Shown here piece after piece: positions 1 through 64,000 of a stretch of 64,000 nucleotides of DNA. The translations under genes and the position numbers were made by a program. Numbering within the stretch: position 1 is the first letter of the stretch; the number at the start of each line of letters is the position of its first letter. Under the pieces are notes generated by a model, which had not been told where the DNA came from, did not search any database, and saw nothing but the letters and a program-made list of their open reading frames with translations. Source of the stretch: Ectothiorhodosinus mongolicus (GTDB lineage Bacteria; Pseudomonadota; Gammaproteobacteria; Ectothiorhodospirales; Ectothiorhodospiraceae); NCBI RefSeq assembly GCF_022406875.1, contig NZ_CP023018.1, positions 1,561,914-1,625,913 of the forward strand, given 5' to 3'.

Positions 1-808
1 CGATACGGTGACCCTCAGAGACGCTAATCCGGGGATCTACCTCCACGTGGATATCAGCCAACAAACCATTGCCCATGTGGCGGGTGCGCAACTCATGAAC
101 GCCTGTGACGCCATCAATGCCTGAGACCAAATCGAGCAGTTGCTTCTCCTCCTCAGGCTTGATGCCGGTATCGATCAGCTCACTGGCGCTACGCCAGATA
201 ATGCGCGCGCCCATTAGGCCAATCATCAAGGCTACGATGGCTGCAGCCAAGGCATCCATAAAGGGGAAGCCCGCTAGCGTGGCACCGATGCCGATTAAAA
301 CCACGACTGAGGACAGTACATCCGAGCGGTGATGCCACGCATTGGCCAAAAGCATGCCGGAGGAGATGCTTTTTGCGATGCGGACGGTATAGCGGTAAAG
401 GGTTTCCTTAGCGATGATGGCTGTGGCAGCTAAAAGCAAAGCAATGGGGCCAGGAGCAAGCAGGGTCTCAGGTTCCATGAGACGGTTGGAGGCGTCAATG
501 AGAATGCCAAGCGCCACGCCTAGGAGAACCAGTCCGAGTAGGACCGTGGTTAAGGTTTCAATGCGGCCATGTCCATAAGGATGATCTTGATCAGCAGGTG
601 CGCTGGCCTTTCGGGCCGCAAAAACGACCAAAAAGTCGCTTGCTAGATCCGAGAGTGTATGCAGCCCATCGGCAATCAGGGCTTGAGACTGCACCAATAA
701 GCCACCCAGGATCTGAAGAAACGCGAGCGCGCCATTGGTGAATGCGCCGACCAGAGTGACTCGACGGGTACTTTGATACCGGGTTTCAGCTTCGGTGTGG
801 CGGCTCAT
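1..808 (-). CDS. Cation diffusion facilitator (CDF) metal exporter, 3' end outside window
   Basis: Reading the minus strand from an ATG at 808 gives an open frame that runs off the left edge, so about 269 N-terminal codons are visible. The family is clear: an N-terminal DGLHTLSDLASD helix, the cytosolic-loop motif DHPYGHGRIE, and later AWHHRSDVLSS, which supply the Asp/His metal-site residues of CDF exporters (FieF/CzcD type). Several hydrophobic helices lie between, and the last visible part resembles the cytosolic ferredoxin-like domain (HVEVDPRISV). CDF proteins are inner-membrane divalent cation/proton antiporters for Zn, Fe, Co or Cd; the metal cannot be decided here. The ribosome-binding site is weak (A-rich, AAAAAAAG), so the start is probable rather than certain. 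Confidence 0.9.
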   Translation of the reverse strand, partial: MSRHTEAETRYQSTRRVTLVGAFTNGALAFLQILGGLLVQSQALIADGLHTLSDLASDFLVVFAARKASAPADQDHPYGHGRIETLTTVLLGLVLLGVALGILIDASNRLMEPETLLAPGPIALLLAATAIIAKETLYRYTVRIAKSISSGMLLANAWHHRSDVLSSVVVLIGIGATLAGFPFMDALAAAIVALMIGLMGARIIWRSASELIDTGIKPEEEKQLLDLVSGIDGVTGVHELRTRHMGNGLLADIHVEVDPRISVSEGHRI

Positions 809-857
809 GGCTTTTTTTCACATGACGGCTGGTCATTATAGAGCAAAGCCAAATAAT

Positions 858-882
858 TGGGCCCGCCTCTAGGGCGGGCCCA
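858..882. repeat. GC-rich inverted repeat upstream of the CDF gene
   Basis: TGGGCCCGCC and GGCGGGCCCA form a perfect 10 bp stem around a 5 nt loop, about 50 bp upstream of the CDF start codon. There is no T-run on either side, so it is not a standard terminator. It may be a transcript-end or regulatory hairpin of the CDF leader. Confidence 0.5.
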
Positions 883-1282
883 TCGTCATTAAGCGGCTTG
901 CAACTCCTTTTACACCCATTAGGCTCTCATCCTTGAGACGCCAGCTAATGACGGGTTTAGTGTTGCATAAGTTTCGACATAAGGTACAGATGGAAAAGTA
1001 TTCTATTGCCTTAAAATGATGACTTGAATCAAAAAAATCTATTAAGTTTATAAAAAATTAACGTAATTATTTTGATAAAAAAATCCAAATTAACCAGAAA
1101 AAAACCATATCATTTATATGAAATATATAAAATAATTGATGTGGTTTTTTATACTTTTTGCGGTCATGGGGGCAACGTTGGGTTCGCAGCAAACGCCTAC
1201 GATGCAAACTCAAGGATGCTAAGCGGCTAGGAATCCGATAATATTCCAGCCCTTCATGCGCACTTTGCTCCCAGGAGTCACC
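883..1282. other. 400 bp AT-rich gene-free interval upstream of glyA
   Basis: I see no credible protein gene here; a minus-strand frame reaching into glyA has no family resemblance and is a shadow. The interval contains a small folded-looking stretch at about 930-965 (CATTAG...CTAATG enclosing TCTCA/TGAGA), then a strongly AT-rich stretch from about 1000 to 1150 that ends in a terminator-like hairpin. It may hold the glyA promoter, a small RNA, or both. Confidence 0.4.
1099..1150. terminator. Long AT-rich hairpin with A- and T-tracts (possible bidirectional terminator)
   Basis: AAAAAACCATATCA (1099-1112) pairs with TGATGTGGTTTTTT (1137-1150) with a single G-U wobble. The loop contains a second small hairpin (TTTATAT/ATATAAA). 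The T-run on one strand and A-run on the other fit an intrinsic terminator usable in both directions. It lies well downstream of the CDF promoter side and 130 bp before glyA, so it would end an RNA starting inside this interval. Confidence 0.5.
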
Positions 1283-2536
1283 ATGTTTTCGATTGAAATG
1301 GGCATAGCCGGCTACGATGAGGCTCTTTGGAAGGCAATTGAGTCGGAGTCTCGCCGCCAAGAAGAGCACATCGAGCTGATCGCTTCAGAGAATTACGCCA
1401 GCCCCCGTGTGCTCGAAGCTCAGGGGTCGGTCCTCACCAATAAGTACGCCGAAGGCTATCCCGGTAAACGCTACTACGGCGGCTGCGAATACGTCGATGT
1501 TGCTGAGGAGTTGGCGATCGAGCGGGCAAAACAATTGTTCGGCGCGGACTATGCCAACGTTCAGCCGCACTCGGGTTCACAGGCCAATGCGGCGGTCTAC
1601 ATGGCGTTAATTAACCCGGGTGACACCGTGCTCGGGATGAGCCTGGCGCATGGCGGTCATCTCACGCACGGATCGAAGGTGAACTTCTCCGGAAAAATCT
1701 ACAACGGCGTTTCCTACGGCGTGGATGATCAGGGATTTGTGGATTACAACGAGATTCAGACGCTGGCGGTGGAGCATCAACCGCGCATGATCATCGGCGG
1801 CTTCTCCGCTTATTCTCAGGTGATGGACTGGGAGCGGATGCGCGATATTGCCGATAGCGTGGGTGCCTACCTACTGGTGGACATGGCGCATGTGGCTGGC
1901 TTGGTGGCGGGTGGTGTTTACCCCAATCCGGTGCCGTTTGCCGATGTGGTGACCTCAACCACCCATAAAACTCTGCGTGGCCCGCGTGGTGGCATTATCC
2001 TCTCGCGCTCCAATCCAGAGTTGGAAAAGAAATTTAATTCTTTGGTGTTCCCCGGCACTCAGGGCGGCCCCTTGATGCATGTGATTGCCGCCAAGGCTGT
2101 CGCCTTCAAAGAAGCTCTGGAACCTGAGTTTAAGGAATATCAGCGCCAAGTAGTGGCCAATGCCAAAACCATGGCGGCCTGCATCATGGAGCGCGGCTAT
2201 AAAGTCGTTTCTGGTGGTACGGAAAATCATCTCTTTCTTATTGATCTCATCGACAAGGGTTTGACAGGCAAGGATGCTGATGCTGCTTTGGGGCAGGCCA
2301 ATATCACGGTGAACAAAAACTCCGTGCCAAACGATCCGCAGTCTCCGTTTGTGACCAGCGGTATCCGTATTGGTACACCGGCTATCACTACGCGCGGTTT
2401 CAAAGAGGCAGAATGTCAGACGCTAGCCAATTGGATTTGTGATGTACTGGATAACCTTGGGGATGCCGGCACCATTGAGCGCGTGAAAACTGAAGTGCTG
2501 GCTTTATGCCGACAGTTCCCCGTCTACGGTCGGTAA
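1283..2536 (+). CDS. glyA: Serine hydroxymethyltransferase
   Basis: Cytosolic PLP enzyme converting serine plus tetrahydrofolate to glycine plus 5,10-methylene-THF, the main one-carbon source. The protein (417 aa from this start, the usual length) shows [16 protein letters not shown] near the N-terminus, the [10 protein letters not shown] and [10 protein letters not shown] substrate region, and the PLP-lysine segment [13 protein letters not shown]. An in-frame ATG at 1256 exists, but the ATG at 1283 has AGGAG five bases upstream and matches the usual N-terminus. It leads a compact operon; nrdR starts one base after its stop codon. Confidence 0.97.
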
Positions 2537-2537
2537 G

Positions 2538-2999
2538 ATGAAATGCCCGTTTTGCGGCTCTCTGGATACCCGCGTTGTGGATTCCCGCTTGGCGGGAATG
2601 GGCGAACAGATCCGACGGCGTCGTGAGTGCGCGGACTGTGGTGAGCGCTTCACGAGTTTTGAAACCGCCGAGATCAGTCTGCCGCGCGTGGTAAAGCGCG
2701 ACGGCAGCCGCGAGCCTTTTAACGAAGACAAGTTGCGTGCTGGGATGACGCATGCGCTAGAGAAGCGGCCGGTTTCCACGGATGACACCGAAGCTGCCGT
2801 GCTGCGCATTAAGCGTCGACTCAGTAGCCAAGGCGAGCGCGAAGTGCCTGCTAAACGCATCGGTGAGTGGGTGATGGAAGAGCTGCGTGAGTTGGATCAG
2901 GTGGCCTATATTCGCTTCGCCTCGGTGTATTTGAGCTTTGAAGACATTCAGGCTTTCCGTGAGGCTATCGAGGGGCTGGAAGAGGACTCTGAGTCTTGA
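2538..2999 (+). CDS. nrdR: Transcriptional repressor NrdR
   Basis: 153 aa nucleotide-sensing repressor of ribonucleotide reductase genes. Residues 1-35 form the zinc ribbon (CPFCG...CADCGERF) and the rest is an ATP-cone domain ([19 protein letters not shown] onward) that senses ATP/dATP. It lies between glyA and ribD, a conserved neighbourhood in gammaproteobacteria. The stop codon overlaps the ribD start by one base (TGATG), which suggests translational coupling. Confidence 0.97.
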
Positions 3000-4126
3000 T
3001 GTCCATCTCCGTCAATGACGGTGTTTTTATGGCAGAAGCGTTGCAGTTAGCGGCGCGCGGCCTGTACACCACCGAGCCCAATCCCAGAGTAGGTTGTGTC
3101 ATTGTGCGTGACAACGAGGTCGTCGGTCGCGGCTTTCATACTTTTGCTGGTGGGCCCCATGCGGAAATTGAGGCCTTGCAAGAAGCGGGTGAGCGGGCCA
3201 AAGGGGCTACCGTCTATGTCACCCTGGAGCCCTGCGCGCATCATGGTAAGACACCCCCCTGTGTTGAGGCGTTGATTCGCGCCAAAGTGGCGCGTGTGGT
3301 GGCGGCAATGGTGGATCCCAATCCCTTGGTTGGTGGCAAAGGCTTGGCGCGCTTGGAGGCAGCCGGTATCGCTGCCGATAGTGGCCTGATGGCTGCTGAG
3401 GCAGCGGCTTTAAACCCTGGATTTATCTCGCGCATGACGCGGCAGCGCCCTTGGGTGCGGGTCAAACTGGCGGCGAGTCTGGATGGGCGCACGGCCATGG
3501 CCTCGGGGGAAAGTCAGTGGATTACTGGGGAAGCGGCCCGCGCTGATGTGCATCGCTTGCGCGCCCGGTCCTCGGCCATTCTGACCGGGATCGGAACAGT
3601 ACTAGAGGATGATCCCCAGCTGACCGTGCGACTTTCCTCTCAAGACTTGGGGGTTGATGCCAACGTGCCGCAGCCCATTCGCATTGTCTTGGATCGGCAG
3701 GGTCAGTTGAGCGCGAATGCGTGTTTATTGAGCGACGAGATCAGCCCTGTTTGGGTGGCAACTTCACAGGCTGCTGAGGCACCGCTGCGTCAGAGATTGC
3801 CGACGCATATACGTATTCAGGCGTTACCCGAGCGAGAGGGCCATTTGGATTTAGCGGCGCTGTGGACTTGGTTGGCCGAAGAGCAAATCAATGAGGTGAT
3901 GGTCGAGTCCGGCCCCAAGCTCACCGGGGCGTTACTTGAGGGTGGCTGGATCGATGAGTGCATGATTTATCTGGCACCCTGCTTTATGGGTGCCGATGCG
4001 CGTGGTTTATTTGATTTGAGTATTGGCCTGATGTCGGAGCGGCGGCCGGTACAAATCAATGATATAAGGCGTGTGGGGACGGACTGGCGCCTGCGCTGCA
4101 GCTTCCCCTCGAATCAAAACGTTTAG
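2999..4126 (+). CDS. ribD: Bifunctional riboflavin deaminase/reductase RibD
   Basis: Catalyses deamination of the pyrimidine product of GTP cyclohydrolase II and then reduction of its ribose side chain. The N-terminal deaminase domain has the zinc site HAEIEAL plus PCAHHGKTPPC; the C-terminal reductase domain begins near VRVKLAASLDGRTA and contains VESGPKLTGALL. The ATG at 2999 overlaps the nrdR stop; an upstream TTG at 2996 and a later ATG at 3029 are alternatives. Length (375 aa) is normal. Confidence 0.96.
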   Translation: MSISVNDGVFMAEALQLAARGLYTTEPNPRVGCVIVRDNEVVGRGFHTFAGGPHAEIEALQEAGERAKGATVYVTLEPCAHHGKTPPCVEALIRAKVARVVAAMVDPNPLVGGKGLARLEAAGIAADSGLMAAEAAALNPGFISRMTRQRPWVRVKLAASLDGRTAMASGESQWITGEAARADVHRLRARSSAILTGIGTVLEDDPQLTVRLSSQDLGVDANVPQPIRIVLDRQGQLSANACLLSDEISPVWVATSQAAEAPLRQRLPTHIRIQALPEREGHLDLAALWTWLAEEQINEVMVESGPKLTGALLEGGWIDECMIYLAPCFMGADARGLFDLSIGLMSERRPVQINDIRRVGTDWRLRCSFPSNQNV

Positions 4127-4137
4127 GTGACACACTG

Positions 4138-4797
4138 ATGTTCACAGGAATTATTCAAGCGGTGGGTGAAGTTCGGGCGCTGCGACCGACCGGTGGGGAT
4201 CTGCGTTTGGAGATTGCCACGGGGTCATTACCCATGGCGGACGTGCAATTGGGCGATAGCATCGCGGTTAACGGCGTGTGTCTGACCGCGGTGGCCCTGA
4301 GCGCCGATGGATTCGCGGCCGATGTGTCGCGTGAGACTTTGTCATGCACTTCGTTGAAGATCGTGAAACCTGGTAGCCCGGTGAATTTGGAAAAGGCCTT
4401 GCTGCCCACCACGCGTTTGGGCGGACATTTGGTCAGTGGTCATGTCGATGGTCTGGCTGAGGTGGTGGAGCGCTATGAAGAAGCCCGCTCTTGGCGCCTT
4501 AAAATGCGCGTACCCGATGAGTTAGCACGCTATATCGCGCCCAAGGGGTCGATTTGTGTCGATGGCGTGAGTCTTACCGTGAATGATGTTGAGGGAGCGA
4601 TTTTTGGTGTGAACATCGTGCCGCATACTTGGGAACAAACCGTTATCGCTCATTATCAGGTGGGCACACCGGTGAATATCGAAGTCGATGTGATTGCTCG
4701 TTATTTGGAACGTCTGTTACTGGGCGATCGGGCAGCCCAGTCGGGCGCCACCGCCATCACACCTGCGTTTCTTGCCGAGCACGGTTTCTTGAAATAA
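4138..4797 (+). CDS. ribE: Riboflavin synthase alpha chain
   Basis: Final step of riboflavin synthesis: dismutation of two 6,7-dimethyl-8-ribityllumazines. The 219 aa protein shows the two homologous lumazine-binding barrels, each with the hallmark region: MFTGIIQAVGEV and NGVCLTAV in the first, GGHLVSGHVDG and DGVSLTVNDV in the second. It lies 11 bp after ribD. This gene is called ribE or ribC depending on the nomenclature used. Confidence 0.96.
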   Translation: MFTGIIQAVGEVRALRPTGGDLRLEIATGSLPMADVQLGDSIAVNGVCLTAVALSADGFAADVSRETLSCTSLKIVKPGSPVNLEKALLPTTRLGGHLVSGHVDGLAEVVERYEEARSWRLKMRVPDELARYIAPKGSICVDGVSLTVNDVEGAIFGVNIVPHTWEQTVIAHYQVGTPVNIEVDVIARYLERLLLGDRAAQSGATAITPAFLAEHGFLK

Positions 4798-4831
4798 GCG
4801 AGAATAGGGCAAAGATGTCGAGGGAGCGGTG

Positions 4832-5155
4832 ATGGACTGGTTGGTGAATCTTTTTGACGCAGGAGGCTCCTGGCTGAGAAGTCACCTGGGGCATGTGGCG
4901 TTGGCGATGTTGGCCGCCTTACTGGTGATCTTCGGGCGCGAATTCAACACCATGATTAAAGGGGCGCTACAGAGCTTTCCCAAGGCCATACGTCTGCTGG
5001 GCTTTAGCTTGGCTTGTGCTTTTATTTATGGAGGTTTTTTAGTCCTTCTAACGCCCCTTTTGGGCCGCGGTTTGGCGATGTTAGATCCTTATGTGTTGCT
5101 GGCTGTGGTCGTGGCTTTTTTTGCCCTTTTGGGTTGGGTTGCGGAACGCCGCTAG
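4832..5155 (+). CDS. Small integral membrane protein (DUF3392-like)
   Basis: 107 aa, with about three hydrophobic helices ([18 protein letters not shown], an [22 protein letters not shown] segment and a C-terminal [17 protein letters not shown]). It resembles the DUF3392 family, whose function is unknown to me. AGGGAG lies five bases before the ATG at 4832; a GTG three bases earlier is possible. It is embedded between ribE and ribBX with only 3 bp to the latter, so it is co-transcribed with the riboflavin genes. Confidence 0.75.
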
Positions 5156-5158
5156 CTG

Positions 5159-6289
5159 ATGTCTTTGAATACCTCACAAGAAATTATTGAAGATCTGCGC
5201 TCCGGGCGCATGGTCATCATTGTCGATGACGAAGATCGGGAAAATGAGGGCGATCTGCTGATGATCGCTTCCATGGTGCGGCCCGAAGATATTAACTTCA
5301 TGGCCCGCTATGGGCGTGGGCTGATTTGTTTGACCTTGACCCGCGAGCGCTGCCAGCAACTGCGTCTGCCTTTGATGGTAGGCGATACGCATGACAAACA
5401 TGGCACCAATTTCACGGTCTCCATTGAAGCCGCTGAAGGGGTGACCACGGGTATTTCCGCGTATGATCGCGCCCACACCGTGCGCATGGCGGTGGCGCCT
5501 AATGCCACGTCCGCTGATTTGGTGCAGCCCGGACATATTTTCCCCTTAATGGCTCAGCCCGGCGGGGTCTTGGTGCGCGCTGGGCACACCGAGGCCGGAT
5601 GTGACTTTGCGCGCTTGGCGGGGTTTGAGCCGGCAGCGGTGATTGTTGAGATCCTCAATGAAGACGGCAGTATGGCGCGGCGCCCTGACCTTGAGCGCTT
5701 CGCTGCAGAGCATGATCTGAAAATGGGCAGTATCGAAGACTTGATTCGCTACCGCATCGAGAATGAGCGCAGCGTGGAATGTGTGGCGGAATGCCCATTC
5801 CCCACTGAGTTTGGTGAGTTCCGCCTTTTGGCCTATGAGGACGTCATCCACCGTGGTTTGCACTTCGCGCTGGTCAAGGGCGAGGTAGGCGCTGATCAAG
5901 ATACCTTAGTGCGTGTTCATGTTGGCGGCAGTTTGTGCGATACCCTGTCTTATCGGGGTGAGGACTGTGGCTGGACGCTGCGCGATGTGTTAAAGCACAT
6001 CGCCGATGAGGGATCCGGTGTGGCGGTGATTATCGAGAAACGCCCGGATCATCGGGCGTTGGTTCGGCAGTTACGGCAAATGGGTCTTAATCGGTCCACC
6101 AAGTCGTCAGCTCCGAGCGAACAGGAGCCGGCCGAATTGCGCACCCATGGCATCGGCGCACAGATTCTTCAGGATCTGGGCGTGCGGCGTATGCGCTTGA
6201 TGTCCGCCCCCAAGCGCTTGCAAGGACTTGGTGGTTTTGGGCTGGAAGTGGTTGAATATGTTCATGATCCACAACACAAGAACCAATAG
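5159..6289 (+). CDS. ribB: DHBP synthase fused to a degenerate GTP cyclohydrolase II domain (RibBX type)
   Basis: The first ~200 residues are a normal 3,4-dihydroxy-2-butanone-4-phosphate synthase: [17 protein letters not shown] and [14 protein letters not shown] are intact. The C-terminal half is related to GTP cyclohydrolase II, but its zinc site is broken: where active enzymes have RVHSEC...RCDCG, this protein has RVHVGG...GEDCG, so two of the three zinc cysteines are gone. Such RibBX hybrids are known; an active GTP cyclohydrolase II should then be encoded elsewhere. Length (376 aa) is like ordinary RibBA. Confidence 0.92.
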
Positions 6290-6301
6290 CGAGTCACACT
6301 A

Positions 6302-6769
6302 ATGAAAACAATCGATGGGGATTTCACCGCCAACAGCAAGCGTCGTATCGGCATTGTGCTGTCACGCTTTAATGCCTTCATTGTCGAGCGTCTCTTGGAG
6401 GGCGCTGCCGACACCTTGAAGCGTCAGGGGGTTGCTGACGACAACATTACGGTGGTGCGTGTGCCTGGTGCCTATGAGCTGCCCCTGGCTGCTGAGCTCA
6501 TGGCGGCCTCTGGAAAATACGATGCCATTATCGCGCTGGGCTGCGTGATTCGGGGTGCAACTCCGCACTTTGACTATGTCGCCGGTGAGGCGGCCAAAGG
6601 TTTGGCTCAGGTGCAAATGACCCATCGTATCCCCGTGGCGTTTGGTGTTTTGACCACCGATAGCATCGAACAAGCCATCGAGCGTGCTGGCACTAAAGCC
6701 GGTAACAAGGGCGCGGACGCCGCTATGGGCGCGCTGGAGATGGCCAGTCTGGTGAAGGCCCTGTCTTGA
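6302..6769 (+). CDS. ribH: 6,7-dimethyl-8-ribityllumazine synthase
   Basis: 155 aa enzyme condensing DHBP with the ribitylaminopyrimidine; normally assembles into a pentamer or icosahedral shell. Family motifs visible are [52 protein letters not shown] and the C-terminal [14 protein letters not shown]. It follows ribBX by 12 bp, and its stop overlaps the nusB start. Confidence 0.97.
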
Positions 6770-7212
6770 GCTCGCCGGAAGTTGCTGCCCATCGCCGTTA
6801 TGTCCATGAGCGCCGCCGTTCGCGGCGCTTGGCCATGCAGGCGCTATACAACTGGCAGCTAACACAGTACGAGCCCAAGGATATCCTCCTCGAATTTCGT
6901 GAGGATCCGGAGATGGCCAAAGCCGATGTGGATTATTTCCGTAAGTTGTTTCTGGGTGTATCGGCTTGTGCCGATGATCTGAATGACAAACTCACTCCTT
7001 GCCTAGATCGCCCGTTGGCGCAGATTGATCCAGTGGAGCTGGCCATATTGCGTATCGCTGCCTATGAGCTGCTGTATTGTCCGGAGGTGCCCACGCCGGT
7101 GGTGATTAATGAAGCGGTGAGTTTGGCTAAGAAGTTTGGCGCAGAACAGGGCTATGGTTTCGTGAATGGCGTATTGGAAAAGCTCGCCGGCGATACCGAG
7201 CGAACCTTGTAA
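6766..7212 (+). CDS. nusB: Transcription antitermination factor NusB
   Basis: All-helical RNA-binding protein that, with NusE (S10), nucleates antitermination on rRNA operons. Visible features are [17 protein letters not shown] at the N-terminus and [15 protein letters not shown]...[10 protein letters not shown] at the C-terminus. The only start that keeps the family N-terminus is a TTG at 6766 overlapping the ribH stop by four bases; no in-frame ATG lies nearby. The ribH-nusB-thiL order is conserved in gammaproteobacteria. Confidence 0.93.
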
Positions 7213-7227
7213 GCCGCGCGTGCCCTG

Positions 7228-8118
7228 ATGCACGAATTCGATCTCATTAAGCGATATTTCCAAAAGCCTGCCGCTGGCAGTGTGAAAATCGGTGTGGGTG
7301 ATGATGCGGCGGTTCTTGCTGTGCCGCCGGGATACGAATTGGTAGTGACCACCGACACCATGGTTAGTGGGGTGCATTTTTTCGCCGATGTGTCGCCCGC
7401 CACTTTGGGTCACAAAGCCTTGGCGGTGAACCTCAGTGATCTGGCAGCCATGGGCGCGCAGCCGGCTTGGTTTACCTTGGCGTTGACTTTGCCAGAGGCC
7501 GAACCTGAGTGGGTGGATGCGTTTGCTCAGGGCTTATTCCTATTGGCTGATAGCAGCGGCATCACCCTGGTTGGTGGCGACACCACCCAAGGCCCGCTGA
7601 GTGTCACCATCACCGCCATGGGCCTTGTGCCCCAAGGGCAAGCGCTAACCCGCGGCGGCGCACAAACCGGCGACCTCGTGTTCTTCTCCGGCGCCATCGG
7701 CGATGCCGCCCAAGCGCTAGCCGACCTCCAAAAATGGGGTCAGACCCCAACCAGGCTGCGCGCCCGTTTGGAGTGTCCAACGCCTCGGTTGGCTCTAGGC
7801 CAAGCCCTGCGCGGGCTGGCTACGGCCTGTATAGACGTCTCGGATGGCTTGGTTCAGGACCTCGGCCACATACTCGCGGCCTCCGGGCGGGGTGCAAAAA
7901 TAAATCTGTCCCCGTTTTTAAGTGGTGATGATTATGAGTTGCTGTTCACGGCGCCGGAGCACAGCTTGGCGGATGTCATAGCTGCAGCTGTGGCCAGTGA
8001 TTGTGTGGTGACGCCGATTGGTCATATTCAAGCGGAGGCCGGGCTGCATCTCATCGATGCGCAGGGGCGGGAATATCAGCCTGAAAAACCTGGTTTTCAG
8101 CATTTTTCGGAGCCCTAA
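7228..8118 (+). CDS. thiL: Thiamine-monophosphate kinase, with repeat sequences inside the reading frame
   Basis: Phosphorylates thiamine monophosphate to the diphosphate. Motifs GVGDDAAVL, TDTMVSGVHF, NLSDLAAMGA, GGDTTQG and CIDVSDGL are present, and the frame is open to the end (296 aa, shorter than the ~320 aa I expect). The linker between DVSDGL and GDDYELLF looks about 20 residues too short. That is where the frame reads through a copy of an intergenic repeat (7896-7919); a second repeat (7735-7749) encodes part of an upstream loop. The catalytic core motifs survive, but activity should be tested. The stop overlaps pgpA by one base. Confidence 0.9.
   Translation: MHEFDLIKRYFQKPAAGSVKIGVGDDAAVLAVPPGYELVVTTDTMVSGVHFFADVSPATLGHKALAVNLSDLAAMGAQPAWFTLALTLPEAEPEWVDAFAQGLFLLADSSGITLVGGDTTQGPLSVTITAMGLVPQGQALTRGGAQTGDLVFFSGAIGDAAQALADLQKWGQTPTRLRARLECPTPRLALGQALRGLATACIDVSDGLVQDLGHILAASGRGAKINLSPFLSGDDYELLFTAPEHSLADVIAAAVASDCVVTPIGHIQAEAGLHLIDAQGREYQPEKPGFQHFSEP
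7735..7749. repeat. Palindromic repeat, GGGGTCAGACCCC type, inside thiL
   Basis: TGGGGTCAGACCCCA is a single unit of the family found intergenically elsewhere in the window with a CGT or ACG centre. Here it is read in frame as part of the ThiL loop QKWGQTPTR. Confidence 0.8.
7896..7919. repeat. Half-copy of the long palindromic repeat inside thiL
   Basis: The stretch AAATCTGTCCCCGTTTTT with its preceding A-rich arm differs at only two positions from the right arm of the perfect inverted repeat at 42190-42214. It encodes KINLSPFL just before the GDDYELLF motif of ThiL. Confidence 0.8.
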
Positions 8119-8612
8119 TGGAGAAGCATCAGGCCAGCACGCCCCCGGCACGACTCATACTGCGCGACCCCGTGCATTTTTTGGCCTTTGGCTTTGGCTC
8201 GGGCCTGTCCCCCAAGGCGCCAGGGACTGCTGGGACGCTGGCCGCTGTGCCCTTGGTGTACTTCGCGCTGGCGTTGCCATTTTGGGCTTACGTGTTGCTG
8301 ACCTTGGTGATCATCATTGCCGGTGTTTGGATTTGTGATAACAGTTCCAAACGCCTAGGCGTGCATGATCATCCCGGTATCGTTTGGGATGAGATCGCCG
8401 GTTTATTCATCACCCTTTTGGCAGCGCCTGCGGGTCTTATTTGGCTGGCGGTCGGCTTCGTGCTATTTCGCTTCTTCGATATCCTCAAGCCTTGGCCCAT
8501 TGGCTGGCTGGATCGCCAGGTGGGCGGTGGCCTAGGCATCATGCTCGATGATGTTCTGGCCGGAATATATGCACTGATCTGCTTGCAACTGCTTGCATTG
8601 CTGCTGATCTAG
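8118..8612 (+). CDS. pgpA: Phosphatidylglycerophosphatase A
   Basis: Inner-membrane phosphatase that makes phosphatidylglycerol from its phosphate. The 164 aa protein shows GFGSGLSPKAPGTAGTLAA near the N-terminus, HPGIVWDEIAGL and the C-terminal DILKPWPIGWLD...MLDDVLAGIYA, with several membrane helices. The start ATG overlaps the thiL stop, and the gene ends four bases inside the convergent ABC ATPase gene. Confidence 0.95.
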   Translation: MEKHQASTPPARLILRDPVHFLAFGFGSGLSPKAPGTAGTLAAVPLVYFALALPFWAYVLLTLVIIIAGVWICDNSSKRLGVHDHPGIVWDEIAGLFITLLAAPAGLIWLAVGFVLFRFFDILKPWPIGWLDRQVGGGLGIMLDDVLAGIYALICLQLLALLLI

Positions 8613-9385
8613 CGTTTAGCCGGCAGAAATACCGGCGTGCCATTGACCACGGTATGCATCAGCGGCTGTTGGTAAAGCCGTTCTAGGGCAGTTGGCTCTA
8701 GCATGTTTTGGGTCGGTCCCCAGCAGGCTTCGCCGTCGGGGTAAAGCAGCAGAATATGGTCACAGTAGCGCGCCGCAAGATTCACATCATGCATGCTGAG
8801 CATGGCCGCGCGCCCCTGTTGTACTTGATCCGAGATGATGTCGAGGATGGCGATTTGATGATGCAAATCTAGGTGGTTGGTCGGTTCATCCAAAAGCCAC
8901 AGGTCGGGATTTTGGGTGAGCAGGGTGGCAATGGCCAGGCGCTGACGCTCGCCGCCGGAAAGTGTGCTGACCAGGCGTTCACTCATGGTCTCAAGACCCA
9001 GGAGACGCAATGCCGTCTCCGCTTGGGCATGGTCTGTAGCTGACTCCATGGCCAAAGGATGCAGATGCGGATGCCGCCCAATGAGCGCGGTTTCTCGGAC
9101 TGTGGCGGGAAAGCCATCATGGTGATCCTGAAATAACAGCCCAAGACGTTGCGCCAGTTCGCGGCGACTCCATTGATCTAGGGGCTTTTCACAGATTTGT
9201 ATAAAGCCGCTGCGCGGTTTTCGTAAGCCGGCCAGGGTGTGCAAAAGGCTGGTTTTGCCGGCGCCGTTGGGGCCAAGAATGCCCCAGCACTGCCCGCCTC
9301 GAACCTCTAGAGTCAGCGGCCAAACGGGCTCACGCTCGGGAATATGGGTCACTAGATCGTTTAGCTGCATCAACGCCCGAGTCAT
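8609..9385 (-). CDS. btuD: ABC transporter ATPase, cobalamin importer type (BtuD-like)
   Basis: ATPase of a FecCD/BtuCD-type importer: Walker A GPNGAGKTSLL, Q-loop LLFQDHHD, signature LSGGERQRLAIA, Walker B LWLLDEPTNHLD. The start is placed at the ATG at 9385 (MTRALMQL), just after the permease stop; a longer frame would begin inside the permease gene. Its context (binding protein, permease, divergent riboswitch plus btuB) points to vitamin B12 or cobinamide uptake, although iron-siderophore systems share the family. Confidence 0.9.
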   Translation of the reverse strand: MTRALMQLNDLVTHIPEREPVWPLTLEVRGGQCWGILGPNGAGKTSLLHTLAGLRKPRSGFIQICEKPLDQWSRRELAQRLGLLFQDHHDGFPATVRETALIGRHPHLHPLAMESATDHAQAETALRLLGLETMSERLVSTLSGGERQRLAIATLLTQNPDLWLLDEPTNHLDLHHQIAILDIISDQVQQGRAAMLSMHDVNLAARYCDHILLLYPDGEACWGPTQNMLEPTALERLYQQPLMHTVVNGTPVFLPAKR

Positions 9386-9386
9386 T

Positions 9387-10355
9387 TCAGCGGCTCCGAT
9401 GCAGCAGATAAAGAAACACGGGCACGCCAAGTAGGGCGGTGATGACTCCTACCGGCAGTTGCTGTGGGGCAATCACGGTGCGCGCTGCGGTGTCTGCTAG
9501 GGTCAACAAAATGCCGCCCAACAAGGCCGAGGCCGGCAAAATGATGCGCTGATCATTGCCCAGGACCAAGCGCAGCATATGCGGCACGATTAAGCCGACA
9601 AAGCCTACTGCGCCGGCTAGGGTCACAGCACTGGCGGTCAACAGTGCCGCGACCACGTAAATACCCCATTCCAGCGGCCTGACATTAACCCCCAACGCGG
9701 CAGCTTGCAGCGGCCCGCGCGCCAGCACATTAAGATGTCGTCCCATCGGCAAGGCCACCAACATCACCGCGGCCAGCAGCACAAAAGCCGGCCCGCTGCC
9801 GCGCGCATGCGATAAATCCCCCATCAACCAAAACAACATGCCCGGCAACGAAGGGCTGGGCGTGATCGCCAACAAAAAGCTGATCAACGCGCCCCAGCCG
9901 GCGGCCACGACCACGCCCGTGAGCAGCAGACGCGTGGGCGTCCAGCTGCCTGTGCCATGCGCTAAACCAAAGACGATGATGGCCGAGAGCAGGGCGCCGA
10001 CAAATGCTGAACCGGATATCGCCATAAATCCCCAGCCGGCCAGCATAGACAAAAGCGCGCCGACCGCGGCGCCACCGGATAGGCCCAGCACATAGGGATC
10101 TGCCAGCGGATTGCGCAGTAGTACCTGCATTAGCGCACCGGCCATGGCGAGCAGTCCGCCGGTGACAAAGGCGGCCAGCACCCGCGGCAAGCGCAGCTCC
10201 CAAATTAATAGGCGATGTAGCTCCTCACCGCCACCGGCCAACACAGAAAGAGTTGCACTCAGGCCGATGGGCACGCTGCCCATGGTTAAGGCCAGCAGCA
10301 GCGCCAGAGGCGTTGCCGCTGTTAGCGTTAGCAAAATCAGGCTTTGTCGTTTCAC
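9387..10355 (-). CDS. btuC: FecCD/BtuC-type permease
   Basis: Polytopic membrane subunit of the importer (about 322 aa). Family landmarks are LRLPRVLAAFVTGGLLAMAGALMQ, NPLADPYVLGLSGGAAVGA and the C-terminal GAVGFVGLIVPHMLR with LADTAAR. I place the start at the GTG at 10355 (MKRQSLIL), whose GTGA overlaps the stop of the binding-protein gene; an ATG at 10403 would overlap that gene by 52 bp. Confidence 0.9.
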   Translation of the reverse strand: MKRQSLILLTLTAATPLALLLALTMGSVPIGLSATLSVLAGGGEELHRLLIWELRLPRVLAAFVTGGLLAMAGALMQVLLRNPLADPYVLGLSGGAAVGALLSMLAGWGFMAISGSAFVGALLSAIIVFGLAHGTGSWTPTRLLLTGVVVAAGWGALISFLLAITPSPSLPGMLFWLMGDLSHARGSGPAFVLLAAVMLVALPMGRHLNVLARGPLQAAALGVNVRPLEWGIYVVAALLTASAVTLAGAVGFVGLIVPHMLRLVLGNDQRIILPASALLGGILLTLADTAARTVIAPQQLPVGVITALLGVPVFLYLLHRSR

Positions 10356-11326
10356 CGAGAAGATTCCGCGTAGCTTCTGCGCGCTTGATCCAATGCTGCA
10401 CAAACTTCTTCAATACCCTCGATTAGCCGTGGCGTAGCGCGCAGCAACAGCGAGGGCGAGACGGCAATTACTTGTTCTTGGCGCACCGCTTGCAGTCCAT
10501 CCCAGCGCTGCCATTGGGTTACCCAGCGGTCATCGCCTTCCAGCGGCCCGGCAACGAGTATCACTTGCGGGTCCGCAGCCAGCAGTGATTCCATATCCAC
10601 CGTCGGGCTGATGCTGGATAACTCACTAAACAGGCTCTCACCGCCGCATAGGTTAATGGCCTCTACAGCCATGTGACGCTCGTTTAAGGTCATTAAAGGC
10701 CGATCCCAGATTTGTAAAAAAACGCTCAGGGTATTGGCATCGGCATATTGCGAGGTGAGTCTCTGTATGCGGCTGCGAAAATCTTCAGCCAGCGAAGCTC
10801 CAACATCAGTCACGCCCAAGAGCTGACCCAGGCTCGCGAATTCATCGGTGAGTGCCTCAACCGTTTGTGGGTTGCTGTGATAAAGCGGAATCCCCAAGTC
10901 CCGCAGGCGCTGCAGTTGCACCTGTGAATTTCCCGAGGCCCAGGCGATGATCAGATCCGGCTGTTTGGCGACGATGGCTTCAATATCGAGGCGCTGATCG
11001 CTGCCGATACGGGGGATGTCGCGCGCCTCGGGTGGGTAATCACTGTAGGTCACCGTGGCTACCAGTCGATCGCCCACGCCCAGAGCAAACAGGGTTTCGG
11101 TGATATGCGGGGCCAGGCTGATGATGCGTTGCGGTGGCTCTTCAAGGCGCAGCTCGATGCCCAGAGCATCTGAGACGGCCACGGGTTCGACCGCTGTCGC
11201 GGTACCCACAAGTCCAAAGCTAAATAGCGCCAAAATGACGCTAAATGCACTTATCTTGCGGAACTTGGTCGTTAAAAGCCTCAAATAACTCACTCGGTTT
11301 TGGGGTATGTCGGGCTGATATGGCAT
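10352..11326 (-). CDS. btuF: Periplasmic cobalamin-binding protein (BtuF-like)
   Basis: Class III periplasmic binding protein feeding the BtuCD-like importer. A signal peptide is visible (KISAFSVILALFSFGLVGTATA), then PQRIISLAPHITETLFALGVGDRLVATVTYSDYP, the usual BtuF/FhuD-type opening. The ATG at 11326 has no good ribosome-binding site, and a shorter start nearer the signal peptide (TTG or GTG codons) is possible. It heads the minus-strand trio and diverges from the riboswitch-controlled operon. Confidence 0.88.
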   Translation of the reverse strand: MPYQPDIPQNRVSYLRLLTTKFRKISAFSVILALFSFGLVGTATAVEPVAVSDALGIELRLEEPPQRIISLAPHITETLFALGVGDRLVATVTYSDYPPEARDIPRIGSDQRLDIEAIVAKQPDLIIAWASGNSQVQLQRLRDLGIPLYHSNPQTVEALTDEFASLGQLLGVTDVGASLAEDFRSRIQRLTSQYADANTLSVFLQIWDRPLMTLNERHMAVEAINLCGGESLFSELSSISPTVDMESLLAADPQVILVAGPLEGDDRWVTQWQRWDGLQAVRQEQVIAVSPSLLLRATPRLIEGIEEVCAALDQARRSYAESSR

Positions 11327-11410
11327 CCATGATAGCAGTCACATTCGCCGCACAAGGCAGAGAAATTTTGGTTGCAAGATTGTGCACCCGCCATTACTTT
11401 GTCACAACGC

Positions 11411-11620
11411 TTCAGGTGCCTGCGTGCTGTGCACAAAGGTGAAACGGGAAGCTGGTGCGTTGCCTCGAGCAACAATTCCAGCGCTGCCCCCGCAACGGTA
11501 AGCGAGTTGGGATGCAGACCATCGCATCCGCCGAAACATCAGCCACTGCACCGATGAGTGTGCGGGAAGGCGTTTTGGTTAGGGCCTAGGCTCGCTCGTA
11601 AGCCCGGAGACCGGCCTGTC
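11411..11620 (+). ncRNA. Cobalamin (B12) riboswitch
   Basis: The core elements appear in order: GGTGCCTGCG; AAAGGTGAAACGGGAAGCTGG; GCTGCCCCCGCAACGGTAAG; the B12 box GCCACTGCA at 11542-11550; GCGGGAAGGCG at 11562-11572; and the closing AGCCCGGAGACCGGCC. This is the class that binds adenosylcobalamin or related cobamides. It lies upstream of btuB and the whole cob gene set, which it should repress when cobalamin is abundant. Confidence 0.95.
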
Positions 11621-11705
11621 GCGCAAATGCGGCATTGCGGAGGGCGATGCGCGGCTGGTTGAGCTTGCGTGCTCTAGAAGTGTTGTTTGTTTGCACTGAC
11701 AGTCT

Positions 11706-11767
11706 GTCGTTCTCCAAATGCCGGGATAAAAACCCATTGGCGCACGGGCGGTGCGTCGGAGAACGAC
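11706..11767 (+). promoter_or_regulatory. Ribosome-binding-site sequestering hairpin (riboswitch expression platform)
   Basis: GTCGTTCTCC (11706-11715) is perfectly complementary to GGAGAACGAC (11758-11767), which contains the GGAG Shine-Dalgarno of btuB and ends three bases before its ATG. A smaller hairpin (CGCAC/GTGCG) sits inside. Closing this stem would block translation, the mode known for the E. coli btuB riboswitch. The choice of mechanism is inference. Confidence 0.75.
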
Positions 11768-11770
11768 AAC

Positions 11771-13621
11771 ATGAAGAAATCCCTGCTTATGGCCGGCCTT
11801 GCCGCCGCCACCTCAGCCGCTGTGGCTGAACCCATCCACTTTGCCAGTCTTGACCCGATTGTGGTCACCCCTACTCGAACCGCACAGACCGTGGATGCCT
11901 CACTGGCATCGGTCACGGTCATCGAACGCGCCGAAATCGATCGGCTTCAGCCGCGCAGCTTTGCCGACCTACTGCGCTCCCGCGCCGGCATCGACATCGC
12001 GCAAAACGGCGCTTTTGGCCAGCAGACCAGCGTTTTTTTGCGCGGCACCAATTCCAACAGTGTCGTGCTTCTAGTCGATGGAGTGCGAGTTAGCTCGGCG
12101 ACGACAGGGGCGCCTGCCTGGGAATTCTTGCCGGTCGATCAGATCGATCGCGTCGAGATTGTGCGTGGCCCCCGCTCCAGCCTCTATGGGGCCGATGCCA
12201 TCGGCGGGATTATCCAGGTCTTTACGCGTCAGGGTGACGGACCGGCGAGATTGCGTGGTCATGTGGGCGGTGGCTCATTTAACACGCGCGAGGGCAGCTT
12301 AGGTATTGCCGGCAGCTCTCAGGACACGCGCTACAACTTCTCCGTCAGCCGTTATCAAAGCGATGGTATCGATGTGCTCACCGGCGTTGGTGATGACCGC
12401 GCAGATGGCATCACCAGCAACAACCTCTCCGCGCGCATAGATCATCAGGTAGATGAGCGACTCGGGCTGTTTGCAAGCTTGCTGTACTCGCAGGGCGAAG
12501 CAGATTTCGATCGTGATGTTTTTGAGGGTTTTGTTGCAAGGCGCGAGCCGTTATTACGTGACTGGAACGATTTTACGCTGGCGAGCTTAAGCGTGGGAGC
12601 GAATATAGCGGTGAGTGAACATTGGGATGCTCAGATTTCTTTGGCGCAGAGTCGTGATGAACGCGAGACTTTTGTGGATGAAGAATTTGATTCGCGAATC
12701 AATACACGGCGAGACATTTTTACTTGGTCTAATGCGCTGGCAGTGAATTCGGTTTGGGATGCAGTGGTAGGTATCGACTATCAGCGCGATACAGTGAATG
12801 CGACAACCTCATATGATGAGACCAGTCGATATAACTGGGGCGGTTTCGCGCAACTACAGGGTGCTCTCGGCGCACATAACCTAATCGGATCATTGCGCTA
12901 TGACGATAACGAGGCTTATGGCAGCAAAACGACGGGCCAGGTTGCGTGGGGATATGATCTCTCGGAGTCATGGCAAACGCGAGTGAGCTACGGCACCGCA
13001 TTCCGCGCACCGACGTTTAACGATCTCTTTTTTCCTGATGATCCGACTTTTGGACCACAAAGTAATCCTGATTTGAAGCCTGAGGCTTCGAGAAATTTGG
13101 AATTTGGTGTGAGGTACTCACAGCAGGATCTGGCGATGGATTTAGTTATATTTCAAACGGATATTGAAGACCTGATTATTTTCGATGGAATTCCGCAGAA
13201 TGTCGACAAGGCTCGTATTCGAGGTTTGGAGTTTGAGTTGATCGCGGAGCTTGATGATTGGCGTCTAGGATCTACGCTGACCCTTTTAGACCATGAAAAT
13301 CGTGCCAATGGTAATGAGCTCCCGCGTAGGCCGAATGCTTCTGCAAGGCTCGATGTGGATCGCATTTGGAATGGTTGGACTTACGGCGTTTCTGCAACTG
13401 CTCAGGGCAGAAGTTATGACGATGTTGTCAATAACAACCGGATCAGCGGCTTTGGGCTATTGGATCTGCGGGCATCATACGCGCTGACCTCGAACTGGAT
13501 GTTGCGAGCGAAAGTTGCCAATGTGTTGGACAATGGGTTCATAACGGTGCTGGATTTCGGAGGTGACCCGCTTAATCAACCGGGGCGTGCCTACTACCTA
13601 AGTTTGCACTATCAGCAGTAA
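11771..13621 (+). CDS. btuB: TonB-dependent vitamin B12 receptor
   Basis: Outer-membrane receptor, 616 aa from the ATG at 11771. It has a signal peptide (MKKSLLMAGLAAATSAAVA), a TonB box-like DPIVVTPTR, a plug domain (RSFADLLRSRAGID...VDGVRV...DQIDRVEIVRGPRSSLYGADAIGGIIQVFT), and a 22-strand barrel region including YGTAFRAPTFNDLFFPD and NPDLKPEASRNLEFGVRY. It ends LSLHYQQ. Its cobalamin substrate is assigned from the riboswitch and the following cob genes. The upstream GGAG is inside the sequestering hairpin. Confidence 0.93.
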   Translation: MKKSLLMAGLAAATSAAVAEPIHFASLDPIVVTPTRTAQTVDASLASVTVIERAEIDRLQPRSFADLLRSRAGIDIAQNGAFGQQTSVFLRGTNSNSVVLLVDGVRVSSATTGAPAWEFLPVDQIDRVEIVRGPRSSLYGADAIGGIIQVFTRQGDGPARLRGHVGGGSFNTREGSLGIAGSSQDTRYNFSVSRYQSDGIDVLTGVGDDRADGITSNNLSARIDHQVDERLGLFASLLYSQGEADFDRDVFEGFVARREPLLRDWNDFTLASLSVGANIAVSEHWDAQISLAQSRDERETFVDEEFDSRINTRRDIFTWSNALAVNSVWDAVVGIDYQRDTVNATTSYDETSRYNWGGFAQLQGALGAHNLIGSLRYDDNEAYGSKTTGQVAWGYDLSESWQTRVSYGTAFRAPTFNDLFFPDDPTFGPQSNPDLKPEASRNLEFGVRYSQQDLAMDLVIFQTDIEDLIIFDGIPQNVDKARIRGLEFELIAELDDWRLGSTLTLLDHENRANGNELPRRPNASARLDVDRIWNGWTYGVSATAQGRSYDDVVNNNRISGFGLLDLRASYALTSNWMLRAKVANVLDNGFITVLDFGGDPLNQPGRAYYLSLHYQQ

Positions 13622-13630
13622 GCTAGGGGG

Positions 13631-14950
13631 ATGAAACCGCGCTCTTGTCCTGCTTTGATGCTTGCCGCCCCTGCCTCCGGGCAGGGCAAGACCACGGTGA
13701 CTGCGGCGCTGGCTCGTTACCACCGCAATGCCGGGCGGCGGGTGCGGGTGTTTAAGGCCGGGCCCGATTTCCTGGATCCTATGGTGCATAGCCGTGCCAG
13801 CGGCCATGCGGTCGATACCTTGGATTTATGGATGACTGGCGAGGCGGATATCCGTCAGCGGCTTTACCAAGCAGCGGGTGAGTGCGATCTGATCCTCATC
13901 GAGGGCGTGATGGGGCTTTATGACGGTAAGCCCAGTTGCGGAGATATCGCGGCGCTGCTCGGGATTCCCGTGCTGCTGTTATTAAATGCCGCAGCGATGG
14001 CTCAGACCTTTGGCGCTTTGGCTTCTGGTTTGGCACGGTTTCGTTCGGATGTGCCCTTCGCTGGTGTATTTGCCAATCAGGTTTCGGGCGAGCGCCATGT
14101 TTCTTTGCTCACTGAGCAGTTGCCTGAGGATTTGCCGCTGCTGGGTTATTTGCCTAAGCGCGAATCCATCGTGCTGCCCTCACGACATTTGGGCATTGTG
14201 CAGGCCCAAGAGATCGACGATTTAGAGCTGCGGCTGGAGGCAGCCGCCAAAGAGCTGGTCTGGACCCATGACGGTCTGCCCGCACCAGTAGCATTCACAA
14301 ATGGGGTACGACCCCAAGCGGAAGCGGATGGGGTCGTACCCCATTTGTCTGGGAAGACCATCGCTGTTGCGCGCGACGATGCCTTTGCCTTTATATATCC
14401 TGCCAATCTGGCGTTATTAGAGGCTATGGGTGCGCAGCTGGTTTTCTTCTCCCCGGTGGCTGGTGAGGGGTTGCCTGAAGCGGATGCGGTTTACCTGCCG
14501 GGCGGTTATCCCGAGTTGCATCTGCAGGCTTTGGCGGAGAATGACAGGCTGCGCTCGGATCTTCAGGCGCATGTTGCGGCGGATAAACCGCTTTTGGCGG
14601 AATGCGGCGGTATGTTGTATTTGTTTGAGGAGTTGGCGGATAAGGGTGGTGAGAGTGCGCGCATGGCCGGCCTTTTGCCGGGTAAAGCCAAGCTTGAGTC
14701 GCGGCTGGCGGGCCTGGGGCCGCAGCAGGTGGATTTGCCCGAGGGTCGTTTGCGTGGCCACACTTTCCACCACTCCAGTCTCGATACCCCTTTGCAGCCA
14801 TTGACCCGCGCCACCAGCCCGATTGGCCGCTCTAGCTGCGAGGCGGTGTACCGTCAGGGCCCCATCACGGCCAGCTATGTGCATTTGTATTTTCCATCGA
14901 ATCCTCAGGCGGTCGCTGCCTTATTGGGTGGCACGGAGAGCGCCGGATGA
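13631..14950 (+). CDS. cobB: Cobyrinic acid a,c-diamide synthase, carrying an in-frame palindromic repeat
   Basis: Glutamine- and ATP-dependent amidation of cobyrinic acid (CobB/CbiA). The N-terminal domain has the P-loop APASGQGKTTVT and KAGPDFLDP, IEGVMGLYDG. The C-terminal class I glutaminase domain has LAECGGMLYLFEEL (nucleophile Cys) and GHTFHHS (His). A 52 bp perfect inverted repeat (14297-14348) is read in frame as the linker around NGVRPQAEADGVVPHLSG between the two domains, without breaking either. 439 aa. It begins ten bases after btuB and overlaps cbiB by ATGA. Confidence 0.94.
   Translation: MKPRSCPALMLAAPASGQGKTTVTAALARYHRNAGRRVRVFKAGPDFLDPMVHSRASGHAVDTLDLWMTGEADIRQRLYQAAGECDLILIEGVMGLYDGKPSCGDIAALLGIPVLLLLNAAAMAQTFGALASGLARFRSDVPFAGVFANQVSGERHVSLLTEQLPEDLPLLGYLPKRESIVLPSRHLGIVQAQEIDDLELRLEAAAKELVWTHDGLPAPVAFTNGVRPQAEADGVVPHLSGKTIAVARDDAFAFIYPANLALLEAMGAQLVFFSPVAGEGLPEADAVYLPGGYPELHLQALAENDRLRSDLQAHVAADKPLLAECGGMLYLFEELADKGGESARMAGLLPGKAKLESRLAGLGPQQVDLPEGRLRGHTFHHSSLDTPLQPLTRATSPIGRSSCEAVYRQGPITASYVHLYFPSNPQAVAALLGGTESAG
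14297..14348. repeat. Palindromic repeat pair inside cobB
   Basis: ACAAATGGGGTACGACCCCA (14297-14316) and TGGGGTCGTACCCCATTTGT (14329-14348) are perfect 20 bp inverted arms around a 12 bp spacer. Same family as the intergenic copies near 22.3, 33.8 and 44.8 kb. The element keeps the cobB frame open. Confidence 0.95.
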
Positions 14951-15852
14951 TCACGCCGCTGGTGGCGGCCGTGGCGTTGTTTTTGGATCGCTGGTGGGGT
15001 GAGCCGCGTCGCTTCCATCCTTTGGTGGGCTTTGGGCGGCTAGCCTCGGGGCTGGAGCGGCGGTTGTATCGCGACTCCCGCGGCGCAGGTGTGTTGGCTT
15101 GGCTACTGGTGGTGGTGCCGCCGGTGCTGCTCACCATTTGGCTGGTGAGTACGCCTTTGCGCCCGGTGTTTGAGATTGTGCTGTTGTATCTGGTGATTGG
15201 CTGGCGGGCCTTGGAAGAGGCGGGTAAAAAAGTGCGCGTGGCTTTAGAACATCAGGACTTGCCCGGCGCGCGTCAGGCTGTGGCGGAACTGGTGAGTCGC
15301 GATACCGCTGCCATGAATGAAACCGAAGCATCGGCGGCGACCCTCGAGTCGCTCTTGGAGAACGGCAATGACGCCATTTTTGCACCGCTGTTTTGGTTCG
15401 TGGTGGCGGGTGCGCCGGGCGCGGTGCTGTATCGTCTGGCCAACACTTTGGATGCCATGTGGGGCTATAAATCGACCCGCTATCTTCATTTTGGTTGGGC
15501 GGCGGCGCGGTTAGATGATGTGCTCAATTACCTGCCGGCGCGTTTGACCGTCCTGAGTTATGCTCTAGCTGGCGCTCTAAAGCCCAGCTTGCAATGCGCT
15601 TGGACGCAAGGTCGCGGCTGGAAAAGCCCGAATGCGGGCCCGGTGATGGCGGCAGGTGCGGGCGCACTCGGCATTCGTTTGGGCGGGCGAGCGTGTTATC
15701 AAGGTCAGTGGCAAGAACGCCCGGTATTGGGTTCGGGCCGTCTGCCGCAGCTGGCGGATATTGGCCGCAGCGCCGACTTGATGACCCGAGCCTTGGGCAT
15801 CTGGTTGGCCGGGATTTTTATCGTTTGGGCAGTACTTGAGATCATGCGCTAA
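14947..15852 (+). CDS. cbiB: Adenosylcobinamide-phosphate synthase (CbiB/CobD)
   Basis: Membrane enzyme joining aminopropanol (or its phosphate) to adenosylcobyric acid. The N-terminal LDRWWGEPRRFHPLVGFGRLAS matches the family, as do SRDTAAMNETEASAATLESLLENGNDAIFAPLFW and LDDVLNYLPARLT. 301 aa with several membrane helices. Starts inside the cobB stop (ATGA) and its TAA overlaps the cobU ATG. Confidence 0.95.
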   Translation: MITPLVAAVALFLDRWWGEPRRFHPLVGFGRLASGLERRLYRDSRGAGVLAWLLVVVPPVLLTIWLVSTPLRPVFEIVLLYLVIGWRALEEAGKKVRVALEHQDLPGARQAVAELVSRDTAAMNETEASAATLESLLENGNDAIFAPLFWFVVAGAPGAVLYRLANTLDAMWGYKSTRYLHFGWAAARLDDVLNYLPARLTVLSYALAGALKPSLQCAWTQGRGWKSPNAGPVMAAGAGALGIRLGGRACYQGQWQERPVLGSGRLPQLADIGRSADLMTRALGIWLAGIFIVWAVLEIMR

Positions 15853-16376
15853 TGAAAGAATTGATACTTGGGGGGACCCGCTCCGGCAAAAGCCAGCTAG
15901 CCGAGCAGCACGCGCTGGAGTCGGGTCTGGATGTCGTTTATCTGGCCACGGCTCAGGTTGGCGATGACGAGGAGATGCGCGATCGTATTTTGCATCACCA
16001 GCGCCGACGTCCCGAGCATTGGGGCTTGGTGGAGGTAGGGCCGGACTTATCCGCGGCTTTGCAACAACAGGCGGCGCCAGATCGCTGTTTATTGGTCGAC
16101 TGTTTGACGCTGTGGTTAACGCATTTGTTGTGGAATGAGAGCCCGGAGCGCTGTCGCCTAGAACAAGACAAGCTGTTGCAGGTGCTGCCCGAGTTACCCG
16201 GGAGCATCATCATGGTCAGTAACGAAACCAGCCTGGGCGTCATCCCCATGGGTGAGATCACTCGAGCGTTTTTGGATCAAGCCGGATTCATGCATCAACA
16301 GGTCGCTGGGCTGTGTGATCGGGTGGTATTTACGGTGGCGGGATTGCCGCTGGTACTCAAAGGGGAGTTGTCATGA
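15852..16376 (+). CDS. cobU: Adenosylcobinamide kinase/guanylyltransferase
   Basis: Bifunctional enzyme that phosphorylates adenosylcobinamide and transfers GMP to it. Seen: P-loop [13 protein letters not shown] at the extreme N-terminus, [14 protein letters not shown], and [24 protein letters not shown]. 174 aa. Overlaps cbiB by one base and cobT by four. Confidence 0.96.
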
Positions 16377-17428
16377 ATGGATCCACACCTTGGTGGGAGG
16401 CGCCGGTGGCGTCCCTAAGTGAGGAACACAAAGCCAAAGCTCGAGACCGGCAGTCGCAGCTGACCAAACCGCCGGGCTCTTTGGGTCAGCTTGAGGATTT
16501 GGCGATTCAGCTAGCCGGTCTACAGCATCTGGATCGTCCCTGTGTGGATCGCGTGCAAATCAGCGTATTCGCCGGTGATCATGGCGTGGTTGCTGAGGGT
16601 ATTTCGCGTTTCCCGCAGTCGGTGACGGCCGCAATGGTCCGCAATTTTGCTGCCGGTGGAGCCGCGATTAATGTGCTGGCTAGGACGCTCGATGCTGCGC
16701 TGGAAGTGATTAATCTGGGTACGGTAGATCATCTTGATGATGTAGACGCGGTGGTTCATTGCGTGCAGGGTCCCGGTACGGCTAATTTTGTGCATGAGGC
16801 AGCGATGACAGAGGCGCAGCTGCTGGGTGCTTTTGATGCGGGCCGGGATAGTGTCACTAGAGCCAAAGCTGCCGGCATGCAGTTATTCGTGGCCGGCGAA
16901 ATGGGCATTGGTAATACCACCGCAGCGGCCGCTTTGGCCTGTGCGCTGACTGGGCAAAGCCCCGATGATTTGGCTGGACCCGGGACGGGTTTGGATGAGA
17001 CCGGGGTACGCCACAAAGCTGAGGTGTTGCGCCGCGCCTTGGGGTGTCATCAAGGACATCTGGATGAACCATTAGAGGCCCTGCGTCGCTTGGGTGGGTT
17101 TGAGATCGCGGCGATGTGCGGTGCTTATATCGCTGCCGCCCAGGCGGGCTTGCCGGTGCTGATTGATGGCTTTATCAGCTCCTCGGCCGCGCTGGCGGCG
17201 GTGCGTATTTGTCCACCGGCGCGCGCATGGATGATGTTTGGCCACAGCTCGGCTGAGCCGGGGCATGCGCTTTTATTGCGGGCTTTGCAGGCCGATGCCA
17301 TGCTGGATCTGGGGATGCGTCTGGGTGAGGGCAGTGGCGCGGCAACGGCTTTGCCATTGCTGCGTTTGGCGTGTCATTTGCACAATGAGATGGCCACGTT
17401 TGCCGAAGCTGGCGTGGCTGCGGGTTAG
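16373..17428 (+). CDS. cobT: Nicotinate-nucleotide:dimethylbenzimidazole phosphoribosyltransferase
   Basis: Activates the lower ligand of cobalamin to alpha-ribazole phosphate. Family markers: [47 protein letters not shown], and the C-terminal [16 protein letters not shown], whose Glu is the likely catalytic base. 351 aa, normal length. Confidence 0.96.
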
Positions 17429-17434
17429 TGATTG

Positions 17435-18055
17435 ATGGCGGCTTTGGGCTATTACGATTTTCTAAGACACGGCGAGACCGTAGGTGGGCCGGCGTTTCGC
17501 GGCAGCTTGGATGATCCGCTGAGTCCCGAGGGCCGGGCGCAGATGCAGTCTATGTTTGAGGCGCATGGTCCTTGGGAGCGAATTATCTGCTCGCCACTTT
17601 CACGCTGCCGCGTGCCGGCAGTAGAGTGGGCGAGCGAAAGCTCATTGCCGCTGATTGAAGATCACCGCTGGCGCGAGCTGCATTTCGGGCAGTGGGAAGG
17701 CCATACCGCAGAGCAATTGATGCAGCTGGATCCCGACGGTCTGAGTGCGTTTTGGAACGACCCGATGGCATTCACGCCACCGGAGGCCGAACCCATGGAA
17801 GCCTTTTTAAGCAGAGTACATACCGCCTTGGGTGATTTGCTTAGTGCGCCGCCTGAGGATCGCTGTTTGGTGGTCACCCATGCCGGTGTGATTCGCGCCA
17901 TCTTGCTGCATGTGCTGGATTTGCCGCTGAGTCAGTTACTCAATTTTGATGTGCCTCATGCCGGCTTGTTTCGCCTTGAACCCAATCTTGAGAGCGCGAG
18001 CTGGCAAGTTAAAGATATGCGTCAAGGGCGCTTATTAGAGGGAGCCTCTTTATGA
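17435..18055 (+). CDS. cobC: Alpha-ribazole phosphatase (histidine phosphatase family)
   Basis: The 206 aa protein opens with YYDFLRHGETVGG, the phosphoglycerate-mutase-type RHG motif, and has a second catalytic His in VVTHAGVIRAI. In a cob operon the expected substrate is alpha-ribazole-5'-phosphate or adenosylcobalamin-5'-phosphate. The start is the ATG at 17435; a TTG lies three bases earlier. The stop overlaps cobS by ATGA. Confidence 0.9.
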   Translation: MAALGYYDFLRHGETVGGPAFRGSLDDPLSPEGRAQMQSMFEAHGPWERIICSPLSRCRVPAVEWASESSLPLIEDHRWRELHFGQWEGHTAEQLMQLDPDGLSAFWNDPMAFTPPEAEPMEAFLSRVHTALGDLLSAPPEDRCLVVTHAGVIRAILLHVLDLPLSQLLNFDVPHAGLFRLEPNLESASWQVKDMRQGRLLEGASL

Positions 18056-18804
18056 CCCCGCTTTGGGCTGCGCTGCGTTTTTTGACCCGCCTGCCTGTGC
18101 CGGCGCATACCGCCTCTGCGGCGCAATGGGGTCAGTCCATGCTGTTTTATCCGCTGGTGGGTCTGGTGTTGGGGATCCTCTTGGCACTGGCGGCGGCTTT
18201 GTTATCACCGGTTGCGGGCATACTCACCGCGGCCTTGCTGCTCACCACTTGGGTATGGCTGACGGGCCTATTGCACCTCGATGGGCTGGCCGATTCAGCG
18301 GATGCCTTGGTGGGTGGCCTGGGCGACCGCGAGCGCACTTTGGCGATTATGAAGGATCCGACCTGTGGCCCCGCCGGCGTGATTACCTTGGTTTTGGCGC
18401 TGCTGATTAAATTCGCGGCGTTGGTGCAGATCTTAGAGCAGGGTTATTGGATCGCTTTATTGCTGGCACCGTTTTTGGCGCGCGTGGCGCTTTTGCTGAT
18501 TTTTGTGATTACCCCTTATGTGCGGCCCAAAGGGATTGCCTCGGAGATGCTGCAGCATCTGAATAAGCGGCAGGCGGGGATGATCAGTCTGACGCTGGTG
18601 GCGGCGATGCTGCTTTTGTGTCTCATTTTGGGTTATTGGAGTGCCGCGCTTTGGGGCTTGGCGGTGGCCAGCTTAAGCTTTTGGTTAGCGCGTGCCTGGA
18701 TGATGCAGCGTCTGGGCGGGACCACGGGTGATACCGCGGGCGCTTTAGTAGAGCTCATCGAGATCGCCGTGTTGATTGCGGTTTTACTGAGCCTGGTGGT
18801 GTGA
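18052..18804 (+). CDS. cobS: Adenosylcobinamide-GDP ribazoletransferase (cobalamin synthase)
   Basis: Integral membrane enzyme performing the last assembly step of cobalamin. Seen: FLTRLPVP at the N-terminus, the family hallmark LHLDGLADSADALVGGLGDRERTLAIMKDP, and GTTGDTAGALVEL near the C-terminus. 250 aa. Last gene of the riboswitch-led operon. Confidence 0.95.
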   Translation: MTPLWAALRFLTRLPVPAHTASAAQWGQSMLFYPLVGLVLGILLALAAALLSPVAGILTAALLLTTWVWLTGLLHLDGLADSADALVGGLGDRERTLAIMKDPTCGPAGVITLVLALLIKFAALVQILEQGYWIALLLAPFLARVALLLIFVITPYVRPKGIASEMLQHLNKRQAGMISLTLVAAMLLLCLILGYWSAALWGLAVASLSFWLARAWMMQRLGGTTGDTAGALVELIEIAVLIAVLLSLVV

Positions 18805-18865
18805 AGCACGGGCGGTGGTCTGCTACTCTTAGCGCCGCGATGGATCCCTAAAAGAGTTTTTGCTG

Positions 18866-20281
18866 ATGAGAGTGCGTACCCGTTTTGCTCCCAGTCCCAC
18901 CGGTTATCTGCATATTGGTGGGGCCCGCACCGCGTTGTTTTCCTGGCTTTATGCCCGCAAGCATGGCGGTGACTTTGTGCTGCGTGTGGAGGACACGGAT
19001 CTGGCGCGCTCCAATGCCGAGTCGGTCAATGCCATTCTTGAGGGCATGAATTGGCTGGGGCTGGAGTACGACGAAGGGCCGTTTTATCAGACCGAGCGGT
19101 TTGATCGCTACAAAGAGGTCATCCAGCAATTACTAGACTCGGGCAAGGCCTATTACTGCTATTGCACCCGTGAAGAGCTGGATGTGATGCGCGAGCAGCA
19201 GATGGCTTTAAAGCAGAAACCTCGTTACGACGGGCGTTGCCGTACCCGCGAAGAGCCGCGAGCTGGCGTTGATCCGGTGGTGCGCTTCAAAAATCCCATG
19301 GACGGCGTCACGGTGGTGGATGACATGGTGCGTGGCCGTGTGACTTTCCAAAATACCGAATTGGATGATTTGATTATCGCTCGCTCGGACGGCACGCCCA
19401 CCTACAATCTCACCGTCGTGGTCGATGATTGGGATATGGGCATCACGCATGTGATTCGCGGTGATGATCATCTCAATAACACGCCGCGGCAGATCAATAT
19501 TTTGAAGGCGCTGGGGGTGGAGCCGCCGCGCTATGCGCATTTGCCGATGATCTTAGGGCCGGACGGAGCCAAGCTCTCCAAGCGCCATGGTGCGGTGAGT
19601 GTGATGCAGTATCGTGATGAGGGATTCTTGCCAGAGGCTCTTTTGAATTATCTGGTGCGCCTTGGTTGGTCATGCGGCGACCGCGAGATCTTCTCGTTGG
19701 ATGAGCTGATTGAGTTATTCGACATCGCCGATGTCAATCACTCTGCGTCGGCGATCAATCCCGAGAAATTGTTGTGGCTGAATCAGCACTACATTAAGAC
19801 GCAAAGCCCGGATCACGTGGCGCGGCATTTGTCTTGGCATATGGGTCAACGGCAGATTGATCCCGCGGGCGATCCGCCGCTTCGTGATGTCGTCGTGGCG
19901 CAGCGTGAACGCGCAAAAACCTTGGATGAGATGGCCGGCAATAGTGTCTATTTCTTCCAAGAGTTCGAGGCTTATGAAGATAAGGCCGCCAGTAAGAATT
20001 TAACTGCGGATGCCAAAGCGGTTCTTGAGGCCTTGGTGCAAGAACTGGGGCGTCTTGATGAGTGGCATGCCGAGCCGATTCACGCCGTGATTGAGACGAT
20101 CTCTGCTCAGCTCGATGTGAAAATGGGTAAGGTGGCGCAGCCGCTTCGGGTGGCGGTGACTGGCGGCTCAGTATCGCCGCCGATTGATCAAACTTTAGAG
20201 CTGCTGGGCCGCGAACGTAGCTTGCAGCGACTGCATCGGGCGATTACTTGGATTGCCGAGAATGCGGTTGACAAGCCTTGA
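18866..20281 (+). CDS. gltX: Glutamyl-tRNA synthetase
   Basis: Class I synthetase charging tRNA-Glu. HIGH-type motif in [22 protein letters not shown]-type motif in [13 protein letters not shown], and the [12 protein letters not shown] segment between them. 471 aa. The ATG at 18866 gives the standard [13 protein letters not shown] start; a TTG at 18860 also exists. Two tRNA genes, one of them its own substrate tRNA-Glu, lie directly downstream. Confidence 0.97.
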
Positions 20282-20310
20282 GGTGCTCGGGATAATACGC
20301 GGCTTCTTAC

Positions 20311-20386
<76 letters not shown>

Positions 20387-20418
20387 ATAATGTGGTATTC
20401 CATCGGGATGCACGCATC

Positions 20419-20616
20419 ATGAACAAAATGGGGCGTATTCTGATGTGGGTTGGGGCGGTGATTACCGCTGTGGGCTTGGTGGTTGGTTTTAGCACCATGT
20501 TCGCCGGCAACAATGCCCTAGCTAAGTACTTTTTGATGTTTATACCGGTGGGTTTTCTGTTAGTATTCACCGGCTTGGTTACAGTGGTTTTGTCCGGCCC
20601 AGAACGCCAAGAGTAA
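20419..20616 (+). CDS. Small two-helix inner-membrane protein
   Basis: 65 aa from the ATG at 20419 (MNKMGRILMWVGAVITAVGL), placed between two tRNA genes. It has two predicted membrane helices (RILMWVGAVITAVGLVVGF and FLMFIPVGFLLVFTGLVTVVL) and a short charged tail (SGPERQE). I do not recognise a family. The frame extends upstream into tRNA-Ala, so earlier starts are not credible. Confidence 0.6.
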   Translation: MNKMGRILMWVGAVITAVGLVVGFSTMFAGNNALAKYFLMFIPVGFLLVFTGLVTVVLSGPERQE

Positions 20617-20628
20617 AAAGTTTCTCTA

Positions 20629-20704
20629 GTCCCCATCGTCTAGAGGCCTAGGACACCGCCCTTTCACGGCGGCGACCGGGGTTCGAATCCCCGTGGGGAC
20701 GCCA
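20629..20704 (+). tRNA. tRNA-Glu (anticodon UUC)
   Basis: Acceptor GTCCCCA/TGGGGAC, D-arm region TCGTCTAGAGGCCTAGGACA, anticodon stem-loop CCGCCCTTTCACGGCGG with TTC, T-arm GGGGTTCGAATCCCC, discriminator G and encoded CCA. 76 nt. Immediately followed by an intrinsic terminator. Confidence 0.97.
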
Positions 20705-20714
20705 TTTATCGAGA

Positions 20715-20746
20715 AGGCCCAAACCGAAAAGTTTGGGCCTTTTTTA
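20715..20746 (+). terminator. Intrinsic terminator after tRNA-Glu
   Basis: AGGCCCAAAC (20715-20724) pairs with GTTTGGGCCT (20731-20740) around CGAAAA, followed by a T-run. Ends the gltX/tRNA transcript. Confidence 0.93.
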
Positions 20747-20826
20747 TTGTGCCTCTGGCGCGGAGGCAGTGGAGCGATGAGCGCCTCCCTGCGCTCGCCG
20801 ATCCGATCTTCCCTTCACATCTTTTT

Positions 20827-21180
20827 TCACACTCCGCATCGACCTGTGCCACGAGGATCAGCGGCGGCCATGGCGGCCAGTAGATCAGCCAGCGGCGCCA
20901 TGTGTCCGGGCTGTAGGGCATAGCAGACCTTCGGGTGATCAATGGTGCCGAGGATCACGCCGGCTGCCTTGAGAATACGCAGATGCTCGGAGACGGTGGA
21001 CTGCGCCAGATGCAGCTCTTCTACTAGGTCGCCACAAATGCAATTGCCTCGCTCCAGCAGTAAGCAAACGATTTGTACGCGTGCCGGATGAGCCAAAGCC
21101 TTAGCGAGCTCTGCCAGCTTGCCGGCTTGTCCGGTTTCCAGCGGTGTTGGGGTATCAACCAAGGAGGCAGTTTGTGTCAT
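20827..21180 (-). CDS. arsR: ArsR-type metalloregulator
   Basis: 117 aa winged-helix repressor. The metal-site region reads GNCICGDLVEELHLAQSTVSEHLRIL: the Cys-x-Cys and the recognition helix of ArsR/SmtB proteins, as in arsenite-sensing ArsR. It overlaps the upstream acr3 gene by four bases, so the pump and its repressor are made from one transcript and feedback is expected. Confidence 0.93.
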   Translation of the reverse strand: MTQTASLVDTPTPLETGQAGKLAELAKALAHPARVQIVCLLLERGNCICGDLVEELHLAQSTVSEHLRILKAAGVILGTIDHPKVCYALQPGHMAPLADLLAAMAAADPRGTGRCGV

Positions 21181-22283
21181 CGATCAGTCTCAGCGGCGAT
21201 AGCGGGAGGCATGTCTGTCTCAGGGAAGTGAGCGCGGGTGCGGTTGGCAATTTTCACCAAGGCCAGCATTAAGGGCACTTCCACTAGTACCCCGACTACC
21301 GTTGCCAATGCCGCGCCGGAACTCAGACCAAAAATACCAATGGCGGCAGCCACCGCCAATTCAAAGAAGTTGCTAGCGCCAATCATCGCCCCGGGGGCTG
21401 CGACGGTATGCGGTACCCGCCACGCTTTGGCCCAACCATAAGCTAAAAAGAAAATCAAAAATGTCTGCACAATCAGGGGGATCGCAATCAGTACGATGTG
21501 CAGGGGATTACTCAGGATCACCTCCCCTTGGAAGGCAAATAACAGCACCAGGGTAATGATCAGTCCGATGGGTGTGATCGGAGCAATACGTTTGCGAAAA
21601 ACCGCTTCAAACCATTGGAAGCCGCGTTTTTGTATCAGCCAGCGGCGCGTCAAATATCCCGCAGACAGCGGAATAACGATGTACAGAAATACCGAGAGTG
21701 CGACCGTATCCCAGGGGACACTGATGTTTGAGATGCCCAGCAAAAAGACGACAATCGGCGCAAACGCGAACAACATGATCAAATCATTGAGCGCGACTTG
21801 CACCAGGGTATAGGCAGCGTCACCTCGGCACAGGTGGCTCCAGACAAACACCATGGCCGTGCAGGGAGCAGCTCCTAGCAAGATGGCTCCCGCCAGATAC
21901 TCGCGTGCCAAATCAGGCGGAATCAGAGGTTCAAACAAAATGATGAGGAAGAACCAAGCGATCAGAAACATGGTGAATGGCTTGATTAACCAGTTCACTG
22001 AGGTGGTGACAATCAGCCCTTTGGGTTGACGACGAACCCCTAAGATAGCGGCGAAATCAATTTGTACCATCATCGGGAAAATCATCGCCCAGATGAGTAT
22101 GGCAACCGGTATGGAGACGCTGGCTACTTCGGCGCGCGACAGCATCTCCGGAACCGCAGGCCACCACTGCCCTATAGCCACGCCGGTGATAATGGCAATC
22201 GCCACCCAAACACTCAGGTAGCGTTCAAAGATCCCCATCGCCTCGCGAACGCGCGGCGCCTGCTCGTGCACCGAGTCCATCAT
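21177..22283 (-). CDS. acr3: Arsenite efflux transporter, ACR3 family
   Basis: Ten-helix inner-membrane arsenite exporter (368 aa). Family signatures: FPMMVQIDFAAI, GAILLGAAPCTAMVFVWSHL with the functionally important Cys, and GAMIGASNFFELAVAAAIG. ATG at 22283 is followed by a second ATG; either may be used. No arsenate reductase gene is seen nearby, so the unit handles arsenite directly or relies on an ArsC elsewhere. Confidence 0.95.
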   Translation of the reverse strand: MMDSVHEQAPRVREAMGIFERYLSVWVAIAIITGVAIGQWWPAVPEMLSRAEVASVSIPVAILIWAMIFPMMVQIDFAAILGVRRQPKGLIVTTSVNWLIKPFTMFLIAWFFLIILFEPLIPPDLAREYLAGAILLGAAPCTAMVFVWSHLCRGDAAYTLVQVALNDLIMLFAFAPIVVFLLGISNISVPWDTVALSVFLYIVIPLSAGYLTRRWLIQKRGFQWFEAVFRKRIAPITPIGLIITLVLLFAFQGEVILSNPLHIVLIAIPLIVQTFLIFFLAYGWAKAWRVPHTVAAPGAMIGASNFFELAVAAAIGIFGLSSGAALATVVGVLVEVPLMLALVKIANRTRAHFPETDMPPAIAAETDR

Positions 22284-22298
22284 TTCACCCTCATCGTC

Positions 22299-22316
22299 TA
22301 TCGTCGTTTAACGATA
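22299..22316 (-). promoter_or_regulatory. Candidate ArsR operator
   Basis: TATCGTCGTTTAACGATA, a 6 bp inverted repeat (TATCGT/ACGATA) with a 6 bp spacer, lies 16 bp upstream of the acr3 start codon, where an ArsR repressor would be expected to bind. Assignment is by position and symmetry only. Confidence 0.5.
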
Positions 22317-22324
22317 CATGAAAA

Positions 22325-22398
22325 CCCAATGGGGTACGACCCCAAGTGGGGTCGTACCCCATTTGGCGATCCCACAACTCAACTGGGGTCGTACCCCA
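22325..22398. repeat. Three palindromic repeat units between acr3 and the amide operon
   Basis: An inverted pair (AATGGGGTACGACCCCA then TGGGGTCGTACCCCATT) occupies about 22328-22363, and a third unit, TGGGGTCGTACCCCA, lies at 22384-22398. The cluster sits between divergent promoters. Confidence 0.93.
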
Positions 22399-22534
22399 GA
22401 GCTAACTAAGTTCGGTGAGTTCGAGTAAAAAACAGCGTAATTATGTTTTAACTATATGAATAGAAAGGAGAAAAAAAATTTCGAAAAGGGGCTTGCTTTT
22501 ATTTTGATCACATGATCTCATTATCACACGCAGA

Positions 22535-22578
22535 TTTTTCAACGGCGAAAAAGCCTGCAAAGAGCCAAAGATGCCTCT
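22535..22578 (+). promoter_or_regulatory. ANTAR-type dual hexaloop RNA target (AmiR antitermination site)
   Basis: Two hairpins with six-base loops stand in tandem. P1: TTTTTC (22535-22540), loop AACGGC, GAAAAA (22547-22552). P2: AGAGCC (22561-22566), loop AAAGAT, GCCTCT (22573-22578), with one C-C mismatch. Both loops have A at position 1 and G at position 4, the known ANTAR recognition rule. The 3' arm of P2 is the 5' arm of the terminator that follows, so binding of AmiR to P1/P2 would prevent termination. Confidence 0.88.
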
Positions 22579-22622
22579 GGATGTTTTGGGTAAAACCAAA
22601 ACGTCGGAGGCATTTTTTTTTT
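22571..22622 (+). terminator. Leader terminator of the amide operon
   Basis: ATGCCTC (22571-22577) pairs with GAGGCAT (22607-22613), enclosing a second stem GATGTTTTGG/CCAAAACGTC around GTAAAA; a run of about ten T follows. It lies 80 bp before the first gene and overlaps P2, forming a terminator/antiterminator switch. Confidence 0.93.
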
Positions 22623-22703
22623 GCTTTTCAAACCGGGATGCGGAGCACAAGACTCCAACCCACAGAGGGCACCCGGATCAGATTCACCAAAGGAGATTTG
22701 ACG

Positions 22704-23939
22704 ATGAAGAGACGTGACTTTTTAAAGGGTGTCAGCGCTTTCGGGGTTGCCGGCGCTGCGGGTTTCCCAGGTATTTGGACCCAGCGTCACAGCGCATGGG
22801 CGCAAGGCAGTGATATTCCGGTCGGCGTGCTGTTCTCCGTAACCGGTGCAGTGGCAGTGGTGGAGTCGACCCTGCGCGATGCCTGCCTTATGGCGATCGA
22901 AGAAATTAACAACAACGGCGGGGTCAATGGACGCCGTCTGCGTCCAGTGATTGAGGATCCAGCTTCCGATCCAGCCACATTTGCCGACCGTATCCGCCGC
23001 TTGGTAATTCGTGACCGGTGCGTAAGCGTTTTTGGTGGGTATACCTCCGCCTCCCGTCAGGCGGTGTTGCCTGTGGTTGAGCAGCGGGAAAACCTGTTCT
23101 GGTATCCGACCCTGTATGAAGGTCGTGAGTGCTCGCGCAATGTCATGTATGGCGGTGCAGTGCCAAACCAGCAGCAACAGGACTTTGTCCCCTGGCTGGC
23201 TGAGAATTTTGGCAAGCGGTTCTACCTGATTGGCAACGATTATGTGTATCCGCGGGAAGAGAATAACGTGGTGCGCCTGATCCTAAGCCGTCTCGGCGGT
23301 GAGGCCGTCAATGAAGAATATGTGCCTCTGGGTCACTCCGAGTTCAGCTCTGTTATCAGCCGCATTCGTCGTGCAAACCCCGATGTGATTTTCTGTACCC
23401 TGGTCGGCGACTCCGACGTGGCCTTCCAGCGGCAGATGCATGCGGCAGGTTTTGATCCTCAGCGCATGCCCGTGGCCAGTCTCACCCGTTCGGAAATTGA
23501 AGTGAAAGCGATTGGCGGCGAGGCGGCAGCAGGCCACTTCTCTTCCGCGCCCTACTTCATGGGCCATCAGTCGGCTGAGAACCAAGCCTTTGTTGAAGCC
23601 TATCTGCGGCGTTATGGCGCTGACCAGGTAACGCATTTCGTCAACGAAGCCGCGTACTTCCAGGTGTATCAGTTTGCTGCCGCGCTGGAAAAACTGGCCC
23701 CCAGTGATATCACCCCAAACAACATTCGCGACGCCGCAGTGGGCATGCGCATGATGGCTCCTCAGGGTGAGATTGAGATAGACCCCAACCTCCACACGCA
23801 TGTGTGGCCGAAGGTAGCGCAGTGGCAGGCCGATGGGACTGCCAAAGTGGTACTCGAGTCCACAGAGCGTATGGCTCCAGAGCCCTATTGGGCTTATGAG
23901 GGCATGCAGTGCACCGGCGCTGGACTCGTCCGTAGCTGA
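22704..23939 (+). CDS. Amide/urea-type ABC transporter substrate-binding protein, Tat-exported
   Basis: 411 aa type I periplasmic binding protein of the UrtA/FmdD/AmiC group. The N-terminus MKRRDFLKGVSAFGVAGAAG is a twin-arginine signal; the mature part opens DIPVGVLFSVTGAVAVVES and has LFWYPTLYEGRECSRNVMYGG and NDYVYPREENNVVR. I use the ATG at 22704 (AAAGGAG upstream); the longer frame starting at 22512 would run through the terminator leader. It is clearly paralogous to AmiC encoded 8 kb downstream, so short-chain amides are the likely ligand. Confidence 0.92.
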   Translation: MKRRDFLKGVSAFGVAGAAGFPGIWTQRHSAWAQGSDIPVGVLFSVTGAVAVVESTLRDACLMAIEEINNNGGVNGRRLRPVIEDPASDPATFADRIRRLVIRDRCVSVFGGYTSASRQAVLPVVEQRENLFWYPTLYEGRECSRNVMYGGAVPNQQQQDFVPWLAENFGKRFYLIGNDYVYPREENNVVRLILSRLGGEAVNEEYVPLGHSEFSSVISRIRRANPDVIFCTLVGDSDVAFQRQMHAAGFDPQRMPVASLTRSEIEVKAIGGEAAAGHFSSAPYFMGHQSAENQAFVEAYLRRYGADQVTHFVNEAAYFQVYQFAAALEKLAPSDITPNNIRDAAVGMRMMAPQGEIEIDPNLHTHVWPKVAQWQADGTAKVVLESTERMAPEPYWAYEGMQCTGAGLVRS

Positions 23940-23953
23940 TGTCATTGCCTTGT

Positions 23954-23982
23954 CAGTGGCTGGCTCTCACAGCCAGCCACTG
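23954..23982 (+). promoter_or_regulatory. Intercistronic hairpin after the binding-protein gene
   Basis: CAGTGGCTGGCT and AGCCAGCCACTG form a perfect 12 bp stem around CTCAC, followed only by AATTTTTA. It probably partly terminates or protects the upstream mRNA so that binding protein is made in excess over the permeases. Confidence 0.7.
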
Positions 23983-24040
23983 AATTTTTACCTGCACCGT
24001 TGTAGACAAGCGGGGTACGCAGCGTGGCTTTGGGGGACTC

Positions 24041-24910
24041 ATGGATATCTTTCTGAATCAGGCATTTATCGGCATCAGTATTGCATCGATCCTGCTGTTA
24101 ATTGCGCTGGGTCTGGCAATTATTTACGGCACGATGGGTGTGATTAATCTTGCGCACGGCGAGTTCGTGATGCTGGGTGCGTATTGTGCCTGGTTTTTGC
24201 AAAGCACTTTTGGGATCGGAATTCTGGCTGCACTGCCCATCGTTTTTCTGGTCGTGGGTTTTCTCGGATTCCTGGTCGAAAGGGGCGTGGTGCGTTGGTT
24301 GTATGAACGACCACTGGATACGATCTTGGCCACTTGGGGCATTGGTATCGTCATTCAGCAGCTGGTACGCATGGGACTGGGGCCAGACTCCCGCTACGTG
24401 CAGGGCCCAAGAATCCTCGAGGGCAATATCGAGCTCGCTGGGGTTTTTATGTCCAACTACCGCCTTTTTCTGATTGTCTTTTCCATTTCCATCTTGCTGG
24501 CCACCTGGTACCTGATGCTGCGCACCGAATACGGCAAGAAGCTGCGCGCGGTGATTCAGAACAAAGAGATTTCCGAGTGTTACGGCATTCCTTCGCAAAA
24601 AGTCTATGCATTGACTTTCGCCTATGGCGCCGCACTGGCGGGTATTGCTGGAGCATTGATTACCCCATTGGTCAGCGTGACGCCCTCGATGGGGACCTAT
24701 CTGGTGGTGGATGCCTTCCTCGTGGTGATTCTGGGAGGTATCGGTAGCTTCCTTGGGACCACGATTGCCGCCGGTCTGGTGGGTGAAGCAACGGCGATGT
24801 TCTCGTTCTTCCTGAACGACACACTCGGTCGAGTTGCGGTGCTCCTGGCAATCATTGTGATTATTCGATTCCGTCCGGAAGGTCTCTTCCCGGACAAGAT
24901 TCGTAAATAA
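24041..24910 (+). CDS. Branched-chain/urea-type ABC permease (UrtB-like)
   Basis: 289 aa LivH-family membrane subunit with about eight helices. The opening ALGLAIIYGTMGVINLAHGEFVMLGAYCAW and the EAA-like cytosolic segment (FAYGAALAGIAGALITPL, then DAFLVVILGGIGSFLGT) are typical of UrtB and FmdE. First permease of the amide importer; 10 bp before its partner. Confidence 0.92.
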   Translation: MDIFLNQAFIGISIASILLLIALGLAIIYGTMGVINLAHGEFVMLGAYCAWFLQSTFGIGILAALPIVFLVVGFLGFLVERGVVRWLYERPLDTILATWGIGIVIQQLVRMGLGPDSRYVQGPRILEGNIELAGVFMSNYRLFLIVFSISILLATWYLMLRTEYGKKLRAVIQNKEISECYGIPSQKVYALTFAYGAALAGIAGALITPLVSVTPSMGTYLVVDAFLVVILGGIGSFLGTTIAAGLVGEATAMFSFFLNDTLGRVAVLLAIIVIIRFRPEGLFPDKIRK

Positions 24911-24920
24911 GGGGGGCGAG

Positions 24921-26009
24921 ATGAATCGGAATTTTTCTATCGACCTGATCGGCTACGCAGCGTTTGTGGTCTTTATTCTGCTGCTGGCACCCCTGTATCT
25001 GTCGTTTGATGGATTCGAGCTGAACACGTTTGCTCGTTATCTTGTTCTCGGAATGGTGGCGATGGCCGTGGCTCTGTCCTGGGGTTATGCCGGAATACTT
25101 AACCTCGGCCAAGGCGCTACTTTCGGTTTGGGTGCCTACATTATGGCCATGCACCTGAAATTAAAGGCCAGCGTCGGTCTGCCTGGAGGGATGCCTGATT
25201 TCATGGGGTGGACCAATGTTCCGCAGCTGCCCTGGTTTTGGATGCCCTTTCATTCCCTGACCTTCACCTTGATTGCTGGCCTTGTGATTCCCGCACTGGT
25301 GGCGGGCACGATTGGCAGCTTCATGTTTCGCGGACGTATCACCGGGGTGTTCGTAGCGATCATCACTCTGGCTTTTCTAGTGGCCATTCAGCTGGTGTTC
25401 GTGGGTTATCAGATGTACACCGGCGGCGAAAATGGCATCACCGGCTTGGCGCCCCTAGTGCTTTTTGGTTGGACTGCCGATAACTACTCGGTTTCCTTTT
25501 ATTACTTCGTCGCCGCCTGTCTCATTACAGCGCTAAGCCTTAGCCTGCTGGTGGTCAGAAGTAAGGTCGGACTGATTCTGCGGGCGATCAAAGAGAATCC
25601 GGATCGCGTGCGTTTCTTCGGATATCAGGTTTCGACTTACGAAACTCTGGCTTTTTCGGTGTCAGCGATGATCGCGGGCTGGGCAGGCATGCTCTATGTG
25701 CTTGTCCTGGAATTCGCTTCACCGACCTATATGGGTCTCGCTTTTAGTCTGGCAGTGGTCATCTGGGTAGCTGTGGGCGGGCGCAACTCACTGGTGGCTG
25801 CGGCATTGGGCGGAATCATCGTCAACATGATGGAGGGTCGGCTTTCCGATCTGTTCGCCGACGTCTGGCTGCTGATCCTTGGCGCACTGTTCATTCTGGT
25901 GGTTTTGTTCATGCCCAACGGTTTGCTGGGTGTGTTTCAGGGCCTGGTTTCAAGATTGCGGCGGGCGGGCAAATCTCGTCCAGCAGAGACCGGAGGGGCA
26001 GGTCAATGA
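24921..26009 (+). CDS. Branched-chain/urea-type ABC permease (UrtC-like)
   Basis: 362 aa LivM-family subunit: YLVLGMVAMAVALSWGYAGILNLGQGATFGLGAY near the N-terminus, AIKENPDRVRFFGYQVSTYETLAFSVSAMIAGWAG in the EAA loop region. Pairs with the preceding permease. Its stop overlaps the ATPase start by ATGA. Confidence 0.92.
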   Translation: MNRNFSIDLIGYAAFVVFILLLAPLYLSFDGFELNTFARYLVLGMVAMAVALSWGYAGILNLGQGATFGLGAYIMAMHLKLKASVGLPGGMPDFMGWTNVPQLPWFWMPFHSLTFTLIAGLVIPALVAGTIGSFMFRGRITGVFVAIITLAFLVAIQLVFVGYQMYTGGENGITGLAPLVLFGWTADNYSVSFYYFVAACLITALSLSLLVVRSKVGLILRAIKENPDRVRFFGYQVSTYETLAFSVSAMIAGWAGMLYVLVLEFASPTYMGLAFSLAVVIWVAVGGRNSLVAAALGGIIVNMMEGRLSDLFADVWLLILGALFILVVLFMPNGLLGVFQGLVSRLRRAGKSRPAETGGAGQ

Positions 26010-26755
26010 GCGCACCCTACTTACAGTTGATCGATCTGCAGGTGCGTTTTGGGGGTTTGCGCGCCGTTGATGGTCTGAACCTTTCGTTGAATTTCGGTGA
26101 GCTGCGTTGCCTGCTCGGGCCCAATGGTGCAGGCAAGTCAACCACACTGGACCTTATTTGTGGCAAGACTCGAGCCACCGGTGGAAAGATTCTGCTGGAT
26201 GGCCAAGACATCACGCACATGAAGGAATATCAGCGTGCCCGGGCGGGAGTGGGGCGCAAGTTTCAAACGCCGACGGTGTTTAAAGAACTCAGTGTTAGTG
26301 AAAACCTTGAAATCGCGCGCTCGCAAAACCCCGGTGTTTGGGCGGCACTGAAAACTTTCCGAACCCGCCGTCAGGGCAAGATCAAGGAAATCTTGGATCT
26401 GGTGAATCTGAATGATCAGTTTCACACCTTGGCCGGCAATCTCTCCCACGGCCAGACCCAGTGGTTGGAGATCGCCATGTTGCTGGTGCAGGACAGCAAG
26501 CTGATTTTATTCGATGAGCCGGCAGCGGGCATGACCATCCAGGAAACTCGCCGCACTGCTGAGATTTTCAATGCCTTGAAGGGTTCGCACACCATGATCG
26601 TTGTCGAGCATGACATGGGTTTCGTGCGAGAGATTGCCGAGACAGTCACGGTCATGGACATGGGTCGCCTGTTGTCTGAGGGGACGATTCAGGAAGTCGA
26701 AAGCGATCCGGCGGTGCGTCGAGCCTATCTGGGTGAGGAGCATGAGCATGCTTGA
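26006..26755 (+). CDS. ABC ATPase (UrtD-like)
   Basis: 249 aa ATPase: Walker A GPNGAGKSTTLD, Q-loop GRKFQTPTVF, signature LSHGQTQWLEIAM (His replacing the second Gly, as is common in UrtD proteins), Walker B LILFDEPAAGM, switch His in VVEHDMGFV. One of the two ATPases of the amide importer. Confidence 0.93.
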   Translation: MSAPYLQLIDLQVRFGGLRAVDGLNLSLNFGELRCLLGPNGAGKSTTLDLICGKTRATGGKILLDGQDITHMKEYQRARAGVGRKFQTPTVFKELSVSENLEIARSQNPGVWAALKTFRTRRQGKIKEILDLVNLNDQFHTLAGNLSHGQTQWLEIAMLLVQDSKLILFDEPAAGMTIQETRRTAEIFNALKGSHTMIVVEHDMGFVREIAETVTVMDMGRLLSEGTIQEVESDPAVRRAYLGEEHEHA

Positions 26756-27443
26756 AGCACATAACCTCTATTCGTTTTATGGGAAAAGTCCGATTCTCCA
26801 GGATCTCAATGTGAAGGTGAATCAGGGGTCCTTCACTTGTGTGATGGGCAGAAATGGTGTGGGCAAAACCACATTATTGCGCACCATCATGGGACTCACA
26901 GACACCACCTCGGGCAGCATGCGGTTTGAGGGTAAAGATCTTAGCAGTCTACCCACCCACAAACGTGCCACCTTAGGTATTGGCTATATCCCCCAAGGGC
27001 GCGAGGTGATCCCGCGCTTTACGGTTCGCGAGAACATCATTATGGGTACCTACGCGCGCACTGACGGCAAGCGCACGCTGCCTCATCACATCCTAGAACT
27101 CTTTCCCATTCTCAAGGAGTTCATGAATCGCCGCGGGGGGGATTTGTCCGGGGGACAGCAACAACAACTCGCCATTGCCCGCGCCTTGGCCATGGACCCC
27201 AAGATTCTGCTGTTAGATGAACCAACCGAGGGCATTCAGCCCAATATCGTGAAAGACATTGAGGATGTCTTGGTGCGCCTGAATCGCGAGTTCGGAATCA
27301 CCATTGTGTTGGTCGATCACAACGTGAAATACGCCCGAAAAGTGGCGGATCAATTCATTGTTTTGGACAAAGGACGGATTTCTGTGCAGGGAGGCCCTGA
27401 GGATCTCACCTCGGATGTTGTGGATAAGTATCTGACTTTCTGA
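26748..27443 (+). CDS. ABC ATPase (UrtE-like)
   Basis: 231 aa ATPase: Walker A GRNGVGKTTLLR, IGYIPQGREVIPRFTVREN, signature LSGGQQQQLAIARALA, Walker B ILLLDEPTEGIQP, switch VDHNVKYAR. The ATG at 26748 has AGGAG seven bases upstream and overlaps the urtD-like stop; ATG 26742 is too close to that site. Completes the five-part importer. Confidence 0.92.
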   Translation: MLEAHNLYSFYGKSPILQDLNVKVNQGSFTCVMGRNGVGKTTLLRTIMGLTDTTSGSMRFEGKDLSSLPTHKRATLGIGYIPQGREVIPRFTVRENIIMGTYARTDGKRTLPHHILELFPILKEFMNRRGGDLSGGQQQQLAIARALAMDPKILLLDEPTEGIQPNIVKDIEDVLVRLNREFGITIVLVDHNVKYARKVADQFIVLDKGRISVQGGPEDLTSDVVDKYLTF

Positions 27444-27499
27444 GTTTTTTATGAGTCAGGAGGTGATCCTGACGTGTGTGTAAACCAAAGGAGACTGTA

Positions 27500-28540
27500 A
27501 TGAGACACGGTGATATTTCTAGCAGTAACGATACCGTCGGTGTGGCCGTAGTTAACTATAAGATGCCGCGCCTGCATACCAAGGCAGAAGTGCTGGCTAA
27601 CGCCGAGAAGATCGCGGAGATGATCGTGGGCATGAAAGCCGGTTTGCCTGGAATGGACCTGGTGATTTTTCCGGAATACTCGCTGCAGGGGATTATGTAT
27701 GACCCTAAGGAAATGATGGAAACGGCAGTGACCTGCCCTGGCGAAGAGACCGAAATTCTGGCCCGCGCCTGTCGTAAGGCCAATACGTGGGGTGTTTTTT
27801 CTCTGACCGGTGAGCGTCACGAAGAGCATCCTCGTAAAAACCCCTACAACACCCTGATTCTCATGAACAACAAGGGTGAGGTGGTGCAGAAATATCGCAA
27901 GGTTATCCCCTGGTGTCCGATCGAAGGATGGTATCCCGGTAACCAGACCTATGTGAGCGATGGTCCCAAGGGTATGAAAGTCAGCCTGATCATTTGTGAT
28001 GATGGCAACTACCCAGAAATCTGGCGTGATTGCGCTATGAAGGGCGCTGAGCTGATTGTCCGCTGTCAGGGCTACATGTATCCCGCTAAGGAGCAGCAGG
28101 TTGTTATGGCCAAAGCCATGGCTTGGGCCAACAACTCCTATGTTGCGGTGGCCAATGCCGCAGGTTTTGATGGTGTGTATAGCTATTTTGGTCATTCCGC
28201 GATCATTGGCTTCGACGGTCGTACCCTTGGTGAGTGTGGCGAGGAAGAGATGGGTATTCAGTACGCCCAGTTGTCCATCTCGCAGATTCGTGATGCGCGG
28301 GCCAACGACCAGTCACAGAACCATCTGTTTAAGATTCTGCATCGTGGCTACACCGGCATGGATGCGTCCGGTGACGGTTCGCGTGGTCTGGCTGAATGTC
28401 CCTTCGAGTTCTACAAGACCTGGGTCAATGATGCCGAGAAAGCGCGCGAGAACGTTGAGGCTATTACCCGTAAGACGGCAACCACAGCGGAGTGCCCAGT
28501 GGGCAGCCTGCCGTATGCCGGTAAGGAAAAAGAGGCATAA
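27500..28540 (+). CDS. amiE: Aliphatic amidase
   Basis: Cytosolic hydrolase of short-chain amides (acetamide, propionamide) to acid and ammonia. 346 aa, the same length as Pseudomonas AmiE, with the catalytic triad at the same positions: Glu59 in FPEYSLQG, Lys134 in [13 protein letters not shown], Cys166 in [19 protein letters not shown] precedes the ATG at 27500. It follows the importer genes by 56 bp and belongs to the AmiR-controlled unit. Confidence 0.97.
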
Positions 28541-28557
28541 ACCAACCGTCAGCTGTT

Positions 28558-28587
28558 GCGGTGTCCCTCTCCATTGAGGGGCACCGC
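28558..28587 (+). promoter_or_regulatory. Intercistronic hairpin between amiE and amiB
   Basis: GCGGTGTCCCTC and GAGGGGCACCGC pair over 12 bp (one G-U) around TCCATT. No T-run follows. It could stabilise the amiE mRNA end and lower expression of amiB. Confidence 0.7.
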
Positions 28588-28612
28588 GATAGCCCGGACT
28601 AAGGAACTGATG

Positions 28613-29764
28613 ATGCCATTTTTGAATGACATGCTCGATCAAACCGCTCGGGAACGCGCTGATCGCGAGGCGCTCAGTCGTGAGAATGCGGCTTCTGAGG
28701 ATGTGGTGCTGTCGCATCTAAACAGTGACCGCCGCTTGGAAAGTCGATTTCAGTTTGATCTAGAAAAAATCATGGCGCATCTGCGTTCGGAAATTCTCGG
28801 TCAGGAGGAGGCGCTCGCGGCTGTGGAAGACAGCCTCAAAGTAGTGCGGGCGGATATTACAGATCCCCGCAAACCCTTGTTTGTGTCTTTGTTTCTCGGG
28901 CCAACGGGTGTGGGAAAAACCGAAATCATTCGTTCTCTGGCGCGAGCACTGCATGGGGATGCCGATGCTTTTTGCCGGGTGGATATGAATACTTTGTCCC
29001 AAGAACACTACTCTGCAGCCATCACCGGGGCACCTCCCGGTTATGTGGGTGCCAAAGAGGGCAAGACGCTTTTTGATGTTGACAAGCTAGAAGGGGCGCG
29101 TGGCCGTCCGGGGATTGTTCTTTTTGACGAGCTAGAGAAGGCCTCAGCCGAGGTGATCCAAGCACTGCTCAATATTTTTGATAACGGGATGCTGACTGTG
29201 GCGTCGGGCGAGCGTTCCTACAGTTTCCGCAATACCCTGATTTTCATGACCAGCAATTTGGGCGCCAAGGACGTGCAGAGGTTTGAACGTCAAAAACAGG
29301 ACACTTTTTGGAAATCACTATGGCACAAGCGCATGGACCGTAAAGATCTGGTGCGCATCATCAATGACCGCCTGGTTGAAACCTTCTCTCCAGAGTTTAT
29401 TAATCGCATCGATAACATCACCATTTTTAACTGGATTTCGCGGGACTTAATGCGAGGTCTGATTGATATTGAAACCCAGCGTTTGAACAAGCGCCTGAGC
29501 AAATACCGTTGCCATGTTGAGCTGGCCGAGGAACTGATACAGCACATTGCGCAAGAGGGTTTCAATCAGCAATTCGGTGCGCGCAGTCTGCGCCGCGCCA
29601 TGCGCCGTTATCTGGAGGTGCCGTTTGCGGAGTTTTTGCTCACCGAGCATACCCCATCGCATTCGGCGGAGACCGAGGCGATTACATACCGCGCGCATTG
29701 GAACGCGAATGCCGTTCGTTTTACTTCCATGAGTCAAAAAACCGCCGAATCGGAGCAGGGGTGA
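28613..29764 (+). CDS. amiB: AmiB-type AAA+ ATPase
   Basis: 383 aa ClpA/ClpB-like AAA+ protein with one ATPase module: LGPTGVGKTEIIRSLA (Walker A), IVLFDELEKASAEVIQALLNIFD (Walker B), FMTSNLG (sensor 1) and GARSLRRAMRRYLEVP (sensor 2 region). In Pseudomonas the amiEBCRS operon has such a gene between amiE and amiC; its role is not well defined, and a chaperone or transport-energising role has been suggested. ATG 28613 is chosen for its spacing to AAGGA; ATG 28610 is possible. Confidence 0.9.
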   Translation: MPFLNDMLDQTARERADREALSRENAASEDVVLSHLNSDRRLESRFQFDLEKIMAHLRSEILGQEEALAAVEDSLKVVRADITDPRKPLFVSLFLGPTGVGKTEIIRSLARALHGDADAFCRVDMNTLSQEHYSAAITGAPPGYVGAKEGKTLFDVDKLEGARGRPGIVLFDELEKASAEVIQALLNIFDNGMLTVASGERSYSFRNTLIFMTSNLGAKDVQRFERQKQDTFWKSLWHKRMDRKDLVRIINDRLVETFSPEFINRIDNITIFNWISRDLMRGLIDIETQRLNKRLSKYRCHVELAEELIQHIAQEGFNQQFGARSLRRAMRRYLEVPFAEFLLTEHTPSHSAETEAITYRAHWNANAVRFTSMSQKTAESEQG

Positions 29765-29767
29765 GTC

Positions 29768-30568
29768 ATGTTTAAGCACATCATTGTACCGGTAGATGAA
29801 TCCACGCGGTCGCTCAGCGCCGTACCCGTTGCGTCGCAATTGGCGGAGCAATTCTCAGTGGACACACAACTGCTCTCCGTCATTAGTCCGAAAGACAAAC
29901 CTGAGGCCCGAGAAACCAAAATTAAAAGCAAGATGGCGGATTTAGGTCTAACGCCGGCTGCGGTTGAAGTAAAGCAATCCATGTCGGTCATCGACACCTT
30001 GCTGGCAGTGTTCTCGAGGCAGGACGAACCGCTGATGGTGATGTCCACTCATGCGCGCAATCCCATTCATGAGATAGCCGTGGGCAGTGTCGCCTCCGCC
30101 GTACTGCTGCAGAGTCGCCGACCGATGATGTTTGTCGGCCCGCGTTTTGCTGTCCATTGGCGGGGCCCCATCCGTCATCTGGTGGTGCCTTTCGATGGTT
30201 CGGAGTTCAGTGAGGCCAGCGTGTCGCTGGCAGCGGACTGGGCGCAGCAGGCTGACCTGCCCATGGTGTTGGTACAGGTGTTGGACCCCAGCCAAGCTGG
30301 CGCGGCTGGATCCGATGTACTTGAGTGGGGCTCTTTAAAACGCAAGGCCAATGAGTTGTGCGACCAGGGGCTGAAGGTCAGCTATGAAGTACTACATGGC
30401 AGTGATGTCGCTGGAGCCATCAGTCATTTTGTGGACACCGTAAAAAGCCCGTTGGTGGTGATGTCGACGCGTGGCGCTTCCGGTCTTGATCGTCTCAAGA
30501 TAGGCAGTGTGGCCAAATCTCTTTTGGAGGAGGTTAGTGCACCAGTTTTATTAAAAGCACCGAACTAA
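29768..30568 (+). CDS. Tandem universal stress protein
   Basis: 266 aa with two Usp domains. The first opens MFKHIIVPVDESTRSLSAV; the second opens RHLVVPFDGSEFSEASVSLA and ends with the ATP-type motif STRGASGLDRLKIGSVAKSLL. It starts three bases after amiB and so belongs to the amide operon, an unusual partner for it. Possible role: nucleotide-dependent stress or metabolic signalling; nothing more specific is supported. Confidence 0.9.
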   Translation: MFKHIIVPVDESTRSLSAVPVASQLAEQFSVDTQLLSVISPKDKPEARETKIKSKMADLGLTPAAVEVKQSMSVIDTLLAVFSRQDEPLMVMSTHARNPIHEIAVGSVASAVLLQSRRPMMFVGPRFAVHWRGPIRHLVVPFDGSEFSEASVSLAADWAQQADLPMVLVQVLDPSQAGAAGSDVLEWGSLKRKANELCDQGLKVSYEVLHGSDVAGAISHFVDTVKSPLVVMSTRGASGLDRLKIGSVAKSLLEEVSAPVLLKAPN

Positions 30569-30722
30569 AAAATAGCTGAGGCCAGGCGCCTCACGCCAAA
30601 CTGAGAGCGGTAATTTTTTCTAAACAGCGCGAACAGGCGCCGTGCTGTTTATGGGAGTTTTGCGCCTAAATAGACCAAACCAGATCGTTCTGGAACTTGT
30701 CGATACTAAAGGAGCAAAGAGG

Positions 30723-31880
30723 ATGAAATCTAAAAATACAGAGAGCAGGCCAATGCTCAAGTCACGCAGAAGCCGTTTATCCGCCGCCGTTATCGCCAGC
30801 ATGAGTGCGTTGGCTATGACGAGTGCCGCCCATGCTGGTGCAACCATCAATATAGGCCCGAATCAGTCTTTCACTATTGGTGGTGGTCTGATGGCCACGT
30901 ATCTGTCCGTTGAGAATGGGGCTGATAATGGCTCCCGTTCAAGTGAATTCAGCGTGGATTTGATGCGCCTATACACCACTGCTCAGATCGCAGAGGGAAT
31001 TTTCTTTGATTTTAATTTGGAGCATGTTGATGCGGAAAAAGACACGCGTCTTCTGGATGCGGTCGCACGTTTTGAGTTCAATGATTGGGCCAATGTGCGC
31101 GTCGGTCGTACCGTGCTGCCCATGACGCGAGCAGGCATGTCCGGTCCGTTTTTTGTCGGTGCCATTGGTTTGAATCAGTATCCATTGACCGAACAATGGA
31201 CGGGCAGACAGTCATTCCGTGACGATGGCGCCGTCCTCTGGGGCCAGGGGGCATTGGGAGAAGCTCATTTCAAATACCATCTGGGTGTATTTAATGGCGG
31301 TAGCACGCCTAGCGACAGCCCGCTGATGGCCAGCCGTCTGACCCTGAATTTCTGGGATGCGGAACCGGGCTATTTCCATGCCAACACCTATTATGGCGCA
31401 GCCAATATTCTTGCCATCGGCGTGGCCTTGCAGCGTCAAAGTGACGTGATCAAAAAAACCGATGACTCTCGCGGTAATTATCAGGCTTATGGCGTTGACT
31501 TCCTAATGGAGAGGGTGCTGGATGATGGCGCGGTCTTTACCATCGATGCAGCCTACAACGACTATGATTTGGACGGTGGGACATTTGACAGCAGTGGCAA
31601 CAGATCCGCATCCGCTGCTGCAGGAAGCAACAGCGCCTACTACATACAGGGCAGTTACATGTTCCCGGCTAGCAATGCTTTAGGTCGTCTGCGTCCGTAT
31701 CTCCGGTATGAGAATGTGAACCCGGATGCGGGGTCTGATACCGAAAAATGGTCATTGGGCTTGGAGTATGTGATCAATGGTCATAATGCCAAAGTCAGTG
31801 GCGTTTTAGGTCGCATTGATGAAAAAGACAGCAACGAAGCAAACAACTTCTTCATGCTGGGATTGCAGTTCCAAATCTAA
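30723..31880 (+). CDS. Outer-membrane porin of the amide operon
   Basis: 385 aa. A signal peptide (SRLSAAVIASMSALAMTSAAHA) is followed by a beta-barrel sequence beginning INIGPNQSFTIGGGL, and the chain ends FMLGLQFQI, a barrel-type C-terminus. The preferred start is the ATG at 30723 next to AAGAGG. A porin co-expressed with an amide ABC importer is known in Methylophilus (FmdC with FmdDEF), so diffusion of amides across the outer membrane is the likely job. Confidence 0.82.
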   Translation: MKSKNTESRPMLKSRRSRLSAAVIASMSALAMTSAAHAGATINIGPNQSFTIGGGLMATYLSVENGADNGSRSSEFSVDLMRLYTTAQIAEGIFFDFNLEHVDAEKDTRLLDAVARFEFNDWANVRVGRTVLPMTRAGMSGPFFVGAIGLNQYPLTEQWTGRQSFRDDGAVLWGQGALGEAHFKYHLGVFNGGSTPSDSPLMASRLTLNFWDAEPGYFHANTYYGAANILAIGVALQRQSDVIKKTDDSRGNYQAYGVDFLMERVLDDGAVFTIDAAYNDYDLDGGTFDSSGNRSASAAAGSNSAYYIQGSYMFPASNALGRLRPYLRYENVNPDAGSDTEKWSLGLEYVINGHNAKVSGVLGRIDEKDSNEANNFFMLGLQFQI

Positions 31881-31893
31881 TGGGGCTTGCGTT

Positions 31894-31921
31894 AACCTGC
31901 GGGAAGAAACTCCCGCAGGTT
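31894..31921 (+). promoter_or_regulatory. Intercistronic hairpin after the porin gene
   Basis: AACCTGCGGGA and TCCCGCAGGTT form a perfect 11 bp stem around AGAAAC, without a T-run. Third hairpin of this kind in the amide operon. Confidence 0.7.
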
Positions 31922-31985
31922 CTCACCAAACCTGCCTTTGATTTTGAGAAGTGATGAGGATATTTCGCTGATGTCGGAGGCGGTC

Positions 31986-33191
31986 ATGAATAACAATAAT
32001 GATGGTGCAAAACGCCGTGACACGCGTTTGCTTGGGGTGCTGTTTTCTCAAACAGGTGTTTTGTCCATTATTGAGAAAACCCAGCAGCGGGCGGCGATGC
32101 TTGCCTTACATGAGATCAATGAAGCTGGCGGCATCTTGGGATCTCCCCTAAGGGCAATCAGTTATGATGCGGCCTCTAGGATCCCTCGTTATGGCGAATT
32201 GGCAGAAGAGCTAATGGTGCGTGATGGTGTGAAGATCATGATTGGGTGTTATGCGTCATCCGCGCGTAAAGAAGTCCTACCCATTGTTGAGCGGCACAAT
32301 GGCATCCTTTTTTATCCCACGTTATATGAGGGTTTTGAATATTCCAGTAACGTAATTTATGGCGGCGCTACGCCGAATCAGAATAGCGTTCCTCTTGCCC
32401 AGTACATGACGCGCAATTATGGTTCGCGCTGCTATTTTGTCGGCTCTGATTATATTTATCCCCGAGAATCCAATCGCGTGATGCGTCATATTATCCGTGA
32501 ACTCGGCGGTGAAGTGGTGGGGGAACGTTATTTGCCTTTGAAGGCTAAGTCAGAGCAATACAAACGCATCATCGAAGACATAAAAAAGACTCGGCCAGAG
32601 TTTATTTTTTCCACGGTGGTGGGGACGGGCACGGTGATTTTTTATCAGGCCTATCATGAGGCATTTGCTAGCGTATCCCGGGCGCCGATTTGCAGTCTAA
32701 CAACGAGTGAAGCGGAAATTTATGGGATGGGTGCTGCGGCTGCGCGTGGTCATATCACGGCGGCGCCATATTTTCAAAACCTGCCGACAGAATCCAGTCA
32801 ACGGTTTGTGGCCCGCTATCGGGCACTTTATGGGGATGATGCTTTTGTCACCAGCTGTGGCGAAGCAGCGTATTCTCAGGTGCATATGCTCTCACTGGCT
32901 ATGGAGCAGGCGGCTAGCCATGATGTGGCAGACATACGTTCTGCGCTGTATGGGATCAGTTTCATGGCTCCACAGGGGCCAGTCAGAGTCGACCCCGAAA
33001 ATAACCATACTTATCTGCACTCGCGAATTGCCAAGGTCGGAGATAACTGTGAATATGAGGTAGTTTCAGATCTTGAGGTTTCCATTAAGCCGGATCCCTA
33101 TTTGGTTGTTCCAAATTTAAATGAATGGGGTGATGCTTGGGCAATGCGGGGTAGTCCTAAAAACACTGGTTCGTCAATGGACAATGATTGA
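31986..33191 (+). CDS. amiC: AmiC: cytosolic amide sensor and inhibitor of AmiR
   Basis: 401 aa periplasmic-binding-protein fold without a signal peptide, as in Pseudomonas AmiC. Seen: LGVLFSQTGVLSIIEKTQQRAAMLALHEIN, GILFYPTLYEGFEYSSNVIYGG and SDYIYPRESNRVMRHI. The ATG at 31986 has GGAGG five bases upstream; longer starts would add an unrelated N-terminus. In the known system AmiC sequesters AmiR until an amide binds. It overlaps amiR by four bases. Confidence 0.93.
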   Translation: MNNNNDGAKRRDTRLLGVLFSQTGVLSIIEKTQQRAAMLALHEINEAGGILGSPLRAISYDAASRIPRYGELAEELMVRDGVKIMIGCYASSARKEVLPIVERHNGILFYPTLYEGFEYSSNVIYGGATPNQNSVPLAQYMTRNYGSRCYFVGSDYIYPRESNRVMRHIIRELGGEVVGERYLPLKAKSEQYKRIIEDIKKTRPEFIFSTVVGTGTVIFYQAYHEAFASVSRAPICSLTTSEAEIYGMGAAAARGHITAAPYFQNLPTESSQRFVARYRALYGDDAFVTSCGEAAYSQVHMLSLAMEQAASHDVADIRSALYGISFMAPQGPVRVDPENNHTYLHSRIAKVGDNCEYEVVSDLEVSIKPDPYLVVPNLNEWGDAWAMRGSPKNTGSSMDND

Positions 33192-33820
33192 TTGTGAAAG
33201 GTAGTGTTCAGAAGCTAATTAGTGATATGCGCAACCTGCGGGTATTGGTGATCCATGCCTACGATGCGCACACGGAAGAGCTTGTTCGACACATTAGGCG
33301 CATTGGCTGCAATACGGAGGCAGTCTGGCCAGTTCCAGAAAAGCTACCCGATAACGTTGATATTCTGTTCTTGGGACTCGATGAAAAGCCCAATCCCGTT
33401 TTAACTAAGGCAATCAAGGCCTATCCGCGTGCGCGACCCAGTATTATTGGCGTCGTTGCCTATGAGAACCCCTCGGTTCTGCAGCAGCTGATTGAATTAA
33501 ATGCCGATGCGGTTATCGCCCAACCTGCACGGCCTTATGGCGTACTGAGCTCAATGGTTCTAGCGAGACGCATTCGGCTAGATGCTCAGGCCAACGAATT
33601 GGCGCTCCTCAAGCTGCAGGAAAAAGTGCATCAGGAACAAACGTTGAACCGAGCCAAACTGATTTTGATGAAGCTCCATCAAATTGGAGAGGAAGAGGCA
33701 TACAGCATCATGCGTGAGCAGGCCATGGTGAAGCGGGTACGCATCGTCGAAATTGCCGAAGCCATCATCAACGCCGACGGCATTCTCGGAAATATGGCGC
33801 CCAAAAAGAAGCTCTCTTAA
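33188..33820 (+). CDS. amiR: AmiR: ANTAR-domain transcription antiterminator
   Basis: About 210 aa. An N-terminal response-regulator-like domain without phosphorylation signature (LRVLVIHAYDAHTEELVRHIRRIGC), a coiled coil (LALLKLQEKVHQEQ), then the ANTAR domain AKLILMKLHQIGEEEAYSIMREQAM with its conserved Ala, Leu-Met, Glu-Ala and Ala-Met positions. The start is TTG at 33188 or GTG at 33194; ATG 33227 would cut into the first strand. It should bind the dual hexaloop leader at 22535-22578. Confidence 0.92.
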   Translation: MIVKGSVQKLISDMRNLRVLVIHAYDAHTEELVRHIRRIGCNTEAVWPVPEKLPDNVDILFLGLDEKPNPVLTKAIKAYPRARPSIIGVVAYENPSVLQQLIELNADAVIAQPARPYGVLSSMVLARRIRLDAQANELALLKLQEKVHQEQTLNRAKLILMKLHQIGEEEAYSIMREQAMVKRVRIVEIAEAIINADGILGNMAPKKKLS

Positions 33821-33831
33821 CAAGAACAAGT

Positions 33832-33865
33832 GGGGTACGACCCCAGCAAAACGGGGTCGTACCCC
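33832..33865. repeat. Palindromic repeat pair after amiR
   Basis: GGGGTACGACCCC (33832-33844) and GGGGTCGTACCCC (33853-33865), inverted around 8 bp. It may also act as the 3' end structure of the amide operon. Confidence 0.93.
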
Positions 33866-33924
33866 CGAAGATAAGCGCATTCCGCCGCGGGCAACCACCA
33901 TCAAAAAACACCACGGGCCGGTTT

Positions 33925-34374
33925 TCAGTTTGTATTTCGTTCATGCGTCAATAACCAAGATTTGCGATCGATGCCTTCTACTCCACCATACCCGGATAGC
34001 GCGCCAGTGGCACCAATCACCCGGTGGCAGGGAACGACCAGCAGTAAGGGGTTAGCGCGACAGGCTTGACCAATCGCTCGGGCTGATCTTGGATGGCCAA
34101 TGGCCTTGGCGAGTTCCCCATAGCTGCATGTGCTGCCCTTGGGAATACGGGTAAGCGCCTGCCAAACCTTGCGCTGAAAGTCGGTGCCGCCGTTGAAGCG
34201 GTAGGGTAGGTTGATATCTGCCCCGCACGCAAAGTAGGCATCGAGAGCGGCATCAACCAAAGCATCGCCAGGCAGCAGCGCATCGCCACTAACAAATTCC
34301 ATGCGCACCAGCACGCGGTCCTCTAAGCGATAGCGAATCGTCCCCAGCGGTGAGCAAAAATCATGCGACGTCAT
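33925..34374 (-). CDS. ogt: Methylated-DNA--protein-cysteine methyltransferase
   Basis: 149 aa DNA repair protein that removes alkyl groups from O6-alkylguanine. Active-site motif VVPCHRVIG is intact, preceded by GTDFQRKVWQALTRIPKGSTCSYGELAKAIGHPRSARAIGQA. It is on the strand opposite to both flanking nitrogen operons and bordered by palindromic repeats on both sides. Confidence 0.95.
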   Translation of the reverse strand: MTSHDFCSPLGTIRYRLEDRVLVRMEFVSGDALLPGDALVDAALDAYFACGADINLPYRFNGGTDFQRKVWQALTRIPKGSTCSYGELAKAIGHPRSARAIGQACRANPLLLVVPCHRVIGATGALSGYGGVEGIDRKSWLLTHERNTN

Positions 34375-34388
34375 GACTCACGGACTCG

Positions 34389-34431
34389 TGGGGTCGTACC
34401 CCATTTCTGGAAAAGGGGTCGTACCCCATTT
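34389..34431. repeat. Two direct palindromic repeat units
   Basis: TGGGGTCGTACCCCATTT at 34389-34406 and GGGGTCGTACCCCATTT at 34415-34431. Unlike most other sites, the two units are in the same orientation. Confidence 0.93.
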
Positions 34432-34464
34432 GTGCACCAGTGCGAGGCGTGCTGCCCGATGTGC

Positions 34465-34481
34465 TGCATTTAAATAGTGCA
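34465..34481 (+). promoter_or_regulatory. Candidate NtrC binding site
   Basis: TGCATTTAAATAGTGCA matches the general NtrC palindrome (TGCA, A-rich centre, GTGCA) and lies 75 bp upstream of the sigma-54 promoter, a usual enhancer distance. A half-site TGCACCA is at 34433-34439. Confidence 0.5.
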
Positions 34482-34555
34482 TTTATGTGAGTTTTGGGTT
34501 CGGGCAAAAAGGGCATAAATTCTTAACCCACTGAATAAACGAAGAAAAATTTTTC

Positions 34556-34571
34556 TGGCATGGAACCTGCT
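34556..34571 (+). promoter_or_regulatory. Sigma-54 (-24/-12) promoter of the ABC/nitrilase operon
   Basis: TGGCATGGAACCTGCT matches the consensus TGGCAC-N5-TTGCW at all but two positions, with the invariant GG and GC at the right spacing. The predicted start is about 12 bp downstream, near 34581. Sigma-54 control suggests induction under nitrogen limitation. Confidence 0.75.
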
Positions 34572-34583
34572 TAGAGAAAGATA

Positions 34584-34597
34584 TCTTGTATACAAGA
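34584..34597 (+). promoter_or_regulatory. Candidate GntR/FCD operator
   Basis: TCTTGTATACAAGA is a perfect 14 bp palindrome with the FadR-subfamily core TTGTATACAA (general form TnGTnnnACnA). It covers the predicted transcription start, so the GntR protein encoded at 39077 would repress by blocking the promoter. Confidence 0.75.
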
Positions 34598-34642
34598 CGA
34601 CTTTCTACCGGACGCTCAGGCGTCATTGCTGATAGGTGAACC

Positions 34643-35479
34643 ATGGCAACAGCTGAACGCATCATAGACACTGCGCCTGAATGGGTCCAAACCCCAAAAG
34701 GTTCTGGCGATCCGGCCGCGAAACACCGACCGCATATCACCATTCGTGGTCTTAAGAAGACTTTCAAAACGCGAACCCTTTATGAGAATTTTTCGCTGGA
34801 TCTGCCGCGCGGCAAAATTACTACCGTATTTGGCCCCAACGGCTGCGGCAAGTCCACACTCATCAATATGGTATCGGGCTTGCTGCCCTTTGATCAGGGT
34901 GAAGTCTTATTTGACGGCAAAGCGTTGAAAGACATCACTTTTGGTTATGTGTTTCAGAATTACCGCGAGGCCTTGTTTCCGTGGATGCGCGCCCGAGACA
35001 ACATCGCCTACCCCCTGCGTATACGAGGCATGAGTAAGGCCGAGTGTGATGCTCGGGTGGATGAGCTCGCCGCCTCATTTGAGATTGGTTTTGATCTAAA
35101 TCTCAAGCCCTTCAATCTCTCGGGCGGTCAGCAGCAATTGGTGTCCATCATGCGGGCGCTAGCACCAGAGCCCGAGGTGCTATTTTTGGACGAGCCCTTT
35201 TCCGCACTCGATTATGAGATGACCTTGTTCATCCGCGATCGCCTGCAGGCCATCTTCATGGAAACCGGCATCACCATGATCGTCGTTTCCCATGATCTCG
35301 AGGAGGCGGTTTTTCTGGCTGACGAAGTTCTGCTGCTCTCCAAACCGCCTACTCAGGTGGCCGAGATCATCGAGGTGAATTCACCGCGGCCGCGAAATGA
35401 TCAGACCCTCTCCTCGGATGAGTTCGTAGCCACCAAAGCCCACTGTCTCCAAGTCTTTCAACGCGAGGTGCGTCGATGA
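34643..35479 (+). CDS. NitT/TauT-family ABC ATPase
   Basis: 278 aa ATPase of the nitrate/sulfonate/pyrimidine-type importer group: Walker A FGPNGCGKSTLIN, Q-loop YVFQNYREALFPWMRARDN (the LxPW segment typical of this group), signature LSGGQQQLVSIMRAL, Walker B LFLDEPFSALD. It has an extra N-terminal ~30 residues. First gene after the sigma-54 promoter; overlaps the permease gene by ATGA. Confidence 0.92.
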   Translation: MATAERIIDTAPEWVQTPKGSGDPAAKHRPHITIRGLKKTFKTRTLYENFSLDLPRGKITTVFGPNGCGKSTLINMVSGLLPFDQGEVLFDGKALKDITFGYVFQNYREALFPWMRARDNIAYPLRIRGMSKAECDARVDELAASFEIGFDLNLKPFNLSGGQQQLVSIMRALAPEPEVLFLDEPFSALDYEMTLFIRDRLQAIFMETGITMIVVSHDLEEAVFLADEVLLLSKPPTQVAEIIEVNSPRPRNDQTLSSDEFVATKAHCLQVFQREVRR

Positions 35480-36321
35480 GCGATGTAAAAACACCGGTGA
35501 CGCGCCAGGCGTGGACTTTCCCAGTCAGCCTCGCGCGCAACGCGCAACATTGGGCTCAAGCCCTAAACCAATATTCCGATGCGGCACGCGTCTATGTCCT
35601 GGGGCCAATCTTGCTGCTGATGATCTGGGGTTTTGCAGCGCATGCGGAACTGGTGAGCCCGAGACTGCTGCCCGGCCCCTTAGAGACGTTGGGACAGTTT
35701 TGGAACAGCATGATTTACGGGGATCTTTTGCAAGATTTCTGGAACACCTTAAGACGCACTCTGTATGCGTTTGCGATTGCCGCGATCGTCGGCATCCCCT
35801 TGGGCGTCATGCTGGGCTCATCGCGAAAACTGTATGGCTCGGTGGAGTTTTTGGTGGATTTCTTCCGATCCACACCGGCGACTGCGATGTTTCCTTTGTT
35901 CCTGTTGCTGTTTGGTATTGGTGAAGAATCACAGGTGGCGGTGGCAGCCTTTGCGGCGTTGCTCATCGTCATCTTTAGCGCGGCCTATGGCGTAATCAAT
36001 GCCACCAAGACTCGAGTGCTTGCCGCTCGGGTGATGGGCGCAGGCCGCTGGCGGGTATTTAAAGACGTGATGATTTACGAGTCTTTGCCACAAACCTTTG
36101 TCGGTCTGCGGACCGCCATCTCGTTGGCCTTAGTGGTGATTATCGTCGCGGAGATGTTCATCGGGTCTAGCGATGGTCTGGGTCGTCGGATTATCGATGC
36201 CCAGCAAGTCTATGACCTACGCGAAATGTACGCCTCCATCATCGCCACCGGCGTGATGGGGTACTCCCTAAATCTTCTTTTCATCGCTGTAGAGCGACGT
36301 GTTGTTCGCTGGATTAACTGA
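35476..36321 (+). CDS. NitT/TauT-family ABC permease
   Basis: 281 aa, about six helices, with the EAA-type loop VMGAGRWRVFKDVMIYESLPQTFVGLRTAISLAL and the usual LRRTLYAFAIAAIVGIPLGVMLGSS opening. Pairs with the preceding ATPase and following binding protein. Confidence 0.92.
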   Translation: MSDVKTPVTRQAWTFPVSLARNAQHWAQALNQYSDAARVYVLGPILLLMIWGFAAHAELVSPRLLPGPLETLGQFWNSMIYGDLLQDFWNTLRRTLYAFAIAAIVGIPLGVMLGSSRKLYGSVEFLVDFFRSTPATAMFPLFLLLFGIGEESQVAVAAFAALLIVIFSAAYGVINATKTRVLAARVMGAGRWRVFKDVMIYESLPQTFVGLRTAISLALVVIIVAEMFIGSSDGLGRRIIDAQQVYDLREMYASIIATGVMGYSLNLLFIAVERRVVRWIN

Positions 36322-36354
36322 TTTCCCAACCCGAATCTGAACGAGGAAAACATC

Positions 36355-37350
36355 ATGAAATTCGCCTTCCTGAAAAAGACATTCGCCGCCTCGGCGCTCG
36401 CCGCTCTGATGGCATTACCCGTGCAGGTCAATGCCCAACAGCTGGAGAGAGTCACAGCCTCATGGTTGCCGATTATGCAAACCATGGCCTTTTACGTGGC
36501 ACTCGAAGAGGGGCTATTCGAGAAAGCCGGCATCGATATCAACCCGGTACGTTTCCAAAACCCCAACCAAATCATCGACTCACTGGTTTCTGGTCAAGCA
36601 GACTTTGGCCCTCCGGGCGCTGCTGCTGGTATCACCGTATTGGCCGAATCACGCTTTCCCGGCACCTTCAAAGTATTTGGTCTGCAGGGCGGCTCCATCA
36701 AATACGGCTTTGATAATGATGCTTTGATCGTTGGCACCAACTCCGAGATCCAGAACTTCGCCGATCTGCGCGGTAAGTCGATTGGCACAATCCCCGGAGT
36801 ACAGTGGCGCACCATCACCAGCCACATTCTTCGCCAAAACGGCCTAGAGCCAGGACGTGATGTGCGCTTATCGGAAATCGCGGTGCCTCAGCAGTTCGCT
36901 GCGGTGGCCAGTGGCGCGGTGGATGCAACGCTTTCGCTTGAGCCGGTCGGGTCCATCACCGATAACAGCGATGACGTGCGTAAGGCGATGAACAACCCCG
37001 TTGCTCAGTTTATCTCCGATCCGTTCTACTCCGGAGCGGCGATTTTAACCACGGACTTCATCAGAAATCGTCCTGAGGTGGCCCGCAGAGTGGTTGAGGT
37101 GTTGGATGAGGCCACGCGCCTAGCGAACGAGAACTTCGATCATTATCGGCCGATCATTGCCAAGTACACGGCGGTTCGTCCGGAACAGGCAGAGTTCGTT
37201 GCACAGCCCTACCTGCGCGCATGGTCCGAGCTCAATGACGAGGATCTGAATTCCTATCAGGCATTCGTGGATGTGTTTCATTCCGAGGGCGTTTTGTCCG
37301 AGCGCATGGATATTCGCAACCTCATTCTGACGCCCGAAGATTTCCAATAA
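36355..37350 (+). CDS. NitT/TauT-family periplasmic binding protein
   Basis: 331 aa with a Sec signal peptide (FAASALAALMALPVQVNAQ). The mature part VTASWLPIMQTMAFYVALEEGLFEKAGID and LVSGQADFG is typical of the SsuA/ThiY/TauA fold. Ligand unknown; the enzymes downstream suggest a small amide- or urea-like nitrogen compound. Confidence 0.9.
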   Translation: MKFAFLKKTFAASALAALMALPVQVNAQQLERVTASWLPIMQTMAFYVALEEGLFEKAGIDINPVRFQNPNQIIDSLVSGQADFGPPGAAAGITVLAESRFPGTFKVFGLQGGSIKYGFDNDALIVGTNSEIQNFADLRGKSIGTIPGVQWRTITSHILRQNGLEPGRDVRLSEIAVPQQFAAVASGAVDATLSLEPVGSITDNSDDVRKAMNNPVAQFISDPFYSGAAILTTDFIRNRPEVARRVVEVLDEATRLANENFDHYRPIIAKYTAVRPEQAEFVAQPYLRAWSELNDEDLNSYQAFVDVFHSEGVLSERMDIRNLILTPEDFQ

Positions 37351-37381
37351 GTCGTTTGTTACCGACCCAGAGGTATTGATC

Positions 37382-39064
37382 ATGATCCCATCGCAACCCT
37401 CATTTCGCGCCGCTGTGGTGCAAACGCTTGCCAGCTTGGGTGATGTACAAGAAAACATCCGCCTGCTGGAGCATTACACCCTTGAAGCCAAGCGCCAAGG
37501 CGCCAAGCTCATCGTCTTCCCAGAGTGCATGAACAGCGGTTATCTGTTTGACGATATCGCCCATGCAAGGCAGATCGCTGAGCCTTTGGATGGCCCATTT
37601 GCCACTGCCATGCAACGGCTTTGTCGTGAGCATGATCTCTACATCGCCAGCGGATTCACCGAGCTGGGTGAGAATGCCAAGATCTATAACTCGGGTCTTT
37701 TCTATGGGCCCGATGGCCAGCTGCTGTTGCATTACCAAAAACAATTTCTCGCCACCCACGATCAGAACTGGTTTGATTGCGGCATCAAGGGCAATCCAGT
37801 GGTTGAGACTCCTTTGGGGAATATTGGGCTGCTTATCTGCTTTGACGGACGTATTCCGGAGATCGCTCGCAGCATCGCCTTACAAGGAGCGGATGTGGTG
37901 TTGGATATGGCAAATTTCTTCGCCATGGATCAGGCCGATCTTTGGGTGCCGGCGCGCGCCATGGAAAATGGTATCTGGATTGTCGCTGCCACCAAGGCGG
38001 GGGTGGAGCGCAGTATCCACTACCCAGGCGGCAGCATGATCGTGGCCCCCGATGGGGATGTGAAAGCCTATGTGCCCAAGGAGACCCATGGTGTGGTGTC
38101 GTGGACGATTGATGTGGCTGCCGCCAGAGACAAGCGATGGCTGGCTGGCGGTGATCGGTTTGCAGACCGCGCCCCTGAGACCTATGGCTGTTTGACCAAG
38201 GCGTTTGAGAACACGCCCTTGGCGGCCATTCTTGAGCAGCCACTGATTCCCGAGAAGGCCACGACTAAGCTGGCCGTGGTGCAAGATCATGCCGTGGTGT
38301 CAGAGGGCGTTGAATCAGCTCTTGATATGGTGGAACACGCAGCGCGCTTGGGCGCTAAATTGATCGTCACCCCGGCATTTTTTGCCTGCCCTAGCTGGCT
38401 TCCTGATGCGCAACAGGCGCGGGATCTGGCCAGTCAGCAGAGCATGCTGCTGCATCAGGCGGCCGGCATTGCACAACGCTGGCAAACGCATATCGTGCTG
38501 GATACGGTTGAAGAGCAGGACGGTGCGCTTTACCACACCGCCTTATTGGTGGGCCCCAGCGGCCAGGTTCTCAGCCGTTATCGCCAAGTCCATGTTGAAC
38601 CCGAGATTCGTGACTGGTGCACGCCGGGTCAAAGCTGGACGGTGACAGAGACTCAGGTGGGCCGCGTTGGCATGATGCTGGGCTACGACGGACGATTCCC
38701 CGAGTCCAGCCGTGAGCTGGCATTGCTGGGCGCCGATATCATCGCTTGGCCCACTGCTTTGCGAGAAAAGCGTGAGCGTGATCTGCTCGCGGTGCCTAAG
38801 GCCGAAGACAACCGCATCTATTTGGCGATGGCCAATCGTACGGATGCGCCCTTTGCCGGTGGGTCGCTGGTTGTGCCGCCCAACGGTTTTCCACTTTGGG
38901 AGCTGGATCAGGTGTCGCCAGTGGTGACGCGTAAAGGCGCGGTGATACCGACGTTCGCCAATCTCGCGCTTAGCCGCCAAAAGTTTATGATTCCTCGCGT
39001 CAATATGTTGCGCAACCGCTTGGTAGAGACCTATGAGAGTCTCAGAAGCCAAGCAGCAGCTTAG
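37382..39064 (+). CDS. Tandem nitrilase-superfamily amidohydrolase; second domain catalytically degenerate
   Basis: 560 aa made of two carbon-nitrogen hydrolase domains. Domain 1 (about 8-280) has the complete triad: Glu48 in FPECMNSG, Lys120 in YQKQFLATHD, Cys153 in LICFDGRIPE. Domain 2 (about 297-545) aligns well, but the equivalents are Ala333 (TPAFF), Gln403 (YRQVHVE) and Gly435 (MLGYDGRFPE), so it cannot be catalytic by the known mechanism and is probably structural or regulatory. The start is ATG 37382. Its place between an importer and allophanate hydrolase suggests it hydrolyses the imported compound; the substrate is not known. Confidence 0.88.
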   Translation: MIPSQPSFRAAVVQTLASLGDVQENIRLLEHYTLEAKRQGAKLIVFPECMNSGYLFDDIAHARQIAEPLDGPFATAMQRLCREHDLYIASGFTELGENAKIYNSGLFYGPDGQLLLHYQKQFLATHDQNWFDCGIKGNPVVETPLGNIGLLICFDGRIPEIARSIALQGADVVLDMANFFAMDQADLWVPARAMENGIWIVAATKAGVERSIHYPGGSMIVAPDGDVKAYVPKETHGVVSWTIDVAAARDKRWLAGGDRFADRAPETYGCLTKAFENTPLAAILEQPLIPEKATTKLAVVQDHAVVSEGVESALDMVEHAARLGAKLIVTPAFFACPSWLPDAQQARDLASQQSMLLHQAAGIAQRWQTHIVLDTVEEQDGALYHTALLVGPSGQVLSRYRQVHVEPEIRDWCTPGQSWTVTETQVGRVGMMLGYDGRFPESSRELALLGADIIAWPTALREKRERDLLAVPKAEDNRIYLAMANRTDAPFAGGSLVVPPNGFPLWELDQVSPVVTRKGAVIPTFANLALSRQKFMIPRVNMLRNRLVETYESLRSQAAA

Positions 39065-39076
39065 AAGGGGTCTGCT

Positions 39077-39808
39077 ATGAAGGCTTTTACTCCCGTATCC
39101 GAGCGGATTTATAACGCGATTAAGGCGGAGCTTTATCTGCAGCTTAGACCGCTAGAAAAGGTGACCGAGGCCAATCTGAGTGAGCGCTTTGGGGTGAGTC
39201 GTATTCCGGTGCGCGAAGCTCTGCAAAGACTGGTTCGCGAGGGCTTTTTGATGGCGCATTTTCGCAGTGGCTACAGCATCGCTATCGCGAGTCAGAGAGA
39301 AGTGGATGAGCTCAATGTGCTCCGGGCCCTGTTTGAAGAGCAGGGGGTTTTGGCAGCTACTCGCGGTTCGAAGCCACCTAAGAGTCTGGATGCTTTATGG
39401 GAGTTCTGGCGCGACGATAAGAATGGCGACGGTCTCGATCCCATCGGACTCAGCGAAAAAAACCGGGACTTTCACTCGGCAATCGTCGCTCAGACGGGGA
39501 ATCGCGAAATGGTGCGCCAGCATGGCTTGGTTTTTGATCGGATTGAGGTCGTGCAGCGCTTGGATTTTACCGAGGTGGATCGCGTAGCCATTACCTTTGC
39601 TGAGCACCGCCGCATTCTCGAGCACCTGATGCGCGGAGATGGCGCTACGGCATGGGCCGCGCTCAAGCTACACCTTCAAGAGAGTAATGAGCATGTGCGT
39701 CAGCTGGCTGAAGTGCTGGCTGCGGAGGCGCAAGCCAATGATGCAATAGCCAGCGTCGCGGGGGGTGATATCCGTGCCATCGGTCCATTAAGGGGGAACC
39801 ATGAATGA
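39077..39808 (+). CDS. GntR-family regulator with FCD domain
   Basis: 243 aa. N-terminal winged helix (ANLSERFGVSRIPVREALQRLVREGFL) and C-terminal FCD domain with candidate metal/ligand residues in NRDFHSAIV, EHRRILEHL and LKLHLQES. The palindrome at 34584-34597 is of the type bound by this subfamily, so it probably senses a pathway intermediate and controls this operon. It overlaps the next gene by 8 bp. Confidence 0.92.
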   Translation: MKAFTPVSERIYNAIKAELYLQLRPLEKVTEANLSERFGVSRIPVREALQRLVREGFLMAHFRSGYSIAIASQREVDELNVLRALFEEQGVLAATRGSKPPKSLDALWEFWRDDKNGDGLDPIGLSEKNRDFHSAIVAQTGNREMVRQHGLVFDRIEVVQRLDFTEVDRVAITFAEHRRILEHLMRGDGATAWAALKLHLQESNEHVRQLAEVLAAEAQANDAIASVAGGDIRAIGPLRGNHE

Positions 39809-41636
39809 GCCGAGGACCAAGCCGATATCGATATCGCAGCTGCGGGAGGGTTATCGATCAGGGCGTATCACTCCGCGCCAATTTATTTTGTCGTGCGTTG
39901 CCCGCATCCGCGAAACCCAAGGCAACCCTATCTGGATTCGCATCTTAAGCGATGAGGAGTTGATTCCCTATTTGGATCAACTGGAATCACGGGGTCAGGA
40001 GGATTTGCCGCTCTATGGCATTCCTTTTGCGATTAAGGACAATATTGATCTGGCGGGCATTCCCACGACAGTGGCCTGCCCAGAGTTTGCCTACACACCA
40101 ACCGAGTCGGCCTTCGTGGTCGAACAGTTGATTGCTGCCGGGGCCATCCCCATGGGGAAAACCAATTTGGATCAGTTTGCCACCGGTCTGGTGGGCACCC
40201 GATCACCTTTTGGCGCCTGCGCAAATCCTTTTAATGCTGAGTTTATCGCTGGCGGGTCGAGTTCGGGTTCAGCGGTCGCGGTGGCATTTGGGATGGTGAG
40301 CTTTGCGCTGGGCACGGATACAGCGGGATCGGGCCGTGTGCCTGCTGCATTGAATAACATCATTGGTTACAAACCCACTCGAGGTCTATTGAGCAATCGT
40401 GGGGTAGTTCCTGCCTGTCGTTCTTTGGACACGATCTCGATTTTCGCGCTCAATATCGATGATGCACGCTTGGTTCATCAATGCGCCGCGCAATGGGACT
40501 CACAAGACAGTTATTCTCGATTACCCGCGCACCGAACCCCTTGGGAGCCGCCACTGGGGGATCGATTTACGTTTGGGGTGCCCCCACGACATCAGTGGCA
40601 GTTTTTCGATGACAATGGTTGCGATGCCTTGTTTGAACAGAGTATCGCGGCTTTAGAATCTCTGGGTGGCGAAGCGGTCGAGTTGGATTTGTCGCCTTTT
40701 TTTGCCGCGGCCAAACTGCTTTATGACGGACCTTGGATTGCAGAGCGCTATTTGGCTATTCAGTCTTTTATTGAGTCCCGTCCCGAGGCGTTACTTCCGG
40801 TCACCCGAGATATCATCAACCAAGGTAAACACTATTCCGCCTTGGATGTATTCCATGCGCAGTATGAGTTGGAGGATTTACGCCGCCACAGCGCTTCTGT
40901 TTTTACTGAGTTGGATTTTGTGTTAACGCCAACCATTGGCGGTGCAGTGCGCCTTAGTGAGGTTTACGAAAATCCCATCCAGCAGAATGATCGCCTGGGT
41001 CAATACAATAATTTCGCGAATTTGCTGGATCTTTGTGCAGTGACTGTGCCCGTTGGATTCAACAGCCATGGCCTGTCTTTTGGCGTCAATCTTTTCTCAT
41101 CTGCGCTTCGCGACGGTCAGGTGCTGCAGGTGGCTGATGGCTTGCATCGTCTTTTGGCTAAGCGCTTTGGTGTGGGTTATGAAGCCTGCTGGGAGGCTCC
41201 GCAAGCGCGTGTTGATTCGAGTGCTTGGGTGAGGGTGATCGTGTGCGGGGCCCACATGAGTGGTCTACCTTTGAATGCTCAGCTCACTGAGCGTGGGGGA
41301 CGTTTGGAGCGAAAAACAAAAACCGCCGCCCAATACAAACTCTATGTCATTAAGGGGCGCGATCTTGATCGCCCTGGACTATTGCAGGTAGCTGAAGGTG
41401 GTTGTTCCATTTCTGTTGAGGTTTGGAATCTACCGATCAGTTGCTTTGGATCATTTGTAGCGCAGATCAAAAAGCCGCTGGGCATCGGTTCTGTGGCCTT
41501 AGACGATGGTAGCGTTTACCCAGGTTTCCTTTGTGAATCCTATGCCACTGAAGGTTCTCAGGAAATCAGTCATCTTGGTGGTTGGCGTGAATACCTTTCG
41601 TTTACCAATGATGCGAAGGGCTGTTTGCTCGATTAG
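39801..41636 (+). CDS. atzF: Allophanate hydrolase
   Basis: 611 aa. An amidase-signature domain with the Lys-Ser-Ser triad (AIKDNIDL, GGSSSGSAVA, GTDTAGSGRVPAA) is followed by a ~140 aa C-terminal domain of the AtzF/DUR1,2 allophanate hydrolase type. The reaction is allophanate to ammonia and CO2 (the C-terminal domain completes the process in related enzymes). No urea carboxylase or cyanuric-acid genes are present, so the allophanate should come from the product of the upstream nitrilase-type enzyme. Confidence 0.9.
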   Translation: MNEPRTKPISISQLREGYRSGRITPRQFILSCVARIRETQGNPIWIRILSDEELIPYLDQLESRGQEDLPLYGIPFAIKDNIDLAGIPTTVACPEFAYTPTESAFVVEQLIAAGAIPMGKTNLDQFATGLVGTRSPFGACANPFNAEFIAGGSSSGSAVAVAFGMVSFALGTDTAGSGRVPAALNNIIGYKPTRGLLSNRGVVPACRSLDTISIFALNIDDARLVHQCAAQWDSQDSYSRLPAHRTPWEPPLGDRFTFGVPPRHQWQFFDDNGCDALFEQSIAALESLGGEAVELDLSPFFAAAKLLYDGPWIAERYLAIQSFIESRPEALLPVTRDIINQGKHYSALDVFHAQYELEDLRRHSASVFTELDFVLTPTIGGAVRLSEVYENPIQQNDRLGQYNNFANLLDLCAVTVPVGFNSHGLSFGVNLFSSALRDGQVLQVADGLHRLLAKRFGVGYEACWEAPQARVDSSAWVRVIVCGAHMSGLPLNAQLTERGGRLERKTKTAAQYKLYVIKGRDLDRPGLLQVAEGGCSISVEVWNLPISCFGSFVAQIKKPLGIGSVALDDGSVYPGFLCESYATEGSQEISHLGGWREYLSFTNDAKGCLLD

Positions 41637-41705
41637 CGATTCCCTTTGCATTTGCATGGTCATCATCATGGTTAGGGAAATCCGTGATCTTGAGGGGAGG
41701 TATGT

Positions 41706-42161
41706 ATGTCTAAATCTATTACGAGTCTCAGTGCAAAAGAGCTATTTGAACTGGCTAGGCGGCGCGAGGGCGAGGAGCGGGAAAGAAAGCAGATTGAGAA
41801 TAGACGGACTATTCAGAGTTTAAGGATGCAACGTAAAGCCCTAGTCAAACAAAATACCAAGGCGCTCAAACAGCTACAAAAACAGCAGGACTTGGCGCTG
41901 CGTGAGATTGATCAGCAAATGGCTGCGCTATCTCGTTCGGCGCGCAGCATCGGCAGTATTTCAGGCGGCCGAGACGAGCCATCTACCCAAAAAGTTATGG
42001 ACTATCTCAGTACGGTTCCAGAGGCCAGCTCAAAGGAGCTCAAGGCAGCGCTAGAGGAACGCGCCGCGAGCGTTCCACACCTCGCGCAGACCCTCGCTTA
42101 CCTCGTGCGCCAAGGTCGCGTCGAAAGAGTACGCCGCGGCATCTATCGCCGCACCCCCTAA
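41706..42161 (+). CDS. Coiled-coil protein with C-terminal winged-helix-like domain
   Basis: 151 aa, family not recognised. Residues ~8-75 are highly charged and helical (ELARRREGEERERKQIENRR and many Lys/Gln), a likely coiled coil. Residues ~92-150 (STQKVMDYLSTVPEASSKEL through LVRQGRVERVRRGIYRRTP) look like a small winged helix with a basic wing. GGGGAGG precedes the ATG. It is a single gene between the allophanate hydrolase and a long palindrome; DNA binding is plausible but unproven. Confidence 0.65.
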   Translation: MSKSITSLSAKELFELARRREGEERERKQIENRRTIQSLRMQRKALVKQNTKALKQLQKQQDLALREIDQQMAALSRSARSIGSISGGRDEPSTQKVMDYLSTVPEASSKELKAALEERAASVPHLAQTLAYLVRQGRVERVRRGIYRRTP

Positions 42162-42214
42162 AAATGGGGACGGATTTATTTTTTTAGTGAAAAAATAAAT
42201 CCGTCCCCATTTTT
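42160..42214. repeat. Long perfect inverted repeat (second repeat family)
   Basis: A 25 bp arm at 42160-42184, containing TGGGGACGGATTTATT, is perfectly complementary to 42190-42214, containing AATAAATCCGTCCCCA, around a 5 bp loop. It starts at the stop codon of the upstream gene. A near-identical half-copy sits inside thiL. Confidence 0.95.
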
Positions 42215-42278
42215 GTCCCATTTTTGGTATGGATCAGGTATTTGCGGTATTCTGCAACCTACTTTTAGTGAGGCTGCC

Positions 42279-43031
42279 ATGAAATTCCTACTGTTTGCAT
42301 TCGTTGCTTTGAGTCTTGCGCTGAATACTGGGTGCAGTGAAGAACCGACCGTTAACGAGGTCGTCCGAGTGGCGGTTGCCCCAGCCTCGCCTCCCAACCT
42401 CTATATTGACGCCGGGCAAATCACCGGACTGGACTTGGACATCTTCCAAGCCTATTGCGCCTCCCGTGGCTGCAAGCTAGAGATCACCACCTACTCATGG
42501 CAGGGCATGCTGGATTCGGTGGTCAATGGCCAGGCGGATGTGGCGTTTTCAGGTATCTCGATCACTGAAGCGCGCTCACAAATTATGGAATTCTCGGTGC
42601 CTTATATGGAGAACACCTGGAATCTGGTGAGCATGATTGAGCGCGGCATCGACTTTAGGGACAACCTTGAGGAGATGAAGCAATACAGCCTGGGTTATCC
42701 GCGGGGTATGGCTTACACCGATTTTATCGCTAGTGAGTTGGAGCCTGCCGGCATCTACGCGCTCAGCCAAGTGCGCAAGTACCCAAATTACAACCTCGTA
42801 TTGGCTGATCTGCAAAATGGCAATCTGGATCTGGCGTTTCTTGATGGCACGGTGGCGTTTGTCTCCGCTAAGACTCTGCCGATTCAAGACAGCTATGTAT
42901 TCAGCGGGTTTGATCACTTCGGCTTTGCCTTCCCCAAAGGTTCCACCCTGCGTGCCGACTTCGACGACTTTCTCACCAACACCTTGGGTGAGGCAGGCTT
43001 GCAGGAAATCATCAGCAGCTGGATGAACTAA
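42279..43031 (+). CDS. Amino-acid-type (family 3) substrate-binding lipoprotein
   Basis: 250 aa. Lipoprotein signal MKFLLFAFVALSLALNTGC with the lipobox LNTGC, then the family 3 binding-protein pattern: VRVAVAPASPPNLYIDAGQITGLDLDIFQAYC, SWQGMLDSVVNGQADVAFSGISITEARS. No permease or ATPase accompanies it, so it may serve a transporter elsewhere or act as a sensor input. Confidence 0.85.
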   Translation: MKFLLFAFVALSLALNTGCSEEPTVNEVVRVAVAPASPPNLYIDAGQITGLDLDIFQAYCASRGCKLEITTYSWQGMLDSVVNGQADVAFSGISITEARSQIMEFSVPYMENTWNLVSMIERGIDFRDNLEEMKQYSLGYPRGMAYTDFIASELEPAGIYALSQVRKYPNYNLVLADLQNGNLDLAFLDGTVAFVSAKTLPIQDSYVFSGFDHFGFAFPKGSTLRADFDDFLTNTLGEAGLQEIISSWMN

Positions 43032-43036
43032 GAAAA

Positions 43037-43065
43037 GGGGTACGACCCCAAATGGGGTCATATCC
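43037..43065. repeat. Palindromic repeat pair, second unit degenerate
   Basis: GGGGTACGACCCC at 43037-43049 is followed by a decayed inverted copy beginning GGGGTCATATCCC at 43054. Confidence 0.85.
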
Positions 43066-43118
43066 CTATGCACTAAAGATTGCTTGACCCTTTAGGGGTT
43101 TAGCTATAGATTCCGGCG

Positions 43119-43607
43119 ATGTCAGAAGTTCAAGAAGCCCGAGCGCAGGGCATGTCTTTAGGGTTCTCGTGTGCCTCATCTCGCTGGGCGGCGATGGTTA
43201 TTTCCGCTACTCTGATGCTTTTCGGCGGGTTGATATATATCACCTACCGCGACCACAGCCTGCTGATGTTCCGCTGGTTTGACGTGCTCGGTGTTGACGC
43301 TTGGGTTGCCGGTCTCGGAGACCAGATTCTGAATCTTTATTCCCCGCCAAATGCTTGGTTCGTCTATTCCCTGCCTAATCTTCTTTGGCTGATCTCCGGC
43401 GTACTGCTGTTTGAGGCGATTTGGGGACGCATCGCATCACGACAGAAAGTCATTTGGGTGAGCGCCTTTTGCATGGTGGCGATCGGCGCGGAGTTATTGC
43501 AGTGGGTGAACATCGTTCCTGGAACATTCGATGTGCATGATTTATGGCCAATGGTGCTGGTGTACTTGGCTTATTTGGCGGTAGTGAAATGGGGGCAAAA
43601 GCTTTGA
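43119..43607 (+). CDS. Membrane protein, VanZ-like
   Basis: 162 aa with four probable helices. The segment GAELLQWVNIVPGTFDVHDLWPMVLVYL resembles the conserved Glu-Gln...Asp...Asp pattern of VanZ-like membrane proteins, but the match is loose. Function unknown. It overlaps the next gene, so the two are probably co-translated. Confidence 0.6.
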   Translation: MSEVQEARAQGMSLGFSCASSRWAAMVISATLMLFGGLIYITYRDHSLLMFRWFDVLGVDAWVAGLGDQILNLYSPPNAWFVYSLPNLLWLISGVLLFEAIWGRIASRQKVIWVSAFCMVAIGAELLQWVNIVPGTFDVHDLWPMVLVYLAYLAVVKWGQKL

Positions 43608-44173
43608 AACGTATTAACAATTATGGCGGCAATCGCATCAAACATCTCTTGTCAGTTGCTGCGTTGGTAGTGTTATTGGTATTCGCGGCGGGTAGCTCAG
43701 ATGAAGAGACCACGGGCAACTCCAATCTCTATTCGGGACAAACCTATAATGCTGCAGAAAACCCAAGAACGTGGACCAATCCAATTCAAGGCGGCCAGAA
43801 CTTTTTCAATATTAACGCTCGGGACTCCGGCGAGTCACGCCTGACTTTGTATATATCGAGTCGGAACTGTGACAACGTCACGGCCGTTTGGGGATTTGCC
43901 GTCAGGACGGTAGAAGAGGTGTACAACATTAATGGGCAAAACGTTCGAGTCAAGCCCTCAACCGTTAAGTTGCTCGACTTGTACTTCCTCGAGGCAGTGA
44001 CCAGCGAGGGTAATCGCTACGTGCTGGATACCATGATGAATAATCCGCGCGTCGTGATCACCGATGAATCCGGACGCTCTTCCACCATCGATACTGCTGG
44101 CATCAATGAAGCACATCGCTCCATTGTCTTGTTCTGCCGTAATGCGGCTGAGCGCAAGGCGGGCGCGTTGTAA
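43589..44173 (+). CDS. Membrane-anchored periplasmic protein of unknown function
   Basis: 194 aa from ATG 43589; a TTG at 43604 overlapping the previous stop is an alternative. One hydrophobic anchor (HLLSVAALVVLLVFAAGSS) is followed by a periplasmic domain with two Cys (SRNCDNVTAVWG, IVLFCRNAA), perhaps a disulfide. No family recognised. Confidence 0.6.
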   Translation: MGAKALKRINNYGGNRIKHLLSVAALVVLLVFAAGSSDEETTGNSNLYSGQTYNAAENPRTWTNPIQGGQNFFNINARDSGESRLTLYISSRNCDNVTAVWGFAVRTVEEVYNINGQNVRVKPSTVKLLDLYFLEAVTSEGNRYVLDTMMNNPRVVITDESGRSSTIDTAGINEAHRSIVLFCRNAAERKAGAL

Positions 44174-44183
44174 TTTAAGAGAT

Positions 44184-44196
44184 GGGGTACGACCCC
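44184..44196. repeat. Single palindromic repeat unit
   Basis: GGGGTACGACCCC between two unknown envelope genes. Confidence 0.9.
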
Positions 44197-44217
44197 ATTC
44201 GTTTTATGAGGGTACAT

Positions 44218-44775
44218 ATGATGAGTCAGGCTGTGAATGTTGTGCGACAGGCCAAGCGCCTGGGGTGGGTGGTGATGGTCTCTCTGGCATTGGCAGCCTC
44301 GATGCTTATGCCCGTCAGTGCCAATACGGATGAGGTGGGAGAGGGTTTGTTCGTGGTTGAGCCGGCCCGCGTACCTTTTCATGAGAAGCGCTCAGCATCG
44401 TCGTTAACTCAGTTCAGGCATTGCGAAGGACTAGTCAATGCCTCGCTGATTACCTCGTTTCACCAGCTCTTGAGTAGCCTTTCAACCAATTTGGGCATCC
44501 AGCCGCCGATGCAAGCACCCTGTCATTACACCACCGGGTATCTTGAGATTTTTGGTTCGCGCGTGGATACCTACGGGTGGCGCTATTACATCAACCAACA
44601 ATCGATGAATGACTGCGTTTACCGCGATCACTGCACGGATTTTCGCAGTGTGAATGTGATGGTTAAGGGTGGTGAGTTGAAATTCCAGATGATGGTGACG
44701 AATCTCGATCGCAGACTCACGGAGTATATGTGTATCGATACCCGGGGTAATCTGACTCAGGGGCATTGCGAGTAG
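44218..44775 (+). CDS. Secreted or periplasmic protein of unknown function
   Basis: About 185 aa. ATG 44218 (or 44221) with GAGGG upstream; a longer frame starting in the repeat at 44182 is not credible. N-terminal hydrophobic signal (LGWVVMVSLALAASMLMPVSA) and a mature part with six cysteines (HCEGL, PCHYTT, DCVYRDHC, MCIDT and GHCE), which suggests a disulfide-stabilised periplasmic protein. Not recognised. Confidence 0.6.
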   Translation: MMSQAVNVVRQAKRLGWVVMVSLALAASMLMPVSANTDEVGEGLFVVEPARVPFHEKRSASSLTQFRHCEGLVNASLITSFHQLLSSLSTNLGIQPPMQAPCHYTTGYLEIFGSRVDTYGWRYYINQQSMNDCVYRDHCTDFRSVNVMVKGGELKFQMMVTNLDRRLTEYMCIDTRGNLTQGHCE

Positions 44776-44781
44776 ACCGAA

Positions 44782-44820
44782 GGGGTACGACCCCAATTGG
44801 GGTCGTACCCCATTTTTTTT
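44782..44820. repeat. Palindromic repeat pair with T-run
   Basis: GGGGTACGACCCC and GGGGTCGTACCCC are inverted with only AATT between them, followed by a run of T. This copy could serve as an intrinsic terminator for the upstream gene; it lies 16 bp before the permease gene. Confidence 0.9.
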
Positions 44821-44836
44821 TGCTAATCTCCGTTGC

Positions 44837-46564
44837 ATGATCGACAAAGAGACGCGGTTGGGGGTTGAAGGGCGCCCGCCCAAGCTGATGCTGCTGGTCA
44901 ACGGCATGCAGCATGCCGTGCTGATTTTGGGCATTGGCTTGGCTATGCCGATTTTGGTGTTGTCACATTCTGGATTATCGGAGCAGCAAGCGGGACATCT
45001 GCTGAGCTTGTCCATGATCGCCGTGGCGCTTTCGACGCTGCTGTTGATTCAGGCCAGAACCATCATAGGTTCGGGCTATCTCATTCCCGCGGTTTACACC
45101 GCCGCTTATTTGCCGCCATGTATCGCAGCAATGCAGCACGGTGGGCCGGCATTGGTGATGGGCATGCTGATGTTTGGCGGTGTGCTGCAGATGGCGATCG
45201 CGCCTTTGATTTTTCGTCTGCGTGCCTATTTGCCCACCGAGATTGGCGGCTTAGCGGTGGTCATGATTGGCGTGACCTTGGGTAGCTTGGGGATTCATAT
45301 GCTGCTAGAGACTCAAGCGCCCGTGGGGCTTGAGGCGCCGCCGGGGTATTTATTGTTGCTCGGCTTGGTCACCTTATTTTTGATGATGGGGTTAAGTGTT
45401 TGGGGTAAAGGAAGCTGGCGCTATTACTGCTCACTCTGGGGGATATTGCTGGGTGTGGTTACGGCAATGTCCTTGGGACTCATCGACTGGCGTGAGGAAA
45501 TGGGTCACATTGTCACCCAAGGATTTGCTTTCCCGCAGCCACTGTTGCACTGGCCGCAGTTTAGCTGGCATTTGGCCCCAGCCTTCGCGGTGGGGGCTTT
45601 AATTTGTGTGATGCGCGGTATGGGCGACATGATCGCCGCGCAGAAAGTGGAAAAGCCGCAGTGGGTACGCCCAGATTATGCGCGCATCCGCGGCGGGTTA
45701 TTGGCTGACGGGATGGGTAATTTTTTGGCCGGCTTGCTGGGCAGTCCCTCCGGCCTGAATACATCCTCGGGGAACGTGGGCCTCGCTGCAGCAACGGGTA
45801 TTACCGCGCGCCGCATGGGTTATGGCATCGCCGCTTTCTTGGTGCTGATTGCCCTATTGCCGGGAGTTGCGCAGTTTTTTCTGCATACGCCGCGGCCGAT
45901 TTTTGGTGCCGTCCTGTTGTTTTCCTCGGCGCTGATTATCTTTAATGGCATGCGGGTGATTTTTTCCCGGCTTTTGGATGCGCGGCGCATGCTGACTTTG
46001 GGCGTTCCGCTGGTGGTCGGGCTGAACTTTGATTGGTTGCAGCTACATGCCAATCCAGTGATCGAGCCCGTCACCCGCATCTTTAATTCGGGTGTGATGC
46101 TCGCGTTGGTGCTGGCTTTGTTGCTGAATTTCTTGTTTCGCATCGGCATTACCCAGCGCATGGAATGGCAAACCAGCCCTCAGCTACTGAAATGGCAGGA
46201 CACCCAGGCGCGCCTAAAAACTCAGGGAGGGCAGTGGGGTTTGCGGGTGGATGTCATGGAGCGCGCATTAAAGGCCATTCATGAGGTGGTCGAGGCATTG
46301 GCGCAAAACTCTGGCCCTCAAGTGCCCGTGACCATCGAGGTGGCTTTTGATCAGGTGGAGCTGCGTGTGCGCGTGCATTATCAAGGTCAGCCTTTGCCTA
46401 TGGTGGCCAATGTCGAAATGGATGCCGAGGAACTGATGACCCTAGATGAGCGTCAAACTGAGGAGCGGCTGCGTGCTGCCATGCTCTTAAGGCTGGCGGA
46501 CCGGGTGCAGCAATCCACCTTCGATGGGGGCAGGCAATGCCTGGAATTGCTTTTCGATCACTGA
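44837..46564 (+). CDS. NCS2-family nucleobase permease with a C-terminal soluble domain
   Basis: 575 aa. Residues ~10-430 are a xanthine/uracil-type permease with about 12-14 helices (ILGIGLAMPILVLSHSGLSEQQAG; VGALICVMRGMGDMIAAQ; GSPSGLNTSSGNVGLAAATGITAR, the usual substrate-site region). The last ~130 residues are soluble; RVDVMERALKAIHEVVEALAQ and VTIEVAFDQVELRVRVHYQG loosely recall a GHKL/anti-sigma-type ATPase fold. Probably a purine or pyrimidine importer; the added domain may regulate it. Confidence 0.85.
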   Translation: MIDKETRLGVEGRPPKLMLLVNGMQHAVLILGIGLAMPILVLSHSGLSEQQAGHLLSLSMIAVALSTLLLIQARTIIGSGYLIPAVYTAAYLPPCIAAMQHGGPALVMGMLMFGGVLQMAIAPLIFRLRAYLPTEIGGLAVVMIGVTLGSLGIHMLLETQAPVGLEAPPGYLLLLGLVTLFLMMGLSVWGKGSWRYYCSLWGILLGVVTAMSLGLIDWREEMGHIVTQGFAFPQPLLHWPQFSWHLAPAFAVGALICVMRGMGDMIAAQKVEKPQWVRPDYARIRGGLLADGMGNFLAGLLGSPSGLNTSSGNVGLAAATGITARRMGYGIAAFLVLIALLPGVAQFFLHTPRPIFGAVLLFSSALIIFNGMRVIFSRLLDARRMLTLGVPLVVGLNFDWLQLHANPVIEPVTRIFNSGVMLALVLALLLNFLFRIGITQRMEWQTSPQLLKWQDTQARLKTQGGQWGLRVDVMERALKAIHEVVEALAQNSGPQVPVTIEVAFDQVELRVRVHYQGQPLPMVANVEMDAEELMTLDERQTEERLRAAMLLRLADRVQQSTFDGGRQCLELLFDH

Positions 46565-47298
46565 CTTTGGGGGCCCTGGCGCTGACCTTAGTGCCGTTGG
46601 TGCTCGTCCAGGCGGGTTGCACGGCGTGGCGTTTGGGCGAAGCAGCGCAATTGTCACGCAGCAGTGTGGCGCTGCAACACCACCCAGAGAATCCTACTTT
46701 GCGCCTATTGTTGGTGGGCGATAGCACGGGAGTGGGGACCGGTGCGGACAGCCCGCAGGGCAGTGTGGCGGGTTATCTGGCTGCCGATTATCCCTTGTTG
46801 CATATCGATAACCGGGCGCGCGATGGTGCGCGCTTTGCGCAGGTGGTGCAGCAGCTGGCAGCTCAAGAGTCTGCCGGGCAGCGCTATGATTTAGTGCTGA
46901 TCATGGCCGGCGGCAATGATGTCATTCGTGGCACGCGCGCGGAGTTGTTGACGCGCCAGATCGATACGACCTTGGCTATCGCCGGACGCCTGGCTGCTGA
47001 GGTGGTGGTCTTGCCGCCTGGGAATGTCGGCAATGCACCCTTTTTCTTTGCGCCGCTGCGCGGGGTGATGACTCGACGCTCGGAGAATTTCCATGTCTTA
47101 ATGGAGACCCTAACCGAGCAACATAGCGTCGGCTATGTGCGGCTATTTTTATCTCGCGAGGAAGATCCCTTCGTGACGGATGTGGACCTGAACGCCGCCG
47201 ATGGCCTGCATCCCAGCGCCGCTGGATATGCCCTCTGGTATCAAGAGCTGCTTGATCAAACCCAGTGGCGCGAGCGTCTAAGCCCTGCCGCTTTGTAA
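46537..47298 (+). CDS. SGNH/GDSL-type hydrolase, membrane- or envelope-associated
   Basis: 253 aa. An N-terminal hydrophobic segment (LTLGALALTLVPLVLVQAGC) precedes an SGNH hydrolase domain: GDSTGVG (nucleophile Ser), GGNDVIRG (oxyanion Asn), and the C-terminal DGLHPSAAGY with the catalytic Asp/His. Likely an esterase or lipase. It overlaps the permease gene by 28 bp. Confidence 0.88.
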   Translation: MPGIAFRSLTLGALALTLVPLVLVQAGCTAWRLGEAAQLSRSSVALQHHPENPTLRLLLVGDSTGVGTGADSPQGSVAGYLAADYPLLHIDNRARDGARFAQVVQQLAAQESAGQRYDLVLIMAGGNDVIRGTRAELLTRQIDTTLAIAGRLAAEVVVLPPGNVGNAPFFFAPLRGVMTRRSENFHVLMETLTEQHSVGYVRLFLSREEDPFVTDVDLNAADGLHPSAAGYALWYQELLDQTQWRERLSPAAL

Positions 47299-47352
47299 GA
47301 CTCTTCTGTATGATGGCGGGTTTTTATAACCCCAATATCTGCAGTAGATTAA

Positions 47353-48717
<1,365 letters not shown>

Positions 48718-48752
48718 CAGATCCGCGCGCCGCCATGCGGGTTATGGGGCGC

Positions 48753-51398
48753 TTAAGAGATCACAGCGGCGCAGAGTAGCTGCTGACTGACGACATCGGC
48801 CATCAGCTTTAAGCCGCTATCGCGGGTGTCACGGACCTGCACAGCGCCCGCCACCTGTGCATCAATGCCGTCCTCCGGGTCTAGGCTGACTTTGGCTCCG
48901 GGCTGCTGTTCCAGCCATTGTGGGTAATAGTCGCAACAGGGATGCCCAGGCCGGATGGCGATATAGGCGATGCGCGACTCCACCAGATCTTGGAAAAAGT
49001 GCGAGCCGTAGGAGAGATCCGGCATCAGCTGATCGCCGAGTTCCGCGACTTCGACCAGCGCTGTCATGCGGCTGATGTCCGAGAAGCGAATGGGTACGCC
49101 CAGTGATGGTGTGCTACTGCCCCAGCGACCCGGCCCAATCAGTAGGGTGGGGCAGTCTTGGGCGCTGGCATATTGCGCATTAAGCCGACCGATGAGGCGG
49201 GCCACGGCATATTTTCGGGACAAGTCCAAAGCGGCATAACGCTGGCCATCAACGCGAATCACTCGAGCGATGGGCTGTTCGATGTTGCCGCCCATGAACT
49301 GGCCTCGGGTGGCCATGAGCTGATGTTTGCTGGCCACGTTTTGGGGTAGTTGGGGGGCTTTTTGCTGCCCCAGTGTTTGCAGCGGGCGGCACTGCACGAG
49401 ATTGAGACGTATGGCGCCATCAGCATCAATATGCACCGTGAATTCCACATCCACCGGGTATTTATAGGCCTGTTCTAGGCTGCTGAGTAGGCGCCGCATT
49501 AAGGGCACAAACTCGCTGTCATTCAACAGCTTGGCGAAATCCAAATGCCAAATCAGCGGGCCGCCTTGTTGGCGAGAGGCGACGCTGGCTTGGGTATCCA
49601 GGCTGCCCAGCCAGTTGAGCGGCGTCTCAAGCCCCGGAGCTACGGGCAGTAACTCCCGTAAAGACAGGCTGACCAGCGAATTGCGCTCGACATCCAAAGC
49701 ATCAAGCAGGTGTTGGCTATAACGCCGGGCTTCTTCGGCGTCGCTATAGGGTCGGCGCGTCGGCGCATCCAGCGGGATGATGGCGGCGTGATCGCCGTCT
49801 TGTCGGTCCACGGCGCGGGTCCCCAAACCCATCACCAGGCGCAGCATACCCGCGGCGGGATTTAGATCAGGGTGCCATGCAAAAATATTGCGCGACACCG
49901 CCACCCCCGCCGCATCGGGCAGGTAATAGCGATCTTGGTAGCTGCCGTTGACTCGCTGGATCAGCAAGGCCATGGGCTCCTCGCACTCGGCAAGGCCCCG
50001 GGCATCGCGATAGCTCAGGGCATCGGCGCTAACGCTACTGGCATAGACCTGCAAAATCGCCTGCTCTAGCGCCGCCAGACGTTCTTCGGGTGGGCCTTGA
50101 TTAACCAAAAACAGGCTGTCGTACTTACCCGCAAACGCATTGCCAAAGCCATCTTCCAGTAGGCTGCTAGAGCGCACGAGGATGGGATACTGGCCAAAAT
50201 AATCTAAGACTCTGGGAAGCGCTTGGCGCACGCCCTCTGGCAAAGTGCCGGCACAAATGGCGGCGTGTAGCCGCGCCCCTGCGCTATGAAAATGCTCGTG
50301 CTGGCGGTGCTGCATCAATAAATGCCATAGCCGGTTGTGAACGATAAAGGCATAAAATGCATCGGTGCCGAGAAAGAAAGCATCCTCGGGGGCCAGATGC
50401 TGATCCCAAAGCGCCTGATCTTGGACAATCAAGATACGCCGCGCGAGCAGCATGCCAACCGCTTTGCCACCGATAAATCCACTACCGATCATGCGCGCCC
50501 GAATCGCCAACAGGTCCGCTAGGCGAAAATGCTGTTGCGCCAGGCTTTGAATACGCTCATCGCGTCCTAAGAGCATGCGGCACAGGCGCTCGATTAAGGG
50601 TTGATGCGCGTCCTCCGGTTCTTCGCTGGCGACTTGCTGGGCTTCCAGAAACAGCGCGTCCCAGTAGTCCAATTGGCGCATGGGCGCATCCATGACGGTT
50701 AAGCCCATAGCCGCTTGGGTGCGGGTGACTGCGCTGCTGTCGGTAATCGGAATCAGCTGCTCGCCTTGCTGCTCATGCGGTAAAAACATGGTCGGGGATC
50801 GGCGCTGATCGGCCTTGACCGGTTGGATGTGACAGCCACCGGCATGGCGGCGCACATCGATTAAGACCTGAGTGGTACGGCGAATGCGCGAGATTGTGTC
50901 ATGGGAATGGCGCCTGGCCAACAGCGCAAAATAAGCCACTGTGTCCAGTTCGTACAGATAAGGACAGACCACCTCAAACAAGTAACCCACCATGCGATCG
51001 GTGGCCCAATCTGACAATAAATCCGAGAGGCAGTCGAAGACGTAAAAGGCGCCTCGGCCATGCCGGGTGATGAGTTCATAGACGTGGGCGGTGAAAGTCT
51101 CAAAGCCTTGCAGCGCATCGAGTTCGACTAAGGTGACGCCCTCTGCTGCGGTGAGTAGCGGCCTGTGGGCACCAAAGCGGATATAGAGGATTTGTCGACC
51201 ACTGTGCTTGGCGGCCTCGACAAAGGCGCTGACATGGCGTTGATAATCCTCGAGATCATCGACGCGCCACACCACATTATCGCCAATGCGCAGATCATCA
51301 ATGATCCCATCAAGGGCAAGAATTCCGGTGGAAACACGACATGCGTCAGTTTTACGCTGCATCAAGGCACCTGCTTGGTTCAACCGAGTCCAGAGCAT
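48753..51398 (-). CDS. PEP/pyruvate-binding (PPDK N-terminal type) protein with degenerate KaiC-like N-terminus
   Basis: 881 aa. Residues ~20-210 resemble a KaiC/RadA ATPase domain (STGILALDGIIDDLRIGDNVVW...GRQILYIRFGA), but where a P-loop is expected there is VDDLEDYQRHV, so it should not bind ATP in the usual way. Residues ~310-690 are the ATP-grasp, nucleotide/PEP-binding domain of PEP synthase and PPDK (GSGFIGGKAVGML, ILVRSSSLLEDGFGNAFAGKYDS, LNLVQCRPLQ). The phosphohistidine and TIM-barrel domains of those enzymes are absent; ~180 unassigned residues follow. Function unknown. Confidence 0.8.
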   Translation of the reverse strand: MLWTRLNQAGALMQRKTDACRVSTGILALDGIIDDLRIGDNVVWRVDDLEDYQRHVSAFVEAAKHSGRQILYIRFGAHRPLLTAAEGVTLVELDALQGFETFTAHVYELITRHGRGAFYVFDCLSDLLSDWATDRMVGYLFEVVCPYLYELDTVAYFALLARRHSHDTISRIRRTTQVLIDVRRHAGGCHIQPVKADQRRSPTMFLPHEQQGEQLIPITDSSAVTRTQAAMGLTVMDAPMRQLDYWDALFLEAQQVASEEPEDAHQPLIERLCRMLLGRDERIQSLAQQHFRLADLLAIRARMIGSGFIGGKAVGMLLARRILIVQDQALWDQHLAPEDAFFLGTDAFYAFIVHNRLWHLLMQHRQHEHFHSAGARLHAAICAGTLPEGVRQALPRVLDYFGQYPILVRSSSLLEDGFGNAFAGKYDSLFLVNQGPPEERLAALEQAILQVYASSVSADALSYRDARGLAECEEPMALLIQRVNGSYQDRYYLPDAAGVAVSRNIFAWHPDLNPAAGMLRLVMGLGTRAVDRQDGDHAAIIPLDAPTRRPYSDAEEARRYSQHLLDALDVERNSLVSLSLRELLPVAPGLETPLNWLGSLDTQASVASRQQGGPLIWHLDFAKLLNDSEFVPLMRRLLSSLEQAYKYPVDVEFTVHIDADGAIRLNLVQCRPLQTLGQQKAPQLPQNVASKHQLMATRGQFMGGNIEQPIARVIRVDGQRYAALDLSRKYAVARLIGRLNAQYASAQDCPTLLIGPGRWGSSTPSLGVPIRFSDISRMTALVEVAELGDQLMPDLSYGSHFFQDLVESRIAYIAIRPGHPCCDYYPQWLEQQPGAKVSLDPEDGIDAQVAGAVQVRDTRDSGLKLMADVVSQQLLCAAVIS

Positions 51399-51484
51399 GG
51401 CTATGATGGCATAATAAATCTCCCATAAGTGATGGGGTCATCAGGCAGAGCACACAGCCCCAAAAATGCTTTCAGAGGTGCGAC

Positions 51485-52853
<1,369 letters not shown>

Positions 52854-52886
52854 CAGCAAGATGCAGTGGGGCAATTGGGAGGGGGC

Positions 52887-54329
52887 ATGAGATCATCCAG
52901 GGGCTCAAAGGCCTTCATGGAAATCCTAAAACGTTTGGGGCCGGTGGTACTGCCCTTTGCCGATGCGGCGACACGCGAGTTGCCGCTGGCACGTCTTTTG
53001 CGGCTATCGATGTTCCAGATATCGGTGGGCATGTCTATGGTGATGCTCACTGGCACGCTCAACCGCGTGATGGTGGTCGAACAGGGCGTCTCCGCCTGGA
53101 TTGTGGCGCTGATGGTCTCCCTGCCTTTGGTGTTTGCCCCCTTCAGAGCTCTTTTGGGGCATCGTTCGGATTCACATCGTTCGGCATTTGGTTGGCGCCG
53201 CGTGCCTTATCTTTGGATGGGGACACTGCTGCAGTTTGCCGGCTTTGCCATTATGCCGTTTGCCTTGTTGCTGCTCGCTGATGGTGGGGTCGGACCCCAA
53301 TTCGTGGGCCCCATGGCGGCGGCGGCTTCGTTCTTATTGGTGGGGGCGGGCTTGCATACGGTGCAAACCGCAGGTTTAGCGCTGGCGACTGATCTGGCCG
53401 CGCCCGAACAGCGACCCCGAGTCGTGGCTCTTTTGTACGTGATTTTGCTGCTGGGTATGGTGGCCTCATCATCTTTGTTTGGCTTTTTACTCATCGATTT
53501 CAGTGCCGAGCGCCTCATCCAAGTCTTGCAGGGTGTGGCGGTGGCAACAGTGGCCATCAACTTATTTGCCTTGTGGAAGCAGGAGGCTATTAATAATGTG
53601 CGCGCCAAAGCCCGACACATTAAAGGTATCCCCTTCATGGAAGCCTGGCGCTCATTCGCTCAAGGCTCACAAATTCGACGCTTACTGGTGGTGATCGGTC
53701 TGGGGACCGCTGGGTTTAATATGCAGGATATTTTGCTTGAGCCCTATGGCGGCGAGATTTTGGGAATGTCAGTAGCAGCCACCACCACGCTTACGGCTTT
53801 ATGGGCGATGGGTATGTTAATGGCGTTCTCGCTGGCGGCGGTCTTATTGACCCGTGGCGCTGATCCTTATCGCATTGGTGGGGTGGGTGCACTGTTGGGT
53901 GTGTTCGCGTTTGTGATCGTGGTCTTGGCTGTGCCCATGCAGTCCGTGTTGGTGTTTCGTATTGGCACCGGGCTAATTGGGTTTGGGGCAGGATTGTTTG
54001 CTGTATCCACCTTGTTGGCCATGATGTCGTTTGCGCGCAATGAACAAAGCGGCATTGCCGTGGGTGCTTGGGGCGCTGTGCAAGCCACAGCAGCTGGCGC
54101 GGCAATTGCCATAGGTGGCGCATTGCGGGACATTGTTACTGCTCTGGGGAATCGCGGCTTACTCATGGACTCTTTGTCCACGCCGGCCTCAGGTTATTTG
54201 GTGGTGTATTACCTCGAGATCATCTTGCTCTTGGCTGCGCTGATTGCCTTTCTGCCCTTGATCCGTCAGGGAGGCCCTAGGCATCGCACTGAAGAGCGTT
54301 TCGGTATGCCCGATTTCCCCAATGCCTGA
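52887..54329 (+). CDS. pucC: PucC-family (BCD) membrane protein for light-harvesting complexes
   Basis: 480 aa, about 12 helices, major-facilitator relative of the BCD family (PucC/LhaA/bch2). Seen: LFQLSMFQISVGMS-like opening (LLRLSMFQISVGMSMVMLTGTLNRVM), APFRALLGHRSDSHRSAFGWRRVPYLWMGTL, and GFNMQDILLEPYGGEILGM. Members help assembly of LH complexes, probably by handling bacteriochlorophyll. GGGAGGGGG precedes ATG 52887. A palindromic repeat unit is read in frame as part of a loop (DGGVGPQFVGP). Light-harvesting genes follow directly; PucC rather than LhaA is my preference. Confidence 0.88.
   Translation: MRSSRGSKAFMEILKRLGPVVLPFADAATRELPLARLLRLSMFQISVGMSMVMLTGTLNRVMVVEQGVSAWIVALMVSLPLVFAPFRALLGHRSDSHRSAFGWRRVPYLWMGTLLQFAGFAIMPFALLLLADGGVGPQFVGPMAAAASFLLVGAGLHTVQTAGLALATDLAAPEQRPRVVALLYVILLLGMVASSSLFGFLLIDFSAERLIQVLQGVAVATVAINLFALWKQEAINNVRAKARHIKGIPFMEAWRSFAQGSQIRRLLVVIGLGTAGFNMQDILLEPYGGEILGMSVAATTTLTALWAMGMLMAFSLAAVLLTRGADPYRIGGVGALLGVFAFVIVVLAVPMQSVLVFRIGTGLIGFGAGLFAVSTLLAMMSFARNEQSGIAVGAWGAVQATAAGAAIAIGGALRDIVTALGNRGLLMDSLSTPASGYLVVYYLEIILLLAALIAFLPLIRQGGPRHRTEERFGMPDFPNA
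53286..53298. repeat. Palindromic repeat unit (GGGGTCGGACCCC) inside the PucC-type gene
   Basis: Same unit as elsewhere but with a CGG centre; encodes part of a loop between membrane helices. Could be chance similarity because only one unit is present. Confidence 0.55.
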
Positions 54330-54376
54330 GGCTTTCGCCCGGTAAATCTGACCTGCGTCAGAAAAACCACAAGGTG

Positions 54377-54394
54377 TGTGTGGCATTCACCACA
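54377..54394 (+). promoter_or_regulatory. Possible PpsR/CrtJ-type site upstream of the light-harvesting genes
   Basis: TGT-N12-ACA (TGTGTGGCATTCACCACA), the motif bound by PpsR/CrtJ repressors of photosynthesis genes, lies 180 bp before the alpha gene. The motif is short, so this is tentative. Confidence 0.35.
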
Positions 54395-54438
54395 GGCTTC
54401 GTTACACTAAGTCCATACAGGTTTTCGGGGAATAGTTT

Positions 54439-54571
54439 ATACCCTCGAAGTGCCTGAGAAGGCAGAGCGAATCCCCAGGGGGGGAGTTACACGGTTAACT
54501 GATGTACGTCACACAAAATTGAGGGTAAGTGGCCTACATTGACAACCATAGAATCTTTAACAAGAGGGTAT
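54439..54571 (+). promoter_or_regulatory. Leader with alternative pairings around the alpha-subunit ribosome-binding site
   Basis: ATACCCTC (54439-54446) is complementary to GAGGGTAT (54564-54571), which is the Shine-Dalgarno region of the alpha gene, and also to GAGGGTA at 54521-54527. A small hairpin (TGCCT/AGGCA) at 451-464 and a GGGGA/TCCCC stem (54427-54431 with 54472-54476) lie between. If transcribed, the leader could switch between masked and open states. Confidence 0.45.
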
Positions 54572-54575
54572 TTCG

Positions 54576-54773
54576 ATGAGCGAGTACAGACCTACAAAGC
54601 CGAGCAACCCCAGAGACGATTGGAAGCTGTGGTTGGTTGTGAACCCCGGTACTTGGCTGATGCCAATCCTGATGACCGTCCTGGTTGTAGCTCTTGCGGT
54701 GCACGCATTTGTTTACAGCAATGACGACTACAACCCGCTGCGTGCCGAAGGCAGCTTCTCACAGACCAAGTAA
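54576..54773 (+). CDS. pucA: Light-harvesting complex alpha subunit
   Basis: 65 aa single-helix antenna polypeptide. DDWKLWLVVNPGTWLMP is the family N-terminal segment; His43 in ALAVHAFVYSNDDYNPL is the bacteriochlorophyll ligand. The C-terminal tail is polar. GAGGGTA lies upstream of the ATG. Because no reaction-centre pufLM genes are adjacent, a peripheral (LH2-type) role is more likely than LH1, but the sequence alone does not settle it. Confidence 0.93.
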   Translation: MSEYRPTKPSNPRDDWKLWLVVNPGTWLMPILMTVLVVALAVHAFVYSNDDYNPLRAEGSFSQTK

Positions 54774-54788
54774 CGGAGGATTCAGTCA

Positions 54789-54929
54789 ATGAACGAGAAC
54801 AGCATCTCCGGTTTGACCGAAGAACAAGCCAAGGATTTCCACGAGCAGTTCAAAACCACCTTCACGGTATTCGTGGTTTTAGCCGCAGTAGCACACTTCT
54901 TAGTGTTCATGTGGAGACCTTTCTACTAA
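54789..54929 (+). CDS. pucB: Light-harvesting complex beta subunit
   Basis: 46 aa: MNENSISGLTEEQAKDFHEQ then a hydrophobic helix and AVAHFLVFMWRPFY. His36 is the bacteriochlorophyll ligand and His18 the second conserved His; the WRPF ending is typical of beta chains. CGGAGGA lies upstream of the ATG, 15 bp after the alpha stop. In most purple bacteria beta precedes alpha; here the order is reversed. Confidence 0.94.
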   Translation: MNENSISGLTEEQAKDFHEQFKTTFTVFVVLAAVAHFLVFMWRPFY

Positions 54930-54960
54930 GATTCACACCGTTGCTTCGGTAACGTGTTGA

Positions 54961-54989
54961 AAAGGGGCGGCTTTAACCGCCCCTTTTTT
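54961..54989 (+). terminator. Intrinsic terminator after the light-harvesting genes
   Basis: AAAGGGGCGG (54961-54970) pairs with CCGCCCCTTT (54977-54986) around CTTTAA, followed by more T. Ends the alpha/beta transcript. Confidence 0.93.
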
Positions 54990-55039
54990 GTGGGCGTGTT
55001 ACAATCCGCGACTTTCCCAATCCCCATTAAGGCCGAGTT

Positions 55040-56138
55040 ATGTTGGAGCTCAATCCTCTGTTCAATAAGGTGTCTGACCTGAAAGGGCGTGTCGAAGCCC
55101 TGAGGGGGTATCTTTGACTTTGAGGCCAAGCGTGAGCGCCTTGAAGAAGTCAGCCGCGAACTAGAAGACCCCAATATTTGGAATGATCCCGACAAAGCTC
55201 AAACCTTGGGTCGCGAGCGCTCGCAGCTAGAACAAGTGGTCGGTGGTCTGCAAAAAATCGGCGGCGGATTGGTGGATGCCGATGATTTGTTAGAGTTGGC
55301 GCGCGACGAACAGGATGAAGACACGGCCAATTCTATCGCTGCGGATCTTGAGGCCTATGAAAAACAAGTGGCCGAACTCGAATTTCAGCGCATGTTCTCG
55401 GGTGAGATGGATGCCCAGCCCGCCTTCTTAGAAATTCAGTCTGGCTCCGGTGGTACCGAGGCTCAGGACTGGGCAGAGATGTTACTGCGCATGTACCTGC
55501 GTTGGGGCGAGCGGCGCGGTTTCAAAACTGAATTGATGGAAGCGTCTGCCGGTGAAGTAGCCGGCATCAAAAGTGCTACCGTGCGTTTTGAAGGCCCTTA
55601 TGCCTTTGGTTGGTTGCGTACCGAAAGTGGCGTGCATCGATTGGTGCGTAAGTCACCCTTTGATTCTGGTAATCGCCGCCACACCTCGTTTAGCTCGGTG
55701 TTTGTCTCCCCCGAGGTGGATGACAACATCGATATCGACATCAATCCCGCCGATTTGCGCATTGATGTGTATCGAGCCAGTGGCGCCGGTGGTCAGCACG
55801 TGAATAAAACCGAGTCAGCCGTGCGTATTACCCACGTACCCACGGGTGTGGTGACCGCCTGCCAAAATGGCCGCTCGCAACACAAGAACAAAGACATGGC
55901 GATGAACCAGCTCAAAGCCAAGCTTTATGAGCTGGAGCTGCAAAAACGCAATGCCGAAAAACAAGCGATGGAAGACAGTAAAGCCGATATTGGCTGGGGC
56001 AGTCAGATCCGCTCCTATGTGTTGGATCAGTCGCGCATCAAGGATCTACGTACCGGCGTGGAAGTGGGCAACACTCAGGCCGTCTTGGACGGCGATTTGG
56101 ATGAATTTATAGAAGCCAGCTTAAAAAGTGGGCTTTAG
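55040..56138 (+). CDS. prfB: Peptide chain release factor 2, with programmed +1 frameshift
   Basis: Reads UGA/UAA stop codons. The first 25 codons start at ATG 55040 ([20 protein letters not shown]) and end at an in-frame TGA at 55115-55117 within CTTTGAC, preceded by the SD-like AGGGGG: the classic autoregulatory frameshift site. Slipping one base after CTT (55114) continues GAC TTT GAG from 55116 to give 365 aa. The stop-recognition SPF ([11 protein letters not shown]) and catalytic GGQ ([15 protein letters not shown]) motifs are present. An ATG-only call from 55206 would miss the N-terminus. Confidence 0.97.
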
Positions 56139-56150
56139 AGATAGCTACCG

Positions 56151-57644
56151 ATGAATGAAACCAGCCCACCCGATGAAAACAAACTGATGGCTCAGCGTCG
56201 CGAAAAATTGCAGCGTCTGCGAGATAACGGCATCGCCTTTCCCAATGATTTTCGCCGCAATGTGATGGCCGGGCATTTACATGCCGAATATGACCACCAC
56301 GAGCGCGAATACTTTGATGAGCAGACGATTCGTGTCTCGGTCGCCGGGCGCTTGATGGCCAAGCGGGTGATGGGTAAGGCCAGCTTTAGCAAACTGCGCG
56401 ATATGTCGGGTGAGATTCAGATTTTCGTGCAGCGCGATTGCCTTCCCGAAGGGCACTATGCCGAGTACAAGAGCTGGGATATGGGCGATATCTTGGGAGC
56501 AGAAGGCCGCTTATTCAAAACCCAAACAGGTGAGCTCAGTGTCGAGGTGGATACCCTCCGGCTTCTAACCAAGTCTCTCCGGCCGCTCCCAGAGAAGTTT
56601 CATGGCCTTTCCGATACCGAGACCCGCTACCGTCAGCGCTATTTGGATTTGATCATGAACGAGCCGGTGCGCGATGTGTTTCGCACCCGCACCCGTATCA
56701 TCCAAATCCTGCGTGATGAGCTCAATGCGCGCGGCTTTTTGGAAGTGGAAACCCCGATGATGCAGGCTATCCCCGGTGGCGCCACCGCTCGGCCTTTCGC
56801 CACGCATCATAATGCCTTGGACATGCAGCTGTTTTTGCGCATTGCCCCCGAGCTGTATTTAAAGCGTTTGGTGGTGGGCGGTTTTGAGAAGGTCTATGAG
56901 ATTAACCGCAATTTCCGTAACGAGGGTTTATCCACCCGCCATAATCCCGAGTTCACGATGGTTGAGTTTTATGAGGCGTATGTCACCCATCATGAATTGA
57001 TGGATTTAACCGAAGCCTTGATGCGTACTTTGGCTGAGCAAATTCTGGGCACGACCCAGGTGCCTTATCAGGGTGAGGTGTATGACTTTGGCAAGTCCTT
57101 CGCCAGAATGAGTGTGCGCGAGAGTATTTTGGCGTTTAACCCGCAGGTCGAGGATTTTCAGCTCGAGGATTTCGATGCCACCCGCGGCATTGCTGAGAAA
57201 ATGGGCATCCCTATCAAGCCCAGCTACGGTCGCGGCAAGCTATGGATTGAGATATTTGAGAAAACGGTGGAACACCAACTCAAAGATCCCACCTTTATCA
57301 CCGCCTATCCTACGGAAGTATCTCCGCTGGCGCGGCGCAATGATCAAGATCCCTTTGTCACCGATCGCTTTGAGTTTTTTGTTGGCGGTCGGGAAATTGC
57401 CAATGGCTTTTCCGAGCTCAATGACTATGAGGATCAAGCAGAGCGTTTTCGTCGTCAGGTGCAGGAGAAAGAAGCAGGGGACGAGGAAGCCATGCATTTT
57501 GATGCCGACTATTTGCGTGCTTTGGAACATGGGATGCCGCCCACCGCGGGTGAAGGAATCGGTATTGACCGCCTGGTCATGTTGTTAACCGATTCACCCT
57601 CCATCCGCGATGTTCTGCTGTTCCCGCACATGCGTCCCGAGTAA
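56151..57644 (+). CDS. lysS: Lysyl-tRNA synthetase (class II)
   Basis: 497 aa. Anticodon-binding OB-fold first ([25 protein letters not shown]), then the class II catalytic core: motif 2 region [28 protein letters not shown] and motif 3 [26 protein letters not shown]. prfB-lysS, 12 bp apart, is a common bacterial pair. Confidence 0.97.
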
Positions 57645-57655
57645 CGCTTGTTGGC

Positions 57656-59245
<1,590 letters not shown>

Positions 59246-59409
59246 GGGTTTCCCTGTTACTGTGTCATCAAATCATGAAGATTAGTAAGTTGTGCAAAGC
59301 AATACAACCGCTTTGATGACATTAACGCGTCATCTTTCCGATTCAAGTCAAAATAAACCTAGGCAGCCCTCATATTGTTAACACAAAACTTTAAAATGAT
59401 GGGGTCTTA

Positions 59410-61212
59410 ATGCGCTATCGTTCCGATTATGCCTACTCTGATCAGGCTGTGAATTGGCGCATTTTGCTCAGCCTCGTGCCCTATCTGATGGAGTTTCGTG
59501 GCCGGGTTTTGCTGGCATTGGGGTTTTTGGTGCTGGCCAAACTGGCCAATGTCTTGGTGCCGGTGGCACTGAAATATATTGTGGATCATTTTGAGACGGG
59601 GACGCAGGCGCTGGCCATTGCTGTGCCACTGCTGCTCCTGCTGGGCTATGGGGCTTTGCGTTTTGCCACGGTGTTTTTCTCGGAGATGCGCGACGCCGTA
59701 TTTGCACGGGTAGCAGAGCGGGCAATGCGGCGTGTCTCATTGCGGGTGTTTCGTCACCTCCATGAGATGGATTTGGGGTTTCATTTGTCGCGGCGCACGG
59801 GCGGTTTGGCGCGTGATATCGAGCGCGGGACCTCCGGTATCAGTTTTTTGCTGCGCTTCATGGTGTTTAACATTCTGCCCACGCTTCTTGAGATCGCTTT
59901 GGTGGCGGTCATCCTCATGGTGGTGTTGAGCCCCTCGTTTGCTGTGGTGATGGTCGCTGCTGTCGCCATTTATGTGGTGTTTTCCGTGTGGGTGACTGAG
60001 TGGCGTAACCGTTTCGTCCGGGCGGCGAATCGGTTCGATAATCGGTCTAATACGCGCGCGGTGGATAGCCTGCTGAACTACGAAACCGTCAAATACTTTG
60101 GCAATGAACGCTTTGAGGCCGAACGCTATGACCAGGACTTGGCGTCCTGGGAACAAGCGCGCATGCAAAATAAACTCTCATTGGCGGCGCTCAATTCGGG
60201 TCAGGCTTTGATTATCGCTGCAGCCATTACCGCCATGATGATTCTGGCGGCCGCGCGGGTTAGTGCCGGACAAATGACCATCGGCGATTTGGTGATGGTG
60301 AATGCCTACATGATTCAGCTATTCATTCCGCTAAATTTTTTGGGCTTTGTTTATCGCGAGATCCGCGAATCGCTGATCAATATCGAACGCCTGTTCCATC
60401 TCATGGATCAGCCCGCTAAAGTGGTCGATGCAGACCATGCCAAGCCGTTAAACCCTGGGCCGGGCGAGATTCGCTTCGAGAATATCGCCTTTGCCTACAA
60501 CCCTGATCGACCCATCATCGAGGAGGTCAGTTTGACGGTGGCCGCGGGTAAGAAGCTGGCTTTAGTGGGGCCCAGTGGTGCAGGTAAATCGACCATCGCG
60601 CGTCTGTTGTTTCGCTTTTATGATGTGGATGCCGGGCAAATTTGGGTGCATGGCCAGGACATTCGCGAGGTAACTCAAGAGAGCCTGCGAGCGGCCATTG
60701 GCGTCGTGCCACAGGACACCGTGCTGTTTAACGATAGTATTTTTTACAATATCGCCTATGGACGTCCTAGCGCTTCGCGCGCTGAGGTTGAGCGCGCTGC
60801 ACATCTGGCCCATTTGGATGATTTTATCGCACGTCTGCCGCAGGGCTATGAGACGGTGGTGGGGGAGCGTGGCCTGAAGCTCTCAGGCGGCGAAAAACAG
60901 CGCATCGCGATTGCTCGCGTGTTGCTCAAGGATCCACCAATATTGATTCTGGATGAGGCCACTTCATCGCTGGATACTCAAGCTGAGCAGGCCATTATGT
61001 CCGCCTTGCAGGAGGTGGCAGCCTCACGCACCACTCTGGCTATTGCTCATCGGCTGTCAACAGTGCAGGACGCTGATGAGATCGTGGTGATGGATCATGG
61101 CCGCGTCCATGAACGCGGCACTCATGATCAGTTACTGGCTAAACGCGGACTTTACTTTCAGTTATGGCAGGGTCAGCGGGCTGCCAATCAGGCTGACGGT
61201 GTTCCACAGTGA
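59410..61212 (+). CDS. ATM1/HMT1-type ABC exporter
   Basis: 600 aa half-transporter: six membrane helices (YADHFETG after helix 2; the family segment [32 protein letters not shown]), then the ATPase with [30 protein letters not shown] and [13 protein letters not shown]. Matches the ATM1-like exporters of glutathione-bound iron-sulfur or metal species. Its last 74 bp overlap queF on the other strand. Confidence 0.92.
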
Positions 61213-61543
61213 CTATGGTATAAATGCCGCCACGCACGTTCCAATCTGCGGTGAGTCGCATGAATCTGGGATTTGTTGCGGCGACCAGATCATCCAAAAT
61301 GCGATTGGTCATGGCTTCATGAAAGCCGCCTTCCTCACGGAATGACCAGATATAAAGTTTCAGGGATTTGAGTTCGACGCACAGCTGATCCGGGACATAT
61401 TCCAAATGTAGCTCGGCAAAGTCAGGCTGGCCCGTTTTGGGGCACAAGCAGGTGAATTCGGGCAAGCGCATGCGGATGATATAATCGCGCTCAGCATTCG
61501 GGTTGGGGAAGGTTTCGAGTTGACGGGAAGGCTCAGTCGACAT
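61139..61543 (-). CDS. queF: 7-cyano-7-deazaguanine reductase, short type
   Basis: 134 aa. NADPH-dependent reduction of preQ0 to preQ1 for queuosine. Visible motifs: [20 protein letters not shown] with the catalytic Cys, [26 protein letters not shown] (the QueF substrate motif) and [13 protein letters not shown]. This is the small unimodular form. The C-terminal part overlaps the convergent ABC exporter gene. Confidence 0.94.
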
Positions 61544-61644
61544 GCGGTTTCAGTTCTCGTTGGGTTGGGGGATATGGATTTAACACAGCGCAGTGTAACG
61601 CTTTTTGCGAGTTTTGCAGTGCCTAACGAATATGGCATGGCTGC

Positions 61645-64000
61645 ATGCGCCTGAGCCGTATCAAGCTGGCTGGGTTCAAGTCCTTCGTGGATCCGACCAC
61701 GTTGGATTTGCCCAGTAATTTGGTGGGCATTGTCGGCCCCAATGGCTGTGGCAAGTCCAACACCATCGATGCGGTACGCTGGGTGATGGGAGAGTCTTCG
61801 GCCAAGCATTTGCGTGGCGATTCCATGGAAGATGTCATCTTCAGTGGCTCTTCATCGCGTAAGCCCGTGGGCCAAGCATCCATTGAACTGGTGTTTGACA
61901 ACAGCAGCGGCAAGCTCGGCGGCGCCTACGCGCAATACGCCGAGATTGCGGTTAAGCGACGTGTCAGCCGCGATGGACAATCTCAGTATTTTCTCAATGG
62001 TGCCCGCTGTCGCCGCCGCGACATCACCGATATCTTTCTAGGTACCGGCCTTGGCCCACGCAGTTATGCCATTATTGAACAGGGCATGATCTCGCGGCTG
62101 ATTGAGGCGCGTCCGGAAGACCTGCGCATTTATTTGGAAGAGGCCGCGGGTATCTCCAAGTATCGAGAGCGTCGGCGCGAGACAGAAAATCGCATTCGCC
62201 ATGCGCGTGAAAATTTAGAGCGCTTGGAAGACGTGCGGGAAGAAGTGGCCAAACAGCTGCGGCACTTGGAAAAACAGGCCGAGGTTGCCGATAAGTATAA
62301 AAAGCTGCGCGAAGAGGAGCGTCAGGCCAAGGGTGAGTTACTGGTTTTGAGGCTTAAAGCTTTGCAAGAAGAGGCCGCGCGGCGCGAGGCAGAAGTCAAT
62401 GAACAAACCTTGGCGCTAGAGCAGGCGATCGCCGAGCAGCGCCATGTCGAGGCGGGCTTGGAAAGCCAACGGCAAAGCCTGAGTCAGGCCAATGAGACGC
62501 TGAACATGGTGCAAGGTCATTACTACAAGCTTGGCGCCGATATCTCCGCGACCGAACAATCGATTCGCATGCAAACGGAATTGTCAGCGCGGCGCACTCA
62601 AGAGCGTGAGGAAGCCCGTGCCAGCCTCAGCAGTATCGATGCGCATTTACAAGAGGATCAACAGCGACTGGAATCTTTAAGCCAAGAGCTGGCCAAGCTG
62701 CAACCGGAACAAGAGCAGCATTTCCAGCGACTAGAGGCAGTTAAAGCAGCCTTGCAATCAGCCGAAGAGGCCATGGCAGCGTGGCAGCAGCGCTGGGATG
62801 TATTTACCCAACAGGCGGCTGAACCTGCGCAAACCGCCCAGGTACAAGGCGCGCGCATGGAATACCTAGAGCGCCAACTACAAAGCCTGAAACAGCGCAA
62901 TGAACGCCTCAGTCAAGAAGCGCAGACCTTGGGTCAGGGCGATTTGGAACCGGCGATTTATGAGCGTCAGCAGGCCTTAAAGGCAGCCCAAGCAGAGCAC
63001 CAAAAAGCCGAGTCAAAGCTGCAGGCAGCCGGCGAGTTAGTGGCCCAACGACGTGATGAGCAACAGCAAAAAACCCAAGCCCTGGAAGAACAGCGTCGTG
63101 AGCTGCAGGTCAGTCAGGGACGCTTGTCTTCTTTAGAGGCGCTGCAGCAGGCGGCTTTGGGCAAAGAAACTGGAGCCTTGGGATCCTGGTTACAAGCCAA
63201 ACAGCTGGATGGCGCTGCGCGTTTGGGCGAGACCTTGGATGTTGAGTCGGGTTGGGAGTCTGCGGTGGAAACTGTACTCGGCCCATATTTGGAAGCCTTA
63301 TGTGTTGATCAGCTTGGCGATGCCTTAAGCGCAGATCCTGATGCCTTACCCGAGGCCAATGTTACGTTATTGCTGGCCGGCCAGTCCAAAGACTCAGCTT
63401 CGTCACCCGCCCACTCCTTAGCGGCTAAGGTGCGCAGCCCGCATCGCCTCAGCCACCTGCTGGCGGGTATTCGCTGTGTCGATAGTTTGGCTGAAGCCAT
63501 GGGCTGGCAGGGGCGCCTGGGTGCAGGCGAGTCAGTGATCACGCCGCAGGGGATTTGGCTCGGTCAGCATTGGGTGCGTATCACCCGGCAAAAAGACAGC
63601 CGCAGTGGCACTTTGGCGCGCGAAAAAGAGATCCGCAGCCTGAAAACTCATATCCAACAGCTACAAGCCAAAGTGGAGCAGGGGCAAGATGAGCTTGATC
63701 AAAACCGCGCCCAGCAACAACAGGCGGAGCAAGATGTTGAGGCGCAGCAGAATGCGGTAAACACCCACTATCGGCAGGTCAGCGAACTCAGTTCGGAACT
63801 GCAAAGCCTGAAAGCGCGCTCTGAACAACTGCGCAGCCGCCGCAGCCAAATCGAGGCCGAGCAGGCCGAGCTGGCGGAGCAGCGTGCTCAGGAAACCCAA
63901 GCCTTAAAATCCGCCACCAGTGAGCGTAATACGGCTTTGACCTTGATGGAACAGTTCAGTCTTGAGCGCAGCCAACTGGAGAGCGAGCGCGAACAATTGC
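61645..64000 (+). CDS. smc: Chromosome segregation ATPase SMC, 3' end outside window
   Basis: 785 codons visible. Head domain: IKLAGFKSFVDPTTL, Walker A GPNGCGKSNTIDAVRWVMGE, RSYAIIEQGMIS and the start of the coiled coil at EEAAGISKYRERRRE. A long Glu/Gln/Arg-rich coiled coil follows, then the hinge (about residues 510-640, GALGSWLQAKQLDGAARLGETL...ESAVETVLGPYLEALCVD) and the returning coil. The C-terminal head with Walker B is beyond the window. ATG 61645 gives MRLSRIKLAGFK, the standard start. Confidence 0.96.
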   Translation, partial: MRLSRIKLAGFKSFVDPTTLDLPSNLVGIVGPNGCGKSNTIDAVRWVMGESSAKHLRGDSMEDVIFSGSSSRKPVGQASIELVFDNSSGKLGGAYAQYAEIAVKRRVSRDGQSQYFLNGARCRRRDITDIFLGTGLGPRSYAIIEQGMISRLIEARPEDLRIYLEEAAGISKYRERRRETENRIRHARENLERLEDVREEVAKQLRHLEKQAEVADKYKKLREEERQAKGELLVLRLKALQEEAARREAEVNEQTLALEQAIAEQRHVEAGLESQRQSLSQANETLNMVQGHYYKLGADISATEQSIRMQTELSARRTQEREEARASLSSIDAHLQEDQQRLESLSQELAKLQPEQEQHFQRLEAVKAALQSAEEAMAAWQQRWDVFTQQAAEPAQTAQVQGARMEYLERQLQSLKQRNERLSQEAQTLGQGDLEPAIYERQQALKAAQAEHQKAESKLQAAGELVAQRRDEQQQKTQALEEQRRELQVSQGRLSSLEALQQAALGKETGALGSWLQAKQLDGAARLGETLDVESGWESAVETVLGPYLEALCVDQLGDALSADPDALPEANVTLLLAGQSKDSASSPAHSLAAKVRSPHRLSHLLAGIRCVDSLAEAMGWQGRLGAGESVITPQGIWLGQHWVRITRQKDSRSGTLAREKEIRSLKTHIQQLQAKVEQGQDELDQNRAQQQQAEQDVEAQQNAVNTHYRQVSELSSELQSLKARSEQLRSRRSQIEAEQAELAEQRAQETQALKSATSERNTALTLMEQFSLERSQLESEREQL

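What the first reader, a model, noticed from the sequence alone, without database searches (positions are those of the whole stretch)
34384..41636. Sigma-54-driven importer/tandem-nitrilase/allophanate hydrolase operon: a candidate undescribed nitrogen pathway
Seen: NitT/TauT-type binding protein, permease and ATPase, a two-domain nitrilase-superfamily enzyme, a GntR/FCD regulator and allophanate hydrolase, tightly linked on one strand. Known: allophanate arises from urea (urea carboxylase), biuret (an isochorismatase-like biuret hydrolase) or cyanuric acid, and none of those enzymes is here. Inference: the nitrilase-type enzyme converts an imported compound (a substituted biuret, acylurea, carbamoyl amide or similar) into allophanate or a precursor, giving a new route into allophanate.
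Basis: partly seen in the sequence, partly recalled or inferred. Interest (0 to 1): 0.8.

Follow-up and report, generated by a model that had tools for sequence, protein, structure and literature searches.

The report
Importer–tandem nitrilase–allophanate hydrolase operon
A bacterial gene set pairs a nutrient importer and an unusual double nitrilase (one half working, one half dead) with the enzyme that finishes off allophanate, in a genome where every known allophanate-making enzyme that was looked for is missing, which points to an undescribed way of extracting nitrogen from a small biuret-like or cyano-type compound.

Summary
Six co-directional genes (34643-41636) encode a NitT/TauT-type importer, a tandem CN-hydrolase ("NIT"), a GntR/FCD regulator and a true allophanate hydrolase (AtzF), behind an exact sigma-54 site (34556-34571). 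In sister genomes the complete AtzF genes sit beside urea carboxylase.

NIT plus importer is a conserved cassette (56 of 59 loci; proteobacteria, cyanobacteria). AtzF lies within 7 kb of NIT in 6 of 60 loci (about 0.2 expected), acquired several times independently. In the four related genomes with AtzF closest to NIT it is again the only AtzF, without urea carboxylase or BiuH. Other loci put AtzE-AtzH, or nitrile hydratase plus a guanylurea-hydrolase-type enzyme, beside NIT.

NIT's C-terminal half has lost its catalytic cysteine in all 40 aligned sequences.

Best reading: NIT converts imported biuret or cyanourea to allophanate. Substrate unproven; no described system found. New variant of a known kind.

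The parts
34556..34571 (+). candidate sigma-54 (-24/-12) promoter TGGCATGGAACCTGCT, about 70 bp before the first gene
   Evidence: only exact pattern match in the window; equivalent strong sites in all 10 homologous loci with a divergent sigma-54 activator
34643..35479 (+). ABC transporter ATPase, NitT/TauT type
   Evidence: Pfam/NCBIfam; 55-71% identical orthologue beside NIT in nearly all loci
35476..36321 (+). ABC transporter permease
   Evidence: BPD_transp_1; conserved with NIT
36355..37350 (+). periplasmic binding protein (NMT1/SsuA type), ligand unknown
   Evidence: AF2 model pLDDT 90, nearest folds SsuA/TauA/ThiY types
37382..39064 (+). tandem CN-hydrolase 'NIT' (560 aa): active N-domain E48-K120-D127-C153, C-domain without catalytic cysteine (G434)
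   Evidence: AF2 model pLDDT 93.9, pTM 0.93, N-domain nearest Pyrococcus amidase/nitrilase, Z 40.6
39077..39808 (+). GntR/FCD transcriptional regulator
   Evidence: Pfam; GntR-type gene directly after NIT also in L013, L044, L047
39801..41636 (+). allophanate hydrolase AtzF with AH_C domain; Ser-cisSer-Lys signature around K79, S153, S177
   Evidence: TIGR02713 735.7 bits over cut-off 511; closest solved chain 4gyr, allophanate hydrolase, E 4e-154; motif positions
31938..33820 (+). AmiC-like amide sensor and AmiR-like ANTAR antiterminator, end of the upstream amide island; possible but unproven link to the operon
   Evidence: Peripla_BP_5, AmiR_N, ANTAR; distant tandem nitrilases (27-32% id) lie in AmiC/AmiR/Urt clusters

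Best explanation
A nitrogen-limitation (sigma-54) operon that imports one small, nitrogen-rich compound and mineralises it through allophanate. Step 1 (inferred): the ABC importer brings in the compound. Step 2 (inferred): the N-terminal half of NIT, through Cys153, removes one nitrogen as ammonia and leaves allophanate; the only direct substrates that fit this chemistry are biuret (or an N-substituted biuret) as amide, or cyanourea as nitrile. Step 3 (well supported by family): AtzF splits allophanate into ammonia and CO2. The C-terminal half of NIT is a dead duplicate that probably replaces the second subunit of the usual CN-hydrolase dimer (inferred). The GntR protein probably senses the substrate or an intermediate (inferred).
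For: Tight single-strand operon. AtzF is the genome's only copy, and urea/guanidine carboxylase, CgdAB, AtzE and BiuH are missing, so this AtzF has no other identified source of allophanate. In the same order 7 of 11 other genomes with AtzF have it beside urea carboxylase, and none of the other 46 has NIT. AtzF lies within 7 kb of NIT in 6 of 60 loci (about 0.2 expected, P about 1e-7) in different arrangements, with 6 label changes on the NIT tree. In the L024, L040, L044 and L045 genomes that AtzF is again the only one, with no urea carboxylase over cut-off and no BiuH-like protein. Another locus, L033, has AtzE+AtzH directly before the cassette. The N-domain's closest solved structure is an amidase with bound glutaramide, a small diamide. 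Catalytic E, K and C are invariant in 40 of 40.
Against: About 90% of NIT loci have no AtzF nearby, and 4 cyanobacterial NIT genomes have no AtzF match at all, so in those the product is either not allophanate or is lost by another route. The genome-level co-occurrence of 45/50 is weakened by a high background (98/150). Some NIT genomes also have a real BiuH (L012/L105), which would be redundant if NIT acted on biuret. No substrate, ligand or activity is known. The Glu-to-Asp change at position 127 could mean altered chemistry.
Confidence: 0.5

Rival explanations
1. A nitrogen-scavenging island without a shared pathway. NIT is a self-sufficient ammonia-releasing amidase/nitrilase for its own imported substrate, and AtzF is a separate gene that tends to settle in the same nitrogen-controlled region.
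For: In most loci NIT with its importer and a LysR or sigma-54 regulator stands alone. The cassette also neighbours a complete second module with its own ABC, nitrile hydratase and hydrolase, showing that separate nitrogen modules do accumulate beside it. An amide island lies upstream in the window.
Against: AtzF is inside the operon with an 8-bp overlap in the window. The AtzF beside NIT in four other genomes is their only AtzF, with no urea carboxylase or BiuH, so it would have no evident function under this view.
Confidence: 0.27
2. NIT acts on a cationic or N-cyano relative (guanylurea, cyanoguanidine, cyanamide), and allophanate is reached only after a further step, or only the ammonia from NIT is used.
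For: Repeated linkage to a nitrile hydratase plus a hydrolase with the guanylurea-hydrolase signature K145X/Q215E, i.e. a cyanoguanidine theme; cyanobacterial members mostly lack AtzF.
Against: The deiminase needed to turn carboxyguanidine into allophanate (DUF1989) is absent from the window's genome, so AtzF would remain unfed.
Confidence: 0.15
3. AtzF in this operon has drifted to another amide substrate, and the operon degrades something unrelated to allophanate.
For: The window's AtzF is more divergent than most relatives (735 bits against mostly 780-850).
Against: It is still far over the equivalog cut-off, keeps the AH_C domain and the catalytic signature, and its best solved match is allophanate hydrolase.
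Confidence: 0.06

Closest known systems
Guanylurea hydrolase clusters (GuuH with NitT/TauT ABC, Pseudomonas mendocina pMET-2; PMC9800807)
   Same: NitT/TauT importer next to an enzyme that removes ammonia from a biuret-like molecule; downstream use of AtzF in the same strain
   Different: GuuH is an isochorismatase-type hydrolase; the window uses a nitrilase-superfamily enzyme and lacks the guanidine carboxylase/CgdAB steps
Biuret hydrolase BiuH - AtzF pathway (PMC5806882)
   Same: amide hydrolysis feeding AtzF
   Different: BiuH is an unrelated fold and is absent from the window's genome; NIT would be its non-homologous counterpart if the substrate is biuret
Urea amidolyase pathway (urea carboxylase + AtzF)
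   Same: AtzF as last step; the arrangement found in sister genomes
   Different: no urea carboxylase in the window's genome
Pyrococcus PH0642 / P. abyssi nitrilase (1j31, 6ypa, 3ivz)
   Same: closest fold and sequence of the active N-domain: Z 39-41, 30-32% identity
   Different: single-domain chains; NIT is a fused duplicate with a dead second half and an invariant Asp127 where half of its distant relatives have Glu
AmiE/formamidase amide operons with AmiC-AmiR
   Same: CN-hydrolase plus ABC importer for small amides; distant tandem nitrilases sit in such clusters
   Different: different importer class, no AtzF, 27-32% identity

Membership tests
Allophanate hydrolase (AtzF) | score over the TIGR02713 equivalog cut-off (511 bits) over the full length | tested here: met
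   735.7 bits, positions 2-562 of 563
Allophanate hydrolase (AtzF) | C-terminal AH_C domain and amidase-signature Lys/Ser/Ser motifs | tested here: met
   AH_C 157 bits, residues 477-599; FAIKDN, GGSSSGSA, AGSGRV motifs at 76, 151, 175
Nitrilase superfamily (CN_hydrolase) | fold and Glu-Lys-Cys triad | tested here: met
   N-domain E48, K120, C153 invariant in 40 of 40; fold Z 40.6
Nitrilase superfamily (CN_hydrolase) | catalytic Cys in the second domain of the tandem protein | tested here: not met
   Gly or Asp at position 434 in all 40 aligned sequences; Glu and Lys also lost in the window protein
True nitrilase (acts on nitriles) versus amidase | activity on a nitrile | not testable with these tools
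   closest relatives include both a Pyrococcus nitrilase and an amidase
Biuret hydrolase pathway (BiuH) | isochorismatase-fold BiuH in the genome | tested here: not met
   one isochorismatase-family protein, no match to BiuH at E 1e-3
Urea amidolyase pathway | urea carboxylase over the TIGR02712 cut-off | tested here: not met
   best hit 520 bits, biotin-carboxylase part only, cut-off 1304
Guanidine carboxylase pathway | carboxyguanidine deiminase (DUF1989) | tested here: not met
   no DUF1989 match
Cyanuric acid pathway (AtzD with AtzE or BiuH, then AtzF) | AtzE or BiuH downstream of the ring opener | tested here: not met
   only two amidase-signature proteins in the genome, AtzF and one other taken to be GatA; no BiuH; AtzD itself not tested
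NitT/TauT ABC importers | NMT1-type binding protein, matching permease and ATPase | tested here: met
Sigma-54 regulated operon | -24/-12 promoter sequence | tested here: met
   exact site 34556-34571, conserved in position in homologues; promoter activity not tested

The most novel reading that the evidence does not exclude
NIT is the founding enzyme of an undescribed N-cyano/ureide nitrogen pathway: a fused active-plus-dead nitrilase that turns imported cyanourea (or biuret) directly into allophanate. It would be the sister module of a [NitT/TauT ABC - Co-type nitrile hydratase - guanylurea hydrolase] module that degrades cyanoguanidine (dicyandiamide), the two travelling together in cyanobacteria, Burkholderiales and wastewater Klebsiella plasmids.
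Probability: 0.3. Interest if true: 0.8.

Novelty: new variant of a known kind. Interest (0 to 1): 0.62.

Why it matters
If right, it adds a nitrilase-superfamily entry to allophanate, a hub so far known to be fed by carboxylases, an isochorismatase-type enzyme, an amidase-signature enzyme and a deiminase. It would give a substrate-level handle on an uncharacterised importer-enzyme cassette found at about 60 loci, from rhizobia to cyanobacteria. The linked nitrile hydratase/guanylurea-hydrolase module also suggests genes for breaking down dicyandiamide, a fertiliser additive whose degradation genes were not found in the literature searched. The dead second half of the enzyme is a clear test case for a pseudoenzyme domain acting as a built-in dimer partner.

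Tried and rejected
1) Acylureas, malonamide-type diamides: rejected as direct sources of allophanate on chemical grounds; amide hydrolysis of an acylurea gives a carboxylate and urea. 2) A guanidine link via riboswitches: Rfam scan of the window, L004, L015 and L018 found no guanidine riboswitch. 3) The nitrile-hydratase-linked isochorismatase hydrolase first looked like BiuH (E 2e-72 to 6azo), but residues 145 and 215 (Lys/Gln in BiuH) are Thr or His/Glu, in line with a proven guanylurea hydrolase (Tyr/Glu), so BiuH was dropped. 4) Inferring the importer's ligand from the binding protein: fold neighbours are generic SsuA/TauA/ThiY types and alignment with the guanylurea-cluster binding protein was uninformative. 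5) Search of 369 class genomes and 47 order genomes for NIT found only the window's own; the pattern scan of genome contigs was needed. 6) Genome-level co-occurrence as proof: weakened because 98 of 150 genomes of the Bradyrhizobium-containing family carry AtzF anyway, and in many NIT genomes AtzF lies in known contexts (urea carboxylase, AtzE-AtzH, BiuH). 7) Literature: no paper in the held library joins dicyandiamide with nitrile hydratase, or describes a tandem nitrilase with allophanate hydrolase. 10) Quick tree only (SH-aLRT support); several long branches, including the window's.

Full report
OBSERVATION. The window holds the reported operon exactly where stated. Genes: ATPase 34643-35479, permease 35476-36321, NMT1-type binding protein 36355-37350, tandem CN-hydrolase (here NIT) 37382-39064, GntR/FCD 39077-39808, AtzF 39801-41636, with gaps of -8 to +33 bp. 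AtzF scores 735.7 bits against the TIGR02713 equivalog cut-off of 511 and has the AH_C domain; its closest solved chain is an allophanate hydrolase. A sigma-54 site, TGGCATGGAACCTGCT, lies at 34556-34571, the only exact match to the pattern in 64 kb. Ten homologous loci carry a divergent sigma-54 activator, and all ten have a strong site at the corresponding place. The window lies in a single-contig genome of 2.0 Mb rated 99.95% complete.

NO IDENTIFIED SOURCE OF ALLOPHANATE IN THE GENOME. The Pfam amidase family rings twice in the whole genome: AtzF and one 491-aa protein, taken from its length and score to be GatA, so AtzE is not present. DUF1989, which includes carboxyguanidine deiminase, is absent. 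The urea/guanidine carboxylase model finds only a 452-aa biotin carboxylase at 520 bits, against a cut-off of 1304. The only isochorismatase-family protein shows no similarity to BiuH. The cyanuric-acid ring opener was not searched for, but without AtzE or BiuH it could not lead to allophanate by known routes. In the same order 11 other genomes have AtzF; in 7 it lies directly beside urea carboxylase, and the other 4 are partial matches in fragmented assemblies. None of the other 46 genomes has NIT. So the window's AtzF stands apart from its relatives in context and most likely depends on something in this operon.

NIT AND ITS IMPORTER ARE A CONSERVED CASSETTE. A pattern scan of 84,980 species genomes gave 65 loci; with a Klebsiella wastewater plasmid and the window, 60 carry NIT at 45% identity or more. 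Of 59 not cut off by a contig end, 56 have all three importer genes directly upstream. Hosts include Herminiimonas, Oxalicibacterium, Paraburkholderia, Bradyrhizobium, Rhodopseudomonas, Pelagibius and filamentous cyanobacteria.

LINKAGE TO ALLOPHANATE GENES. AtzF lies within 7 kb of NIT in 6 of the 60 loci: the window, L024, L040, L044, L045 and L063. About 0.2 would be expected by chance (P about 1e-7, assuming one to two AtzF per 5-Mb genome). It is directly downstream, downstream after a GntR gene, or upstream, and the label changes six times on the NIT tree, where the more distant L012 case was also counted. In L024, L040, L044 and L045 that AtzF is the genome's only full match, urea carboxylase does not reach its cut-off, and no isochorismatase exceeds about 36% identity to BiuH or GuuH. 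L033 has AtzE and AtzH just before the cassette, and L012 has an AtzF-BiuH operon about 11 kb away. At genome level 45 of 50 NIT genomes carry AtzF. This is weaker evidence, since 98 of 150 genomes of the Bradyrhizobium-containing family do too, and many of those AtzF genes sit with urea carboxylase or AtzE-AtzH.

A SECOND LINK: A CYANOGUANIDINE-LIKE MODULE. In L004, L015, L019, L021 and L063 the cassette is followed by a second NitT/TauT ABC, a nitrile hydratase and an isochorismatase-type hydrolase; L018 and L020 (cyanobacteria) have the same genes upstream. The nitrile hydratase of L004 is of the cobalt type (VCTLCSC). The hydrolase resembles BiuH (E 2e-72 to 6azo). BiuH binds biuret through Lys145 and Gln215 (PMC5806882). 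All seven NIT-linked enzymes, and the Stutzerimonas plasmid relative, have Thr or His at 145 and Glu at 215, and a demonstrated guanylurea hydrolase on pMET-2 (PMC9800807) has Tyr and Glu. I infer that this module hydrates cyanoguanidine to guanylurea and hydrolyses that. It suggests, but does not prove, that the neighbouring NIT works on a related N-cyano or ureide compound.

THE ENZYME. The two halves of NIT are 27% identical. The N-domain keeps Glu48, Lys120 and Cys153 in all 40 sequences examined. Position 127, which aligns with a Glu in half of the distant relatives, is Asp in all 32 close ones; the corresponding Glu in other amidases is known to matter (own knowledge; the mutant 4lf0 is among the fold matches). 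In the C-domain the cysteine position is Gly or Asp in all 40, and in the window protein the Glu and Lys positions are also lost. AlphaFold2 gives one confident two-domain model (pLDDT 93.9, pTM 0.93). Its N-domain matches a Pyrococcus amidase crystallised with glutaramide, and the P. abyssi nitrilase, at Z 39-41.

MECHANISM. Nitrilase-superfamily enzymes turn an amide or a nitrile into an acid plus ammonia (established chemistry). If the acid is allophanate, the substrate must be its amide (biuret, or an N-substituted biuret) or its nitrile (cyanourea). Biuret is favoured by the amidase-like relatives. Cyanourea is favoured by the N-cyano neighbourhood and by genomes that hold both NIT and BiuH. 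Shown: gene content, absences in the genome, conserved cassette, non-random linkage, dead second domain. Inferred: import of the substrate, formation of allophanate, and the identity of the substrate.

LIMITS. No activity is known. Most NIT loci have no AtzF beside them, and four cyanobacterial genomes lack it entirely. The tree is a quick one with several long branches, the window's included. The 6-of-60 count includes assemblies from metagenomes.

VERDICT. It is a new variant of a known kind (a new feed into allophanate), with a fair chance of a new nitrogen pathway that can be tested directly.

Noticed in passing
L004:10598-15563, L135:5821-10717, also L015, L019, L021, L063, L018, L020: Module of NitT/TauT ABC + nitrile hydratase + isochorismatase hydrolase with the guanylurea-hydrolase signature (K145X, Q215E): a candidate cyanoguanidine (dicyandiamide) degradation module, on a Klebsiella wastewater plasmid and a Stutzerimonas plasmid.
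   Followed up: partly
window 14303-14342, 22331-22397, 33832-33865, 34390-34427, 43037, 44184, 44782-44811: Dispersed palindromic repeat GGGGTCGTACCCC, 13 exact copies (0.06 expected), mostly as inverted pairs, REP/BIME-like; one pair lies inside a long ORF (13631-14950) and two copies lie about 130-165 bp upstream of the operon's sigma-54 site.
   Followed up: partly
window 22512-33820: Amide island just upstream: Urt-like binding protein, permeases and ATPases, AmiE-type amidase, AmiB-like AAA protein, Usp, porin, AmiC, AmiR.
   Followed up: partly
L005, L006, L007 (plasmids): Distant tandem nitrilases (27-32% identity to NIT), also with a dead second domain, in AmiC/AmiR/Urt clusters, in L005 and L006 with FmdA-type formamidase; common on Klebsiella and Rhizobium plasmids.
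   Followed up: partly
L065-L067: 37-38% relatives of NIT beside an amidohydrolase-2 family gene, some with class II aldolase-like and Bug-type binding proteins, apparently a different catabolic pathway.
   Followed up: no
L033 upstream of NIT: AtzE-like gene in two blast pieces and AtzH directly before the NIT importer.
   Followed up: no
L105:4272-11309: AtzF-BiuH-nucleoside-type ABC operon that also carries an ATPase 66% identical to the NIT-cassette ATPase, about 11 kb from NIT.
   Followed up: no
Bradyrhizobium/Rhodopseudomonas AtzF loci (e.g. L127, L128, L129): AtzF with an AtzE-like amidase, AtzH-like protein and an Opp/Dpp-like ABC transporter; substrate not evident.
   Followed up: no
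window 11397-11633: Cobalamin riboswitch ahead of a 644-aa ORF at 11687-13621 (97.6 bits).
   Followed up: no
window 41706-42210: 151-aa protein with a weak AbiEi_4-like winged helix at its end, followed by a 20-pair perfect hairpin with a T run.
   Followed up: no
L104:2048-5156 (own genome): Isochorismatase-family hydrolase between an M20-type amidohydrolase and an aspartate-carbamoyltransferase-like gene; possible separate ureide cluster.
   Followed up: no
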